Source: Thermococcus sp. | GTDB taxonomy: Archaea > Methanobacteriota_B > Thermococci > Thermococcales > Thermococcaceae | DNA: 52,373 bases | Reading direction: 5' to 3' | Assembly (NCBI RefSeq): GCF_015521605.1 | Contig: NZ_WANV01000001.1 | Location: 1 to 52,373, forward strand | Shown here: positions 1-52,373 of the stretch, piece after piece | Layout of the letters: each line of letters starts with the position of its first letter | Position numbering within the stretch: the stretch's first letter is position 1 | The notes under the pieces: model-generated | What the model saw: only the letters and a program-made list of their open reading frames with translations | The model's database searches: none | What the model was told of the DNA's origin: nothing | Program-made: the position numbers and the translations under genes

Positions 1-813
1 GCCATAATGAGCTCCTCCGGCAAGGGCTCCTACTTCGTTAAGGGGCCTGAAGACGTCCCGAAGGCCTGGGAAGAGGCCAAGAAGAAGGCGAGGGGAAGCG
101 CCGACAGGATAATCGTGGAGGAGCACATCGACTTCGACGTCGAGATAACCGAGCTGGCAGTGAGGCACTACGACGAGAACGGCGAGATAGTTACGACCTT
201 CCCGAAGCCGGTCGGCCACTACCAGATCGACGGTGACTATCATTCCAGCTGGCAGCCGGCGGAGATAAGCGAGAAAGCCGAGCGCGAGGTTTATCGCATA
301 GCGAAGCGCATCACCGACGTCCTCGGCGGTTTGGGACTCTTTGGCGTCGAGATGTTCGTGAAGGGCGACAAGGTCTGGGCCAACGAGGTCTCGCCGAGGC
401 CCCACGACACGGGGATGGTTACCCTGGCTTCCCACCCGACGGGCTTTTCAGAGTTCGGACTCCACCTCAGGGCCGTTTTGGGGCTTCCAATTCCGGGAGA
501 ATGGGTCAACGGTTACAGGCTCTTCCCGATGCTGACTCCAGCGGCAACTCACGTCATAAAGGCCAACGTCTCCGGCTATTCCCCCCGCTTCAGGGGGCTA
601 ACCAGAGCTCTGAGCGTCCCCAACGCAACGATTCGCCTCTTTGGAAAGCCGGAGGCGTACCCCGGGAGGAGGCTCGGGGTCGTGCTTGCCTGGGATTTCG
701 ATGTTGGAGAGGCGAAGAAACGCGCCGAGATGGTCGCCCACATGGTGGAGCTTAGAACCAGGAGTTCGGGGTGGCACTCCCAGGACTACGAGAGGAGAAA
801 ACACCTGATTTGA
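1..813 (+). CDS. purT: PurT, formate-dependent GAR formyltransferase (5' truncated by window edge)
   Basis: C-terminal part of phosphoribosylglycinamide formyltransferase 2, which makes formyl-GAR from GAR, formate and ATP (third step of purine synthesis). The reading frame is open from base 1. The first visible residues include the ATP-grasp glycine loop MSSSGKG, followed by the ATP-grasp core with the metal-binding stretch VWANEVSPRPHDTG and the C-terminal lid domain. The family is about 430 residues, so roughly 160 residues lie upstream of the window. The next gene, purE, is convergent. Using formate rather than formyl-THF fits the two formate-using PurP genes nearby. Confidence 0.95.
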   Translation, partial: AIMSSSGKGSYFVKGPEDVPKAWEEAKKKARGSADRIIVEEHIDFDVEITELAVRHYDENGEIVTTFPKPVGHYQIDGDYHSSWQPAEISEKAEREVYRIAKRITDVLGGLGLFGVEMFVKGDKVWANEVSPRPHDTGMVTLASHPTGFSEFGLHLRAVLGLPIPGEWVNGYRLFPMLTPAATHVIKANVSGYSPRFRGLTRALSVPNATIRLFGKPEAYPGRRLGVVLAWDFDVGEAKKRAEMVAHMVELRTRSSGWHSQDYERRKHLI

Positions 814-943
814 TTAACACCTTGTTACAGTTCGACGGAAAAAGGAAAGACTTAAAAATGCTAAAATGTTCCAAAATGTGTGCTTGAATCAGGTGTTTCT
901 AAAATAAAGTGAGGGTTGAATAAGAGATTGTCCTGATGCGGGC
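814..943. other. purT-purE convergent intergenic region
   Basis: About 130 bases with no gene. A TATA-like string CTTAAAAATG near 850 points rightward with no open frame after it, so it is either inactive or would give an antisense transcript of purE. A perfect 9-bp inverted repeat (GATGCGGGC at 935-943, GCCCGCATC at 948-956, loop TTAT) straddles the purE stop codon and may be a 3'-end hairpin. On the minus strand T-rich sequence follows near 897-909. Confidence 0.4.
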
Positions 944-1375
944 TTATGCCCGCATCCTTTCCCTGTACTCTTCGAGCTTCTCCCTCAGCTTCCCGTCCTT
1001 TACCGCGAGGATCTCCACTGCCAGCAATGCGGCGTTTTTACCGTTGTCTATGCCGACGGTGGCGACCGGGACACCCGGCGGAAGCTGTGCTATGCTCAGG
1101 AGTGCGTCGAGGCCGTTGAGCTTGGCCGAGACCGGAACCCCGATGACGGGCTTGACCGTGTGGGCCGCTATGACGCCTGGCAGAGCGGCGCTCAGCCCGG
1201 CTATCGCTATGAAAACGTCGTAGTCCTTCTTCGCCAGCTCCTCGACCTTTTTCGGGTTTCTGTGGGCCGAGGCGACCTCGACGTCGTAGTCAACGCCGAA
1301 CTCGTCGAGAACCCCGGTAACCTTCTCGGCTATGTGGGAATCGCTCCTGCTTCCCATCACCACGAGCACCTTCAT
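944..1375 (-). CDS. purE: PurE, phosphoribosylaminoimidazole carboxylase catalytic subunit
   Basis: Flavodoxin-like PurE, which makes CAIR in purine synthesis. Seen: [14 protein letters not shown] at the start, the SAHR substrate motif near residue 38, and the [10 protein letters not shown]...TVKPVIGVP core. About 143 residues, a normal length. The ATG at 1375 is chosen over an in-frame GTG at 1384 because GGTGA sits 6 bases upstream and the TATA box at 1404-1413 would put the transcript start just before it. Divergent from purD with an 84-bp shared promoter region. Whether it acts with PurK or directly on AIR and CO2 (class II) cannot be told here. Confidence 0.93.
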
Positions 1376-1403
1376 GGACTTCACCGGATGGAGTTCGCTT
1401 TGA

Positions 1404-1413
1404 CCTTTATAAG
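1404..1413 (-). promoter_or_regulatory. TATA box of purE
   Basis: CTTATAAAGG on the minus strand, 29-38 bases before the purE ATG. It lies back to back with the purD promoter. The purE and purD leaders share the string GGTGAAGTYCATGAAGGT around their start codons. Confidence 0.6.
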
Positions 1414-1439
1414 TTTTGCCATTTTAATGTAAAAACAAA

Positions 1440-1449
1440 GCTTAAAAAC
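1440..1449 (+). promoter_or_regulatory. TATA box of the purD operon
   Basis: GCTTAAAAAC about 32-41 bases before the chosen purD start (1481). Transcription would begin near 1470, after the upstream ATG at 1469, which supports the downstream ATG as the true start. Confidence 0.55.
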
Positions 1450-1480
1450 TTAAATTTTTGACAAATACATGGTGAAGTTC

Positions 1481-2797
1481 ATGAAGGTTCTGCTCGTTGG
1501 GGGTGGAGGTAGGGAGAACGCCATCGGCGAGGCGCTCGTGAGGAGCGGCGCCGAGCTGTACGTCGTCTCAAGGCACAAAAATCCGGGGCTGGCGAGGCTC
1601 GCCAGGGGATATGGCCTGGCCAGGGAGACGGATACCGAAAAAGTACTCGAACTCGCCCGGAAATGGGGGGTGGAGCTTGCCTTCATAGGGCCGGAGGCAC
1701 CGCTTGAGAAGGGCATAGTTGATTTCCTTGAGCGCGAGGGCATTCCAGCGGTCGGACCGACCAAAGAGGCCGCTCGGCTTGAGACCAACAAGGCCTTTGC
1801 CCGCTCTCTCATGGAGAAGTATGAGATCCCCGGCAGGAAGCTCTTCCGCGTCTTTGATGACGTCTCCGAGATGCGCTCGTGGATAGACGATTTTGGAAAG
1901 CCTGTCGTTGTGAAGCCCCTCGGGCTCACCGGCGGAAAGGGGGTTAAGGTCGTCGGCTATCAGCTGAGGGACAACGAGGAAGCAAAAGCCTATGCCGAGG
2001 AGCTGATCAGGAAAGACGGCCGGGTTCTTGTCGAAGAAAGGACGGACGGGGTGGAGTTTACCTTTCAGGTTTTCAGCGACGGGAAGAGAGTACTCCCGAT
2101 GCCCCTCGCCCAGGACTATCCCCACGCCTACGAGAATGATGAAGGCCCCATAACAGGTGGAATGGGGAGTTACTCGTGCTCAAACCACCTCCTTCCGTTT
2201 GTAACCACAGAGGACTATGAGAGGGCCTTTGAAACGCTCAAAGCAACGATCAGGGCCATGCGAAAGAACGGAACGCCCTACAGAGGAATCTTATACGGCC
2301 AGTTCATGCTCTCCAAGGAAGGCCCCGTCATAATCGAGTACAACGCCCGCTTCGGCGACCCGGAGGCCATGAACGTTCTTCCGCTCCTCAAGACCCCGCT
2401 GACAGAGATAGCCGAGGGAATCATTGACGGCAACCTTAGGAAGGTGGAGTTTGAGAAAAAAGCCACCGTTATCAAGTACCTCGCACCCAAGGGCTATCCA
2501 ACGAACCCGGTTAAAGGTGTCCGGGTCGAGGTTGATGAAAAGGCTGTAGCCGAAACCGGGGCGAAGCTCTACTACGCCTCCGTTGACGAGAACCTCACGC
2601 TCCTCGGTTCCCGTGCCATAGCGGTCGTTGGAATCGCCGATACCCTCAAAGAGGCGGAGAGGATAGCGCAGAGCGCCATCGGCCACGTTAAGGGTGAGCT
2701 GTTCTACAGGAGGGATGTGGGCACTAGGGAGAGCGTCGGGAAGAGGATCCGCCTGATGGGAGAGTTTGGAAGGGAATTCGAGCCGAATTCATGCTGA
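1481..2797 (+). CDS. purD: PurD, phosphoribosylamine-glycine ligase
   Basis: GAR synthetase joins glycine to phosphoribosylamine with ATP (step 2 of purine synthesis). It starts MKVLLVGGGGREN (N-domain nucleotide fold). The ATP-grasp loop VVKPLGLTGGKGVK is near residues 143-156 and the family signature YNARFGDPEA near 290. 438 residues. The ATG at 1481 follows GGTGA with 5 bases spacing; the in-frame ATG at 1469 lacks a ribosome site and precedes the expected transcript start. First gene of a six-gene operon. Confidence 0.95.
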   Translation: MKVLLVGGGGRENAIGEALVRSGAELYVVSRHKNPGLARLARGYGLARETDTEKVLELARKWGVELAFIGPEAPLEKGIVDFLEREGIPAVGPTKEAARLETNKAFARSLMEKYEIPGRKLFRVFDDVSEMRSWIDDFGKPVVVKPLGLTGGKGVKVVGYQLRDNEEAKAYAEELIRKDGRVLVEERTDGVEFTFQVFSDGKRVLPMPLAQDYPHAYENDEGPITGGMGSYSCSNHLLPFVTTEDYERAFETLKATIRAMRKNGTPYRGILYGQFMLSKEGPVIIEYNARFGDPEAMNVLPLLKTPLTEIAEGIIDGNLRKVEFEKKATVIKYLAPKGYPTNPVKGVRVEVDEKAVAETGAKLYYASVDENLTLLGSRAIAVVGIADTLKEAERIAQSAIGHVKGELFYRRDVGTRESVGKRIRLMGEFGREFEPNSC

Positions 2798-2807
2798 GGT
2801 GGTGGAG

Positions 2808-3950
2808 ATGATAAGCCGCGAGGAGATTTTGAGAATCCTTGAGAAGTACGACCCTGAAAAGATAACCGTTGGAGTCATCGGGAGCCACTCCGCCCTGGAC
2901 ATAGCCGACGGTGCGAAGGAGGAGGGCCTGCCCGTACTCGTTGTCGCCCAGAGGGGCAGGCACAGGACTTACGCGGAGTACTTCAAGCTCCGGAGGACGA
3001 AAGACGGTCTGACCAAGGGGTTCATTGACGAGGTTATGATCCTAGAGAAGTTCGCCCAAATCGTGGAAATCCAAGAGGAGCTGGTGAAGAGGAACGTTAT
3101 CTTCGTCCCAAACCGCTCCTTCGTGGTCTACACGGGCATTGACAGGGTTGAGAACGAGTTTCACGTTCCGCTCTTCGGCAGCAGGAACCTGCTCAGGAGC
3201 GAGGAGAGGAGCGAAGAGAAGAGCTACTACTGGCTGCTTGAGAAAGCTAGGCTCCCCTATCCCGAACCGGTAAAGCCGGAGGACATCGACGACGTCGGTC
3301 TCGTCATCGTCAAGCTCCCGCACGCGAAGAAGAGGCTTGAGCGCGGCTTCTTCACTGCTGCAAGCTACAATGAGTTCCGCGAGAAGGCTGAGAAGCTCAT
3401 CAAGCTCGGCGTAATCACCGAGGAAGACCTCGCCAGGGCCAGAATCGAGCGCTACATAATCGGACCGGTCTTCAACTTCGACTTCTTCTACTCCCCGATT
3501 GACGGGGAGATTGAGCTTCTGGGAATCGACTGGCGCTTCGAGACCAGTCTGGACGGTCATGTGAGGCTTCCGGCAAGCCAGCAGCTAACACTCCCAGAAT
3601 GGCAGTTCGAGCCGGAGTATACGGTAACCGGCCACGCGTCTTCAACGCTGAGGGAGAGCCTGCTCGAAAAGGTCTTCGACATGGCCGAGAGGTACGTGAA
3701 GGCGACGCAGGAGTACTATCCGCCCGGAATGATCGGGCCGTTCACGCTCCAGACGGCCGTGGATAAGGATCTCAACTTCTACATCTACGATGTCGCCCCG
3801 AGAACCGGTGGGGGAACTAACATTCACATGGCGGTTGGTCACCCCTACGGGAATTCCCTCTGGAGGAAGCCGATGAGCACCGGGAGGAGAATCGCTCTTG
3901 AGATTAAGAGGGCAATTGAGCTCGACGAGCTTGAGAAGGTGGTCACGTGA
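2808..3950 (+). CDS. purP: PurP family, FAICAR synthetase paralogue 1 (divergent ATP-grasp loop)
   Basis: ATP-grasp protein of the PurP family, which converts AICAR, formate and ATP to FAICAR in archaea lacking PurH transformylase. The ATG at 2808 follows GAGGTGGTGG and lies 10 bases after purD; a TTG at 2766 in frame overlaps purD and is unlikely. 380 residues, with GSHSALDIADGAKEEG at the N-terminus and RTGGGTNIHM...YGNSLW near the C-terminus. The glycine-rich ATP loop seen in the second copy ([12 protein letters not shown]) is here KLPHAKKRLERGFF, without the glycines. This copy may therefore bind nucleotide differently or do a different reaction. It lies between purD and purS. Confidence 0.88.
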   Translation: MISREEILRILEKYDPEKITVGVIGSHSALDIADGAKEEGLPVLVVAQRGRHRTYAEYFKLRRTKDGLTKGFIDEVMILEKFAQIVEIQEELVKRNVIFVPNRSFVVYTGIDRVENEFHVPLFGSRNLLRSEERSEEKSYYWLLEKARLPYPEPVKPEDIDDVGLVIVKLPHAKKRLERGFFTAASYNEFREKAEKLIKLGVITEEDLARARIERYIIGPVFNFDFFYSPIDGEIELLGIDWRFETSLDGHVRLPASQQLTLPEWQFEPEYTVTGHASSTLRESLLEKVFDMAERYVKATQEYYPPGMIGPFTLQTAVDKDLNFYIYDVAPRTGGGTNIHMAVGHPYGNSLWRKPMSTGRRIALEIKRAIELDELEKVVT

Positions 3951-3960
3951 GGTGGTCGGA

Positions 3961-4203
3961 ATGAGGTGGAGGGTTACCGTCATCGTTCGCCTCAGGGAAG
4001 GCCTCAACGACCCCGAGGGGAGGGTCATAGGGAACGCCCTCAGGAACCTCGGGTACGCTGTTGAAAACCTCAGGGTTCCCAAGCACTTCGAGTTCGAGCT
4101 GGAGAGCGAAAACCCGGAGAAAGACGCCGAGGAGATGTGCAGAAAGCTTCTCGCCAATCCGCTGATCCACAGCTGGGAGTACAGGATAGAGCCGGTGAGC
4201 TGA
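3961..4203 (+). CDS. purS: PurS, FGAM synthase small subunit
   Basis: 80-residue PurS that bridges PurL and PurQ in the three-part formylglycinamidine synthase. Begins [14 protein letters not shown] and contains [17 protein letters not shown], typical of the family. The ATG at 3961 is preceded by GAGGTGGT. It is 1 base from purQ and 10 from purP, within one operon. Confidence 0.93.
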
Positions 4204-4204
4204 G

Positions 4205-4876
4205 ATGGTTCGCTTTGCGGTGGTGGTCTTTCCGGGGACGAACTGCGACTTTGAGACTGAGAGGGCCATAAGAAAGGCCGGCGCCGAGGCTGAACGCGTC
4301 TGGTACAAGCGCTCACTCAAGGACTTCGATGGCGTTGTCTTGCCCGGTGGCTTCAGCTACGCCGACTACCTGAGGGCTGGAGCGATAGCCGCTCGGCAGG
4401 AGATAATGGAGGAGGTTAAGGAGTTCGCCCGAGATGGAAGGCCAGTCCTCGGGATATGCAACGGCTTTCAGATTCTCACCGAGGCCGGCCTTTTACCTGG
4501 TGCATTAAGACCTAACAGGGTCCCGCGCTTCCTCTGCAGGTGGGTGCACCTCAGGGTTGCGGATACTGAAACGCCGTTTACATTTCTCTACGAGCCGGGG
4601 GAGGTCATAAGGATGCCGATAGCCCACGCCGAGGGCAACTACTACGTCGACGACCCGTCCAAGGTCAGAATAGTCTTCCAGTACAGCGATGAGGGTGGCG
4701 ATGTAACGGGGAAGGTCAATCCCAACGGCTCGGTTCTCAACATAGCGGCGGTAGCGAACGAAGGGGGAAACGTCCTTGGAACCATGCCACACCCTGAGCG
4801 CGCGAGCGACAGGTTTCTGGGCGGTGAAGATGGGTTGAGAGTTTTCAAGAGCATGGTGGAGTGGGCGAAGAGGTGA
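4205..4876 (+). CDS. purQ: PurQ, FGAM synthase glutaminase subunit
   Basis: Class I glutamine amidotransferase that supplies ammonia to PurL. The nucleophile elbow GICNGFQ puts the catalytic Cys at residue 85; the His/Glu pair is in MPHPERA close to the C-terminus. 223 residues, the usual length. Starts directly after purS, and its last bases overlap or abut the GTG starts possible for purL, so the subunits are translationally coupled. Confidence 0.95.
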
Positions 4877-4881
4877 GTAAA

Positions 4882-8015
<3,134 letters not shown>

Positions 8016-8040
8016 ACATGTCTAATTTCCCTCAAGATAA

Positions 8041-8050
8041 GTTTATAAAT
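8041..8050 (+). promoter_or_regulatory. TATA box of guaAB-guaAA
   Basis: GTTTATAAAT, with an expected transcript start near 8073 and a very short leader to the ATG at 8087. It shows guaAB is transcribed apart from the pur operon that ends at 8015. Confidence 0.65.
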
Positions 8051-8086
8051 TGACGCCCGAATGGTGGCAAAAAGAGGGTGATGGTT

Positions 8087-9010
8087 ATGTGGGAGAGGTT
8101 CATCGAGGAGAAGGTTGAGGAGATAAGAGATACGGTCGGCGATGGAAAGGCTATAATAGCGCTCTCCGGCGGCGTTGACAGCTCCGTCGCGGCGGTGCTC
8201 GCTCATAAGGCCATAGAGGAAAGGCTTCACGCGGTATTTGTCAACACGGGCTTTATGAGGAAGGGTGAGCCAGAGTTCGTGGTGAAGACCTTCAGGGACG
8301 AGTTCGGCCTCAACCTGCACTACGTCGATGCCGGTGAGAGGTTCTTCAGCGAGCTTAAAGGCGTAACGGACCCAGAGGAGAAGAGGAAGATAATCGGCAG
8401 GGTCTTCATCGAGGTGTTTGAGGAGGTCGCGAAGGAGATAGACGCCCAGTTCCTCATTCAGGGCACCATAGCCCCCGACTGGATCGAGAGCAAGGGGAAG
8501 ATAAAGAGCCACCACAACGTCGGTGGTCTGCCGGAGAGGCTCAACCTCGGGCTGATAGAGCCGCTCCGTGACCTCTACAAGGACGAAGTGAGGGAACTGG
8601 CCAAAGAACTTGGCCTGCCCGAAAAGATATACAGCAGAATGCCCTTCCCTGGGCCGGGACTGGCGGTTAGGGTTCTCGGGGAGGTCACGCCGGAGAGGGT
8701 CGCCATCGTCAGAGAAGCGAACGCCATAGTCGAGGAGGAGATCGAGAGGGTCGGGCTGAAGCCCTGGCAGGCCTTCGCTGTCCTTCTGGGGGTAAAGACC
8801 GTCGGTGTCCAGGGGGACATAAGGGCCTACAAGGAGACGATAGCGGTTAGGGTCGTGGAGAGCCTCGACGGCATGACGACCAATGCAATGAACGTTCCCT
8901 TCGAGGTTCTCCAGAGGATAGCCTTCAGAATAACGAGCGAGATACCCGAGGTCGGGAGGGTGCTCTACGACATCACCAACAAGCCGCCGGCGACGATAGA
9001 GTTCGAGTGA
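8087..9010 (+). CDS. guaAB: GMP synthase subunit B (PP-loop ATPase)
   Basis: Adenylates XMP and aminates it to GMP. The PP-loop SGGVDSS is at residues 27-33; the C-terminal dimerisation domain ends [16 protein letters not shown]. 307 residues from the ATG at 8087, which follows GAGGGTGA; an ATG at 8081 and a GTG at 8078 in frame are alternatives. In Thermococcales and other archaea GMP synthase is split into two genes, with the glutaminase (next gene) separate. The order here is synthetase first. Confidence 0.94.
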
Positions 9011-9019
9011 GGTGGTTGC

Positions 9020-9589
9020 ATGATAATCATAATGGACAACGGCGGGCAGTACGTCCACAGGATTTGGAGAACCCTCCGCTATCTTGGGGTTGAGGCAAGG
9101 ATAATCCCCAACACCACTCCCCTGGAGGAAATCAAGGCAATGAAGCCAAGGGGCATAATATTCTCCGGCGGCCCCGACATAGAGAAGACCGGCAACTGCT
9201 CCGCCATCCTTGAGCACTACGGGGAGTTCAACGTGCCAATCCTTGGCATCTGCCTCGGCCACCAGCTGATAGTGAAGCACTTCGGCGGAAGGGTCGGAAG
9301 GGGCGAGAAGGCCGAGTACAGCCTCGTTGAGGTGGAGATACTGGAGGAGGACGACATCTTCCGGGGACTTCCGGAGAGGCTCAGGGTCTGGGAGAGCCAC
9401 ATGGACGAGGTGAAGGAGCTCCCGCCGGGCTTCAAGCTGCTCGCGAGGAGCGAGACCTGCCCGGTCGAGGCCATGAAGCACGAGAGCCTTCCTATATACG
9501 GCGTCCAGTTCCATCCGGAGGTTGCCCACACGGAGCGCGGGGAGGATATCTACCGCAACTTTGCTGAGCTTTGCGGGGAGCTCAGCTAG
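9020..9589 (+). CDS. guaAA: GMP synthase subunit A (glutamine amidotransferase)
   Basis: Class I glutaminase feeding ammonia to GuaAB. The catalytic triad is Cys78 (GICLGHQ), His165 and Glu167 (QFHPEV). 189 residues. The ATG at 9020 is preceded by GAGGTGGTTGC and lies 9 bases after guaAB. Its last codons are overlapped on the other strand by a candidate C/D box sRNA. Confidence 0.95.
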
Positions 9590-9640
9590 TCGGTCCTCTC
9601 CTCATCTTTTCTCGGCAACGGGTTCTTTCATCATCGCCCC
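9577..9640 (-). ncRNA. Candidate C/D box sRNA (2'-O-methylation guide)
   Basis: Read on the minus strand: terminal stem GGGGC, then box C ATGATGA (9628-9634), a 12-nt guide, box D' CCGA (9612-9615), spacer GAAAA, box C' GATGAGG (9600-9606), a 14-nt guide ending CGACTAG, box D CTGA (9582-9585), and the closing stem GCTCC, which pairs with GGGGC through one G-U. Spacings match archaeal sRNAs of about 60 nt. By the N+5 rule the D guide would direct methylation of the U in CUAGUCGG; a CUAGUCGGUCCU-like sequence is, from memory, present in large-subunit rRNA. The 3' 13 bases are antisense to guaAA. No promoter was identified. Confidence 0.7.
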
Positions 9641-9703
9641 TCCACACGTTGGAGCATCTCTGAAAAAGCCTTTCTGGTTACGATTGAAGATTGCAAATTA
9701 GAA

Positions 9704-9715
9704 AACTTTTTAAAG
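9704..9715 (+). promoter_or_regulatory. TATA box of the gene at 9744
   Basis: AACTTTTTAAAG about 30-40 bases before the TTG start at 9744. Confidence 0.5.
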
Positions 9716-9743
9716 TTCGACTCTTACTATCTTTGGTGATAGA

Positions 9744-10019
9744 TTGGGGCACACGCTCTACTACCGAACCAGGATTGATAGGTGGGATGGGTTCAAGGGG
9801 CTCCTGGAAACGGTTTGTGAGGGACTTGGCTTCCGTGTTGTTGGGGGAGAGGACTCCGTAACGGTCTTCCCCGAATGCCACGGTGTTGAGCCCCTGGAGA
9901 TAATGAAGAACGGAGAGGGCTTCGTCAAGACGAACTTAATTGAACCCTGCCATTCCATCTATCTGCTGATTCTTCACTCGGTTGCATTTTTCGGCTCCGT
10001 CGAACTCTGGGAGGATTGA
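9744..10019 (+). CDS. Conserved hypothetical protein, 91 residues (TTG start)
   Basis: Starts MGHTLYYRTRIDRWDGF. TTG is the only possible start near the promoter, since no other in-frame start codon lies upstream; GGTGAT sits 3 bases before it. The sequence is mostly soluble with one Cys-containing C-terminal half (FPECHGVEPLE, EPCHSIYLL). I recognise it only as the sort of small protein seen in Thermococcales; no function is known to me. It is convergent with the DUF2101 gene and overlaps its 3' end by 46 bases. Confidence 0.75.
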   Translation: MGHTLYYRTRIDRWDGFKGLLETVCEGLGFRVVGGEDSVTVFPECHGVEPLEIMKNGEGFVKTNLIEPCHSIYLLILHSVAFFGSVELWED

Positions 10020-10720
10020 TCCGTGAGGTAGACCTCTATTATCCTTACCGGGACGGCTCCCCTGAGTTTTTTGTCCTCCACGATGAGCTTCACGACCCTG
10101 CCGACTTCCAGATCCTCCACGGCGTCGACCCAGTAGTGGCCGGGCTTGACATTGGCCGCTATGTCGTCGTGGACGAAGACCCTGACAACGTTGCCCTTGA
10201 TCTCCTCAACAACGCCGTAGGTGTAGTCCCTGCCGTATCTCTGCTTGAAGTACCACCGGAATGCCATGACGGCCGCAAAGGCCGCTAAGAGGTATGCGTA
10301 GTAATAGTAGATGCTCGTGGCTGTCCTCCGTACTGCGAGGTATCCCAGGAAAACGGCGAAAGAGATCAACGATATTGCGTAGTAGAAGAACCTGTACGGC
10401 TCGTGCTCGACGAAGAACTCCCGGTTCCTGACCAGGGTGTATCGTAGGTAGAGGAAGTAGACTACGGCCACTCCTCCAAGCCACAGTGGGCCTGCCCTGA
10501 TGAAGAGCAGAATTAGATTGAGAACAAGGTAGCTGAGAAAAGCCAGCTGGAGCTTGAGGCTGAGGTATTCATGGGCTGTGAATCTCTTCTTCACAAGTCT
10601 GCCGAGATACCTAAAACTTGGCGGCTCTTCTGAGGGGGAGGGGTCTATAAAATCAATGAGTTTCCTGATTCCTGAATCCACGGACTCGCCGATTCCGTAG
10701 AGGACGTCTTCCACAGACAT
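9974..10720 (-). CDS. DUF2101-type membrane protein
   Basis: 248 residues. After a soluble N-terminal 50 residues there are about four membrane segments (roughly 56-75, 80-96, 110-130 and 138-155), then a C-terminal soluble domain of about 90 residues rich in beta-strand sequence (YGVVEEIKGNVVRVFVHDDI). It resembles the Thermococcales DUF2101 family; function unknown. Last gene of the long minus-strand operon, 4 bases after the DUF2341 protein. Its 3' end overlaps the convergent gene at 9744. Confidence 0.8.
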   Translation of the reverse strand: MSVEDVLYGIGESVDSGIRKLIDFIDPSPSEEPPSFRYLGRLVKKRFTAHEYLSLKLQLAFLSYLVLNLILLFIRAGPLWLGGVAVVYFLYLRYTLVRNREFFVEHEPYRFFYYAISLISFAVFLGYLAVRRTATSIYYYYAYLLAAFAAVMAFRWYFKQRYGRDYTYGVVEEIKGNVVRVFVHDDIAANVKPGHYWVDAVEDLEVGRVVKLIVEDKKLRGAVPVRIIEVYLTDQSSQSSTEPKNATE

Positions 10721-10724
10721 GATT

Positions 10725-13700
10725 TCACCTCTTCAGCAGGTCTTCTGCTCCGGTTGGCCCCAGGACGGCCGCTGCCGTTTGGTTGTCAAGGAAGAACGGC
10801 ACAACACTTAAGTCGCCTGTGAGGGCGCTCGTACCGTAGGATATACCCCAAACGCGGTATGCGGGCATCTTTTCTATCCTGCCAAAATAGTAGTTGAGGA
10901 AGTAGTAGTCCACGCTGCTCTGTCCTTCCTCTATTGTTATTCCGAAGTTGTTAAACAGGTCGAAGAGCTTGCGGTCATAGTCGGCGTTGGGCACCATAAA
11001 GCTGACGAGCCCGATGGGGTAGTACTCGCCTCCGTATTTCATTCCCAGCTCGTCCTGCATCTCCTTTGCCAGCTGGAAGTATTTAGCGTGGTTGGTCACG
11101 CTGTTTTCAAGGCGTTCGAAGAACGATACTCCCTCGTATGTTCCGAAGTACTTCTGCTCGATTATGCATGATATCAGGGGCTGGAGGTCATAGGCGCGGG
11201 CGTTGTATGCACTGCTTGTTTGGGGTGCCGATTCAACGGTGGTGGAGCTTATGGAGTCGGTTGTGTAGTAGGGCATTCTGCCGATGACTATCCAGTCAAA
11301 GTACGCGGCGTTGACGAGGATGCCCTGGGACTGGCTGTCTATCACAATGCCCACCTTCGTTGCTGACACGGGCTCTTTGTTTATGCTGACGGTAGAGCTC
11401 CTCAGGGGGTTGTCGACGTCTGTGAACTCAAGATACACTCCGCCGGAAACGGGCGTAAATACAACCTGATACCTGTGGTAGTCGGACAGGGTTGTGGGGT
11501 TGCCTGAGGCAAGGCTGTTGCCCCAGTTCTCCAGTATTGCAAGGGTGTCCCCATTGTGGTCGCTGAACCCCGCGTTGTCGTCGATGAACTGCACACTCTC
11601 GCTCTCCGTTGTGGTCTGGGTTCCCCCTCCGCCCTGAGTTATGGTGTAGCTCAGGTACTCGTCCTCCAGGTACTTGCGGATGAATACCCAGTCGTACTCA
11701 CTGGGGCCTCCGTTCCACTGTTCCAGGCCTACGGCACGGTTGCTGCTGGCTCCGGCGTTGTACGAGCTCCTCAGAACTTTGTTGGTCCAGTCTGAGAACT
11801 GGTATATGTCAGTCCAGAATGACGTTACCCTTAGTTCTATGTTCTGGAATGAGTTTAGGGTGTACTCCGTCGTACTGGAGTCATACCACCCGATCCAGTT
11901 GCTTGTAAGGACGTTGAACCACCACAGGTATCCCCTTCCATCGCCGTAGTAGTTGATGTCCTCAATCCGACCCCACCCGGTGCTCCTGCGGATGTTCCAC
12001 ATTATTCCAGGGTTGTCAACGAGCTTCCCTCTGATGTCCATTATGTATGTGCTCGGGAAGGTTGCCTTTGTCCATATCCAGCTCCTGCTCGGAAGCTGGA
12101 GGTAGCCGTTATTTATGGAGGGGTTTCCGTGGGTGTCCCATTTCCCTGTATCCAGGGTTGTACCCGTGAAGTCATCGAAGAACTCAAAGACCTGGTTTCC
12201 GTCTCCCCTGGTGAGTGTGCCCGTGTTGTATTTGATGTAAACTGTGGCGTTGTAGTGGTACACCCATCCGTTGCTCCAGGTTCTTCCGGTGTACGTGAGG
12301 TTTGTCTTTACCCACACCTGGGCGCTGGTCGTGTCCCAGTATTCTATCCAGAAGGGTATCTGGTTCTGGAGGAGCGGATCAGAGTATACGAGTATCTCCG
12401 CCCTGTTCGTTGCGGGATCTGAGTTTATGCCGCTGATGTTTGTGGCGCTGAGTCTTATTGGCACCTGGACGTTCGTGGTGTCCGTCAGTTCTGGCCCATC
12501 GTAGTTTATGACGATCTTGAGGTAGTCTCCCAGGGCCTGGGTTTCCGTGTAGTTGAACTCCGTCTCGATTCCTCCATCGAAGTCCAGAGCGGTGCTGTTC
12601 GGCCTCATCCTGAACCTCACGAAGAACTCGCCGTCTATTGAGTTGACTGTCTGGAGGGCGAGTTTCTCAGTCCCGCCAGGAACGACCAGATGGCCGTTCC
12701 CATCAAGGTACGCGTCTGCGAGGTTGTTCCACAGGACGGGATTTATCGACGTGCCGTCGAAGGTGTCAATGAGCCAGAACAGGTATTCCTTGTTATACCC
12801 GTCGGTGGCATAGGACGGGTTGTCCGTAAAGTAAATCGAGTAGTCGGTACCGCTGGCCTTTATCCATATCCAGACGTAGGAGGTTCCCCAGTATTCTATC
12901 CAGAAGGGCACAGGGGTGCACGTGATGGTGGACTTTTCATAGATCATCATTGAGGCAGTTCCGTCGGTGTGGTATATACCCGGGAATATCGAGGTCGGTA
13001 TCTTTAGGAGCACAAGGCTTCCATCGGCGTAGCTGGGTATCGTGATGTTGACCCTCCACTTGTAGTTGGACCCGCACCAGTGACTGGTTGCACTCACATT
13101 GCCGAACACGAGCACTCCAACGTCATCGTCGTTGAATACCTCAAGCGGAGAGATCGGGACACCGTTTATCGTGGTATTGACTATTATCGGGGCGGTGACG
13201 CCGGCTATGTCCCCGCTGCGGAGTACGTATCCATCTGCCCCGTCGCCGGGATACGAGTTGCCGTAGAATATGTGTCCAGTGTCCCAGGCTGTGGAGGAAT
13301 ATTTGCCGAGTACATGGTCGCTCGTGCTGGTGCCGTTCCCGTAGAGCGTTTTAACGGGCCTGTCCATGAGTTCGGGGAAAGTGTACTCACAGGGTTCAAT
13401 TGAGCGGTAGTATCTACCGTAGGTGAGTGCCGAGAATATGGGGTCTTCAAGGTTTTCGATTGATATTATTGAGTAAACATAGTTCTCCCTCGGTATGGGG
13501 CCGGTATAGACTACCTTACCAGAGACGTCTGAAATCGTCACGTCCTTTATTCTGGCGCGTATGACGATTCTGAATGCATCCAGAGGGGCAACGGTTAGCT
13601 CTATGTTGCTCCTGAGAAAACTGCTCTTCTGGGACACGCTCATGGCCTCGATTTCGGCAATGCTCCTGTTTGCTATCCTGAGATCATACCCCTGTTTCCT

Positions 13701-14102
13701 GAGTTCGGTGGACATGTTGCCTAGCCAGCCTAGAACCGTTTGATCTTTCATAAGCCGCTCGGAGTAGTTGCTCGCGACCTGTGGAGACCGGCCAAACAGA
13801 ACTAGGTCACGTATCGTGGCGTTTGCCATACCGTTTGGGTCGTTTGGATCCAAAAAGTCCCGGGTGTTTGCGATGTAATCCACAACGGTGACTATCGCCC
13901 TCTTTCCGGATATCTCAAGGGTTCTCTGGAAGTCCATCTCAACGTACGATACCACCCTGTACGTTCTCTCAACCTGGGTCCTCTCGCTCTGACTCATTAT
14001 TATCTGGGATGAAACGTCCTCATACGTGGCCAAAAGGAGCATGAGGGGTATCAGAAGGAGTATGACAGTTGAGTTCATTAGGAATGCCCGCCGTTTCCTC
14101 AT
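10725..14102 (-). CDS. Giant surface protein with two DUF2341-LamG-like modules
   Basis: 1125 residues. A basic N-terminus (MRKRRAFLMNS) leads into one hydrophobic segment (about 8-25), so the protein is membrane-anchored with an outside body. Two related units are seen: DUF2341-like at about 345-440 and 540-640, each with the marker PFWIEYW, and each followed by a jelly-roll (LamG-like) stretch that begins DTFDGTS or DDFTGTT. The last 120 residues form a different domain (YFGTYEGVSFFERLEN). Many Asn-X-Ser/Thr sites suggest glycosylation. An adhesin or tip role is inferred. Its ATG overlaps the upstream stop by 4 bases. Confidence 0.85.
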   Translation of the reverse strand: MRKRRAFLMNSTVILLLIPLMLLLATYEDVSSQIIMSQSERTQVERTYRVVSYVEMDFQRTLEISGKRAIVTVVDYIANTRDFLDPNDPNGMANATIRDLVLFGRSPQVASNYSERLMKDQTVLGWLGNMSTELRKQGYDLRIANRSIAEIEAMSVSQKSSFLRSNIELTVAPLDAFRIVIRARIKDVTISDVSGKVVYTGPIPRENYVYSIISIENLEDPIFSALTYGRYYRSIEPCEYTFPELMDRPVKTLYGNGTSTSDHVLGKYSSTAWDTGHIFYGNSYPGDGADGYVLRSGDIAGVTAPIIVNTTINGVPISPLEVFNDDDVGVLVFGNVSATSHWCGSNYKWRVNITIPSYADGSLVLLKIPTSIFPGIYHTDGTASMMIYEKSTITCTPVPFWIEYWGTSYVWIWIKASGTDYSIYFTDNPSYATDGYNKEYLFWLIDTFDGTSINPVLWNNLADAYLDGNGHLVVPGGTEKLALQTVNSIDGEFFVRFRMRPNSTALDFDGGIETEFNYTETQALGDYLKIVINYDGPELTDTTNVQVPIRLSATNISGINSDPATNRAEILVYSDPLLQNQIPFWIEYWDTTSAQVWVKTNLTYTGRTWSNGWVYHYNATVYIKYNTGTLTRGDGNQVFEFFDDFTGTTLDTGKWDTHGNPSINNGYLQLPSRSWIWTKATFPSTYIMDIRGKLVDNPGIMWNIRRSTGWGRIEDINYYGDGRGYLWWFNVLTSNWIGWYDSSTTEYTLNSFQNIELRVTSFWTDIYQFSDWTNKVLRSSYNAGASSNRAVGLEQWNGGPSEYDWVFIRKYLEDEYLSYTITQGGGGTQTTTESESVQFIDDNAGFSDHNGDTLAILENWGNSLASGNPTTLSDYHRYQVVFTPVSGGVYLEFTDVDNPLRSSTVSINKEPVSATKVGIVIDSQSQGILVNAAYFDWIVIGRMPYYTTDSISSTTVESAPQTSSAYNARAYDLQPLISCIIEQKYFGTYEGVSFFERLENSVTNHAKYFQLAKEMQDELGMKYGGEYYPIGLVSFMVPNADYDRKLFDLFNNFGITIEEGQSSVDYYFLNYYFGRIEKMPAYRVWGISYGTSALTGDLSVVPFFLDNQTAAAVLGPTGAEDLLKR

Positions 14103-16207
14103 CCATTCTCCCTCCAGACTCTGAGTGTTATTGTTATGGGCTGGAACAGGCCGGGTATGTTGCCCATGGATACGAAGACGATGTTTACCGTTGGCGGCAG
14201 CTGCACCAGTATTGGGTTCTCCTGGGTCCCATCGCCACCGAGGTTGCGGAATAGCCTTATTATTGCATCATCAACGGCGTATCTGTCCATTCCATCGAGG
14301 AGATCCTGGGCGGTAACGTCACAGTAGGGGGCGTCTCCCGCGGTCACGTAGTGGGGGAACGTGTCTCCACTCCAGTAGTACGTTATGTTGTAGCCGGAGC
14401 ACCCTGGCCTCAGAAGTTCGGGGAACACGTCTCCATAACCTGCAAAGCCCTGAATAACGTACGTGAGCTCACCATCTCCGTTGCTCGGCTGGAGGTAGTA
14501 CCCCTGACCAAGGTCGATGTTTATAGTATTGGTTCCGGGCGCTATCGCGTTGGGAAGCGGATTGTACTGGTAGTCAAAGGTGTTTCTGGTGTAACCAACC
14601 CTGGCGAGCGCATAGATGAAGGGGTTTGGCGGGTGCTGGTATATGTAGGTGGGGTCTATCAAGGGGTTGTCAACGCGGATTGACTGTGAGGGTTCCCCGT
14701 AGTTAACGTAGTACAGCCACGGGAACTGGAACTTGACCCACAGGGGAGTCACACCCTGGGGAACGTTGAAGTTTATAGTCACCGAGCGCGTCCAATCCTG
14801 GTTGGGGAGGGTTATTGGCTCAGTTACGTCTATTGTGTACGAGGTAAGAAGAACGCCGGGGGTGTAGTCGGCATAAACGAATGATTCGTTTCCTATAAGA
14901 TGGATGTTTGGACTGTACCGGGTGTTCTCATTCCCGGCCCTCACGATTAGTGTCGTGTACCTGCTGGATATGTGGGTGTAGTTGTACCCCGCGCTGGCCA
15001 GGGCGTTTGCTATCGTCGCGTTGTCCCAGTAGCACACCTTCACCTGGGTGGTGGAGTTGTACTGACAGGGGGCGCTGAGCGGCACGGAAACCTCGTTGTT
15101 GAACATAAAGGAGAGGGTAACCGGAGTGGTGGGGGATACGTTCCCAACGGCCACCTGGACGCTGAGGGAGTTTATCTCGCCCGGAACGAAGAGGTACTTC
15201 CACGCGGTTATCCCATACTTGGCGGTGACGTCCTCGAAGTAAAATCTGTCGGTAAATCTAAGTGTGGATGGTATGGACGTGCGGTATCTAATCCTTATGT
15301 ACTGGGCACCGTCCTCACCGCCGTCGTATCCGGGCTTGTAGACCCTAACTTCAAACACGTTAGTTTCTCCGGGATGGAAGTTCTCTATGAGGGCGTATCC
15401 ACCGCTGGGGTCTGTATCCTGGATCAGCCGGTTGTTGTTAACGTATCCGGACCAGATGAGCTGGCCGTTTAGATATATCTCGTAGTTGGAGCCCACCCAG
15501 GCAGGTTCTAAGAACCACGTTATCTCCTCCACCTGTGCATCCGGCGGAATGGCGTCCGCGGGGACTATGTACCTGATTATGACCTCGTCGTTTTGATTGT
15601 CCGTCCGGGAGTATATGTATCCGCCCCTTATGGTGTACGTGTTCTCTTTGCTCCCGAGCTTATTGAGGAATGCCCTCGCCATGTAGCCCCTCGGTGTCTG
15701 GTTGTAGGCGTATCCGCTCAGTATCAGCGTTGCCGGCGTCACGTCCCTGGCTGCCGAGTAGTTGGAGCCAACCTTCCGGAGGTACGGGCTGGTGTAGTTG
15801 TTTATCATCAGCTCGTAGTTGTAGTCCTTTAGAGTGTTGTTGAGTACATACCCGAGGATTATCTCGGCTTTGTGCTTCAGGTTCGCAGAGGGGAAGAGCG
15901 GCGCCGTCGCCCAGTAAGTGGCGACTATATCTATGGGGGACATGTCGGGGGTCACGAGGGTTGTGTTGATAACTGGATCCGGGCCGGTCATCCATTCCTC
16001 CAGGGTCTCGGGGGGCACCAGTTCCCTTAGGGGAAGGGTTCTGAACATTGTCAGCGCGTCGTCGGCGACATATTTCGACTGGGAGCGCATGTACGTGGAA
16101 TAAACCTGAGCACTGGGGTTGATCTGGGTTATGCTGACCACGAACATGGTGACTAGGAGGAGGGCGAGTATGGCATCCAGGGTGAATATGAAGCCTCGCC
16201 TCTTCAT
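14099..16207 (-). CDS. Large pilin-like surface protein (702 residues)
   Basis: N-terminus MKRRGFIFTLDAILALLLVTMF: two basic residues and Gly followed at once by a hydrophobic helix with an acidic residue, as in class III/type IV pilin-like precursors. The rest is an extracellular beta-rich region with many Asn-X-Ser/Thr sites (for example NNTLKDYNYELMINNYTSPY). It includes a galactose-binding-like stretch near residues 230-310 (TWFLEPAWVGSNYEIYLNGQ). Pilins are usually 100-200 residues, so this is far larger. Coupled to both neighbours by 4-base overlaps. Function beyond surface display is unknown. Confidence 0.85.
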   Translation of the reverse strand: MKRRGFIFTLDAILALLLVTMFVVSITQINPSAQVYSTYMRSQSKYVADDALTMFRTLPLRELVPPETLEEWMTGPDPVINTTLVTPDMSPIDIVATYWATAPLFPSANLKHKAEIILGYVLNNTLKDYNYELMINNYTSPYLRKVGSNYSAARDVTPATLILSGYAYNQTPRGYMARAFLNKLGSKENTYTIRGGYIYSRTDNQNDEVIIRYIVPADAIPPDAQVEEITWFLEPAWVGSNYEIYLNGQLIWSGYVNNNRLIQDTDPSGGYALIENFHPGETNVFEVRVYKPGYDGGEDGAQYIRIRYRTSIPSTLRFTDRFYFEDVTAKYGITAWKYLFVPGEINSLSVQVAVGNVSPTTPVTLSFMFNNEVSVPLSAPCQYNSTTQVKVCYWDNATIANALASAGYNYTHISSRYTTLIVRAGNENTRYSPNIHLIGNESFVYADYTPGVLLTSYTIDVTEPITLPNQDWTRSVTINFNVPQGVTPLWVKFQFPWLYYVNYGEPSQSIRVDNPLIDPTYIYQHPPNPFIYALARVGYTRNTFDYQYNPLPNAIAPGTNTINIDLGQGYYLQPSNGDGELTYVIQGFAGYGDVFPELLRPGCSGYNITYYWSGDTFPHYVTAGDAPYCDVTAQDLLDGMDRYAVDDAIIRLFRNLGGDGTQENPILVQLPPTVNIVFVSMGNIPGLFQPITITLRVWRENG

Positions 16208-17691
16208 GAGTCATCCCACACCCACAGTTTTAGCACCGCTAGGCTCGCCTGGGGTCTCATGATGGTATCAATCCCGTTAAGATCCGTTATTTCGACCATT
16301 GTTATGTCCTTCATCTCGTAGACCCAAACGTAGATGTCGAGACTCTCTCCCGGCCTTATCTGGGTAAGGAACTCCTTCCATGGGATTATTATGTAGTAGG
16401 GGTTCTCTGAGGAGTAGGATTTGACGTAGGAGTTTCCGTTGATCGTCTGGTTTATGATGGCCTTGACGTTTGAATCTGCGGAGGTCTTGTACACGGCCAT
16501 GACGGAGTACCCGGAGATGTTGGTTCCCCTCATCCACGCCACGGCAACGACGTGGCCGGTGCCGTTGAACGCAACTTTAAGCGCCATGTAGTCTGGGATT
16601 GGGGTGTATATCGTCCCGACGTAGAGCTCGGTGGGGAGTGAGTCGGCGGTGACCGTGTAGCTCCTGTTGTAGGTCATCTTTGTCATGGGGATTCTCCTCT
16701 CGGTGTAGGTCACCCACGGTGAGCGCTCCCGGGAGGCGATTATCGTTGCGGGATCGTTAACGAAGCTGCCGTTTATCATGGTTATGTTGTAGTCAGCGCT
16801 CACAACCTTGGTTGCGTAGACGTACTTAATCGTCATGTTGGTCGAGGAGACTGTTCCTCCCTGCCCCCACCACACGGTTCCCGTCCAAGTGGTCCATATC
16901 TGCTGTCCCAGACGGTGCAGGGGAATCCAGAGCTCGTAGGTGCCGTCGGCGAGTTTGTTCCATCCTATGAGGAGGTATCCGGTCTCAACGTCTATATGGA
17001 CGATTGAGCCGGCGGGTATGTTGTAGTTCACCGGCCCTCCCTGGTTTCCGGGGCCGATGAGGTCGAGCCTGACGCTTCCGTCCTCCGCGAGCTTGAAGAC
17101 GAAGCTTTCCCCTGCGGTTACATTTGTCACGTTTGCTATGTTCCCCACACCGGGGGCATCGCTTCTCTCGGGGCTTATCCACTCGGCGATGAGTCCCCTT
17201 CCGTATGCGTATCCAGTGGTAGGAGTGACGGAGAGATGGCCTCCGGAGGGGATGTCCACAGAGCCCTCTGTCTGGGGGGGTATGACCGTCACGTTTCCCT
17301 CAATCTCGACCCTTGTGAGGTAAAATCCCAGGGTGAAGTCCTTCCCCATGCTGATGTTTGCCAGCGCCGCCCTCACGGCTGGATCGTTAGCGGCAACGGC
17401 ATCATTAAGGGCCTCTATCTTCGCATAGTCTATGGTGTTTGGATACTGGCTGTTCTCAAGACCCAGAAAGGCCAGATTGGCTGGATCTGTCTGCCAGTTG
17501 TCCGGAGTTCCGGGGTTCTTGACGAGTATGTCCAGCATGTTGTCTCCAACATTGGCCCTCTCGTACCATCCGAGCACGGTTGTTATCTCGCCCTTCAGGG
17601 CACTTGATGTTGTGGTGATAGTGCCGAGTAGCAGGATTATTATGACCATCGACAGCATCGCATCGAACGAGAGCAGCTGGCCCCTCCTCAT
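16204..17691 (-). CDS. Pilin-like surface protein (495 residues)
   Basis: N-terminus MRRGQLLSFDAMLSMVIIILLLG resembles class III signal peptides (basic residues, Gly-Gln, then an acidic residue within a hydrophobic helix). The remainder is predicted outside the cell, beta-rich, with Asn-X-Thr sites such as NVTNVTAG and NRSYTVT. ATGA overlaps on both sides show translational coupling. No enzymatic motif was seen. Likely a minor or specialised subunit of the structure the operon builds. Confidence 0.85.
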   Translation of the reverse strand: MRRGQLLSFDAMLSMVIIILLLGTITTTSSALKGEITTVLGWYERANVGDNMLDILVKNPGTPDNWQTDPANLAFLGLENSQYPNTIDYAKIEALNDAVAANDPAVRAALANISMGKDFTLGFYLTRVEIEGNVTVIPPQTEGSVDIPSGGHLSVTPTTGYAYGRGLIAEWISPERSDAPGVGNIANVTNVTAGESFVFKLAEDGSVRLDLIGPGNQGGPVNYNIPAGSIVHIDVETGYLLIGWNKLADGTYELWIPLHRLGQQIWTTWTGTVWWGQGGTVSSTNMTIKYVYATKVVSADYNITMINGSFVNDPATIIASRERSPWVTYTERRIPMTKMTYNRSYTVTADSLPTELYVGTIYTPIPDYMALKVAFNGTGHVVAVAWMRGTNISGYSVMAVYKTSADSNVKAIINQTINGNSYVKSYSSENPYYIIIPWKEFLTQIRPGESLDIYVWVYEMKDITMVEITDLNGIDTIMRPQASLAVLKLWVWDDS

Positions 17692-18161
17692 ACTCTCACC
17701 ACATCCACGTTTATTTCAATCTCTCTCCCGCCTAGGTAGAGCTTTCCATTCTGCTTAACCACGTTGGTCTTGGATATCAGGTCGTCCTCAATGTACTGCT
17801 TTATATTTGCCTCAACGGTACTTTCGGAGAGTCCCGCCCCCGCGTAGGTTATCGTGATGTTGATCTGAATCGTGCCGTTGATTTCCGCGGTGCGCACCCC
17901 AGCGAGCTGAAACGCCCTATATGTGTAATTGCTGGCGTTTATTATCGCGTTTAGGGGGGTGTAGATGCTCTCGTTGATCATGACTCCGGTGTTCAGATAG
18001 GCGCAGGCATCTGAGGCGGAGCCTCTAACGTACGATATTATTGAAGCGGCCGTGTTCTCGTTCAGATATGGGGGGACTATCAGAACGATCCCTGCGAGAA
18101 TAATGGCGGTTATGAAGAGAACCTCTATGGCCGTCTGTGCCTTACGGCGAGAGGGTGACAT
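17688..18161 (-). CDS. Class III signal peptide pilin-like protein (157 residues)
   Basis: Starts MSPSRRKAQTAIEVLFITAII: the QTAIE core matches the archaeal class III signal peptide pattern (Q-x-x-x-E followed by a hydrophobic helix) cleaved by EppA-type prepilin peptidases. The ATG at 18161 is chosen over 18182 because GGAGGGGAGG precedes it by about 4 bases. It overlaps the 3' end of the previous gene by 20 bases and the next start by 4. About 120 residues outside the membrane, including ANIKQYIEDDLISK. Confidence 0.85.
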   Translation of the reverse strand: MSPSRRKAQTAIEVLFITAIILAGIVLIVPPYLNENTAASIISYVRGSASDACAYLNTGVMINESIYTPLNAIINASNYTYRAFQLAGVRTAEINGTIQINITITYAGAGLSESTVEANIKQYIEDDLISKTNVVKQNGKLYLGGREIEINVDVVRV

Positions 18162-18582
18162 CCAGCCTCCCCTCCGTTTCATTGTACGTCGCCACTATGC
18201 TGAAATCCCTATCCGCCCCAGTAAGGGTCACCGAGGTGTTCTCGTATATCGGCACCGGGCTCCTCTGGGCCACGCGGTAGCCCTTTCCCCCTATCGTGGC
18301 GTTAACAACGACACTATCCGGGGCGAGTAGGCTGACTGTTACCTTGTCTCCCGCATCCAGGTTTATCGGGAGTTCCTTTCTCACGGTAAACCCGTCCCCG
18401 GCAGTGTAAACCTTGACAACGGAGTCCCGGACATCGATGGAGAACGCCTTCAGCTTCGCGATGGTGTCAAAGGTTTCGGAGTGGGCCCTCTCGCTGTCGG
18501 CAATGTAGACTAGGTTGAGCATCGTGATGGTTATGAGGGTCACTGCAAAGAGGAAGTCAAGGCTTATCTGTCCCCGCTTCAT
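18142..18582 (-). CDS. Class III signal peptide pilin-like protein (146 residues)
   Basis: Starts MKRGQISLDFLFAVTLITITM: K-R-G-Q-I-S-L-D-F fits the class III motif with Asp in place of the usual Glu. A small extracellular beta domain follows (VRKELPINLDAGDKVTVSL). It lies 2 bases after the preceding pilin gene. Confidence 0.85.
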   Translation of the reverse strand: MKRGQISLDFLFAVTLITITMLNLVYIADSERAHSETFDTIAKLKAFSIDVRDSVVKVYTAGDGFTVRKELPINLDAGDKVTVSLLAPDSVVVNATIGGKGYRVAQRSPVPIYENTSVTLTGADRDFSIVATYNETEGRLDVTLSP

Positions 18583-18584
18583 CT

Positions 18585-19217
18585 TCAGCCACCGGGGTTT
18601 ATGTTTATGTGAAGCTCACCGGCAGTTGAATCGAAGGTCCATGAGTTGGGGTTGTCCGGGTTCCACTCCACGACTATCTCAAGGGTTCCGGGAAGATCGG
18701 TGGGGTCGATCTCAATGCCGTAAACTGTGGTCGCGTTGAACGTGGTACTCCCAGCTGGAGACCACACGGAGGAGTTGGTGTAGAGGACGGCCTGGTACAT
18801 AGCACGGCTCCAGAACACGTTTTTATTCCCGCCACTGAGAACAGCGGTGACGTTGGTTCCGGTAACGGTGACGTACGTCCCGTTGCCTTCGGTGCTGTAG
18901 TTCCCGTAGGTTATGAAAACCTTGGGGCTGTTCACACCCAGACCTTTGAGAAGCATATCGGGGTCTCTCAGATACGTGATTCTTACATAGGTTGTTGACT
19001 TCGCTCCGGGGCCCTGGGCGTAGACCTGGGATATGGTGTTCGATATCGCGTTGGCTAGGTTCTTCTCTTCAAGGCTTATCTGGATGCGCAGGGTCTCGGT
19101 TGAGGTGGAGCCCTCCTTGAAGGTTATGTTGTTTACCGAGTACACCAGGAGGATGAGCATCATTCCGAAGATTAACATGAACTCAAGTGAAACCTGACCA
19201 CGCTTTTTTACCACCAT
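18585..19217 (-). CDS. Class III signal peptide pilin-like protein (210 residues)
   Basis: Starts MVVKKRGQVSLEFMLIFGMM, the most canonical class III signal (GQVSLEF) of the set. ATG at 19217 with GGGGAGA upstream. It may be the major subunit, since it has its own TATA-like element in the 38-bp gap upstream. The outside region has Asn-X-Ser/Thr sites. Confidence 0.88.
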   Translation of the reverse strand: MVVKKRGQVSLEFMLIFGMMLILLVYSVNNITFKEGSTSTETLRIQISLEEKNLANAISNTISQVYAQGPGAKSTTYVRITYLRDPDMLLKGLGVNSPKVFITYGNYSTEGNGTYVTVTGTNVTAVLSGGNKNVFWSRAMYQAVLYTNSSVWSPAGSTTFNATTVYGIEIDPTDLPGTLEIVVEWNPDNPNSWTFDSTAGELHININPGG

Positions 19218-19250
19218 ATTTCTCCCCTCAGTATGGTATATCTCTGAACA

Positions 19251-19260
19251 TCTATTTAAT
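19251..19260 (-). promoter_or_regulatory. Possible internal promoter before the pilin genes
   Basis: ATTAAATAGA on the minus strand, 34-43 bases before the ATG at 19217, within the operon's only sizeable internal gap. It could raise pilin expression relative to the upstream CetZ part. It overlaps the final codons of the upstream gene. Confidence 0.4.
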
Positions 19261-19885
19261 CGTTACTCTCGGGCTTTTCGGCGTTTACGACGGCGAAAAG
19301 ACCCGTTCCGACCTTTATAGTCCTGACACCAAAGTAATCGCCGCTGAATATTTTGAACTTATACCTCTCCGGCTGAAGGGAGTGCTTTTCAATGAGTCCT
19401 TTCAGTTCATCAATAAAGAACTGTGTTAGCTCGTAGTAAATTAAATCAAGCTTTTCCCGGGTGGAATCCCTGATCAGAAGAACCACGGGGAGTATCGCGA
19501 GCCCAAGTATGATATAAGGCTGACCCAGGATCGCCGTCGCGGCTGCGGTGGCGGCAATAAGCGCACCTATTGCGGCATAGCTCATCTTCTCCCTCTTCTT
19601 CGCTTCCTTGATTTCCTTGACCTTCTGTTCCCAGATGTCCAGCAGGGAGGGATTGTAAAAGTCAAATGCAGTATGGCGCTTTCCCTTCGCTATCCTCTCC
19701 CTGATGAGGTCATCCCAGTCGTCCTTGTAGTATATTACCTCACCGTGGAGCTTTGCCCTCTCCGCATCGAGGGAGGAGATTATCCTGATTATGTCCTCTG
19801 CGCTCTCGTGGGCGATGTGGGCGTAAACCTCCTTCTCGTCAAGTTCCAGGGCAACCTCTACCGAGTCCCGGATGGGTTCAGTCAT
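19256..19885 (-). CDS. Membrane hairpin protein next to CetZ (209 residues)
   Basis: An N-terminal soluble, charged helical region of about 105 residues, then two close membrane segments (about 107-145: YAAIGALIAATAAATAILG and IILGLAILPVVLLI), then about 65 cytoplasmic residues. Both ends would be inside the cell. No known domain recognised. It overlaps the end of the CetZ-like gene by 8 bases. A role as a membrane anchor or partner for the GTPase is an inference from this coupling. Confidence 0.8.
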   Translation of the reverse strand: MTEPIRDSVEVALELDEKEVYAHIAHESAEDIIRIISSLDAERAKLHGEVIYYKDDWDDLIRERIAKGKRHTAFDFYNPSLLDIWEQKVKEIKEAKKREKMSYAAIGALIAATAAATAILGQPYIILGLAILPVVLLIRDSTREKLDLIYYELTQFFIDELKGLIEKHSLQPERYKFKIFSGDYFGVRTIKVGTGLFAVVNAEKPESND

Positions 19886-21050
19886 CCTTCCCCCTCCTGA
19901 GCTTTTTGCTTATCCCATCTATGTCCGGATACTCGCCGTCGGGGAATATCTCCTTGAGCTCACTTCCTCCCCTGGCGTACACGTCATCGAAGTCGGGCAG
20001 ACCGCTCAGGAGCTCCTTCTTTTTGGTCTCAGCTTCCTCCTTTGCCTCCATGAATGACTGGGCGTACCGCTTTGCGGTGATGATTATATCCTCTATGCTC
20101 CTGCTCTCATAGATGCCGCTGAGGAGCGTAACGACCTCGACCTCCCTCTCGCGCGGGTCGGGATAGAACCCCCTGAATATCTGCTTGCCCCGTATCTTGT
20201 TGGTGAGATAGTCGAGCGCCTCGAAAATCTCCGCAGCCTTCAGGGTCTCGGGCGGGCCGTGGATCGCGACCAGTCCGTAGAGGGCCGACTCAATGTTCGC
20301 CTCAAGGTAGAGCCCCTCGCTCTCAAAGGACTTGACGATGAGCCTGGAGAGGCTTTTGACTTTGTTTGCCTCGGCCTTCGCGTATCCGACCGTTGCAAAG
20401 CTCCCAAAGGCCTTTAAGACAAATTTCAAATCGCTCGCATCGAGGGTCTGTTCGCCGGGAACATCCACCAGCGCCAGAAGGGAGGCTATTCTCTCGACTA
20501 TCGTATAATTTATCCTTTCGTAGGCACGCGTTATGTCGTCGCCGCCCTCTTTGAGCTTGTTGTTGTCTATGGCTATTATGGAATCGGCGATCTTGGAGAG
20601 CTTGTCGATGGTTATGGCGGCGTTTATGGTGGGCCGTATGCCCTCCTCTCTGAGTGGAAGTGCGCCGATGGCAACCACCAGGGAGTCTGGGTACTCCTCT
20701 TTGAGCGCTTCCGCCAAGACGGGCGTTCCTCCGGCACCGGTCCCTCCTCCGAAGCCGAAGGTCAGGAAGAATATATCGACGTCCTCGTAGCCTATTATGG
20801 AACCTATCTTGCGCATAACCAAAGGCAGGTCGCGTTTCATGGCTTCTCTGCCGAGTATCGGGTTCGCGTTGACGCCCTTGCCGCCGGTGAGGCTCTCCCC
20901 TATGAGTATCCTCCGCTCCGGGGGGACGTGCTTGAGGTAGTCCAAGTCTCCCTTTGATGTGTTTATGGCCAGAGCCTCAAAATCAACCAGAGCGAAGAGG
21001 TCGGCTATTTTCGTTCCGCACTGGCCGACCCCTATGATTAGAGCCCTCAC
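19878..21050 (-). CDS. CetZ-like tubulin/FtsZ superfamily GTPase
   Basis: 390 residues. The nucleotide-binding start is IIGVGQCGTKIADLF (the GQCG of tubulin/CetZ rather than the GGAG of FtsZ). The tubulin signature FGFGGGTGAGG is at about residues 98-108, and a T7-like acidic loop LDASDLKF retains Asp. The C-terminal tail is short and charged. CetZ proteins in haloarchaea control cell shape and motility structures; Thermococcales members are not well characterised. GTG start at 21050 with GGGGTGA 7 bases upstream. It is the second gene of an operon otherwise made of surface proteins, so a role in placing or assembling the surface structure is inferred. Confidence 0.88.
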   Translation of the reverse strand: MRALIIGVGQCGTKIADLFALVDFEALAINTSKGDLDYLKHVPPERRILIGESLTGGKGVNANPILGREAMKRDLPLVMRKIGSIIGYEDVDIFFLTFGFGGGTGAGGTPVLAEALKEEYPDSLVVAIGALPLREEGIRPTINAAITIDKLSKIADSIIAIDNNKLKEGGDDITRAYERINYTIVERIASLLALVDVPGEQTLDASDLKFVLKAFGSFATVGYAKAEANKVKSLSRLIVKSFESEGLYLEANIESALYGLVAIHGPPETLKAAEIFEALDYLTNKIRGKQIFRGFYPDPREREVEVVTLLSGIYESRSIEDIIITAKRYAQSFMEAKEEAETKKKELLSGLPDFDDVYARGGSELKEIFPDGEYPDIDGISKKLRRGKDD

Positions 21051-21057
21051 CTCTTAA

Positions 21058-23277
21058 TCACCCCACCACTATTACCCTCACCTTTCCGTTCTCGCTGAGG
21101 AGAATCATCGCATCGCCTCTCAGGTATCTTATGAATCCGGTGGTGAAGACTTCTTTGGCAATTTCTGCATTCTCTGGCTCGTAAAGTACGAAGAGAACGA
21201 CTCCCTTAGGGGTCTTGCCCGGAACGAGGACTACGGCTTTGCCGGTGGGCACGGTGATGTTTCCGACGGTGACGGTTCCGTCATCCACGTAGAACTTCAG
21301 ATACGGGTTGTATGGTCTGATGGGGTAGTCTCCGAAGTTCGCCATTACTATGTAGCTGTTTTCGCCAATCACGGTTGTGTTGAGCGGGATAAAGCCGCCG
21401 CTGAAGAGGTCGTTGAGGGTCGTTATCATCGCTCCGATGCTCTCGTTGTCCATGCCGGGCGCGATTATTCCGAACACATCGCTGTCAAGGGCGCTCCTTA
21501 CGTCGTAAAGGCTTACGGGGGGAACATACTGGAAGCGTGAGAGGTAGTTTATCGCACTAGCGACTTCTATCGTCCTGTTGTCTATGGCGCCGGAGTCCCT
21601 GGCGTTCATGACGAAATCCAGGGTCTCGCTGGTGTAGTTGTAACCGTAACCGATGAGGAGGTCGGTCGCCCTGACTGTGAGTTCAACGGTCGGGGTTCCC
21701 GGGAACTCCCTGTTCTTTTCCCAGACGTAGTACGTCTTCCAGTAGGGCCAGCCGCCATCGAGTCTCTGGTCGATGAGCCACTCGATGTGGGGTTTGAGCT
21801 CTTCAGGGGTGGCTATTCCGTCCAAGGCCTCCAGGACGGTTATGGTCGTCAGCACGTCCGGTTTGAGCATGTAGGAGTAGTACTTGGTGGTTACGTACGT
21901 CCCCCATCCGCCGTTGCTTATGCTCAGGAGCCACTCCTTCGCCCTCTGGATGAGGGAATCGTTTGCGGAAACCCCGAGCTCACGGAGGGCTTTGATCGCC
22001 AGGGCGGTCTCGTAGGGCTGCGGTCCAAGCACCGTGTTGCCCCAGAGGCCGTAGTCGAGCTGGACACTCCGTATAAGTTCCTCCGCCTGGGCTCTCTCCT
22101 CCGCCGTTAGGTTGTTGTACATGAGAAGCGTTTTGAGGGCGTAGTAGTATCCGACGGACATCCTGCGGTTCTTTTCCATCCAGGCGGCATCGTTTTTGAA
22201 GGCCTCCCTCGTCCATGCGAGGGCTCTCTCTATACTCTCCCTCTCCGGGTAGCACGCCTGAATGGAGGCCAGGGCGTAATAGGTGGCCTTCTCATCGGAG
22301 GGCTCGTTGAGTCCGAGGCCCCATCCGCCGTCCGGGTTCTGCATGTTCTTGAGCTCCTGACACGGCATCTCGTAGGGGTTCTTGACCTCCTTTGCCGGTG
22401 GCAGCTCAAAGGTGGTCGAAAGGGCCATGAGGGCGTAGGAGGTTGTGGCTATTAGTTCCGTTGATGAGAACAGGTCGGGGGTATTCATCCAGTACACGAG
22501 GTCGTTTGAGCTCTTGCCGTATGATTCGAGTTTGATCAGTATCCTCGCGGTATCAAAATCCACAGGGGTGTATAAGACGAGAGCGTACGCGAGCATGGCA
22601 CGCTCTTTCATCTTCAGGCCGTTGTCGTTGAGGAGGAGGTCTTTTACGGTCTCCAACGTCTCGTTGGATACAGGGTAGCCTATGCTGTGGTAGGCTATGA
22701 GCCTGAGGGCGAGCGCCTCGTACTCGGAAATCTCACAGGTGGCGTTCTCCACGTACTCAACCGCGTTTCTGACGGCCCTGCTGTTGTAGCTGTATCCGTT
22801 CTCGCCCAGGGCCCAGATGGCCAGCAGCGTCGGGTAGCACGAGCTCGGCGTTCCGGGCACGTACCCCCAGCCCATTTTGTTTTCGGCCGAGAGAAGGTAT
22901 GAGAGGCCGCGGTCGATGGCGGGCCTCACGTCCAGCCTTTCCATGGTCTTGAGGTACGGGTAGGCCCTCTTGAGGGCTATAACGGCATAGGCCGTGTCGA
23001 GCACATTGCTGGTCTCTCCGGGATAAAGGCCCCATCCGCCGTCCGGGTTCTGATAGTTGAGCATGTTGTTAACGAGGGTGACTAGGTCGGGGGTTATGTC
23101 CCAGTTCAGGTCGTTGGCCCCCACCGAGAGGGCCATTATGGCCAGACTTATCTCCCTCGTCTGTTGGGTGGATTTGGCGGCATCTTTGAGAAACCTTGCG
23201 GAGCCGTCTATCGCTCCGGCACTAACGGCTGGAATCAGCATGAAAACAATCATTACTAGAGCCAGAACCTTCTTCAT
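21058..23277 (-). CDS. Secreted alpha/alpha-toroid (prenyltransferase-repeat) protein
   Basis: 739 residues with a Sec signal peptide (MKKVLALVMIVFMLIPAVSAG). Repeats of the squalene-cyclase/prenyltransferase/A-macroglobulin toroid type are clear: QNPDGGWG near residues 76 and 312, GWGY, NGGWG and LDGGWPYW. The DxDD acid motif of squalene-hopene cyclase is absent, so terpene cyclisation is unlikely; a binding or structural role outside the cell fits better. The last 130 residues form a beta domain (ENSYIVMANFGDYPIRPY). ATG at 23277 preceded by GGGGTG; an in-frame GTG at 23280 is possible. First gene of the CetZ operon. Confidence 0.87.
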   Translation of the reverse strand: MKKVLALVMIVFMLIPAVSAGAIDGSARFLKDAAKSTQQTREISLAIMALSVGANDLNWDITPDLVTLVNNMLNYQNPDGGWGLYPGETSNVLDTAYAVIALKRAYPYLKTMERLDVRPAIDRGLSYLLSAENKMGWGYVPGTPSSCYPTLLAIWALGENGYSYNSRAVRNAVEYVENATCEISEYEALALRLIAYHSIGYPVSNETLETVKDLLLNDNGLKMKERAMLAYALVLYTPVDFDTARILIKLESYGKSSNDLVYWMNTPDLFSSTELIATTSYALMALSTTFELPPAKEVKNPYEMPCQELKNMQNPDGGWGLGLNEPSDEKATYYALASIQACYPERESIERALAWTREAFKNDAAWMEKNRRMSVGYYYALKTLLMYNNLTAEERAQAEELIRSVQLDYGLWGNTVLGPQPYETALAIKALRELGVSANDSLIQRAKEWLLSISNGGWGTYVTTKYYSYMLKPDVLTTITVLEALDGIATPEELKPHIEWLIDQRLDGGWPYWKTYYVWEKNREFPGTPTVELTVRATDLLIGYGYNYTSETLDFVMNARDSGAIDNRTIEVASAINYLSRFQYVPPVSLYDVRSALDSDVFGIIAPGMDNESIGAMITTLNDLFSGGFIPLNTTVIGENSYIVMANFGDYPIRPYNPYLKFYVDDGTVTVGNITVPTGKAVVLVPGKTPKGVVLFVLYEPENAEIAKEVFTTGFIRYLRGDAMILLSENGKVRVIVVG

Positions 23278-23310
23278 CACCTTACACCCCTAAGCTCATT
23301 CTAAGCGGCC

Positions 23311-23323
23311 AGAATAAATAAAC
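23311..23323 (-). promoter_or_regulatory. TATA box of the CetZ/pilin operon
   Basis: GTTTATTTATTCT on the minus strand, about 35-45 bases before the first ATG at 23277, with the only strong promoter-like signal upstream of the ten-gene series. Confidence 0.6.
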
Positions 23324-23325
23324 TT

Positions 23326-23340
23326 TTTCCATAATGGAAA
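23326..23340. promoter_or_regulatory. Perfect palindrome upstream of the CetZ operon promoter
   Basis: TTTCCAT-A-ATGGAAA, a perfect 15-bp dyad that ends 3 bases before the TATA element, where BRE would lie. Position suggests an activator site or a block to TFB binding. It could also serve as a 3' element for the gene end at 23351. Confidence 0.5.
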
Positions 23341-23350
23341 GAAGAGGGAC

Positions 23351-24352
23351 TCAGTGTTCTATGAACCTTCCTTCCCTGCCGGAGGCATGAGAATCAACGT
23401 CGTCGCGCATTATGAGCACGACCCGGCTCGGTTCGTATTCATCTTCGATGTGATACCCGGGGAGATACCTGACGAGCTCCTCCGCAAAGGCCCTTATCTC
23501 CTCGTGCCTGGGCATATTGTTGATTGTGAGCCTGTTCCTTGAGAACCCGACGAACATGTAGGCCTTGGCCTCAATGAACATCGGGCTAGCGAGCTTGATC
23601 AGCTCGGCGTAGCCCCTGGGATTGTGCATGTTCTCCCCCTTGACGAGGGTGAGCCTGACCACCGTTCTCGTGTCCGCCCTGCTCATGAGCCCGAGGAACT
23701 CCTTTATCTTGTCCCACCCGTCGGGCACCATGGGGACGTTTACGGTGTTGTACGTCTCAATGTCCGGGGCGGTTAGCGAGACGTAGAGCTGGGTCGGGAG
23801 CTTGTCCTCCCTTATCATCTCCTCCAACCTTTCCGGAACGGTGCCGTTGGTGACTATGAATGTTGTGAAGCCCCTCTTGTGGAACTCCTCCACCAGATCC
23901 CCCATATAGGGGTAGAGCATCGGCTCGCCGGAGAGACTTATGGCGGCATGCTTGGGGTTCCACGCCTCCTCGAACTTCTTCATGTTTATGCCGGGCATGC
24001 CCTTGTAGCCGACGAGGAGCTTTCTCTGTGCCTTTATGCTCTCTTCGACGATGAACGCCGGGTCGTCCCACGGGCCTGGGAGTTCCGTTCCAAGGAATCC
24101 CTCCATCGGGCGCCAGCAGAATATGCAGTTGTGGCTGCACCACGCTGTGACTGGAGTCATCTGCAGGCAGCGGTGGCTGTGTATCCCGTAGAACTTCTGC
24201 TTGTAGCAGAACCTGTCCCTCTTTATACTCTCCTTCAGCCAGTGACAGAGCTTGACCGAACTGTGTCTGCCCACTAAAGCGTAGTGCTGCTTCCTGAACA
24301 GTCTCGCAGTCTCATCTGGCATGTTGGGGTCAGACTTGAACGTTATCGCCAT
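23351..24352 (-). CDS. taw1: TYW1/Taw1, tRNA 4-demethylwyosine synthase
   Basis: Radical SAM enzyme that builds the tricyclic base of wyosine at G37 of tRNA-Phe from N1-methylguanosine and pyruvate. The radical SAM motif is C72-x3-C76-x2-C79 (WCSHNCIFCW). A second iron-sulfur cluster set C36, C49, C62 shows the 13-residue spacing typical of the family. 333 residues. ATG at 24352 with GGTGAG just upstream; the in-frame GTG at 24361 is less likely. Confidence 0.93.
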   Translation of the reverse strand: MAITFKSDPNMPDETARLFRKQHYALVGRHSSVKLCHWLKESIKRDRFCYKQKFYGIHSHRCLQMTPVTAWCSHNCIFCWRPMEGFLGTELPGPWDDPAFIVEESIKAQRKLLVGYKGMPGINMKKFEEAWNPKHAAISLSGEPMLYPYMGDLVEEFHKRGFTTFIVTNGTVPERLEEMIREDKLPTQLYVSLTAPDIETYNTVNVPMVPDGWDKIKEFLGLMSRADTRTVVRLTLVKGENMHNPRGYAELIKLASPMFIEAKAYMFVGFSRNRLTINNMPRHEEIRAFAEELVRYLPGYHIEDEYEPSRVVLIMRDDVDSHASGREGRFIEH

Positions 24353-24394
24353 TAGCCTCACCTAATACTCTCTCTGGGGTTGGCTTGGGCGGGC

Positions 24395-24406
24395 GCTTTA
24401 AAAAGG
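24395..24406 (-). promoter_or_regulatory. TATA box of taw1
   Basis: CCTTTTTAAAGC on the minus strand, about 43-54 bases upstream of the taw1 ATG. Confidence 0.5.
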
Positions 24407-24480
24407 TGATGGGTCGGGTGTGTGGAATCGCCCCCACGGGATATTTTATCGTCGAAAAATACTTCGGCAATGTGCGAAAA

Positions 24481-24489
24481 CTTTAAAAG
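24481..24489 (+). promoter_or_regulatory. TATA box of the 45-residue gene
   Basis: CTTTAAAAG ends 21 bases before the ATG at 24511, the distance expected for a leaderless archaeal transcript. Confidence 0.55.
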
Positions 24490-24510
24490 CCGGGCATCGC
24501 TTTTTCCTTC

Positions 24511-24648
24511 ATGTTCGAAAGGGTAAAGCCAGAATCCGCGCTGAACGCAAAGGAGATTAAAATTGACTTCTTTGAGGACGATGTCGAGCCAGTTGAGAGG
24601 CCCAGGGTTAAATTCCTCTTCGAGGTCAAACGCAATCGCTCAGCGTAG
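24511..24648 (+). CDS. Small acidic/basic protein, 45 residues, leaderless
   Basis: Open frame MFERVKPESALNAKEIKI... rich in Glu, Lys and Val, ending KRNRSA. Codon use (GAG, AAG, GTC, CTC) is like real genes of this genome. A TATA box sits at leaderless distance, and no other gene occupies the strand here. It overlaps the 3' end of the convergent methyltransferase gene by 23 bases. No family recognised. Confidence 0.6.
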   Translation: MFERVKPESALNAKEIKIDFFEDDVEPVERPRVKFLFEVKRNRSA

Positions 24649-25213
24649 CGTTTATCAGGACGATATCCTCGAAAAATACGTGCCTCTTAGCGGCAACCTT
24701 CGCGGCCAGCCCCGCTTTTTCCAGCAGTTTCAGGGTTTTTTCCACCCCTGTTATCGAGCTCTGGACTATCTGAACGACCCCTCCGGGGTTTAGATACTCG
24801 GGCACTTCCTTGATGAACCTGTCGAGAACTTCCCTTCCTGTCTTTCCCCCGACGAGGGCCAGATCAATCGGTTCCTCCGGCTCACCCGGTAGATAGGGGG
24901 CGTTGAACGTTATGGCGTCGAACTTTCCAGAAACGTTCTCAAAGAGGTCGCTAAGGCGGAACTCGACGTTTTTAATGCCGTTCAGCCTTGCGTTCTCCCT
25001 CGCGAGCTCGACGGCCAGTGGGTTGATGTCCACTCCCAGAACAAAGCGGGCTTTTCTGGCCATCAGGAGCGCTATTAACCCCGTCCCTGTGCCAACGTCG
25101 AGCGCAACTTCTCCCCCCTTGACCGCGAGGTTCTCCGCGAGCAGGAAGGTGTCCTCCGCCGGCTCGTAGACCTGTGGGTGGAGCCTGAGTTTGATGCCGT
25201 AGTAGGTGGGCAT
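24626..25213 (-). CDS. HemK2/Mtq2-like class I methyltransferase
   Basis: 195 residues. SAM-binding motif I LDVGTGTGLIALL is at about 38-50. The amide-recognition motif, normally NPPY, reads NAPY at 104-107. Gene length and the start YEPAEDTFLLAE match archaeal HemK2 (Mtq2), which methylates the glutamine of the GGQ motif of release factor aRF1 in complex with Trm112-like proteins. The Pro-to-Ala change is in the first proline and may be tolerated. ATG at 25213 is at leaderless distance from the GCTAAAAAATG element at 25234-25244. Confidence 0.85.
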   Translation of the reverse strand: MPTYYGIKLRLHPQVYEPAEDTFLLAENLAVKGGEVALDVGTGTGLIALLMARKARFVLGVDINPLAVELARENARLNGIKNVEFRLSDLFENVSGKFDAITFNAPYLPGEPEEPIDLALVGGKTGREVLDRFIKEVPEYLNPGGVVQIVQSSITGVEKTLKLLEKAGLAAKVAAKRHVFFEDIVLINATLSDCV

Positions 25214-25260
25214 GGTACACTTATAGTGCCAAACATTTTTTAGCTTAATGTTCCCGAAGT

Positions 25261-25283
25261 TTTTCGAAAAATTTTCGAAATTT
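25261..25283. repeat. Tandem TTTCGAAA palindromes
   Basis: TTTTCGAAAA (25261-25270) followed at once by ATTTTCGAAAT, two copies of the same 8-bp palindrome 11 bases apart, i.e. about one helical turn. Between the promoters of the methyltransferase gene and the subtilisin gene. Confidence 0.45.
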
Positions 25284-25319
25284 CCCGCCGCTGTCTTCTG
25301 ATTTGTCTATTTTTTAGCG

Positions 25320-25371
25320 TATGACTCCTTCTGAAAGTCATATGACAACATATTCTCTCGTTTGATGTCAT
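25320..25371. promoter_or_regulatory. Four ATGAC half-sites upstream of the subtilisin promoter
   Basis: TATGACT (25320-25326) and AGTCATA (25336-25342) form a perfect 7-bp dyad with a 9-base gap; ATGACA (25342-25347) and TGTCAT (25366-25371) form a second, wider pair. All lie upstream of the TATA element, as expected for activator or multi-dimer binding. Confidence 0.45.
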
Positions 25372-25396
25372 TGTGCCATATGTAACTTGAGTAAGA

Positions 25397-25405
25397 CTTA
25401 AGTAT
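25397..25405 (+). promoter_or_regulatory. TATA box of the subtilisin gene
   Basis: CTTAAGTAT, about 50-57 bases before the ATG at 25454, giving a leader of about 27 bases that contains GGAGGTG. Confidence 0.5.
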
Positions 25406-25453
25406 CCTATCATTCAGGCATGTATGCACAACTTGGTCTGGAGGTGTATTGAA

Positions 25454-26734
25454 ATGGACTACAGGGCCGTTGCAGGGGCTGTGATGGCTCTTTTGGTGCT
25501 TAGTGCTCTGTCCGTGGTTCCCGTAGCGGCACAGGGTTCTGATACGGTAAGGGTAGTGGCACACATCGATAGGGGGCAGTTCAAGGGTGAGGCCGTCAAA
25601 GGTATAGGGGGCAAAATAGTCTATGAGTTCAAGCTGATTGATGCAGTCGTCATCGACATTCCGGCCAACGCGGTCGGCAAGCTCGCCAAGCTCGATGGTG
25701 TCACCGAGGTTGAGTACGACCACATGGCTCAGGTTTACAGGGGAGGGCCGCCATGGCTCATCAGTGAACCCACCCAGCCGGCTCAGACTGTTCCGTGGGG
25801 TATCGAACGCGTTAGGGCTCCCGACACATGGAGCATAACCGACGGCTCAAGCAACGGCGTCATTGAGGTTGCAGTCCTTGACACAGGCGCCGACTGGGAT
25901 CACCCGGACATTGCTGCGAACATAGTCTGGGGTGTCAGTACCCTGGATGGCGTTGTCAGCACTGATCCTGCCGACTGGTACGATGGTAACGGCCACGGAA
26001 CCCACGTTATAGGAACCATAGCCGCCCTTAACAACGACATTGGAGTCGTTGGTGTTGCTCCGAACGTTGAGATTTACGCAATAAAAGTTCTCGACGACAG
26101 GGGGAGCGGTACTTACACCGACATAGCCATCGGAATAGAGCAGGCACTACTCGGCCCCGATGGAATACTCGACAAGGACGGGGATGGGATAATCGTCGGT
26201 GACCCGGATGACGACGCCGCAGAGGTAATAAGCATGTCCCTCGGCGGACCGAGCGACGACCAGTACCTCCACGACATGATTATCCAGGCCTACAACTACG
26301 GTGTCGTCATCGTTGCCGCCAGCGGTAATGAGGCCGCCGACCAGCCGAGCTACCCGGCCATCTACCCGGAGGTCATAGCCGTTGGTGCCACCGACTCAAC
26401 AGACGCCATAGCCTACTTCAGCAACCTCCAGCCCGAGGTCAGCGCCCCGGGTGTTGACATACTGAGCACCTACCCGGACGACACCTACGAGACCCTCAGC
26501 GGAACCTCAATGGCCACCCCGCACGTCAGCGGCGTCGTTGCCCTCATCCAGGCCGCGTACTACAACAAGTACGGCAAGGTTCTCCCAGTTGGAACCTTCG
26601 ATGATATGGGCACAACCACCGTCAGGGGAATCCTCCACTCGACGGCGGACGACCTTGGCGACCCCGGATGGGACATATACTACGGCTACGGAATAGTCAG
26701 GGCCGACCTGGCCGTTCAGGCGGCCATAGGCTGA
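25454..26734 (+). CDS. Secreted subtilisin-like serine protease (Tk-subtilisin type)
   Basis: 426 residues: signal peptide to about residue 26 (VVPVAAQ), an I9 propeptide to about 95, then the S8 catalytic domain. Triad Asp143 (VLDTG), His181 (NGHGTHV) and Ser352 (GTSMATPH); oxyanion Asn292. The Asp-rich insertion DGILDKDGDG...GDPDDDAAE matches the calcium loop of Tk-subtilisin, needed for folding at high temperature. The Gln-Thr-Val-Pro-Trp-Gly start of the mature core also fits. ATG at 25454 with GGAGGTG 7 bases upstream. Single-gene unit. Confidence 0.95.
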   Translation: MDYRAVAGAVMALLVLSALSVVPVAAQGSDTVRVVAHIDRGQFKGEAVKGIGGKIVYEFKLIDAVVIDIPANAVGKLAKLDGVTEVEYDHMAQVYRGGPPWLISEPTQPAQTVPWGIERVRAPDTWSITDGSSNGVIEVAVLDTGADWDHPDIAANIVWGVSTLDGVVSTDPADWYDGNGHGTHVIGTIAALNNDIGVVGVAPNVEIYAIKVLDDRGSGTYTDIAIGIEQALLGPDGILDKDGDGIIVGDPDDDAAEVISMSLGGPSDDQYLHDMIIQAYNYGVVIVAASGNEAADQPSYPAIYPEVIAVGATDSTDAIAYFSNLQPEVSAPGVDILSTYPDDTYETLSGTSMATPHVSGVVALIQAAYYNKYGKVLPVGTFDDMGTTTVRGILHSTADDLGDPGWDIYYGYGIVRADLAVQAAIG

Positions 26735-26760
26735 TTTTCTCTTTTCTTCTGTTTTATCCA
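26732..26760 (+). terminator. T-rich terminator of the subtilisin gene
   Basis: TGATTTTCTCTTTTC begins at the stop codon. The ppa and rps27ae genes end with almost the same string, so the stop codon and the T-rich terminator are fused. Confidence 0.55.
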
Positions 26761-26819
26761 GAAGAGTCCTACAGAGTTCAGCGGTTTAGGAATTGCCAGG
26801 CCAAGAAATTGATTGTAAT

Positions 26820-26843
26820 TTTAGTGAAGAGAAAAGAAAATCA
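26820..26843 (-). terminator. T-rich terminator of the rps27ae operon
   Basis: On the minus strand, TGATTTTCTTTTCTC starts with the rps27ae stop codon and runs into T-rich sequence. It faces the subtilisin terminator. Confidence 0.5.
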
Positions 26844-26996
26844 CTTCCTCTTCCACTCGGTGTAGCCGCACCTTCCGCAGCTCCAGCGGTCCTTGTGCTC
26901 GGCCATGAAGACGCCCGGACCACAGCGCGGGCAGAACTTGTTCTTCCTCCTGACCTTACCGCCCTGGACCTCGTACATCTTCCACTTCTGCCCCAT
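26841..26996 (-). CDS. rps27ae: Ribosomal protein S27Ae
   Basis: 51-residue zinc-ribbon protein of the small subunit. It begins [15 protein letters not shown] and has two Cys pairs (CPRC and CGRC) for zinc binding, ending TEWKRK. It follows rps24e with a 1-base gap, as in other Thermococcales. Confidence 0.95.
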
Positions 26997-26997
26997 T

Positions 26998-27294
26998 TCA
27001 CTCCTCCTCCTTTGCGATTATTCCGTCCCTTATGAGGACGTATTCCGGCTCGATGTAGAGCATCCTTTCCTTGCTCTCGTAGGCCTTGGCGTAGCCCTTG
27101 GAAACCCTGCTACCGAAGTAGCTCCTTATGTACTGGATGACCACCGTCTCCGGGTTGAGGTCGAGCATGGCAACGAGCTTGCCCTTGACGTCGGCCCTGC
27201 TCGGCGTTGGTTCCCCCTCGTGGATGACATCGAAGTATATCTCCTTTCTCCCGAGGAGCTTGTTCTCCCTTATTTCGGTAACCTTAATCTCCAT
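26998..27294 (-). CDS. rps24e: Ribosomal protein S24e
   Basis: 98 residues, [19 protein letters not shown]..., with the family stretch [20 protein letters not shown] and the basic [16 protein letters not shown]. Overlaps the upstream kinase gene by 11 bases. Part of the ribosome/transcription operon that runs from rpoE. Confidence 0.96.
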
Positions 27295-27817
27295 CGCGAA
27301 CCACCTCCATCTTCGACATGAGCTTCCCGCACTTGAGCTTGCATTCGGGTGTTACCCTTATAAGCACTACTCCCTCGTCCGGCTGGCCGTAGAGCACGAT
27401 GCTCCCGTAGGGGGCGTAGAGCACGGCCGGAATGGCCGCCAGGTCTTCCTCTCCACACACCTTTATGTAAACCCTCCGGCCCCTCTCGGCCAGTCCAAAG
27501 CCCTTTCTGATTGCGTTTAATAAAGCTTTCGTTATTGTTCCGGCGGGGTTCTGAACGGTCATCACCACCGCACCGGTCTCGATATCTGGGTTGTACTCCC
27601 GGCGTTTCGTTTTGTGGTCATATATTGCCACGCTCGGCTTTATCCCGAGCCTGAGGACGTTTTCGGTGACAACGTCACCGACTGTAACAACATGCCTCGC
27701 CTTTTCAAGCTCTCCCCTAATCATTCTGTAGGGCTCGGGGATCTCGCCCTCCACGAGCTCACCGAGGGGAGCCTTCAGCTCCCTCCTGAGTTCAGGAGTG
27801 AGTACGAACAGCATCAT
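27284..27817 (-). CDS. GTP-dependent dephospho-CoA kinase (DUF359)
   Basis: 177 residues, last step of coenzyme A synthesis in archaea: phosphorylates the 3' hydroxyl of dephospho-CoA with GTP. The family was first shown in T. kodakarensis (TK1697). Seen: [29 protein letters not shown] and [14 protein letters not shown], the conserved DUF359 blocks, and the C-terminal [17 protein letters not shown] start overlaps the spt4 stop. Confidence 0.93.
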
Positions 27818-28002
27818 CTGACCCTTATGGCGTATTTGCCGGGGACTTTAACCCCCAGCTTCTGGGCTATCATCGACTTCTCTGGCTCGGTGATTATGAC
27901 GAGGTCGAACCACTCATCGCTGAGGTCCCTGCTGCCGCAGACTGGGCAGCGGTCTTCGGTAGTTATGTAGTGGCAGTGCCGGCATGCCCTCTCCTTTGTC
28001 AT
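27814..28002 (-). CDS. spt4: Spt4 / RNA polymerase subunit E''
   Basis: 62-residue elongation factor that partners with Spt5. Zinc site C7-x2-C10 and C19-x2-C22. Ends GKYAIRVR, typical of the family. Overlaps rpoE by 4 bases and the kinase by 4 bases. Confidence 0.95.
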   Translation of the reverse strand: MTKERACRHCHYITTEDRCPVCGSRDLSDEWFDLVIITEPEKSMIAQKLGVKVPGKYAIRVR

Positions 28003-28559
28003 GCCTCAGCCTCCTTGCGCTTCTCCTTCTCTATCCAGTCCCTCTTTCCGAGACCGGGCTGACGCATCGTGAGGCCTATCTTGTTCTCTCTGATCACCCT
28101 GCTCTTGATACTTATGGCGATGACCCTTGCCCTAACCTCGTCCCCGAGCTTGAGGATTCTCTTGGTCTCCTTACCGAGGAACTGCTTGTTCTTCTCGTCG
28201 AAGACGACGTAGTCATCCATGAGCTGGCTGATGTGGACGAGACCGTCCATCGGGCCTATCCTTATGAAGGCGCCGTAGGGAGCTACATCGATTACCTCGC
28301 CCTCGACAACCTCGTGCATCTCGGGCTTCCAGACGAGGACGTCAAAGACAACCTCGTGATAGGTCGCACCGTCTCCGGGCACGATGACCCCCTGTCCAAT
28401 TTCCTCAACGTCCATCACAGCCAGAATAACGCCCTCGTCACGGTCGTATATTCCCTCGTAGGTCTCACGGAGGACCAGCTTTGCGGCCTCCTTGGGGTCC
28501 ATCGTGAACATCCTGGGCGGAATCCTCACAACGTCCTTAATCTTCAGGAGCTTGTACAT
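27999..28559 (-). CDS. rpoE: RNA polymerase subunit Rpo7 (RpoE')
   Basis: 186 residues; stalk subunit of RNA polymerase (Rpb7 homologue). MYKLLKIKDVVRIPP starts the N-terminal domain and an S1 OB fold follows from about residue 82 (GEVIDVAPYGAFIRIGPMDGLVHISQL). Usual length. Coupled to spt4. Confidence 0.96.
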   Translation of the reverse strand: MYKLLKIKDVVRIPPRMFTMDPKEAAKLVLRETYEGIYDRDEGVILAVMDVEEIGQGVIVPGDGATYHEVVFDVLVWKPEMHEVVEGEVIDVAPYGAFIRIGPMDGLVHISQLMDDYVVFDEKNKQFLGKETKRILKLGDEVRARVIAISIKSRVIRENKIGLTMRQPGLGKRDWIEKEKRKEAEA

Positions 28560-28578
28560 GCCTTTACCTCCCTCGCGG

Positions 28579-28601
28579 TAAGGAATAGAAAGAGAAAATC
28601 A
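28579..28601 (-). terminator. T-rich terminator of ppa
   Basis: TGATTTTCTCTTTC on the minus strand starts with the ppa stop codon. It lies in the 39-bp gap before rpoE, so ppa and rpoE are probably separate transcripts or partly coupled. Confidence 0.45.
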
Positions 28602-29135
28602 CTCCTTCTTGCCGAACTTCTCCTTGTACATCTCTATTGCCCTGAGTATCTCCCTCTTGGCCTCCTCGGCGTTGCCCCATCCCTCAACGGTGGTGGTCTT
28701 TCCTTGAAGCTCCTTGTACCTCTGGAAGAAGTGGGCTATCTCGTCGAGGAAGGCCTTAGGGACGTCGTCGATGTCCTTCCAGTCGTTGAAGTACGGGTCC
28801 TCAACCGGGACGGCGATGACCTTCCAGTCCTTGTCTCCGGAGTCCTCCATCTTCATAATGCCTATTGGCCTCGCCTCAATGATGGTGAGCGGGTAAACCG
28901 GCTCGCGCATGATGACCATGATGTCGAAGGGGTCGCCGTCGTCGTACCAGGTCTGGGGGATTATTCCGTAGTCGACCGGGTAGAAGAACGGGCTGTAAAG
29001 GACGCGGTCGAGCTTAAGTAAGCCGGTCTTCTTGTCGAGCTCGTACTTGTTCCTGCTCCCCTTCGGAATCTCTATGAGAGCGTAAACGACCTCTGGAACC
29101 TCCGGTCCGGGCTCAAGCTCGTGGAACGGGTTCAT
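28599..29135 (-). CDS. ppa: Inorganic pyrophosphatase (family I)
   Basis: 178-residue soluble pyrophosphatase that drives biosynthetic reactions by hydrolysing PPi. Active-site signature [10 protein letters not shown] at about 65-74, plus FYPVDYG and Asp-rich motifs ([13 protein letters not shown]). ATG at 29135 preceded by GAGGTGG. Confidence 0.96.
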
Positions 29136-29187
29136 CTCTAACCACCTCTTACCTCTTGTAGAACTTCTAGGTTAGCCTTTCGGATAG

Positions 29188-29199
29188 GGCTTTTAAAGT
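29188..29199 (-). promoter_or_regulatory. TATA box of ppa
   Basis: ACTTTAAAAGCC on the minus strand, about 53-64 bases upstream of the ppa ATG, which implies a leader of 25-30 bases. Confidence 0.55.
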
Positions 29200-29246
29200 T
29201 GTTGGTTATGAAAATCAGAAAAGCAGGAGGGGGAAGGGGAGGGCCC

Positions 29247-30269
29247 TCAGCTGGCCTCATCCCCTTCCGGGGGCAGTGGCTTCCGGTACTCGTATGATAT
29301 CCCGTCGTCTATTATGGCGAAGACCTCGTCCTCACCGTCTATGTAGTGGAGTATTGGCTTGTCCACAAGCTCGAAGGTCGTCTCCAAATCCCTGGGGGTC
29401 TTCAGGACGACCCTCCTCTGGACAGGCCCGGGTGCGCCTTTGACTATATACGGCCTTATCTTGGCCAGCTCATCCTTCGGAGGCCTTGAGGTGTAAACGT
29501 AGCCCACGATGGGTATCAGCATCAGAAATGCCAGCAGTGTGGTAACTACCTTTGCCGTATCGAGGTCGCTGGTTACTCCCAGGACACTAGCGCTGACTTC
29601 TTCCCTGGTCGTCGTTGTCAGGGTTTTTCTTGAGATCTTCTTTGCCTCGGTGAAGTAGTAGAGCCCTGCCCCGCTGTCCCTGATGAGTTCAACTTCGTGG
29701 TCAAAGCTCTCGTTTATCTTCTTTCCATTTACTTCGCCTGTTCCAGAGACTTTTGTAGTTATGATTATCCTTCTGTTAAGCCTCTTAATCCCGAGTTCCT
29801 TGGATACTTCTGAGCTCATATCATCGAGTTTCTCCATGTCGAGTGTGTACTCCGCCGTGAATCCGCCTTCTTGGAGCTTGCCCTTTTTGTCAAAGAGTGT
29901 GTCCTCCCACATAATGACCTCTTCACTGCCTTTGTTAACGTAGTACACGATCTTTCCTGTTACCTCGTACGTGCCGGTGCTGAGCGGTGGGTTTGAATGG
30001 TATGTGTACGTCAGCAGGAACCTGTCAACGAGGGATATGGGGTATTCGTCCCTAAAGACCATGTACCCGTAAATCTCGTTGGACTTGAGATAAGCTGCAT
30101 GCTTCAGCTGTCCCTCTTCCTTAAACGTTCCAAGGGTCTGGGTGTTCACTACGTATGGGCTTGCGCTCATGAGCTTCACGGAATAAAATCCGAACACTAG
30201 GAAGAGCACCAGGAATACTCCCAGGACTTCCTTTCTCCTCATAAACCTAATCAACTTTTCCTTCTTCAT
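29247..30269 (-). CDS. DUF5305-type membrane protein
   Basis: 340 residues: an N-terminal membrane segment (about 16-33), a large extracellular beta-rich domain, a second membrane segment near 245-262 (VVTTLLAFLMLIPIVGYVYTS), and a cytoplasmic tail of about 80 residues. This layout and the motif set (YTYHSNPPLSTGTYEV) fit DUF5305, a family I associate with signal peptidase/TasA-like operons in archaea. Last gene of the operon, with a 4-base overlap to the gene before. Confidence 0.82.
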   Translation of the reverse strand: MKKEKLIRFMRRKEVLGVFLVLFLVFGFYSVKLMSASPYVVNTQTLGTFKEEGQLKHAAYLKSNEIYGYMVFRDEYPISLVDRFLLTYTYHSNPPLSTGTYEVTGKIVYYVNKGSEEVIMWEDTLFDKKGKLQEGGFTAEYTLDMEKLDDMSSEVSKELGIKRLNRRIIITTKVSGTGEVNGKKINESFDHEVELIRDSGAGLYYFTEAKKISRKTLTTTTREEVSASVLGVTSDLDTAKVVTTLLAFLMLIPIVGYVYTSRPPKDELAKIRPYIVKGAPGPVQRRVVLKTPRDLETTFELVDKPILHYIDGEDEVFAIIDDGISYEYRKPLPPEGDEAS

Positions 30270-31315
30270 CCTTCACATTCTCCTGTGCCGTTTTCATGAT
30301 TGGAACCGTGGTCGTGGTTACATTCGCATTCATCATTCTCTTGGCAGCATCCATCGTGGTTATCGCAGCAATCCACGCTCACCACGAGTGCGTTGCTGGT
30401 TATACCGTACTGGACTATGGTCGCCCCTTCGTTCAGGTTGTACTCGCCGCACGAGGTAAACTCCTGCTGCCCTCCGGGGTTCAGCCGGGTGAACACTGTA
30501 ATGTTCATGTGGACGCTCCCCCCCGCTGGAACGGTCACGTTCCACTCCATCTTCGTGGCCGGCTGGGCGTCATTTCCGCCATGTCCCCCTCCACAGTGCC
30601 CTCCGCACTGGTTGCCGTCGTTCGCTGCCCAGAACCTGTACGTGCCGGCACTTGCGCTGGTTCCACCCAGGCTCACGTTGAACTCCGCAGGGATGGTGTC
30701 GGTTATAGTCATGGTGAGGTCATCGTCGGTTGGGTTTGTCACCAGTATCTGGAAGACCCATTCCTGGTACGTTTTCAGGGGTATTCCGCTGGTGTTGCCG
30801 TGGAGGAGTATCTTTTCTATGGTTGGATCGCCCGTCACGACGATTTTTATTGGGCAGGTCTCCACAACGGCGTCTCCGCCATTCCACCGGGCGTGCATTT
30901 CAATCGGGATTACGTACTCTCCCGGTGCGACATCGCTTACGTTCACGTGGCCGGTAAACGTGTACTCATCCCCCGAAGCTATCATCCGCTCGGCGCCGTC
31001 TTCGGTTTCTATGAACACCTCCGCGTTGCCCGGAAGGTCGGAGTAGTCCGGGTCGAGCGATATCCATACGTCCTTCATCTCGTTCAGGTAGTTTCTTACC
31101 GTCAGTGCATCAAAGTCAGTCTCGCTGTACGGGCTGACCTCAACAACTGCGGCATAGCCGTCTTCACAGTCAAAGCCGAGGTACTCCTTATCGTGGGGAA
31201 CAACGGCAACTTTGACTTCCCTCGATGCTTCAAAGTTTACAAAGGTTCCACTGGAGCCTACGAGAATCAGCGATGCCAGTGCGAACGTTATAATAATTGA
31301 GAACAGAGCTTTCAT
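30266..31315 (-). CDS. DUF1102/TasA-like secreted protein with Cys/His-rich tail
   Basis: 349 residues. The signal-peptide region (ALASLILVGSSG) leads to TFVNFEASREVKVAVVPHDKEY, the camelysin/TasA-like N-terminus shared with the other fibre genes. A middle region (DPTIEKILLHGN...NPTDDDLTMTITDTIPAEF) looks like an Ig-like repeat. It contains NQCGGHCGGGHGG, and the last ~35 residues (CCDNHDGCC...CECNHDHGSNHENG) are packed with Cys and His, a likely metal-binding or crosslinking tail. Coupled to the signal peptidase gene by a 4-base overlap. Confidence 0.8.
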   Translation of the reverse strand: MKALFSIIITFALASLILVGSSGTFVNFEASREVKVAVVPHDKEYLGFDCEDGYAAVVEVSPYSETDFDALTVRNYLNEMKDVWISLDPDYSDLPGNAEVFIETEDGAERMIASGDEYTFTGHVNVSDVAPGEYVIPIEMHARWNGGDAVVETCPIKIVVTGDPTIEKILLHGNTSGIPLKTYQEWVFQILVTNPTDDDLTMTITDTIPAEFNVSLGGTSASAGTYRFWAANDGNQCGGHCGGGHGGNDAQPATKMEWNVTVPAGGSVHMNITVFTRLNPGGQQEFTSCGEYNLNEGATIVQYGITSNALVVSVDCCDNHDGCCQENDECECNHDHGSNHENGTGECEG

Positions 31316-32382
31316 ATCCTAAACACCTCCGATATCCCTCTACGGAAGGAAGTTCTCCTTCTCTTGATTCTAAGAACATCCTCGTTTCCGATGCCTGAGA
31401 TTACGTAGAACGCCCCAAGGAACAGGGAAAGTTCTACCAGAATGGCGAGGAGAGGCATAACCGGGTTGATACCGTACAGGTACGTGATCACGGACTTCGG
31501 GAGCAGGGGCATGTACGCGTTTATCCTGACCTTGGCCACGTATATTGAGGTTCTTTTTGGGGCGGTTACACCCACCACTATGCTCTTCTCCTCCCCTTTA
31601 CTGAGTTCAAACTGGGTCTCGGTTATGTAATCAATATCGGGCGAACTCGCGGAGATGTAGTAGTACATCGGATAAAAGTTCTTGTTCTGGAGGGATATCT
31701 CCTGCTCAAAGCTCTCCCCGGGCAGATACCACCCTTCTCGTACACCTCCAGCGGATGTTACTGCGTATTCAATTGGGAACATCTGCCAGGATACAAAGGT
31801 CGCGGCCGAAACCATGACCAGAAGGAGAACGGCCGATAGTAGGTAGAGGGTCTTGAACTTGATACGAATGAACCGTTTTCCCCGTTTCCTTTTTTCCTTC
31901 TCCCCCCCGGTGAATGCAAAGACACCAAAAATCACCAGCAGGCCTGCTATGATCATTTTTCCTTGATCCGATAAGTTGGCATCGTTCAGGTACAGTCCCA
32001 ATTTAGGCACGGTTATGGGGTTTCCGTTTATGGCTATAACCTTGCCACCTATCTGCCCCTCTGTTATTGGGGGTGTGTTTCTGCTCTGCTGGTCGGTTGC
32101 TATGTTGTTGTCTCCTCTCGTGAGATATCCCGCCTCCACTATTCCCACTACCCTGTGAACGGTCCATGTTCCACCGGCGTTAAACACGACTATGTCCCCA
32201 ACCTGCGGATTGCGCGCAAACGGGTTTATGAAAAACACGTCTCCCTTGTCTATGGTGGGCGACATGCTGCTGGAGTACGCGTACGAGATGAAAACTGGCC
32301 TGTCCATAAGAACCCCAAGAAGTGAGCCGATGAGAATTATCCCAACGAACGCAAGAATTCCGTATTCGATTATTTTATTCAT
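31312..32382 (-). CDS. Signal peptidase I (archaeal S26B) dedicated to the TasA-like operon
   Basis: 356 residues. Catalytic Ser39 in SSMSP, His76 in TVHRVVG and Asp91 in TRGDNN: the Ser-His-Asp arrangement of archaeal/eukaryotic type signal peptidases. After about 150 residues there are extra membrane segments (about 140-160 and 175-195), an extracellular domain and a last membrane segment near 320. Longer than a housekeeping signal peptidase (about 150-200). Its place among TasA-like genes recalls the sipW-tasA arrangement of Bacillus. It probably processes the fibre proteins. Confidence 0.88.
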   Translation of the reverse strand: MNKIIEYGILAFVGIILIGSLLGVLMDRPVFISYAYSSSMSPTIDKGDVFFINPFARNPQVGDIVVFNAGGTWTVHRVVGIVEAGYLTRGDNNIATDQQSRNTPPITEGQIGGKVIAINGNPITVPKLGLYLNDANLSDQGKMIIAGLLVIFGVFAFTGGEKEKRKRGKRFIRIKFKTLYLLSAVLLLVMVSAATFVSWQMFPIEYAVTSAGGVREGWYLPGESFEQEISLQNKNFYPMYYYISASSPDIDYITETQFELSKGEEKSIVVGVTAPKRTSIYVAKVRINAYMPLLPKSVITYLYGINPVMPLLAILVELSLFLGAFYVISGIGNEDVLRIKRRRTSFRRGISEVFRI

Positions 32383-32891
32383 TCACAACCGCCCCCCTGA
32401 GCGGTTATTACAATGCTCGTCTCGTAGTCCCCGAGTTCTAGCCCGTGGGTATCGAAGCGCATCCCTACGTCAACGCTCTGGTTTGCCTGAATTTCTACCC
32501 TGAGTTCACTGCTCCAGTTGCCGCTGAAGTTACTTTCAAAAAATCCGATGTTCTCTGAGTTTGAGGATATCAGAACGCATATCACAGGGAAGCCGGTTTC
32601 GCTCTCGTTATTTTCCACGGTGAAAATCCTGTTGAAGGTGTAAACGCTGTCCTTGCTGAGTCCCTTCCCGTAGCCCGGGTAGAGGGGACTCTGGTCGCTT
32701 ATTTCAACCCTCAAAAACCCGTCACTCAGGTAAGCGTAAGGCGGGAGGGGGGTCTCAATGGGAATGCCGGCTCCATCGGGAACACCGTATACAACCACCG
32801 GTATGGCATCACCGGGATATATCGTGCCAATCCCTATTATCAATAGAATCGCCAGTCCAACTCCAGTCATAATTTTGGTTCTTGTTCCCAT
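32379..32891 (-). CDS. TasA-like secreted protein 3
   Basis: 170 residues. A hydrophobic signal or anchor (TGVGLAILLIIGIGTIYPG) is followed by a beta-rich domain with YAYLSDGFLRVEISDQSP, the same block as in the two upstream proteins (PYAYLNDGGQLVIDF; QYAFIDDDGTLVVDL). ATG at 32891 has GAGGGGGA upstream; the ATG at 32906 does not. Ends ITAQGGGCE with a C-terminal Cys. Overlaps the signal peptidase start by 4 bases. Confidence 0.8.
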   Translation of the reverse strand: MGTRTKIMTGVGLAILLIIGIGTIYPGDAIPVVVYGVPDGAGIPIETPLPPYAYLSDGFLRVEISDQSPLYPGYGKGLSKDSVYTFNRIFTVENNESETGFPVICVLISSNSENIGFFESNFSGNWSSELRVEIQANQSVDVGMRFDTHGLELGDYETSIVITAQGGGCE

Positions 32892-32921
32892 TCTTTTCCC
32901 CCTCATAATAATTTATGGAAA

Positions 32922-32935
32922 GGAGCAAATGCTCC
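32922..32935 (-). repeat. Hairpin between TasA-like genes 2 and 3
   Basis: GGAGCA and TGCTCC, a perfect 6-bp inverted repeat with a 2-base loop, in the only gap (about 60 bases) inside the operon. It could stabilise or partly terminate the upstream mRNA so that the fibre subunits are made in excess over the peptidase. Confidence 0.35.
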
Positions 32936-32953
32936 GAAATGAAACCATTCTAT

Positions 32954-33508
32954 TCAGTCTACCTCAGGGCAGGCTCCCGCGTAGGCGGTTATTGAGAGCT
33001 TTCCGTCGAACATGTCGCCGTCAACCATGTCGGTGCTGTCAAGGATCATTCCAATCTCTACCATGTCACCGGGCATCACGGTGAAAGTCAACGCAGTTGC
33101 TCCCGGCTGTCCCGTGTAGTCACCAGTGAAGAACAGTATGTTGCCACCGGCGCCTTCATACTCGCTTGCCGAGTACTGAATGTGAACACAGATGGGCATG
33201 TCCTCCCAAAGGTCGTTGCTCACGCCGAAAACTCCCTTGAAAACGTATGTGCTGTTCGGGCTCACACCCATACCAAAGCCTTCCATCCAGTTGCTGTTGC
33301 CAGTGCTCAGGTCAACAACAAGGGTGCCGTCATCGTCTATGAAGGCATACTGCTGAAGGGGAACCAGATCAATGAACTCGACGTCGTCAGGGACAACGGC
33401 CACATGGACGTCTCTGCTGGCCTCAAAGTACGCGAAGTGCGCACTGCTGGCCGTAACGGCTATGAGTATTCCCGCTATCAGTATGAACATCCCTAGTATT
33501 TTTCTCAT
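32954..33508 (-). CDS. TasA/camelysin-like (DUF1102) fibre protein 2
   Basis: 184 residues. Signal peptide MRKILGMFILIAGILIAVTASSA, then HFAYFEASRDVHVAVVPDDVEFIDL, the DUF1102 start. ATG at 33508 overlaps the previous stop by 4 bases and has GGGGGCGG upstream. Ends with a Cys near the C-terminus (YAGACPEVD), which matches the terminal Cys in the other members. Confidence 0.86.
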   Translation of the reverse strand: MRKILGMFILIAGILIAVTASSAHFAYFEASRDVHVAVVPDDVEFIDLVPLQQYAFIDDDGTLVVDLSTGNSNWMEGFGMGVSPNSTYVFKGVFGVSNDLWEDMPICVHIQYSASEYEGAGGNILFFTGDYTGQPGATALTFTVMPGDMVEIGMILDSTDMVDGDMFDGKLSITAYAGACPEVD

Positions 33509-34173
33509 TGCGGTCCGCCCCCTGCGTTGCACTCAAACGGTGCTTCTCCAACTGGGTATGCCTCAATGGTTATGACTCCGTAGAGGTCGCCATCGTTGAC
33601 GTCGTCGGGTCCGGCCAACTCCATGCCGATTCCCAGGGCCTCGCCAGGTGCTAGGTAGAAGCAGACATCCACTTTAGCGCTGTCCGAGCTGTATGCAGCG
33701 CCGTTACCATCGGTCTTGTACATCCTCCACATGCCGTCTCCGTCCTTGGTGGGGTTGTAGAACTTGATGTTGTTGTTGCTTGAAGTCACTCTAACAACAA
33801 TGTACTCGTTCTCCCAGAGGTGGTTGCTGACGTTGAACACGTGGTCAAAGTTGTATCTTGACTTCGGGCTGATACCGAGTCCCTTTGCTGGGATCGACAT
33901 GTTCTGCTCTTCGTCCCATACCCACCAGCTCTCATTTTCCCAGCCAGGCCAGTTCGGGTTGTCCGCTGAGAAGTCAATAACAAGTTGCCCCCCATCGTTA
34001 AGGTACGCGTAGGGCTGAACCGGCGTCAGGTCGATGAGCTCATTATCGTCTGAAACGACACTGATATGGACGCTTCTCTGAGCCTCGTAGTCCCTGAAGG
34101 TTGCGCTAGTGCCTAGTGCAAAGGCCGCCGCGATCATCAGCCCCAGCATACCGAGGGCCAAAATTTTCTTCAT
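33505..34173 (-). CDS. TasA/camelysin-like (DUF1102) fibre protein 1
   Basis: 222 residues. Signal peptide MKKILALGMLGLMIAAAFALGTSA, then TFRDYEAQRSVHISVVSDDNELIDL, characteristic of archaeal DUF1102 proteins related to bacterial TasA and to archaeal bundling pili built by donor-strand complementation. First gene of the operon. ATG at 34173 with GGAGGA upstream; an ATG at 34197 lacks a good site. The likely major fibre subunit. Confidence 0.86.
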   Translation of the reverse strand: MKKILALGMLGLMIAAAFALGTSATFRDYEAQRSVHISVVSDDNELIDLTPVQPYAYLNDGGQLVIDFSADNPNWPGWENESWWVWDEEQNMSIPAKGLGISPKSRYNFDHVFNVSNHLWENEYIVVRVTSSNNNIKFYNPTKDGDGMWRMYKTDGNGAAYSSDSAKVDVCFYLAPGEALGIGMELAGPDDVNDGDLYGVITIEAYPVGEAPFECNAGGGPQ

Positions 34174-34255
34174 GGTACATTCCTCCATGTTTTCCAAACC
34201 GACACCCTAGGCAGAGGCCATCATAGGGATGCCTCATTGAGTGTAGTGAAGTCAA

Positions 34256-34265
34256 CCTATATAGT
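34256..34265 (-). promoter_or_regulatory. TATA box of the TasA-like operon
   Basis: ACTATATAGG on the minus strand, about 83-92 bases before the ATG at 34173. It implies a leader of about 60 bases. Confidence 0.55.
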
Positions 34266-34284
34266 AAATTCCGGCTTACTGGGT

Positions 34285-34301
34285 GGTAATCTCTCATTAC
34301 C
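34285..34301. promoter_or_regulatory. Inverted repeat upstream of the TasA-like promoter
   Basis: GGTAAT-N5-ATTACC, a perfect dyad about 20 bases upstream of the TATA box. Candidate binding site for one of the two wHTH proteins encoded just upstream. Confidence 0.45.
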
Positions 34302-34341
34302 TGGGATGAAACAACTCAGTTTGATTAGAATAGGCGAATTA

Positions 34342-34357
34342 TAGCAGTAATCTGCTA
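34342..34357. repeat. Inverted repeat at the regulator stop codon
   Basis: TAGCAG-TAAT-CTGCTA, a perfect 6-bp dyad that includes the stop codon of the membrane regulator gene. Either an end hairpin or a second operator for the fibre operon. Confidence 0.4.
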
Positions 34358-34789
34358 AAACAGCCTCTTAATCTTCTTGTGGTGAATTATGCTTATGCCC
34401 AGATACACCACGGCAGCCAGCAATAAAGGCATGCTGCCGAGATACCAACCCGCGATAATGAAAATTATCGATGTCCCCATATAGAAGGTGCTCCAGCTTA
34501 TGTCGTGCTTGTTGACAACCTCCATGTAGACGGTTACATCTTCCGGAATCTTCAGGAGCGTAACAACGCCGTGGTTGAAGGTTATGACGCCCTCCCTTTC
34601 CAGTTTGGGGATGTGCGTCTGAACCAGGCTGACGTAGACGCTTTTCCTGTGCCTCCGGTTGGTGTCCCCTTCCCTTTCGGCTATGTATTCCACGAGTTCC
34701 CGGAGTTCTGCCCTGCCCTCCTTTTCTTTTAGGTACTCTATCATCAGCATTCTTCTGTCGTTCCCCAGTATTGCGGTCGTTGCACCCAT
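34355..34789 (-). CDS. Membrane-bound winged-helix regulator (DUF7344-like)
   Basis: 144 residues: N-terminal wHTH (LGNDRRMLMIEYLKEKEG...VSLVQTHIPKLEREGVI) to about residue 85, then two membrane segments (about 100-118 and 120-135). Regulators with a DNA-binding head and membrane tail can sense envelope state. Start ATG at 34789 follows CGGTGAT, 4 bases after the preceding regulator gene. Likely controls the adjacent fibre operon. Confidence 0.82.
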   Translation of the reverse strand: MGATTAILGNDRRMLMIEYLKEKEGRAELRELVEYIAEREGDTNRRHRKSVYVSLVQTHIPKLEREGVITFNHGVVTLLKIPEDVTVYMEVVNKHDISWSTFYMGTSIIFIIAGWYLGSMPLLLAAVVYLGISIIHHKKIKRLF

Positions 34790-34793
34790 GATA

Positions 34794-35009
34794 TCACCGC
34801 AGCCTGTAATGCTTCCTCTTATTACCGTTTGTGTAGAATGCTTCTACTTTTTTCTGCTCCACGAGCTTCCTGAGAGTCCTCTCAACCTTCTGCCTTGTGC
34901 AGAAAATACCCCGTTCGTTGAGGAACCGAGTCAGAAACGCAACACTGAGCGATCCGTGGGTTCTGAGGAGGTTTATAATCTCAACCTCCAGGTTAACTAC
35001 GTTGCTCAC
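34794..35009 (-). CDS. Small winged-helix DNA-binding protein
   Basis: 71 residues. VEIINLLRTHGSLSVAFLTRFLNERGIFCTRQKVERTLRKLVEQKKVEAFY fits a wHTH with a wing ending KHYRLR. GTG start at 35009 with GGGGTGAGG upstream. First gene of a two-gene regulator unit. An inverted repeat covers the presumed transcription start, suggesting self-repression. Confidence 0.8.
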   Translation of the reverse strand: MSNVVNLEVEIINLLRTHGSLSVAFLTRFLNERGIFCTRQKVERTLRKLVEQKKVEAFYTNGNKRKHYRLR

Positions 35010-35024
35010 ATCCTCACCCCCTCC

Positions 35025-35049
35025 ATGTTAAGCAATACGTATGTAACAT
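35025..35049. promoter_or_regulatory. Candidate operator of the wHTH gene
   Basis: ATGTTA-N13-TAACAT with a TACGTA palindrome inside, placed where transcription from the TATA box at 35071-35082 should begin. This location fits repression. Confidence 0.5.
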
Positions 35050-35070
35050 CACTTTAGAACTTGGGGGCAT

Positions 35071-35082
35071 AGTATTTAAAAG
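35071..35082 (-). promoter_or_regulatory. TATA box of the regulator pair
   Basis: CTTTTAAATACT on the minus strand, about 25 bases from the presumed start at the inverted repeat. Confidence 0.55.
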
Positions 35083-35414
35083 TTCCTGAAAAGTCCGATT
35101 TCGGAATTTGCGTCAATTTTAGGCCGGTTCTGGTTTGGAGGTCAGATCTCCAAAACGGACCCATAGAATACGCCGTTTATCTTTGAGTTCATCACCCGCC
35201 CCCTTTAAGTTTGTTGTGGATTTTTCATAATATTGGAGAAAATACAACAAGGCTCGGACAAATCCCTGCAGGCATTGATAAATATCAATCCCCCCTCAAA
35301 TTTACATGGGGGATATCCCCATCGATAGAATACTACTCGGGGTATAATGTGTGGTTCGAATGACGGACTTAGAACGGAAGGAATGGTGGGGTTCGAGTCT
35401 GGAGCCCAGTTGAA
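35083..35414. other. Gene-free stretch with several dyads
   Basis: About 330 bases without a credible gene. It holds TCCGA-TT-TCGGA (about 35095-35106), TTTGGAG-N7-CTCCAAA (35134-35154), ATTGATA-AA-TATCAAT (35274-35289) and ATGGGG-N5-CCCCAT (35306-35322). CCCCC at 35290-35295 could pair instead with GGGGG at 35308-35312, so two hairpins exclude each other. A short untranslated RNA is possible; nothing stronger can be said. Confidence 0.3.
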
Positions 35415-35490
35415 TGGTAGCCCCGCGGGGATTCGAACCCCGGTCGCGGGATCCAGAGTCCCGCATGCTTGGCCGCTACACCACGGGGCT
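35415..35490 (-). tRNA. tRNA-Gln (CUG)
   Basis: 76 bases including an encoded CCA. Acceptor AGCCCCG pairs with CGGGGCT; anticodon stem CGGGA/TCCCG closes the loop CTCTGGA, anticodon CUG; T arm CGGGG-TTCGAAT-CCCCG. No intron. Confidence 0.95.
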
Positions 35491-35516
35491 GTGCCCGTTG
35501 ATAGGTTCAGGGTTGG

Positions 35517-35529
35517 ATTTATAAATTTT
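35517..35529 (-). promoter_or_regulatory. TATA box of tRNA-Gln
   Basis: AAAATTTATAAAT on the minus strand, about 27-39 bases upstream of the tRNA 5' end. Confidence 0.6.
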
Positions 35530-35587
35530 ATCCTCCCCATAAAGCTTAATAGCCCCCATTCTGCAAAAGCTTCAACGGGCGATAGCC

Positions 35588-35845
35588 ATGGACTTTGCGG
35601 TGTTCATGGAGCGGTACGGATACAGGATTCTAATGCTGGTTTTCGGTGCCGCGATACTGGGGATACTTCTCGCACCCTTCGTGATGACGTTCTGGGCCTT
35701 TAGCAGTAGCGGCATCGCGGCGGCTGTTGTGGCCGTGATAGTACTTGCGGTGGGCATCGGGTTGATGTTGGTTCCTAGATTCTGGGATTTTGCCCACAAG
35801 ATGAGGCAGACTCACATCATAGAGGACTGGAACGAGGACAGATAA
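35588..35845 (+). CDS. Small two-helix membrane protein (85 residues)
   Basis: Two hydrophobic segments (about 14-35 and 42-62: VFGAAILGILLAPFVMTFW and IAAAVVAVIVLAVGIGLML) between short charged ends; C-terminus HIIEDWNEDR. ATG at 35588. No family recognised. It lies between two tRNA genes that are read the other way. Confidence 0.72.
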   Translation: MDFAVFMERYGYRILMLVFGAAILGILLAPFVMTFWAFSSSGIAAAVVAVIVLAVGIGLMLVPRFWDFAHKMRQTHIIEDWNEDR

Positions 35846-35930
35846 ACCTCGCTCAGGGATTGCATCTCCTCAATACGGAGAACAAAGATCAGCTGTTCAC
35901 TGTTGACTTTGTCCCAGAAAAAGCCTGTGC

Positions 35931-36008
35931 TGGTGGGGCCGCCGAGATTCGAACTCGGGTCCCCGGCTCCCGAAGCCGGAAGGATAGGCCAAGCTACCCC
36001 ACGGCCCC
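35931..36008 (-). tRNA. tRNA-Pro (CGG)
   Basis: 78 bases including an encoded CCA. Acceptor GGGGCCG pairs with CGGCCCC; anticodon stem CCGGC/GCCGG closes TTCGGGA, anticodon CGG; T arm CCGAG-TTCGAAT-CTCGG. No intron. Confidence 0.95.
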
Positions 36009-36036
36009 ATGCCCGCTGATAAGGGCAGTCGCAGGA

Positions 36037-36047
36037 CTTATAAAGTT
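36037..36047 (-). promoter_or_regulatory. TATA box of tRNA-Pro
   Basis: AACTTTATAAG on the minus strand, 29-39 bases upstream of the tRNA. Confidence 0.6.
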
Positions 36048-36081
36048 TACGGAACAGTCTGATGAAGTGGAGGGAAGCCCC

Positions 36082-37140
36082 TTGAAAATCAGCGTTATAG
36101 TCCCCACATACAACGAACGCGAAAACCTCGAAGAACTCTTTGAGAGAATCAGCAGGGCCTTGAGTGACCACGACTATGAAATCATCGTTGTTGATGACGA
36201 TTCTCCGGATGGGACATGGGAGTTCGCCCAGCAGCTTTCGGAAAAGTATCCCGTCAGGGTCATACGAAGGACTGAGGAGAAAGGTCTCTCTTCTGCCGTT
36301 ATCAGGGGGTTTAAGGAGGCCGAGGGTGACGTTTTCGTCGTCATGGACGCAGACCTTCAGCATCCGCCGGAGGTGATACCCGAGCTCTTGGATGCCATTG
36401 AGAATGGGGCTGATGTGGCGGTGGCCAGCAGGTACGTTCCCGGAGGCGGAGTGAAAAACTGGTACTGGTACCGGAAGCTCATCTCCCGGGGCGCGATTAT
36501 GATAGGCCGTCTCGCACTTCCCAAGATAAGGGACGTCAAAGATCCGGTGAGCGGCTTCTTTGCCCTCAGAAGGGAGGTCGTTGAAGGAGTGGAGCTAAAT
36601 CCCGTCGGGTTTAAGATTCTGATGGAGATTCTGATTAAGGGCAAGTACAGGAAAGTTGCCGAGGTTCCCTTTACCTTTGGCCTGAGACGGGCTGGAGAGA
36701 GCAAGCTCGGAACGAAGACCATGCTGAACTATCTCAGGCACGTCTACCGGCTCATGCGCTGGGAGGGCGAACTGGACAGGCTGATTAAGTTCACCCTTGT
36801 TGGCCTCTCTGGAGTCGTGGTTAACCAGGGTTTTCTGTGGCTCTTTGTTTCGGGTTTCGGCTGGGACAAAATACTGGCCAACATCCCCGCGACCGAGCTG
36901 GCCATCTTGAACAACTTCACCTGGAACGACCTCTGGACCTTCAGGGACCTCAAGGGAAAGCCCCTGTGGAGGAGGCTCGTCAACTTCCACATCGCGGCTC
37001 TGACCGGCGCGGTTGTCCAGTGGATTATCTATGCCGGTCTGGTGCTCCTTGGGATGAACTACCTCGTGGCTAACATGGTTGGTATCGTGGTTTCATTCCT
37101 GGTGCGCTTCCTTGTTAACCGGCACGTGACGTGGGGCTAG
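36082..37140 (+). CDS. Dolichol-phosphate mannose synthase with GtrA-like membrane domain
   Basis: 352 residues from a TTG start at 36082 (GTGGAGGG upstream), the same length I recall for the structurally known Pyrococcus furiosus enzyme. GT2 fold: MKISVIVPTYNERENLEELF, VVDDDSPDGT, and the metal/donor motif D89-A-D91-L-Q93. Residues from about 230 hold four membrane segments of the GtrA type (FTLVGLSGVVVNQGFLWLF...). It moves mannose from GDP-mannose to dolichol phosphate for protein and lipid glycosylation, which fits the many glycosylated surface proteins in this window. Confidence 0.9.
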   Translation: MKISVIVPTYNERENLEELFERISRALSDHDYEIIVVDDDSPDGTWEFAQQLSEKYPVRVIRRTEEKGLSSAVIRGFKEAEGDVFVVMDADLQHPPEVIPELLDAIENGADVAVASRYVPGGGVKNWYWYRKLISRGAIMIGRLALPKIRDVKDPVSGFFALRREVVEGVELNPVGFKILMEILIKGKYRKVAEVPFTFGLRRAGESKLGTKTMLNYLRHVYRLMRWEGELDRLIKFTLVGLSGVVVNQGFLWLFVSGFGWDKILANIPATELAILNNFTWNDLWTFRDLKGKPLWRRLVNFHIAALTGAVVQWIIYAGLVLLGMNYLVANMVGIVVSFLVRFLVNRHVTWG

Positions 37141-37557
37141 CGCCCCTATAACAACCCCCGCCAGCGTCATGAAGTAGACGAAGAACATGACGAGGGCAAA
37201 GTCCTCTCCGGCTTCAGTGGGCAGCTTTTTCGAGATCACTACCGTGGTGAGGATGAAAAAGGTCAGCGTTCCGGGAACTCCCAAAACGACCGTGGAAGCA
37301 AAGAGTAAGAACCCATTGGCGTTTCTCCATCTCCTGTAAAGCCATGTGACCAGTGCTACAGCGATGATCGGGAGCACAAGGAAAAGCAGCTCAAAGAAAT
37401 CGTGGCACCGCAGGTTCCATCCTATGTCCGTAATCCCGGGGCAGAGGCGCTTCCTGAAGAACCATGAGAGATTGAAGTAATCCTCCAGCAGAAAGAGGCC
37501 CGCGGTGATCCATGGTGCAGAAAACCCGAAAATTTTCTCGAAGTCTCCGGTTCTCAT
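37093..37557 (-). CDS. Membrane protein, 154 residues
   Basis: Three to four membrane segments (about 12-25, 53-72, 83-105, 120-140). The loop FFRKRLCPGITDIGWNLRCHDFFE has two Cys. A TATA-like element at 37580-37589 is at leaderless distance from ATG 37557. Its 3' end overlaps the convergent mannosyltransferase gene by 48 bases. No family recognised. Confidence 0.65.
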   Translation of the reverse strand: MRTGDFEKIFGFSAPWITAGLFLLEDYFNLSWFFRKRLCPGITDIGWNLRCHDFFELLFLVLPIIAVALVTWLYRRWRNANGFLLFASTVVLGVPGTLTFFILTTVVISKKLPTEAGEDFALVMFFVYFMTLAGVVIGALAPRHVPVNKEAHQE

Positions 37558-37579
37558 TGTTGATAGTAAGATATGCTGT

Positions 37580-37589
37580 GATATAAATC
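37580..37589. promoter_or_regulatory. Near-symmetric TATA element used in both directions
   Basis: GATATAAATC. Read leftward it suits the leaderless gene at 37557; read rightward it would start a transcript near 37611, the first base of the candidate structured RNA. Confidence 0.4.
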
Positions 37590-37610
37590 TTAGGGTACTA
37601 TCCGTTTATT

Positions 37611-37720
37611 TGCTCTGGGGGTTACGCACCGCTCTCTGTCGTTTTCTGACCCCCGAAGGGGACGGTGGGTGCTCCGTGTGTCACTCGGTTACGTTACACT
37701 CCAGAGGGTTTCTCACATTG
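37611..37720 (+). ncRNA. Candidate structured non-coding RNA
   Basis: CTCTGGGG (37613-37620) pairs with CTCCAGAG (37699-37706) through one G-U, closing a GC-rich domain. Inside are CACCG/CGGTG (37627-37631 with 37663-37667) and a CCCC-GAA-GGGG hairpin. A TATA-like element sits 22-31 bases upstream. No open frame with a good ribosome site covers it. After the closing stem comes GAG-GGTTT-CTC-ACA, reminiscent of an H/ACA tail, but no guide pocket was defined. Confidence 0.35.
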
Positions 37721-37752
37721 TGGGTTCATATGGGCATCAGTGGACACTTCAA

Positions 37753-37764
37753 CCTTTAAATACT
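37753..37764 (+). promoter_or_regulatory. TATA box of the KaiC-like gene
   Basis: CCTTTAAATACT, about 35-46 bases before the ATG at 37799. Confidence 0.6.
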
Positions 37765-37798
37765 CTTGGAGCGTTTATGTAGTACGGAGGGTGTGGTT

Positions 37799-38512
37799 AT
37801 GTACGTGGGAGAACTCCTCAAGAGCCTTGACAAGGTTTCAACTGGCGTTCCGGGACTTGACGATCTCATCGGTGGGGGATTCATCCCGGGCAGGGTTTAC
37901 CTTATAATCGGCCCCCCCGGAAGCGGGAAGACGACCTTTGGAATTCAGTTTCTTGTTGAGGGTGCTAAAAACGGCGAGAAGGGACTGTTCGTGTCCCTTC
38001 TGGAGCATCCAAAGATAATAACCCAGGACATGCTGAGGTACAACTTTGGTCTCCTTACCCATCTCCAGTCGAAGAGGATACTCTTCTACGACATGGGAGA
38101 GAGCATCTTTGGCGCTGGAAGGAGGTTCACCTGGAGCGAGATACTTGAGAACATCCTCCACATCATCGAGGCGGAGGACGTCAAGAGGGTCGTCATAGAC
38201 TCTTTCACCTCGCTGGAGTACTCGGTCCTTGACCCCGAGCACAAGAGGATGGCCCTGGGCAGGTTCATAAGAAAGCTCCACGAGAGGGGGGTCACGTGCC
38301 TCATAATAGCCGAGATGATGAACTCGGAAACCTACACTGAGGATTACTATCTCTCCGACGGCGTTATAGTCCTCCACCACTTCATGAGGAACTATCAAAT
38401 GGTGCGGGCCCTGCAGGTTCTGAAGATGCACGGTGTTGCCCACGACAGCAACCTCAAGAAGCTCCGCTTCACTGAGGAGGGGCTCAAGGTCTATCCTGAG
38501 GCACCGTTCTGA
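37799..38512 (+). CDS. KaiC-like RecA-superfamily ATPase
   Basis: 237 residues, a single KaiC domain. Walker A GPPGSGKTT at 38-46; Walker B-like RVVIDSFTSLE near 133-143. The GVPGLDDLIGGG start is typical. Archaeal single-domain KaiC-like proteins are mostly uncharacterised signalling ATPases. ATG at 37799 with GGAGGGTG upstream. Followed 9 bases later by an unknown gene, so the two probably act together. Confidence 0.87.
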   Translation: MYVGELLKSLDKVSTGVPGLDDLIGGGFIPGRVYLIIGPPGSGKTTFGIQFLVEGAKNGEKGLFVSLLEHPKIITQDMLRYNFGLLTHLQSKRILFYDMGESIFGAGRRFTWSEILENILHIIEAEDVKRVVIDSFTSLEYSVLDPEHKRMALGRFIRKLHERGVTCLIIAEMMNSETYTEDYYLSDGVIVLHHFMRNYQMVRALQVLKMHGVAHDSNLKKLRFTEEGLKVYPEAPF

Positions 38513-38521
38513 GGTGGAAAC

Positions 38522-38926
38522 ATGGAGGATGTGAAGAAGCTCGTTCAGGAGGCCTACAAGTTCGGCTACTTCGTGGGCTACAAGGGACACAGTGAGTGGG
38601 CGGAGTGGGTTCGCGAGCGCAGGGAGAGACTTTATGCGAGGGCGCAGGAGCTCGGCGTTTATGAGCTCGTAAAGAATGCCTACAACCGTGGAAAAGCGGA
38701 CGGGGCGAAGAAGAGGGAGGAGGAGATAAGAAAGGGGTTGGAAAAAGAGACTACAGGCGAGGAGCGCCCGAGACCGAAGACGGCCCTCCCCGAGAGTGAA
38801 GGGGAGGGGACGGGTGAGGTGGAGTTTGCACGCTTCCTTGAAACCACCCGGCTTTTCCTTCCCCCCGACCTTCTGGACACCCTGAAGCACCTGAAGCCGC
38901 CAAAGATGCTCCACATTGGTCGCTGA
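38522..38926 (+). CDS. Conserved hypothetical partner of the KaiC-like gene
   Basis: 134 residues. N-terminal helical part (EAYKFGYFVGYKGHSEWAEWVRERRERLYARA), a Glu/Lys/Pro-rich linker at about 60-100, then a short C-terminal part (FLPPDLLDTLKHLKPPKMLHIGR). ATG at 38522 with GAGGTGG upstream. No family recognised; the co-transcription with the KaiC-like gene is the main clue. Confidence 0.75.
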   Translation: MEDVKKLVQEAYKFGYFVGYKGHSEWAEWVRERRERLYARAQELGVYELVKNAYNRGKADGAKKREEEIRKGLEKETTGEERPRPKTALPESEGEGTGEVEFARFLETTRLFLPPDLLDTLKHLKPPKMLHIGR

Positions 38927-38947
38927 TTTCTCCTTTTCATGCGAGCA

Positions 38948-38957
38948 GCTTAAATAT
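38948..38957 (+). promoter_or_regulatory. TATA box of the peptidase gene
   Basis: GCTTAAATAT, 31-40 bases before the ATG at 38988. It supports that start over upstream in-frame codons. Confidence 0.55.
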
Positions 38958-38987
38958 CTCCTGGGAGACTATCCTTGGGGGATACTC

Positions 38988-40676
38988 ATGAAGCGCTTTT
39001 TAAAAGAAGCCGAGGTTTTTGATTCCTCGAAGGTTCTCCACTACATAGCCGAGATAAGCCAGTTCCACAGGATACAGGGTTCGAAAGAACTTCCGGAGGC
39101 GGTTCGCTTCATCAGGGAGGAGCTGAGGATATGGGGGGTTAATACGGAGCTCTACGAGGAGTTCTACGACGGCAAAAGCTGGTTCCTGACCCTCAAGTCC
39201 CCCATCGCGTGGGACTTAGTTCATGGGAAGGTTGAGGTTCTGGATAAGACTCTAACCACCTCTCAAAGTCCCCTCGTCGTCATGGCGCACTCTCCGGGCG
39301 GAAAGGCTGTGGGTGAAGTGGTTCACATAGCCCGCGGGGAGGACTGGGAGAACGCAGGGGGAAAGATAGTCCTGGTTGGTAAGGACTGGCGCGACGCCTA
39401 CAGGAGGGCCAATGAGGCCGGGGCGGCGGGATTCATAGCCTACCGTGAGGGGACTGGAGAGGCCATACCGTACATCGGCCTGTTCCTTACCAAGGACGAC
39501 CTTGGGTGGGCAAGAATCCCGGCCGTTGCCATCCCCGAAAGCCTGGCAAGGGCCATAATAGGGAAACTTAACTCAGGGGAGAGTGTTGAGGCCAGGATCG
39601 AGGTCGAGGTCCAGGTAAACGAGCGTCAGGTTCTTCCGATTCTCTACGCCGAGATAGGCAAGGAGCCGTTCATCCTCTTCACCGCCCACATCTGCCATCC
39701 GAAGCCCGGCGCCAACGACAACGCCAGCGGGAGTGCGATGCTTATGGAGCTGGCGAGGGTTCTCGGCAGGCTCTACGACGACTCGTTCCGCTTCGGCTTT
39801 GCCTTCCTCTGGATTCCGGAGTACTACGGAACCCAGGCCTTCGTGAAGAGGTACGCCGAACTTGAGAAGTACTACGCGGTCATAAACCTCGACATGGTGG
39901 CTGGGAGTGAGGACAGGGCCGGCTCAACGGTGATGCTCGTAAGAACCCCACTGTCGAGATTCTCGGTGGTCTCGGGGCTTCTTGAGTACTTTCTTGGGCT
40001 TTCAAACGCCGCTGGAAAGAGCTTCTCGGGAAGCCCGATGCCGCGCTTGAAGCTCAAGAGCTATCCCTACGAGATGGGCAGCGACCACGACGTTTTCAAC
40101 TTCTTCGGAGTCCCCTCCGTGATGCCCATCACCTGGCCGGACAGGTTCTACCACTCCAGCGAGGACACCGTTGAAAAGGTGAGCAAAGTCAGCATAGAGG
40201 TCATCGGCAGGGCGGTTCTGGCCACCGCTCTGGCACTTGCCAAGGCGCCTGAAGAGGAACTCCAGCGCTTTGCGCGCGGCTACGCCATGAAGTACCTCGG
40301 TGAACTCTCCATGGAGAGGGACACGGAAAACGCGGAAAAGCTTGTGATGATGGGCCTGGCCAGGGATTCGCGCTTCCTTGGTATCGAGAGCGGGCATCCA
40401 TTTGAGAAAAGGCCGTGGATGAGGTGGGTGCGGAAGGGCAGGGTCTCGGGCGAGCTCATAAAGAGCATCGATGAGGGGGCCTATGAGGAATTCAGGAGGC
40501 TGACAAAGGACAGAAAGATACTCGTGCACCTCCACGAGCTCCTGATGCTCGGTGAACTCCTCCCAAAGGAGGAATCCATGCATGCACTAAAGGAAGAGTT
40601 CGGGGATGTTGAAGAAGAGAAGCTCGAAAGACTCCTGGCCCTGATGGAGAAGACGGGGATTATAGAAAAGCTCTAG
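38988..40676 (+). CDS. DUF4910/M28-type zinc aminopeptidase
   Basis: 562 residues. A PA-like insertion (ANEAGAAGFIAYREG near 145) comes before the metal core. Motif HICHPKPGANDNASG (His234, Asp244) with Glu278 (IPEYYG), Asp302 (NLDMVAG) and a later His (FYHSSEDT) gives the two-zinc site of M28 and DUF4910 peptidases. The last 130 residues are helical and may be a wHTH-like end (LERLLALMEKTGIIEKL). No signal peptide, so it acts inside the cell. Its stop overlaps the convergent regulator's stop by 3 bases. Confidence 0.85.
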   Translation: MKRFLKEAEVFDSSKVLHYIAEISQFHRIQGSKELPEAVRFIREELRIWGVNTELYEEFYDGKSWFLTLKSPIAWDLVHGKVEVLDKTLTTSQSPLVVMAHSPGGKAVGEVVHIARGEDWENAGGKIVLVGKDWRDAYRRANEAGAAGFIAYREGTGEAIPYIGLFLTKDDLGWARIPAVAIPESLARAIIGKLNSGESVEARIEVEVQVNERQVLPILYAEIGKEPFILFTAHICHPKPGANDNASGSAMLMELARVLGRLYDDSFRFGFAFLWIPEYYGTQAFVKRYAELEKYYAVINLDMVAGSEDRAGSTVMLVRTPLSRFSVVSGLLEYFLGLSNAAGKSFSGSPMPRLKLKSYPYEMGSDHDVFNFFGVPSVMPITWPDRFYHSSEDTVEKVSKVSIEVIGRAVLATALALAKAPEEELQRFARGYAMKYLGELSMERDTENAEKLVMMGLARDSRFLGIESGHPFEKRPWMRWVRKGRVSGELIKSIDEGAYEEFRRLTKDRKILVHLHELLMLGELLPKEESMHALKEEFGDVEEEKLERLLALMEKTGIIEKL

Positions 40677-41014
40677 TTCCTCTGCTTGGAGGTGTTCTTG
40701 AGCTCCTTTTCGATTTCGTTTATCCTCTTTATCAGGTTCTCCTTGATGCTTTCGAGAACCTCGCTCGGTGAGACAGCGGTGTAGACGTAGCCCAGCCATC
40801 CCTGCTCGATGAGTTTTCTCTTGAGTATCCCCTTGCGGTACAGGCTCAGGACGTGCTCCCTAACCGAGCGCTCGCTTATGCCGAGTTCCCTCTGTATCTC
40901 AGTTATCCTCATGGGCTCGCTCTTCTCAAGTAGGAGGCGATATATCCTCAGCTCCGTCTTCTTAACACCAAGCGAACGAAGCAGTGCCTCAAGCCTCTCG
41001 TAGACGTCGCTCAT
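40673..41014 (-). CDS. Winged-helix transcriptional regulator
   Basis: 113 residues: wHTH (KTELRIYRLLLEKSEPMRITEIQRELGISERSVREHVLSLYRKGIL), similar to TrmB-type heads, followed by a C-terminal coiled helix (ESIKENLIKRINEIEKELKN). ATG at 41014 with AGGTGAC 6 bases upstream; the TATA-like ATAAAAGTAT (41031-41041) supports it. Confidence 0.82.
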   Translation of the reverse strand: MSDVYERLEALLRSLGVKKTELRIYRLLLEKSEPMRITEIQRELGISERSVREHVLSLYRKGILKRKLIEQGWLGYVYTAVSPSEVLESIKENLIKRINEIEKELKNTSKQRN

Positions 41015-41116
41015 CTTCGGGTCACCTGATATACTTTTATCCCACCTATGAAGTATTCCCTTCATACCTTAATAAACTTTGCCCGTGAACGCGATAAAAA
41101 CGCCCCTCCATTGTCT

Positions 41117-41764
41117 CTAGAGTGGAACGCGCCCCAAGTAAATGCCTTCAGGCAGGAAAGCTTCACCCTCCCTGGAATCCTTCAGAAAGGGTATCATCTT
41201 TATTCCCTGCCTCACATCAAAGCCCTCGATGAAGGGGTTGATCGTGGGGAGAATGAGAAACCTTCCCACCCGGAAGAAGATCTTGGTCTTCCTGGATGCC
41301 CCTCCGCTCTTGAACGTGTACGCGGGATGTATGTGCCCCAGGTAGCCCTCCGAAAACTCAACGTCGGGCAGGTTTGTATGCCCGTGGAGGAATATCAAGC
41401 CATCCATAAGCGCGTGCTCAACAACCTCGACATGGGGGAACTTCCCGGCAACCTCCTCAATCCTGCCGTCATGGTTCCCCTTGGTAATCATCGTGGGTAT
41501 CCCCCGGAGATCCGAGAAGAAACCCATGAGAAGGCGCTTCATCGTGAAGCTCAGGCCTATCGGTTCCTTGAGGTCCCCGAGGATAACGAGCAGGTCCGGG
41601 TCTTTTTCGACTATGAACTCTGCGAGCCTCTCCTCAAAGTGAGTCCGTATCCTCAATCCCCGTGAGAGCTCAAAGCCGATGTGGGGATCTGCTATTAGAA
41701 GAGTCCTCCCCCGGGAAGTCTCAATCTCCATTGAGAGCCGCTCGAAGGCTTCAAAAGAGTACAT
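41117..41764 (-). CDS. Calcineurin-like metallophosphoesterase (COG1407 type)
   Basis: 215 residues. Metal ligands Asp26-x-His28 (ADPHIG), Asp64 (GDLK), GNHD and later HGH and GHIHP motifs, a full set for a two-metal phosphoesterase. The archaeal family resembles ICC/YkuE-type enzymes; the substrate is unknown. ATG at 41764 has CCGGTGG upstream; an upstream start at 41803 is unlikely. Follows rpl41e on the same strand with a 38-base gap, so they may share a transcript. Confidence 0.86.
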   Translation of the reverse strand: MYSFEAFERLSMEIETSRGRTLLIADPHIGFELSRGLRIRTHFEERLAEFIVEKDPDLLVILGDLKEPIGLSFTMKRLLMGFFSDLRGIPTMITKGNHDGRIEEVAGKFPHVEVVEHALMDGLIFLHGHTNLPDVEFSEGYLGHIHPAYTFKSGGASRKTKIFFRVGRFLILPTINPFIEGFDVRQGIKMIPFLKDSREGEAFLPEGIYLGRVPL

Positions 41765-41802
41765 GGAACCACCGGACAAAACGGTGGAGAAAAGGAGGAG
41801 CA

Positions 41803-41916
41803 TCAGATGAGTCCGCGCTCCTTCCTGCGCTGCCTCTTGAGTCTCCTAATCCTCTTCTTGATCCACTTCCACCTCATCCTTCCCTTCTTCTTCCACTTCC
41901 TTGGGCGCCTCTTCAT
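41803..41916 (-). CDS. rpl41e: Ribosomal protein L41e
   Basis: 37 residues, [19 protein letters not shown]..., almost entirely Lys, Arg and Trp, a single basic helix in the large subunit. GGGGTGAT lies just upstream of ATG 41916. A TATA-like GCTTAAAAAGGA is at 41961-41972. Confidence 0.93.
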
Positions 41917-42272
41917 GATCATCACCCCTGACTTTTCTCTCCAGCCATAGCTCCAGCGGTTCCTTTTTAAGCTTTTCCATGGGGAAAGGTCAGCCACCTC
42001 CGAACCGTCGAAAAGCTGCCCCACTGCCCCAACCGCTCCCAAAAGCCGTGTGGAAGGAGGTTTTGACTTTCATGATTTTCCACGTTTTTTGACCCTTTTT
42101 GTGGCCGGAATTAGCCAACCTGACACGTTAAAAGTAGATGCGTTGTCCTGAATATCGCAATAATGTAAAAATGATTGTGACTTTGCAAACAATCGGATTA
42201 GGCCAATATGCACTTTGGAATGCTTGTCCGCTAACCTTATCTATTCCAAGGGCAACTTGGAGTGGTGATAGC
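41917..42272. other. Gene-free stretch between rpl41e and the nitrilase gene
   Basis: About 350 bases. Contains the rpl41e promoter (41961-41972, leftward), two TTTTGAC direct repeats 26 bases apart (42061-42067, 42087-42093), a TATA-like GTTAAAAG near 42127 and a weaker AACCTTAT at 42233-42240 before the nitrilase. The nitrilase frame runs open back to 42138, but that extension has no counterpart I know in the family. Confidence 0.4.
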
Positions 42273-43067
42273 ATGAAGGTGGCATACGTCCAGATGGAGC
42301 CGGTTCTCCTTGAGCCCGAGGTGAACTACTCCAGGGCAGAGGAGATGATTCGCGAGGCCGTGGATAGGGGGGCCAAACTCGTGGTTTTGCCGGAGCTCTT
42401 TGATACCGGCTACAACTTCGAGAGCAGGAGTGAGGTCGAGGAAGTGGCCGGGGAGATACCGGACGGCCCCACTACGCGGTTTCTGGCCGAGCTTTCACGT
42501 GAACTTGACGTGTTCATAGTTGCCGGGACGGCCGAAAAGGACGAGAAGGGCAGGCTCTACAACTCCGCCGTGATGACGGGCCCGATAGGTAGCGGCTACA
42601 TAGGTAAGTACCGCAAGGTTCACCTGTTCTACCGGGAGAAGCTCTTCTTTGAGCCGGGCAACCTCGGCTTTCACGTCTTCAATATCGGCATCGCCAAGGT
42701 TGGGGTGATGATATGTTTTGACTGGTTCTTCCCGGAATCTGCCAGAACCCTTGCCCTGAAGGGGGCTGACATCATAGCTCACCCGAGCAACCTCGTGATG
42801 CCCTACGCCCCGAGGGCGATGCCGATCAGAGCTCTGGAGAACCGTGTTTACACTATAACCGCCAACAGAATAGGCGAGGAAAGGGGTCTGCGCTTTATAG
42901 GCAAGAGCACGATAGCATCACCCAGGGCCGAGGTGCTGGCCGTGGGGAGCGAGGATAAAGAAGAGGTCGCCGTCGTCGAGGTTGACCTTGAGCTTGCGAG
43001 GGACAAGCGGCTCAACGACATCAACGACATCTTCAGGGACAGACGACCTGAGTTCTACTCACTGTGA
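42273..43067 (+). CDS. Nitrilase-superfamily amidohydrolase
   Basis: 264 residues. Triad Glu41 (LPELFDTGY), Lys115 (YRKVHLF) and Cys148 (MICFDWFFPE). Close in length and motifs to the Pyrococcus abyssi nitrilase, which acts on small aliphatic nitriles; omega-amidase or carbamoylase activity cannot be excluded. ATG at 42273 with GAGTGGTGAT upstream. Single gene. Confidence 0.92.
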   Translation: MKVAYVQMEPVLLEPEVNYSRAEEMIREAVDRGAKLVVLPELFDTGYNFESRSEVEEVAGEIPDGPTTRFLAELSRELDVFIVAGTAEKDEKGRLYNSAVMTGPIGSGYIGKYRKVHLFYREKLFFEPGNLGFHVFNIGIAKVGVMICFDWFFPESARTLALKGADIIAHPSNLVMPYAPRAMPIRALENRVYTITANRIGEERGLRFIGKSTIASPRAEVLAVGSEDKEEVAVVEVDLELARDKRLNDINDIFRDRRPEFYSL

Positions 43068-43140
43068 TAATATCTGTTTTATCCCCCTCTCTGTATTTTG
43101 GAATGTTTGCATCTTTTTTGCCCCAGTTATGGGACGTTAC

Positions 43141-43166
43141 CAACCATGTTGTAATGTTGCCAACAT
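43141..43166. repeat. Two overlapping-style dyads
   Basis: CAAC-CAT-GTTG (43141-43151) followed by ATGTTG-C-CAACAT (43154-43166). They share the half-site CAAC/GTTG in the 239-bp gene-free gap before the gene at 43307. No other feature in that gap is convincing apart from the TATA-like GTATTTTAAG at 43276-43285. Confidence 0.35.
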
Positions 43167-43306
43167 CGGTGGGGCGGTATTCAATAACATCCAATGGAAT
43201 TAACCACCCGTTGGAAAATCTACATAAAACTCGCTCCAGAGGGCTCTATTCCTCGTTTGGTGTGCCCTTCCGAAAGTATTTTAAGAACTAAGGCAATATG
43301 TGGTAG

Positions 43307-43696
43307 ATGATGGCGAGAAAAAGGAGGTACATCCTTTTGATTGCACCCGTTGCGATTGCCCTCGTGATTGGGCTAGTGGTTAATGCCGAGATGTTCCCGG
43401 CTGACTATTCCTATCAGAAGGGACTCTTCGGGCCCCATAACGTCCAGGCCGAGCTTCTTCCGGCGAATTCCCATATACGAGGCCAGATAATAGCCAAGAA
43501 TCCGTTTTCGGCCTATGTGGTCGTCTCAAAGTCCGGCTACTTTGAGGACGTTAACGGGGACAACGTCGTTCTCAGCTGGGAAAACGTCACGGAGGTTGAC
43601 CTTGATTTCAACGTCCCCTCTGGGAACTACTATCTCGTAATCAAAAACGGCAACGTTAGCCAGGAAATAGAGATGAGGTTCAAAGCGGACGGCTGA
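43307..43696 (+). CDS. Membrane-anchored secreted protein, 129 residues
   Basis: One N-terminal membrane segment (YILLIAPVAIALVIGLVVNA) then a small beta-rich outside domain with RGQIIAKNPFSAYVVVSKSG and NGNVSQEIEMRF. ATG at 43307 (or 43310) is close to leaderless distance from GTATTTTAAG. Its 3' end overlaps the convergent methyltransferase by 17 bases. No family recognised. Confidence 0.7.
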   Translation: MMARKRRYILLIAPVAIALVIGLVVNAEMFPADYSYQKGLFGPHNVQAELLPANSHIRGQIIAKNPFSAYVVVSKSGYFEDVNGDNVVLSWENVTEVDLDFNVPSGNYYLVIKNGNVSQEIEMRFKADG

Positions 43697-44480
43697 AGTC
43701 CTCCAGCACAAGCCTGGCGATGTCCTTTCTTGGCTTTTTGAAGTACAGCACACCCCGGACATTTTCGACGCCTCTGCTCTCGCCGGGTACGAGTTTTGCC
43801 TCTCTGAAGAAGACCCTCCCGATTGCAAGCTGTGTTGAGATGTCCCAGTAATGAAAATCGACGTCGGTTATCTTTTTGAACCCCGGAAGGATGTAGTAGC
43901 CCCTTCTGAACGTCCCCCTGACGAAGTCGTAGCCCTCGTGCATGGAGGCGATGGTGTACCCTTCCCTCCTGCCCTCCACCAGGAACTTCCGGTAGCCAGC
44001 GCGGTACATTACCCAGTAAACCCTGTCCGTGTCCTCTACCAGGAAAACACCATCGTCGCTGAGCGCAAGGGCAACTCCAGCGAACAGCCTGACCGCGTCG
44101 AAGGGGTCGAAGTGGGGCATGGTAAAGCCCCACAGCACGGCAACGTCGTGCTCCTCCACCAACTTCCAAACTTCCCTGGCATCGCCCTGAACCAGTTTCA
44201 GTTCGGGCTTTACCCCGGCCAACTTAAGCCACTCCCTCGCCAGGTCGAGGTCCTCTTTTCTGGCATCGAGGAGGGTTAGGAGTTTGGCGCTGGTTACCTT
44301 TGCGAGGGCAACGCCCGCTATTCCTGTTCCCGCGCATATGTCCAGAACCCGAGCTTTTGACGGCAGCTCGCCTGCTATGCTCCTGAAGAACTCCTCTATC
44401 TTTTCGAATCTTTCCCTCGCTCTTTTGTCCCCCGGGTTCATCCGCCAGTTGATGTAGCGGTAGAGGTCCACCAGGGACAT
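43680..44480 (-). CDS. Class I SAM-dependent methyltransferase
   Basis: 266 residues. Motif I VLDICAGTGIAGVALA at about 45-60; motif II-like LLTLLDARKEDL; then VLWGFTMPHFDPFDAV. Substrate unknown. ATG at 44480 is at near-leaderless distance from TATA-like GATTTAAATAATTTC (44506-44520). Divergent from the paralogue operon. Confidence 0.82.
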   Translation of the reverse strand: MSLVDLYRYINWRMNPGDKRARERFEKIEEFFRSIAGELPSKARVLDICAGTGIAGVALAKVTSAKLLTLLDARKEDLDLAREWLKLAGVKPELKLVQGDAREVWKLVEEHDVAVLWGFTMPHFDPFDAVRLFAGVALALSDDGVFLVEDTDRVYWVMYRAGYRKFLVEGRREGYTIASMHEGYDFVRGTFRRGYYILPGFKKITDVDFHYWDISTQLAIGRVFFREAKLVPGESRGVENVRGVLYFKKPRKDIARLVLEDFSRPL

Positions 44481-44529
44481 GCCATCACCACGATGATGAA
44501 TGTGTGAAATTATTTAAATCCATCGAAAG

Positions 44530-44539
44530 GCTTAAATAT
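44530..44539 (+). promoter_or_regulatory. TATA box of the four-paralogue operon
   Basis: GCTTAAATAT, about 25 bases upstream of the presumed transcript start near 44563. Confidence 0.6.
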
Positions 44540-44541
44540 TT

Positions 44542-44563
44542 TGTCAACTTACATAAGTTGACA
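44542..44563. promoter_or_regulatory. Operator: perfect 9-bp inverted repeat
   Basis: TGTCAACTT-ACAT-AAGTTGACA, between the TATA box and the start codon (44574), covering the presumed transcription start. Binding here would block RNA polymerase. The HTH gene at the end of the operon is the obvious candidate ligand. Confidence 0.65.
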
Positions 44564-44573
44564 AGGTGAAAAT

Positions 44574-45239
44574 ATGCGGAGTGGAAAGGAGAGGTGTTAC
44601 AACATAGTGCTCTTTATAAGTCTGCTTCTCTTCACCGCTGGAGTCTTATTCAACGAGCTAGCTCTGATGCTGATTTCTTTCGTAACCTTAATTGGTGGAG
44701 GTGTCCTCTTTTATGGCCATGAGGCAAGAATTGAAAATGGCAAGCTTATCCTAGAATGGGGACTGATCCTTAAACGTCGCAGGGAGATAAGCGTGGGAGA
44801 GATAGTGGATTTGATAGATGCGAATTCCAACAGATATTTTGTTATGGCAAAGTACTACCCTGACATCCTGCTTCTCCCGATGGGAATCATTGCTGGGGGT
44901 CCGGTGCTTTTAGAGACAGAATTCCCCTGGGTTGGGCTAGCATGGATTCTGATTGGTGGCATTAAGGTAATAACATATCTTTTTCCACCGGCTGAAAAAA
45001 GAAGGGCTGCCCTATTAACGCTGGTCCTTACAGGTATCGTCGTGACGGTAGCATACCTCATTGGGACGTTCATTGTCCCCCTGATATCCTTTGGGATCGT
45101 AATGGCTGGTATTATATGGGAGGGGGGCACGGTATTAACGAATACACTTGTACTAGTTACTGAGAAGGGGATTTACTCTGTGAGGTATTCATCGAAATTG
45201 GAGTGGGAAAAGCTGATGGGACTACTGGGGGGTGAGTGA
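44574..45239 (+). CDS. Membrane protein paralogue A (four-paralogue operon)
   Basis: 221 residues. Two N-terminal membrane segments (about 10-48), then the family block ARIENGKLILEWGLILKRRREISVGEIVDLID (about 50-81), three or four more membrane segments, and a C-terminal block LVTEKGIYSVRYSS followed by a helix. The middle and end blocks together look like a split PH-like membrane domain. ATG at 44574 with AAGGTGAAA upstream. First gene of the operon; same architecture as the next three. Function unknown. Confidence 0.78.
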   Translation: MRSGKERCYNIVLFISLLLFTAGVLFNELALMLISFVTLIGGGVLFYGHEARIENGKLILEWGLILKRRREISVGEIVDLIDANSNRYFVMAKYYPDILLLPMGIIAGGPVLLETEFPWVGLAWILIGGIKVITYLFPPAEKRRAALLTLVLTGIVVTVAYLIGTFIVPLISFGIVMAGIIWEGGTVLTNTLVLVTEKGIYSVRYSSKLEWEKLMGLLGGE

Positions 45240-45240
45240 G

Positions 45241-45942
45241 GTGAGGATTGAGGGGGCATGGCCCGTTTCAGTCCCCAAATTTCTTTTGTTCATCAGATTA
45301 GTGGCTATTGCTCTGCTGGTATCTTTGGGATGGACTATGGTTGAGCTTGGAATAAAGGGATACTATGCCGGTCTCCTGCTCGGTGCTCTGCTCTTTGGGC
45401 TCTCGTCCGGATGGAAGGTTGAACTCTCCGGCAGGGAAGCGACTCTGGTCTACGGGTTTGGAATTCTTAAGGCTAGAACTGGGGAGATTATTGAGATCTC
45501 TGACCTAGGGAACCTGAGGTTTGGAAGGCTTCTGGAACATCTTTACGGGGAATTAATGGCCCCTCCATTCTTTCTCCTCCTTTCAGTTGCTCTGTTTGGT
45601 GTTAGGGGATTCTTGGTGCTCCCGTTTGTCATTTACTGGCTGGTTCTCTTCTTTGTTCTGCTGGCGTTTCCATTGGAGCTTTTGAAAGAACGTGCTGGAA
45701 GACTCATGGTTCTTGCCGTTTTTCTGCCATGGGCTCTTTCGATGCCCCTCTCCTTCATGGGGGTGGAGTTTCAGTGGTTTGGGCTCTCACTGTCAACGTC
45801 GCTCTTCGGCTTCTGGTTCCTGGTTGGATTTGTATCAAGGGATTACGTTCTTCTGCGGGGGGAACTTGGGGAGTTCTTAGTGGCCTGCAGTAACGCTGGG
45901 AGGATTATAACTGCACTGGCGGGTGAGGAGAATGGCCCTTAG
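45241..45942 (+). CDS. Membrane protein paralogue B
   Basis: 233 residues from GTG at 45241, with GGGGGGTGA 5 bases upstream; a GTG at 45232 is possible. Family block WKVELSGREATLVYGFGILKARTGEIIEISDL, several membrane segments, and a C-terminal end YVLLRGELGEFLVACSNAGRIITAL. It is the most diverged of the four in the first block. 1 base after paralogue A. Confidence 0.76.
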   Translation: MRIEGAWPVSVPKFLLFIRLVAIALLVSLGWTMVELGIKGYYAGLLLGALLFGLSSGWKVELSGREATLVYGFGILKARTGEIIEISDLGNLRFGRLLEHLYGELMAPPFFLLLSVALFGVRGFLVLPFVIYWLVLFFVLLAFPLELLKERAGRLMVLAVFLPWALSMPLSFMGVEFQWFGLSLSTSLFGFWFLVGFVSRDYVLLRGELGEFLVACSNAGRIITALAGEENGP

Positions 45943-46681
45943 GCCATCGTATCCCACAGAGGGGAGATATATGGTGTTCTTGGTGGCTTTAACAACTCCA
46001 CTTTACATATTTACTGGCCGAAAAGAACTCGCGCTGGCCTCGAGGGCACTTTTCTGGTCATTTTTGCTGCTGTTTTTCTGGAGACCCGTGCGGATTGAGA
46101 CTGGCAGGATAACCCTGGAGTGGGGCTGGCCAGTTGTCTTTATCCGGAGAGAGATTCCATTTTCGGAGATAAGGGACATCTTCGATTTGACATCATCTGA
46201 GCGGATCAGGCTTATCAATTATTTTAGGGAAATCAAGCTCTTGGCCATACTGTGGATTGCCGTTGGATTCATGGGGATGCTTAAAAACGCGCCACACACT
46301 TCCTTTGTATGGGTCATGTGGATATACTGGGGTTTCTTGACACTTTTTATGCTCTCCTTTACTTACAGAGAGAGATGGGTGCTGGGGATTGTTATCTTTG
46401 CATTGAGCCTGGTAATGGCCCGGTATCTTTACAGAGCCGGCCAGGAAGGAGTGGGGGAATACGTTGCCATAACTGGGGTGTCGCTGGCTCTATTCAGCTT
46501 TGCTGGACTTTTCACCCCGAAAGGCGTTATCCTGGTTACTGAAAATGACACGTACATCCTCTCTTCTTGGGATGATTACGAGGCCAGTAAATTTTTCAAA
46601 GAGCTGGGTTCCTTTCTGGTCGGCATGGCCGGGGATAAGCTTACACAGATAGAGGGGGGTGCTTCCAGTGCGGTTGATTAA
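45932..46681 (+). CDS. Membrane protein paralogue C
   Basis: 249 residues. Block VRIETGRITLEWGWPVVFIRREIPFSEIRDIFDL, membrane segments at about 108-125, 133-150, 158-172 and 185-202, then ILVTENDTYILSSWDDYEASKFFKEL, very like paralogue A's ending. ATG at 45932 overlaps the end of B by 11 bases; GGTGAGGAG lies just upstream. Confidence 0.76.
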   Translation: MALRPSYPTEGRYMVFLVALTTPLYIFTGRKELALASRALFWSFLLLFFWRPVRIETGRITLEWGWPVVFIRREIPFSEIRDIFDLTSSERIRLINYFREIKLLAILWIAVGFMGMLKNAPHTSFVWVMWIYWGFLTLFMLSFTYRERWVLGIVIFALSLVMARYLYRAGQEGVGEYVAITGVSLALFSFAGLFTPKGVILVTENDTYILSSWDDYEASKFFKELGSFLVGMAGDKLTQIEGGASSAVD

Positions 46682-47369
46682 AGCCAGCCCATTTCCGGTT
46701 AGAGGCATTCCTCTCTTCCTATTTTCTGCAGGACTCATCGGTATGTCTATGGCGTGGTACGTCTCCAAGCTTACTGGATTTTTTGTGGAGCCCTTGTTCA
46801 TATTCTCCTGGATTTTATCCGTTGGTATGGGTGCCAAGATTGAAAGTGGAAAGCTCGTTCTCTTCTACGGCTTTTGGGTCATGAAGCAGGAAATAAAGCT
46901 GGACTCTATCGAAGAGTTGTCACTTCTGTCGGGACTTGAATACAGTACTGTACTGAAGCACTTTAAAGCATACACCTTCACGTGGCTGGGAGTGGTTTTA
47001 TGGGCATCAGCTGACCTCTTGGTTTTGAACGGCGGCGAAAATTCTCTCAGGCAGTACATGGACGTCTTTGTCATACTGGCATTTACAGTATTTTTCCTTC
47101 TATTGGCCTTGCCAAAGAACAGAAAACCCCTCCTCCGGCTGGCGGCTTTTTGTTGCGTCGCCTTTCTAATGGTATTTCCCCTTTTTAGGTGGGGTTCTAA
47201 AACACTCGCCCCTGGGATGTTTTTGGCCCTGTTAGTGGCCTTTATGGTTAGGGCATTCCAAAAGGACGATCTCATCCTTATAGTCGCAGGCGGAAAGTCT
47301 TATTTGCTCTCCTCCGATAGGGGTTGGGAGGTTCTAAAACTAATCAGGGAGGCCATGAAAAATGCTTAG
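46668..47369 (+). CDS. Membrane protein paralogue D
   Basis: 233 residues from GTG at 46668 (AGGGGGGTG upstream); GTG 46659 is an alternative. Block AKIESGKLVLFYGFWVMKQEIKLDSIEELSLL; C-terminal LILIVAGGKSYLLSSDRGWEVLKLIREAM. Overlaps C by 14 bases and the HTH gene by 8. Some Cys in the fourth membrane segment (FCCVAF). Confidence 0.76.
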   Translation: MRLIKASPFPVRGIPLFLFSAGLIGMSMAWYVSKLTGFFVEPLFIFSWILSVGMGAKIESGKLVLFYGFWVMKQEIKLDSIEELSLLSGLEYSTVLKHFKAYTFTWLGVVLWASADLLVLNGGENSLRQYMDVFVILAFTVFFLLLALPKNRKPLLRLAAFCCVAFLMVFPLFRWGSKTLAPGMFLALLVAFMVRAFQKDDLILIVAGGKSYLLSSDRGWEVLKLIREAMKNA

Positions 47370-47754
47370 ACTTCCGGAGGGCATGGAGAGGGTCTGGCTG
47401 ATGAGGGCCAAGGGAATGCGCGAGGTCGAGATAGCTGAGGCCCTCGGCATCTCCCGCCAGGCAGTAAACAAGGCTCTAAAGGACGCACGGGTAAAACTGT
47501 TTGAGGCCTTCTTTGGTCTGGCTGAAGTTTTCTCTTGGGGAATAGTGAGAGTTAACGTCGAAAAGGGTTTCATGGTTGCCAGGGGGAAATGTTTTGATAA
47601 ACGTGTCCGTGTCTATGCCTTTTATTTCCCGGGTAAGGGGATAAAGGCCTTCTTCGGTGAAGGACTTCCAGATTACGTGCTTGAGCATGCCGTTAAGATT
47701 GGGATAATCGAGAGGCCCGATAAAGAGGAGCTGATAACGGCTCTCGAAACCTAG
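47362..47754 (+). CDS. HTH DNA-binding protein closing the paralogue operon
   Basis: 130 residues. HTH at about 18-48 (MREVEIAEALGISRQAVNKALKDARVKLFEAF), close to sigma-70 region 4/Tfx-type HTH. An alpha/beta C-terminal domain follows (GIVRVNVEKGFMVARGKCFDKRVRVYAFYFPG). The ATG overlaps paralogue D by 8 bases, so it is co-translated. Likely repressor of its own operon through the inverted repeat at 44542-44563 (inference). Its stop overlaps the convergent SdpI-like gene by 4 bases. Confidence 0.83.
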   Translation: MLRLPEGMERVWLMRAKGMREVEIAEALGISRQAVNKALKDARVKLFEAFFGLAEVFSWGIVRVNVEKGFMVARGKCFDKRVRVYAFYFPGKGIKAFFGEGLPDYVLEHAVKIGIIERPDKEELITALET

Positions 47755-48491
47755 CGGTAGCCCTCCTCGTAGGCTCCCCTCAGGGCGATGAATGCGGCGT
47801 AGAAAATAACACCCAGTGAGATTACGGGAAGGAGCACGGCGCCAAGCGGCCCTGGCTCGTATCCGAGTGCCGTTAGGGCAATCTCTGCCGTTATCAGGCC
47901 TGAGACGAGGGTCAGTGCTCCTGCGAACTTCCGGGCCATAATCCCTGAGAAGCGGGGCGCCAGCTGGAAAACGAGCGGGCGGGAGGCGAGAACCGTCAGT
48001 GCAAGGAGCAGAATGAGTGCCCCGCCGAGGATCAGCGTGCTTTCTCTTGAAACGTCTCCCGCTGTGGAGGAAAGCACAAAAATCCCAAGAAACATCGCCT
48101 GGAGGACGATGTACGCCTTCAAATTCGGTGGTTCTATCCTTCTCCCGGGTCTTTTAGGGGCTTCCTCCGAAAGCTCCCCAAGCTCGTACTCCCGCTTTGC
48201 GGCCAGGTATGCGAGGAGCGTCGTTGTTCCGAGACCGAGGAGCAGGACAGCAACTAGCCATGCGAACGTCAGAAACGGGGAGAGGATTATAAGAAAAACT
48301 CCGGTGAGGATCGTTCCGATTCCTGAAACGCGGTTCGCCCTCCTTCTCGCCCTCTCCGAAAGGTAGGTGTAGCCTATCCTGAACCCTATCCCCGGCTCGC
48401 CCTTTGAGGCGATGGTGAGAACTCCCGCGGCAATTATGCCGAGGCCGATGAATGCCGCCCAGAGGATTCTGAGGAGGGTATAGGGCTCCAT
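47751..48491 (-). CDS. SdpI-like membrane protein
   Basis: 246 residues, about seven membrane segments. After the first comes GEPGIGFRIGYTYLSERARRRANRVSG, the signature of the SdpI/YhfL family (immunity protein SdpI of Bacillus blocks a secreted toxin and also sequesters its repressor). It follows the PadR gene by 13 bases. Members in archaea lack a known toxin; none is visible here. Confidence 0.8.
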   Translation of the reverse strand: MEPYTLLRILWAAFIGLGIIAAGVLTIASKGEPGIGFRIGYTYLSERARRRANRVSGIGTILTGVFLIILSPFLTFAWLVAVLLLGLGTTTLLAYLAAKREYELGELSEEAPKRPGRRIEPPNLKAYIVLQAMFLGIFVLSSTAGDVSRESTLILGGALILLLALTVLASRPLVFQLAPRFSGIMARKFAGALTLVSGLITAEIALTALGYEPGPLGAVLLPVISLGVIFYAAFIALRGAYEEGYR

Positions 48492-48504
48492 GGTGACCCC
48501 CGGG

Positions 48505-48870
48505 CTACTCTCCCTCCATCCTCTCCAGAGTCTCCATTATCGCCCCTATCTCCATCTTCAGCTCGCTCAGGACTTCTCTGCCCAGCTTCGTCAGGGAATA
48601 GTACTTCCGCGGCCTTCCCCCGACTTCTGCCCAGGTGTCCCCCACCAGGCCGGTCTTCTTCAGGCTCTTGAGGATGTCGTACAGAGCGCCCTCACTGGGC
48701 ACGATTCTGCCGTCGCTGAGCTCCTCAAGTCTTTTTCGTATTGCGTAGCCGTGGAGCTCCTTCTCCCTCTCCAGGAGCAGGAGCACTAGGTAGGAGTAGA
48801 GCCCGGAGCGAAGGTCTTTTCTCAGCTTTTTGAGGGCTTTCTCCTTCCTGTCCATTAGCACGTCGCTCAC
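48505..48870 (-). CDS. PadR-family transcriptional regulator
   Basis: 121 residues. PadR wHTH: GLYSYLVLLLLEREKELHGYAIRKRLEELS, EGALYDILKSLKKTGLV and GRPRKYYSLTKLGREVL, followed by the C-terminal helix. The GTG at 48870 overlaps the upstream stop by 4 bases (GTGA), giving translational coupling; an ATG at 48855 has no ribosome site. The open frame continues upstream only as antisense-like shadow. PadR plus SdpI-like genes are often neighbours. Confidence 0.88.
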   Translation of the reverse strand: MSDVLMDRKEKALKKLRKDLRSGLYSYLVLLLLEREKELHGYAIRKRLEELSDGRIVPSEGALYDILKSLKKTGLVGDTWAEVGGRPRKYYSLTKLGREVLSELKMEIGAIMETLERMEGE

Positions 48871-49571
48871 CACAGGGCTTCCTCTTCCTTCGGAAGTTCC
48901 ACCTTTGCCTTTGGAATCATGTAGTACAGCAGTCCCAGTGCGGCGAGGGCGGTTATAAACTCTACCGTGTACATGACCGGCTCGCTCTTCGTGAGCTGAT
49001 AGTACGCCGCCAGGGAATCGATGACCGTGTGGATTCCTATCATCGCCAGAAGGCCCGTCTTCCCATAGCCCTCCCTGTAGGCGTACGCGAGGTATATTCC
49101 GGTTCCGACGTGGAACAGAACGACGAAGTACCGCTCCACCATCGAAAGGAGTGCCGTGCTTAGCGGTACGTCGAGCGGTTTTCCCGTTGCCAGAGCCCCG
49201 GCGAGGGCTGCGCCGGCTATAACGAAGACCTCCGTTATTCCAAAACCCAGCCCCATAAACAGGCCTGTGTTCAGGCTCTTCCCCTTCACCAGAAGGTACT
49301 TTGCCCCCTCCTGGACTATACCCGCGATAAGCCCGACCCATACCGAAACACCTATGACAAAGACTGTTCCCCTGGCTATGACGTCGGCGTTGGACTTTAT
49401 CCCCATTCCCAAGAGCGGGAGCTGCTGGACGGGGTTCTGGATTATCATTGCAATGAAAAACGCGGCCAAGCCGAGGACGAACTCCCCCCATCTCTGCTTT
49501 TCGAAGCCCATGAAGTAGAGCGTTGCCCACGCCAGCAGCCCGCCGAGTATGGGGAACGGAAGGAGGTACAT
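48867..49571 (-). CDS. YhfC/PrsW-like intramembrane protein
   Basis: 234 residues with about seven membrane segments. Polar residues inside membranes (GIVQEGAKYLLV, GFGITEVFVIAG, FHVGTGIYLAYAYREGYG, IGIHTVIDSLA) resemble the Glu/His motifs of the YhfC family of membrane proteases. Proteolysis is inferred from these only. ATG at 49571 follows GGAGGAGTG. It lies between ybjQ-like and padR-like genes. Confidence 0.78.
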   Translation of the reverse strand: MYLLPFPILGGLLAWATLYFMGFEKQRWGEFVLGLAAFFIAMIIQNPVQQLPLLGMGIKSNADVIARGTVFVIGVSVWVGLIAGIVQEGAKYLLVKGKSLNTGLFMGLGFGITEVFVIAGAALAGALATGKPLDVPLSTALLSMVERYFVVLFHVGTGIYLAYAYREGYGKTGLLAMIGIHTVIDSLAAYYQLTKSEPVMYTVEFITALAALGLLYYMIPKAKVELPKEEEALW

Positions 49572-49573
49572 GC

Positions 49574-49912
49574 TCACTCCTCCTCGATCCTCTCAACGAC
49601 CACCGCCGTGCCGTAGGCGTATATCTCGGCCATCCCCGAGGCAACCGCGGACGTCATGAAGCGGACTCCTATGACGGCGTTCGCGCCCATGTCCTCCGCG
49701 TGGAGCTTCATTCTCCTCAGCGCCTCTTCTCTCGCTTCTGCCAGCATCTGCGTGTACTCCTGCACCTCTCCGCCCTTCAGGTTCTTGAAGAAGGCCATTA
49801 TGTCCCTCCCGACGTGGGTTGCCCTGACGATGCCGCCCCTGGCGAGGCCTTTCACCTCAACCACGCGGTAGCCGGGGATATTCTCGGTGGTCGTTATGAG
49901 TACGTCGCCCAT
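49574..49912 (-). CDS. YbjQ/UPF0145 family protein
   Basis: 112 residues. VLITTTENIPGYRVVEVKGLARGGIVRATHVGRD and the later GANAVIGVRF match the YbjQ family (proposed heavy-metal binding, function unsettled). ATG at 49912 with GGGGTGAT upstream. First gene of the four-gene cassette. Confidence 0.9.
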   Translation of the reverse strand: MGDVLITTTENIPGYRVVEVKGLARGGIVRATHVGRDIMAFFKNLKGGEVQEYTQMLAEAREEALRRMKLHAEDMGANAVIGVRFMTSAVASGMAEIYAYGTAVVVERIEEE

Positions 49913-49960
49913 ACCTATCACCCCGATGCATCGAACTTCGAGGTATTATTTGCCTCAGAA

Positions 49961-49970
49961 TATTTAAGGC
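49961..49970 (-). promoter_or_regulatory. TATA box of the YbjQ-YhfC-PadR-SdpI cassette
   Basis: GCCTTAAATA on the minus strand, about 49-58 bases before the ATG at 49912. Confidence 0.5.
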
Positions 49971-50000
49971 TTTCTGTCCCCGCAGAAAGAAAGGGGAGGA

Positions 50001-50582
50001 TCAGACAGAGTGGTAGTATATCACGTAGGTGTCATCGTCGTCGTAGACCTCCTGCGGCGCGACGCCGTTCAGGTAGGTCCACGTCCAGCCGGGGTTTGCG
50101 TCTATGTCCGGCCCGCCCGCGGCTATGTATGCTGCCCAGACGAGCTCGGAGCAGTAGTAGCTGTCCCCGTACACCTGCTTCGTCCACCAGCCCCAGTCGT
50201 AGGGCTTGCCCAGCTGCTGGTATGCGAAGTAGACGGCGTTCTGCCTCACGTAATCGCTGGTGGCAACGCGTAGAACCGCAACGGCGTCGTACCTGCTGAG
50301 GAAGTCCGAGAGCAGAACCATCCTTATCCCTGATTCCCAGGCCTCAATAACGACCCAATCGCCGTAATAGGGGTCATAATACGCCACGATTCCGGTGTGC
50401 GTCCAGTACCCCGGTATGAAGAAGTCGCTCTTCTGTCCGTGTCCTATGACGATGTCCCCGGGTATCACGTTGGTAGGATAGGGGTGCCAGTAGTTTCCTC
50501 CGCTCCCTGTAAGGGCAGAGACGGGCGCTGCCATGGCCAGCACAACCAGCAGTCCAACGATTATGCCCAGCTTTCCCTTCAT
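50001..50582 (-). CDS. Secreted YiiX/NlpC-P60-like cysteine hydrolase
   Basis: 193 residues with a signal peptide (MKGKLGIIVGLLVVLAMAAPVSA). Permuted papain-like order: PGDIVIG, then His62 (WTHTGIV), Glu80 (VVIEAW) and Cys144 (YYCSELVWAAY), as in YiiX/YebB-type enzymes. Bacterial relatives act on cell-wall peptides or lipids; archaeal substrates are unknown because there is no peptidoglycan. Start ATG 50582 with GGAGGTGATC upstream. Confidence 0.85.
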   Translation of the reverse strand: MKGKLGIIVGLLVVLAMAAPVSALTGSGGNYWHPYPTNVIPGDIVIGHGQKSDFFIPGYWTHTGIVAYYDPYYGDWVVIEAWESGIRMVLLSDFLSRYDAVAVLRVATSDYVRQNAVYFAYQQLGKPYDWGWWTKQVYGDSYYCSELVWAAYIAAGGPDIDANPGWTWTYLNGVAPQEVYDDDDTYVIYYHSV

Positions 50583-50647
50583 TTGATCACCTCCGAATGG
50601 CAGAAGTAATATGTGCATTGATGATTGATAAGGTTTACTGAAAACCA

Positions 50648-51439
50648 TTAGTGGCTATCGATGTCCCCTTTAGTCCCGGGTTCTCCAAGTGCCAGGAAGA
50701 AAAGAAGTGTGGCTGTACTCAGTGTCAGCGAGATTGGGGCGGAGAGGAGCAGACCGGCCACCAGGCCCACCACCCCCATGTTGGCCACTATCAGCGTCAG
50801 CGGGACTGAGATGAATGCCCCCAGGGCAAGGTACTTGAGGGCGTAGTCGAGGTATTCGCCGCCTTTCATCGCGAGTCTGAGGCTCTCAGCTAGGGCATCC
50901 ATGAATCCGAGACCACCGATTGAGATCAGAAACGGTGTCCCGTAGACCGCGTAGAGGAATATGAGGAGCCCGAGGAATGCCAGGAGGAACGTAAACGGTG
51001 AGGCCAAGAGTGTGAGGATTAGGAGCATCATGACCGTGTAGAGCATGGCGTTGAACTTGAGGAACTCTGGAAAGTCCCTCCCAGCGTTCTTAAAAAATGT
51101 GCTCTCACGCATCAGAACCTCATCCCTTATGCTTCCGAGGTAGCCCGCTTCGAGGTAACTACCAAGGAGTACCATGAGTACCATAAAGGTTATGCCTTCG
51201 GGGGAAAAGGCGACACCTGAGGCTTTCGCTGGAAGGGAGACGAGGCTCCATAGGGTGGGCGTTGGTTCGGGCAGGGGGAACTGGATTCCAAAATGGAAGC
51301 CCTCGACGTTTAGGACTTCGAGGACCTTCCCGTAGTCCATCAGGCTCATCACAACAGGCACTGGAAGGAGCCATTTGGTCTCCTCAAACTTTTTCCACGC
51401 CTCTCCAAGCAGCTCAAGGAACTCCACCACGTTGTTCAC
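50648..51439 (-). CDS. Membrane protein, DUF4013-like
   Basis: 263 residues with about five to six membrane segments and an amphipathic N-terminus (MNNVVEFLELLGEAWKKFEETKWLL). GYLGSIRDEVLMRESTFFKNAGRDF separates the first and later segments. It ends in a soluble tail GEPGTKGDIDSH. Its gene lies upstream of the YiiX-like gene on the same strand. Assignment to DUF4013 is tentative. Confidence 0.65.
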   Translation of the reverse strand: MNNVVEFLELLGEAWKKFEETKWLLPVPVVMSLMDYGKVLEVLNVEGFHFGIQFPLPEPTPTLWSLVSLPAKASGVAFSPEGITFMVLMVLLGSYLEAGYLGSIRDEVLMRESTFFKNAGRDFPEFLKFNAMLYTVMMLLILTLLASPFTFLLAFLGLLIFLYAVYGTPFLISIGGLGFMDALAESLRLAMKGGEYLDYALKYLALGAFISVPLTLIVANMGVVGLVAGLLLSAPISLTLSTATLLFFLALGEPGTKGDIDSH

Positions 51440-51498
51440 CGTTCTCTATTTCTGATTTTTGTCTTTTAACTTTTTCCGATGGTATGGATGCCGATGGG

Positions 51499-51508
51499 CA
51501 TTTAAAGG
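51499..51508 (+). promoter_or_regulatory. TATA box of dph2
   Basis: CATTTAAAGG, about 30-39 bases before the ATG at 51538. Confidence 0.55.
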
Positions 51509-51537
51509 CTTCTCTGCTATGGACTCCGGTGGGTTCA

Positions 51538-52373
51538 ATGCATGAAGTTTCGAGTGGCGAGATACTGGAAACCCTTCGAGAGCTTAACGCTAAGCGGGTG
51601 CTCATCCAGACGCCCGAGGGCCTAAAAGGGGAGGCCCAGTCCCTGGCCGATTTCCTTGAGGAGAACGGAATCGAGGCGATAATAAGCGGGGACATAAACT
51701 ACGGTGCCTGCGACCCCGCTGACAGGGAGGCAAAGCTTCTCGGCTGCGATGCGCTGGTGCACCTCGGCCACAGCTACATGACGCTCCACCTTGAAGTTCC
51801 GACGATATTCGTGCCTGCGTTCGCGAAGGTTGACGTCGTTCAGGCTCTTGAGCGGAACATCAACGAAATCAGAAAGCTCGGGAGGAGGATTGCCCTCGTT
51901 ACAACCTCCCAGCACATTCACCAGCTCGTAAGGGCGAAGGAATTTCTGCAAAAGGAGGGCCTTGATGTTGTCGTTGGGGAGGGTGACTCCCGCGTGAGCT
52001 GGCCCGGCCAGGTTCTCGGCTGCAATTTTACCGCGGCCAAGGTCGATGCCGAGGGGGTTCTCTTCATAGGGGCCGGCTACTTCCACCCCCTTGGGGTGGC
52101 CATAGCAACCAGAAAACCCACACTGGCGGTGAACCCCTACTCCGGGGACGCCATCTGGATGGATCGGGAGGCTGAGAGGCTGGTAAGGAAGCGCTGGGCT
52201 CAGATAGCGAAGGCGATGGACGCTCAAAAATTCGGCGTCATAACCAGCACCAAGAAGGGCCAGCTCCGCTTGGCCGAGGCCAGGAGAATCGTTAAACTCC
52301 TCCGCGAACACGGGAAGTATGCCCGGCTGATAGCGATGAACCACATAAACTATCCTGCCTTGGAGGGCTTCGA
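51538..52373 (+). CDS. dph2: Dph2, diphthamide biosynthesis radical SAM enzyme (3' truncated by window edge)
   Basis: First enzyme of diphthamide synthesis on elongation factor 2: cleaves SAM with a 4Fe-4S cluster to transfer a 3-amino-3-carboxypropyl group to His. Two of the three cluster Cys are visible, C58 (YGACDPAD) and C162 (LGCNF); the third lies past the window end. About 278 residues are present of a family of about 340. ATG at 51538 preceded by CCGGTGG. Open frame to the last base. Confidence 0.94.
   Translation, partial: MHEVSSGEILETLRELNAKRVLIQTPEGLKGEAQSLADFLEENGIEAIISGDINYGACDPADREAKLLGCDALVHLGHSYMTLHLEVPTIFVPAFAKVDVVQALERNINEIRKLGRRIALVTTSQHIHQLVRAKEFLQKEGLDVVVGEGDSRVSWPGQVLGCNFTAAKVDAEGVLFIGAGYFHPLGVAIATRKPTLAVNPYSGDAIWMDREAERLVRKRWAQIAKAMDAQKFGVITSTKKGQLRLAEARRIVKLLREHGKYARLIAMNHINYPALEGF

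Follow-up and report, generated by a model that had tools for sequence, protein, structure and literature searches.

Ten genes on one strand of a Thermococcus-like genome (2.03 Mb, 42 contigs) form an operon that joins a CetZ tubulin-family GTPase and an adjoining membrane hairpin protein to six pilin-like proteins. The operon lies in the stretch of 52,373 nucleotides that was analysed, here called the window, and coordinates refer to this window. On balance, and with some reservation, we favour an account in which it is a clade 1 pilus accessory operon with a CetZ module that would place or stabilise the base of the pilus.

The initial annotation knew of no described operon coupling a tubulin homologue to a surface structure. 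This was wrong, as one is described in Makarova et al. 2016 (PMC4858521) and in Brown & Duggin 2023 (PMC9856176), both cited here from excerpts of their text. According to the former, which cites Szabo et al. 2007, the clade 1 pilus loci include an FtsZ-family GTPase and a 'squalene cyclase' in most Thermococci; it also assigns DUF2341 as an adhesin. The latter analysed 15 Thermococcales, reports that the cetZ region of each is pilin-associated with its order conserved, and suggests that type IV systems may use CetZ as a scaffold. Since the cetZ-pilin linkage was published in these two papers, the main finding is already known. The excerpts contain no mention of the hairpin protein as an anchor, of the CetZ tail peptide or of a clear separation between the operon and the ATPase and PilC genes. 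What is added here is the location of the unlinked assembly machine, the contrast in conservation between CetZ and the pilins, the co-occurrence of the hairpin protein and the tail peptide of CetZ. The interest now rests on the candidate CetZ anchor, which bears on how archaeal tubulin-like filaments attach to the membrane and on their role outside the haloarchaea. The Thermococcales, with a single CetZ always tied to one pilus operon, offer a directly testable setting.

The ten open reading frames, A to J, occupy 9974 to 23280 on the minus strand with no intergenic gap above 38 bases, confirming the one-strand operon with short overlaps that had been read from the sequence. The secreted alpha-alpha toroid protein A (21058 to 23280), which Pfam and the PDB assign to a squalene-cyclase-like fold, is separated by 7 bases from CetZ (B, 19878 to 21050), which itself overlaps the hairpin protein (C, 19256 to 19885) by 8. 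A gap of 38 bases leads to pilin D and one of 2 bases from D to E. E and F overlap by 41 bases, or by fewer with the second ATG as the start of F, and overlaps of 4 bases at F/G, G/H and H/I are followed by a gap of 4 between I and the DUF2101 membrane protein J (PF09874, 9974 to 10720). Upstream, a TYW1-like gene lies 70 bases from the operon, and a conserved TATA-like promoter sits inside that gap. This sets the TYW1-like gene apart, so the unit is taken as about 9974 to 23331; the ten genes of the span first given (9974 to 23340) stand while its upstream limit has been moved.

The ten proteins were aligned to the loci, mostly of 20 kb, of 40 Thermococcales genomes and to 24 MAG loci, and the same gene order was found in all long loci. 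Junctions were counted in 39 Thermococcales loci. Separation of the GTPase gene from the pilin-like genes in relatives had been named as an argument against the coupling; instead, the internal junctions were intact in 37 to 39 of the 39 loci. The flanking junctions were intact in 29 of 39 on the TYW1 side and 27 of 39 on the guaA side. Since the internal junctions hold while the flanks break, the operon is a unit kept beyond local synteny, and the cetZ-pilin linkage is far beyond chance. The internal exceptions were the loss of the toroid gene in one genome (G020), a DUF2101 gene about 35 kb away in another (G008), pilin F in L091, strongly diverged yet still located as an ortholog, and a few artefacts of ORF boundaries. 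An apparent toroid-CetZ fusion in L087 was an artefact of tblastn reading through stop codons, and unusual spacings between the CetZ and hairpin genes in L071 and L097 were discarded for the same reason. DUF2101 was confined to the Thermococcales among 115 genomes of the phylum and occurred in none of 14 control genomes.

The promoter element upstream of the toroid gene is the BRE/TATA-like sequence GGAAAAAGTTTATTTATT (23310 to 23331, minus strand). The same or a very similar box occupies the same position in Thermococcus relatives, a strict pattern being matched in 25 of the 39 loci and some of the others having a weaker TATA-like sequence. No BRE/TATA-like box was found within 90 bases upstream of cetZ or of the hairpin gene in 40 loci. 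The toroid protein bears a secretion signal and gives a Pfam match of the squalene-cyclase/prenyltransferase type; a motif check found the catalytic DxDD of squalene cyclase to be missing. The complete genome G020 lacks the toroid gene altogether; there a TATA-like sequence stands directly before cetZ, and the rest of the operon is kept with the pilins still downstream of cetZ (locus L083). The natural loss of the toroid gene with the remainder retained indicates that the toroid protein is dispensable in this lineage.

The pilin-like proteins were initially counted as five; the count is six because the DUF2341 protein shares the pilin-like N-terminus. In all six (D to I, all minus strand) a hydrophobic helix comes after a basic stretch with G or A at its end, and this arrangement is conserved across genomes. 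They are the class III (type IV) pilin-like protein D (18585 to 19217, KRG/QVSLEF), the pilin-like proteins E (18142 to 18582, KRG/QISLDF) and F (17688 to 18182, RKA/QTAIEV), the large pilin-like proteins G (16204 to 17691, RRG/QLLSFDA) and H (14099 to 16207, RRG/FIFTLDA), and the DUF2341 giant I (10725 to 14102), a predicted tip adhesin. An acidic residue is found at +5 in D, E and F and at +6 in G and H, and there is none in I. The Pfam class III signal (Class_IIIsignal, PF04021) exceeded its cut-off in D only, the other five being assigned by reading and by conservation of the N-terminus in orthologs. The DUF7288 match of H was weak and below the cut-off. Protein I had been described as a DUF2341-LamG giant, of which the DUF2341 part was upheld (PF10102, 51 bits) and the LamG part dropped out as Pfam gave none. 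In its structural model, pilin D has a helix at the N-terminus and a head rich in beta structure (pLDDT 88.6); Foldseek returned no significant match for it in the PDB. Neither PHROGs nor NCBIfam put a name to the pilins or the hairpin protein.

The identification of B as a CetZ-like GTPase was borne out by its scores against PF00091 (105.8 bits) and PF21011, CetZ_C (60.4 bits; cut-off 21.6), and it falls well short of the ftsZ equivalog (121 bits; cut-off 295). The GGGTGAG signature is at residue 101, and the acidic T7-loop residues DASD (DxxD) are at 204 to 207, a position assigned by reading and not from structure. Residues 347 to 358 form the tail peptide LLSGLPDFDDVY, which conforms to the consensus LLxGLPDF[DE]DxY found in all complete CetZ orthologs (n = 63) shortly before a variable end; the extreme tail beyond it is not conserved (29%).

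The mean pairwise identity of CetZ is 86%, equal to that of the flanking TYW1 (86%) and GuaA (86 to 90%), while pilins D to G reach 33 to 49% and H and I 42%. By this measure CetZ evolves like a housekeeping protein and the pilins do not, which counts against the favoured account and fits a broader role. CetZ may thus have a general function in cell shape, the envelope or the positioning of motility structures, sharing the operon for co-regulation alone with the hairpin protein as a general anchor. Haloarchaeal CetZ1 has been implicated in shape and motility (PMC9856176, as excerpted). Such a role is possible but on the unlikely side, as the hairpin gene is never apart from cetZ in 89 genomes, nor are the pilins in the loci compared, and the gene order is kept where the flanks move. 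A literature search found no paper on CetZ function in the Thermococcales, and the placing or anchoring of a surface structure by CetZ is put forward as a hypothesis.

The presence of a membrane hairpin protein next to CetZ, as first annotated, is supported. Of 94 genomes, the same 89 carry both CetZ and the hairpin protein, every time as neighbours on one strand, and the five others, which have neither, are fragmented assemblies. The mean pairwise identity of the hairpin protein is 61% overall, rising to 82 to 86% in cytosolic residues 7 to 90 and falling to 34% in the transmembrane part. The transmembrane hairpin spans approximately residues 105 to 142, and positive charges on both sides of it suggest that both ends are cytosolic. 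The structural model has a long N-terminal helix, the membrane hairpin and a small C-terminal domain; Foldseek against the PDB gave nothing significant and no known anchor fold, a point against the favoured account. Residues 69 to 76, within the invariant stretch, have no structure in the model, which would suit a binding motif.

FtsZ binds its membrane anchors, FtsA, ZipA and SepF, via a short conserved tail peptide, and the same logic is therefore proposed for CetZ and the hairpin protein. We tentatively suggest that the hairpin protein is a new, dedicated anchor for CetZ, that its invariant cytosolic segment would bind the tail peptide LLxGLPDF[DE]DxY, and that the pair may serve as a cytoskeletal platform positioning a type IV pilus. 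The protein could instead be a component of pilus assembly, like an extra inner-membrane platform protein, having no contact with CetZ. Its gene sits between cetZ and the first pilin gene and its product has both cytosolic and membrane parts, as such a component might; this is nevertheless unlikely, given that the protein was not seen in members of the phylum outside the Thermococcales. One marginal match there (G096, E 2e-4) covered the membrane part only and was not counted.

No assembly ATPase was found within the window, in agreement with the initial annotation, which had left assembly to genes elsewhere or to a different mechanism. The genes elsewhere were found, namely an ATPase, two T2SSF/PilC proteins and a prepilin peptidase; a different mechanism is not needed and was dropped once the ATPase had been located. 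On contig C11 the gene for a DUF515 protein is followed by a PilB/KlbA-type ATPase and then by two T2SSF/PilC-type proteins. A second ATPase/T2SSF pair on contig C41 is taken to be a putative archaellum machine. The KlbA/PilB-type ATPase is present in 93 of 94 Thermococcales and lies at least 31 kb from cetZ, with a median of about 250 kb (41 genomes). In many Thermococcales an in-frame insertion of several hundred residues, of the kind an intein would give, interrupts the orthologs of the pilus ATPase (L104 7512 to 9377 and others) at residue 459; the ATPase of the window's genome has no such insertion.

On contig C10 (L119, 544 to 1938) a class III pilin of 54 residues, a candidate for the major pilin, is followed directly by a prepilin peptidase gene (PF06819, 103 bits), whose product would be a candidate processing enzyme for the prepilins of the operon. 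Profiles PF06847 and PF01478 found no prepilin peptidase, and a marginal PF01478 match was rejected as it overlapped an oxidoreductase and a channel-like ORF. Contigs C40 and C2 also encode small class III proteins. This genome content fits the published model, as given in the excerpt of PMC4858521, in which small stand-alone pilins are major and the locus pilins minor. That the operon builds a pseudopilus or tip complex rather than a long pilus, using the klbA or the archaellum machine, is improbable. In favour of this reading, several of the operon's pilin-like proteins are very large (495 to 1125 aa) and more like minor pilins, and small genes standing alone elsewhere probably encode the major pilins; against it, the clade 1 system of Methanococcus maripaludis, which is related, produces genuine pili and requires its minor pilins to do so (PMC4858521, as excerpted).

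To return to the favoured account, the most likely role of CetZ is to scaffold or position a clade 1 type IV pilus while tethered to the membrane, and the hairpin protein would be its anchor. The operon would supply a CetZ cytoskeleton module and the accessory half, minor pilins and tip, of the Thermococcales clade 1 type IV pilus. Its six prepilin-like proteins would be processed by the prepilin peptidase encoded elsewhere and assembled by the distant KlbA/PilB-type ATPase and the two PilC platform proteins, the DUF2341 protein being at the pilus tip. CetZ would polymerise at the cytoplasmic face, its conserved C-terminal peptide would tether it to the hairpin protein, and the tethered CetZ would place or stabilise the pilus base at a defined membrane site. 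We infer that the operon's pilins and the distant machine make one pilus; polymerisation of CetZ in the Thermococcales, its binding by the hairpin protein and an outcome in positioning rather than shape are presumed. In favour of the account are the operon structure, the protein families, an order kept where the flanks break, a single conserved promoter-like box, the presence of the machine genes, the shared occurrence of CetZ and the hairpin protein, the conserved cytosolic segment of the latter and the conserved CetZ tail peptide. The link of the surface assembly to the S-layer, which had been offered as an option, found no support.

Two other clusters were observed in the window. A surface-protein cluster at 29247 to 34197 (minus strand) resembles filament clusters of the SipW/TasA type; it encodes a DUF5305 protein, a signal-peptidase-like protein that carries an Ig-like extension, and three DUF1102 proteins. 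At 44574 to 47754 (plus strand), four adjacent membrane proteins of similar size, which look like a duplicated family, precede a small protein whose sequence suggests a DNA-binding regulator.

Among known systems, FtsZ with FtsA, ZipA and SepF shares with CetZ the combination of a tubulin-family GTPase and a short conserved tail peptide; in CetZ this peptide is GLPDF[DE]D, and the hairpin protein is the candidate anchor. The remaining comparisons draw on the excerpts of the two papers. The Thermococcales cetZ-pilin regions of PMC9856176 are the same locus, with the sole CetZ, five to six predicted pilins and two envelope proteins; that paper has pilBC regulons next to cetZ in the Thermococci, whereas the ATPase and PilC genes found here are at least 31 kb away. 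With the clade 1 archaeal type IV pili of PMC4858521 the system shares a DUF2341 adhesin, at least five minor pilins, two TadC/PilC proteins, one ATPase, the GTPase and the 'squalene cyclase', while the GTPase is not described for the methanococcal and methanobacterial clade 1 systems in that excerpt. The CetZ proteins of the Archaeoglobales and methanogens show no pilus linkage according to the excerpt of PMC9856176, which counts against the favoured account. In its favour, the Halobacteria have a separate linkage of CetZ2 to a pilus: their cetZ2-pilB2/C2 regulon (PMC9856176) puts a CetZ gene beside a type IV pilus cluster, but this is of another pilus clade and, unlike the Thermococcales operon, holds its ATPase and platform gene inside the cluster.

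Follow-up and report, generated by a model that had tools for sequence, protein, structure and literature searches.

Results

Organization of the locus

The window analyzed in this work is a stretch of 52,373 nucleotides of Thermococcus sp. (contig NZ_WANV01000001.1). From position 34173 down to 29247, its minus strand carries an operon of six genes that overlap or are separated by short gaps (Table 1). The first-pass annotation of this DNA had recognized such an operon, and this was borne out: three DUF1102 genes, a type I signal peptidase (SPase I), P0005 and a DUF5305 gene lie at that position. The gene order is kept in six genera, and 47 of the 51 window-type loci among the fetched relatives are intact versions of the operon; in a single genome (G080), the locus has kept the SPase, TAIL and DUF5305 genes but contains no subunit gene.

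The locus also takes in two upstream HTH genes and the candidate operator. HTHa, which 50 of these 51 loci encode, has a hydrophobic region at residues 106-137 and is probably a membrane-tethered regulator. No match to HTHb was found in a few loci and in the six that belong to genus g3. The palindrome is the single exact site of its kind in the 2.03 Mb genome. With at most one mismatch it was found in 46/49 upstream regions compared with 1/980 shuffled sequences, and in genus g4 it is inexact or absent.

Table 1 Features of the locus (positions in the window; the cut-off of the DUF1102 model is 22.2 bits)
Feature	Position	Strand	Description	Evidence or remark
P0008 (HTHb)	34794-35009	-	Small HTH protein, upstream	Beside HTHa in most relatives
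P0007 (HTHa)	34355-34789	-	DUF7344 winged helix with C-terminal hydrophobic hairpin	PF24035, 71.9 bits (cut-off 27.8)
Palindrome	34285-34301	-	GGTAAT-GAGAG-ATTACC, candidate operator; third half-site AGTAA at 34276-34280	Pattern GGTAAY-N5-RTTACC
TATA-box-like element	34257-34266	-	TACTATATAG	Comparably located downstream of the palindrome in relatives inspected
P0001 (D1a)	33505-34173	-	DUF1102 pilin-like subunit, SipW-type signal site SA-TF...R	DUF1102, 135.5 bits
P0002 (D1b)	32954-33508	-	DUF1102 pilin-like subunit	DUF1102, 128.6 bits
P0003 (D1c)	32379-32906	-	DUF1102 domain after N-terminal hydrophobic helix	DUF1102, 102 bits
P0004	31312-32382	-	Dedicated SPase I of archaeal type (Ser39/His76/Asp); extra membrane helices flank an Ig-like ectodomain (about 205-298)	TIGR02228
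P0005 (TAIL)	30266-31315	-	Secreted; pilin N-terminus, unrelated core, DUF11-like region, variable Cys/His tail	Motif and hhalign
P0006	29247-30269	-	DUF5305 protein; two helices flank an Ig-like ectodomain, followed by a small alpha/beta domain in the cytosol	PF17231

Signal sites and domains of the subunits and of P0005

A SipW-type site of the form small-x-Phe-x6-Arg is common to D1a, D1b and TAIL. Among the relatives it was found in 49/49 D1a, 48/48 D1b and 43/46 TAIL proteins (about 2% in shuffled sequences), and in none of 937 other ORFs of the same Thermococcales loci. D1c proteins lack it altogether (0/26). When compared with the D1 profile, the core of D1c matched at 100% and its N-terminus at 1.6%; P0003 has a hydrophobic stretch at residues 10-39 instead of a cleavage site of this type and is probably a membrane-anchored subunit. 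Hence, of the three secreted DUF1102 proteins proposed in the first-pass annotation, all have the domain, but P0003 does not have the SipW-type site.

P0005 had been taken for a fourth DUF1102-like protein with a metal-binding-type tail. The likeness holds for the first ~45 residues only: the N-termini of P0005 and the pilins match at 98.7% by hhalign, so that a putative donor segment is shared, but the cores match at 1.8-2.5% and P0005 gave no match to DUF1102. In P0005 we also read a DUF11-like region, an assignment of our own to which no Pfam family matched. The Cys/His-rich tail is confined to close relatives, and is not a conserved feature of the protein.

Predicted fold and relatives of the DUF1102 subunits

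Homology between the DUF1102 subunits and the haloarchaeal Tafi pilin, extending over the whole protein, was traced by profile comparison through haloarchaeal relatives. The window DUF1102 profile matched haloarchaeal proteins located beside DUF5305 loci at 98.9% (E 1.1e-17, 173 columns), and still matched the haloarchaeal Taf-type profile at 96.8% when the N-terminus was removed; these haloarchaeal Taf-type proteins in turn matched the Tafi pilin (9p0a) with E 6.4e-34. Searching the PDB sequences directly with the DUF1102 profile returned 9p0a alone (E 0.84, at the N-terminus), and P0001 scored 14.3 bits against the TafA equivalog model NF052520, whose cut-off is 190.

The predicted fold of P0002 is in agreement with this kinship. 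The two best VIA matches were the bundling-pilus structure 7ueg (Z 8.7, 121 aligned residues, 3.1 A, 8% identity) and 9p0a (Z 7.7), with self-complemented FimA at about 7; Z values of 7-9 are modest, as MSP/VAP domains also reach 7. In Foldseek, 7ueg ranked first of 350,542 chains (E 3.1e-4). A fold outside the TasA/camelysin type would have spoken against the first-pass annotation; this objection did not materialize, as the prediction falls in the bundling-pilus class. A bundling-pilus/Tafi-type fold is predicted for the DUF1102 proteins with modest scores. In the monomer model (pLDDT 79.3), the N-terminal segment 22-31 was left unplaced, as is expected of a donor strand.

The signal peptidase and its DUF5305 partner

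P0004 matched the archaeal signal peptidase I model TIGR02228 with 58.2 bits (cut-off 51.85). Its catalytic residues S39 and H76 are conserved and the putative substrates encoded next to it have an aromatic residue at P2', so that a SipW-like cleavage is predicted. An HMM of its Ig-like ectodomain matched 25 of 26 SPases of the genome loci and 5 of 6 plasmid SPases but none of nine SPases of the type found on contig C19, a paralogous system that may lack this domain.

P0006 matched PF17231 with 42.9 bits (cut-off 29). Its model (pLDDT 86.4) retrieved generic Ig-like folds only, with no named relative, and direct PDB sequence searches with the DUF5305 and P0005 profiles gave nothing meaningful. 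In the DUF5305-led sets, DUF5305 adjoins a long SPase I in 26/26 genome loci and 6/6 haloarchaeal plasmids; the 57/57 adjacency in Thermococcales is biased, since most of these regions were fetched around SPase matches. Possible exceptions to the pairing, outside these counts, are two truncated DUF5305 pieces (G007:C1:190786, with two in-frame stops, and G028:C1:1376709, of 95 aa) and a few matches below the cut-off. In haloarchaea and Methanofastidiosia, an SPase of this kind usually has DUF5305 as its neighbor, which contradicts the earlier proposal that DUF5305 and the tailed protein are extras of Thermococcales. None of the papers searched mentions DUF1102 or DUF5305; the pairing of DUF5305 with a long SPase I, in most cases bearing an Ig-like ectodomain, is described here as new, although parts of these findings may already be published.

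Discussion

Altogether, the homology to Taf pilins, the fold match, the counts of signal sites, the presence of the operon's own SPase and its pairing with DUF5305 argue in favor of a Taf-type donor-strand pilus encoded together with a dedicated maturation machine, in which SPase and DUF5305 process, and perhaps chaperone, the subunits. We consider this reading likely. A surface-fibre operon with its own signal peptidase, as proposed in the first-pass annotation, is supported. Of the parallel with archaeal bundling pili drawn there, the predicted fold stands, and the filament and its strand exchange belong to the model that we infer. According to this model, pilin precursors would be exported by Sec, and the long SPase would cleave them ahead of x-Phe, releasing the N-terminal strand. 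The Ig-like domain of the SPase and the DUF5305 ectodomain might then retain the subunit at the membrane, acting as chaperone or platform, until subunits chain, each inserting its N-terminal strand into the groove of the subunit that follows. D1c, with a groove, an uncut helix and no free strand, could anchor one end, although it cannot be the universal anchor because it is absent from about half of the loci; TAIL, with a strand and no pilin groove, could cap the other end as TapA does for TasA. HTHa, as a membrane-tethered winged helix, might switch the operon via the palindrome.

Several other explanations have to be weighed. The products might be monomeric or S-layer-associated surface proteins that form no fibre, with SPase and DUF5305 as a specialized export or quality-control pair; in favor of this, large additional domains (choice-of-anchor, bactofilin) occur in some of the haloarchaeal neighbors that have the motif. 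Speaking against it are the disordered N-terminal segment and the likeness to solved pilins in both sequence and fold, and we regard it as unlikely. The first-pass annotation had instead proposed a TasA/camelysin fibre operon with SipW, close to tapA-sipW-tasA. The broad fold class and the logic are indeed the same (a dedicated Ser-His SPase, Phe at P2' and an accessory protein that may be donor-only), but P0001-P0003 gave no match to camelysin PF12389 up to E 1 and none to TIGR04088, and matched the camelysin-type proteins of the same genome at 17.8% by hhalign, or 0.6% without the N-terminus. These results exclude the DUF1102 subunits from the TasA family. In addition, P0004 scored 32.8 bits against the SipW model NF046067 (cut-off 190), and a genuine TasA/camelysin locus, equipped with a SipW-like peptidase and a DUF5305 protein of its own, is located on contig C19 of this genome, so that C19, and not the window operon, is the counterpart of the Bacillus operon; the proposal is accordingly improbable.

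A fibre devoted to metal or electron chemistry, with P0005 mainly a metal-binding or redox protein, would fit the Cys/His-rich tail of the window and its close relatives, as well as the few cysteines conserved or nearly so beyond them. Nevertheless, many relatives have only a short tail, a different repeat in its place or no tail at all; a metal tail as the core function of P0005 is therefore not supported, and we give this explanation very little weight. Least credible of all is that P0004, whose catalytic site is complete, would be the general signal peptidase of the cell sitting here by chance. This genome has four SPase I genes, and a separate 158-aa SPase I is present in 74/74 good genomes and retained in species that have lost this locus, while the window SPase is absent in two genomes (G026 and G041) and decayed in a third (G029). 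A general role of P0004 is thus ruled out, in line with the earlier claim that the operon has its own signal peptidase.

The donor-strand pilus reading links a fused signal peptidase and the unstudied DUF5305 family to such pili across Euryarchaeota, and indicates that a Taf-type and a TasA-type fibre locus can coexist in one archaeon, an SPase-DUF5305 pair belonging to each. It bears on how single-membrane cells polymerize these pili without an usher, and a near-unique candidate operator is named; all of these points are open to testing in a genetically tractable Thermococcus. More tentatively, it is possible that the signal peptidase is itself the assembly platform, the Ig-like SPase and DUF5305 cutting and handing over donor-strand pilins across Euryarchaeota. 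If so, signal cleavage would trigger polymerization in an usher-free route, and DUF5305 would gain a first function.

Among known systems, the Tafi (Taf) pilus of Natrinema sp. J7-2 (PDB 9P0A) has homologous subunits with the same signal/donor motif and a similar predicted fold, and haloarchaeal Taf-like proteins are also found by loci with DUF5305 and a long SPase; however, the window subunits remain below the TafA equivalog cut-off, and the two to three subunit genes, the TAIL protein and the operator were seen in Thermococcales. The archaeal bundling pilus 7ueg, for which donor-strand assembly is reported, is the best fold match of the window pilin. Sulfolobus threads (PDB 7PNB) and chaperone-usher pili are alike in beta-sandwich and donor-strand logic (Z 6.5 and about 7, respectively), but the window operon has no usher gene and no sequence kinship with them was seen; neither did family matches among the operon's proteins reveal genes of the type IV pilus kind (assembly ATPase, class III prepilin). 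In Bacillus subtilis, the tapA-sipW-tasA operon is described as having a dedicated Ser-His SPase, a substrate with Phe at P2' and, in TapA, a donor-only accessory protein. The first two have their predicted like here, and TAIL may be the like of TapA, whereas the window subunits are not homologous by profile and the window SPase differs from SipW in its Ig-like domain and its DUF5305 partner.

Operon organization and conservation

Sequence comparisons make it very probable that the six-gene operon is a locus for a Taf-type donor-strand pilus, with a signal peptidase I (SPase) of its own. Among the 94 genomes of the order, DUF1102 proteins are present in 87, the SPase in 88, and the tailed secreted protein (TAIL, P0005) and DUF5305 in 78 each. 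Window-type operon genes were found in 51 of the 61 annotated stretches, and 47 of these 51 loci keep the intact order HTH-D1a-D1b-(D1c)-SPase-(TAIL)-DUF5305, D1c being present in 25 and absent from 22, five of the latter also without a TAIL match. Of the remaining four, one is decayed (G029), one has a split SPase (G073), one lacks the subunit genes (G080) and one is a TAIL remnant (G026); the G080 copy (stretch L144) retains SPase, TAIL and DUF5305 with zero subunit genes in the operon. Genus g3, probably Pyrococcus, has a short protein at the TAIL position (133 aa and Cys-rich in the single fully read locus). In one probable Pyrococcus stretch (L139, 795-6041), the operon end abuts genes that, on reading their translations, resemble a type IV pilus/archaellum ATPase and a membrane protein.

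Features of the predicted fibre loci and of the region upstream of the operon
Feature	Coordinates	Strand	Context
Six codirectional genes: DUF1102 x3 (D1a, D1b, D1c), signal peptidase I, tailed secreted protein, DUF5305	34173 to 29247	minus	
DUF7344 winged-helix protein with hydrophobic hairpin (HTHa) and small HTH protein (HTHb)			upstream of operon
Candidate operator palindrome GGTAAY-N5-RTTACC (window: GGTAAT-N5-ATTACC)	34301-34285		ahead of TATA-like element
Third half-site			beside palindrome, ahead of TATA element
Camelysin/TasA-type proteins, TM protein, TapA-like protein, SipW-like SPase, DUF5305, HTH_45 regulator	about 42977-47201 (L104 4978-9202)		contig C19, same genome

Signal peptidase and DUF5305

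The first-pass annotation had proposed that the operon has its own signal peptidase, distinct from the general one of the cell, and this is borne out. Four SPase I genes are found in the genome: that of the window, one on C19 and two on contig C36 (190 and 158 aa). The 158-aa enzyme is present in 91/94 genomes of the order and in all 74 good ones; the window type is present in 72 of these 74, and the two that lack it, G026 and G041, retain the 158-aa SPase. The window enzyme is thus a dedicated one. Conservation of Ser39 and of His76 reaches 98% in an alignment of 59 SPases of three types; PMC10269814 assigns SipW to this Ser-His type. A Kyte-Doolittle scan of the window SPase gave four hydrophobic regions, with about 205-298 falling between the third and the fourth. 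The 190-aa SPase I (C36 87330-87899; L105 3328-3900), a third extra one, occurs in many, not all, genomes of the order and adjoins a 128-aa secreted protein, with which it perhaps forms another dedicated pair.

Our scan of named genomes for DUF5305 gave 26 loci (Thermococcus, Methanofastidiosia-type records and many haloarchaea), the nearest named DUF5305 relative being a Thermococcus record, which points to Thermococcus as the probable genus of the organism. An SPase of 308-460 aa lies within about 3.3 kb of DUF5305 in all 26; the profile of the window-type Ig-like domain matches 25 of these SPases, 0/9 C19-type SPases and none among the other proteins given. DUF5305 had been considered an extra of the Thermococcales, which the SPase-DUF5305 pairs of haloarchaea and Methanofastidiosia-type records contradict. 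On six haloarchaeal plasmids with DUF5305, the neighbouring SPase I is annotated in five and, in the sixth, is contained in a gap between listed genes; the Ig-like profile matches five of the six enzymes. The sixth plasmid (Haloarcula pHsi55, L257) encodes a long SPase I with an Ig-like domain at about 4000-5120, where no gene is listed. The DUF5305 model (pLDDT 86.4) shows a helix, a beta-sandwich, a second helix and a small cytosolic domain, and structure searches with it returned generic Ig-like matches only.

Predicted substrates and fibre family

The motif small-x-Phe-x6-Arg follows the hydrophobic stretch in 49/49 D1a, 48/48 D1b and 43/46 TAIL proteins (the three exceptions resemble truncated or decayed reading frames), against a background of about 2% in shuffles and 0/937 other ORFs of the same stretches. 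A motif-bearing secreted protein is also found in 19/26 DUF5305 loci, versus 0-4 in the first ten shuffles listed. According to PMC10269814, TasA has Phe at P2', a feature that a general bacterial SPase cleaves poorly. The earlier description of three secreted DUF1102 proteins gains a SipW-type motif for D1a and D1b, but not for D1c (0/26). D1c shares the pilin core with D1 (100%) and not the N-terminus (1.6%, hhalign), which gives it the look of an anchored acceptor. TAIL, proposed as a fourth DUF1102-like protein, is one at its N-terminus (98.7%) but not in its core (1.8-2.5%), and so looks like a donor carrying a different body. Anchor, cap and platform roles are suggested only tentatively.

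The operon had also been likened to the TasA system. The C19 locus does carry proteins of this kind: its camelysin-type proteins score 46.6 bits with PF12389 and 41.8 with TIGR04088, their profile matches the TasA structures 5of1 and 8aur (about 4e-7), its DUF5305 scores 124.8 bits and its SPase reaches 101 bits with the SipW model, below the cut-off of 190. The DUF1102 profile, however, gave no match to these camelysin-type proteins in profile comparison, which speaks against a TasA/camelysin identity for the window subunits. Its match (98.9%) is to secreted proteins that haloarchaea encode near DUF5305 genes, and these proteins in turn match the solved Tafi pilin (E 6.4e-34). The fold check proposed earlier, run on the D1b model (pLDDT 79.3), gave the archaeal bundling pilus 7ueg (Z 8.7) and the Tafi pilin 9p0a (Z 7.7) as the best two VIA matches, followed by MSP/VAP domains and FimA with Z near 7; Foldseek ranked 7ueg first (E 3.1e-4) and 9p0a eleventh (0.03). 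With probable Taf-type subunits in the window and TasA-type proteins on C19, two predicted fibre loci belonging to different families occur in this genome, and both include an SPase and a DUF5305.

Candidate operator

The palindrome ahead of the operon is the sole exact site in its genome. Across 49 upstream regions it is exact in 29 and has one mismatch in 17, versus at most one mismatch in 1/980 shuffles. Exact copies occur in 59/94 genomes, 50 of the 68 sites lying upstream of the operon (hand count; positions by coordinate comparison), and the reversed pattern occurs 21 times. G026 and G041, where the operon is absent, have zero exact palindromes; in genus g4 the exact palindrome is elsewhere or absent, and operon copies have one or two mismatches. 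HTHa is the likelier binder, since it occurs at g3 loci where HTHb has no match. In G030, an exact palindrome (352290) lies beside an orthologue of the 190-aa SPase I.

Comparison with known systems

DUF1102 and DUF5305 were named by no publication in the literature searched, a search that missed the Tafi paper; as TafA, TafC and TafE are already named in NCBIfam, some of these observations may be published already. Donor-strand archaeal pili are a known kind, of which the predicted fused SPase, constant DUF5305 partner, split into donor-only and acceptor-only subunits, and operator make this locus a variant. In this split, D1c would be the acceptor bearing an anchor, and TAIL the donor carrying another body. 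TAIL would thereby resemble TapA of Bacillus, described in PMC10151520 as a donor unable to accept.
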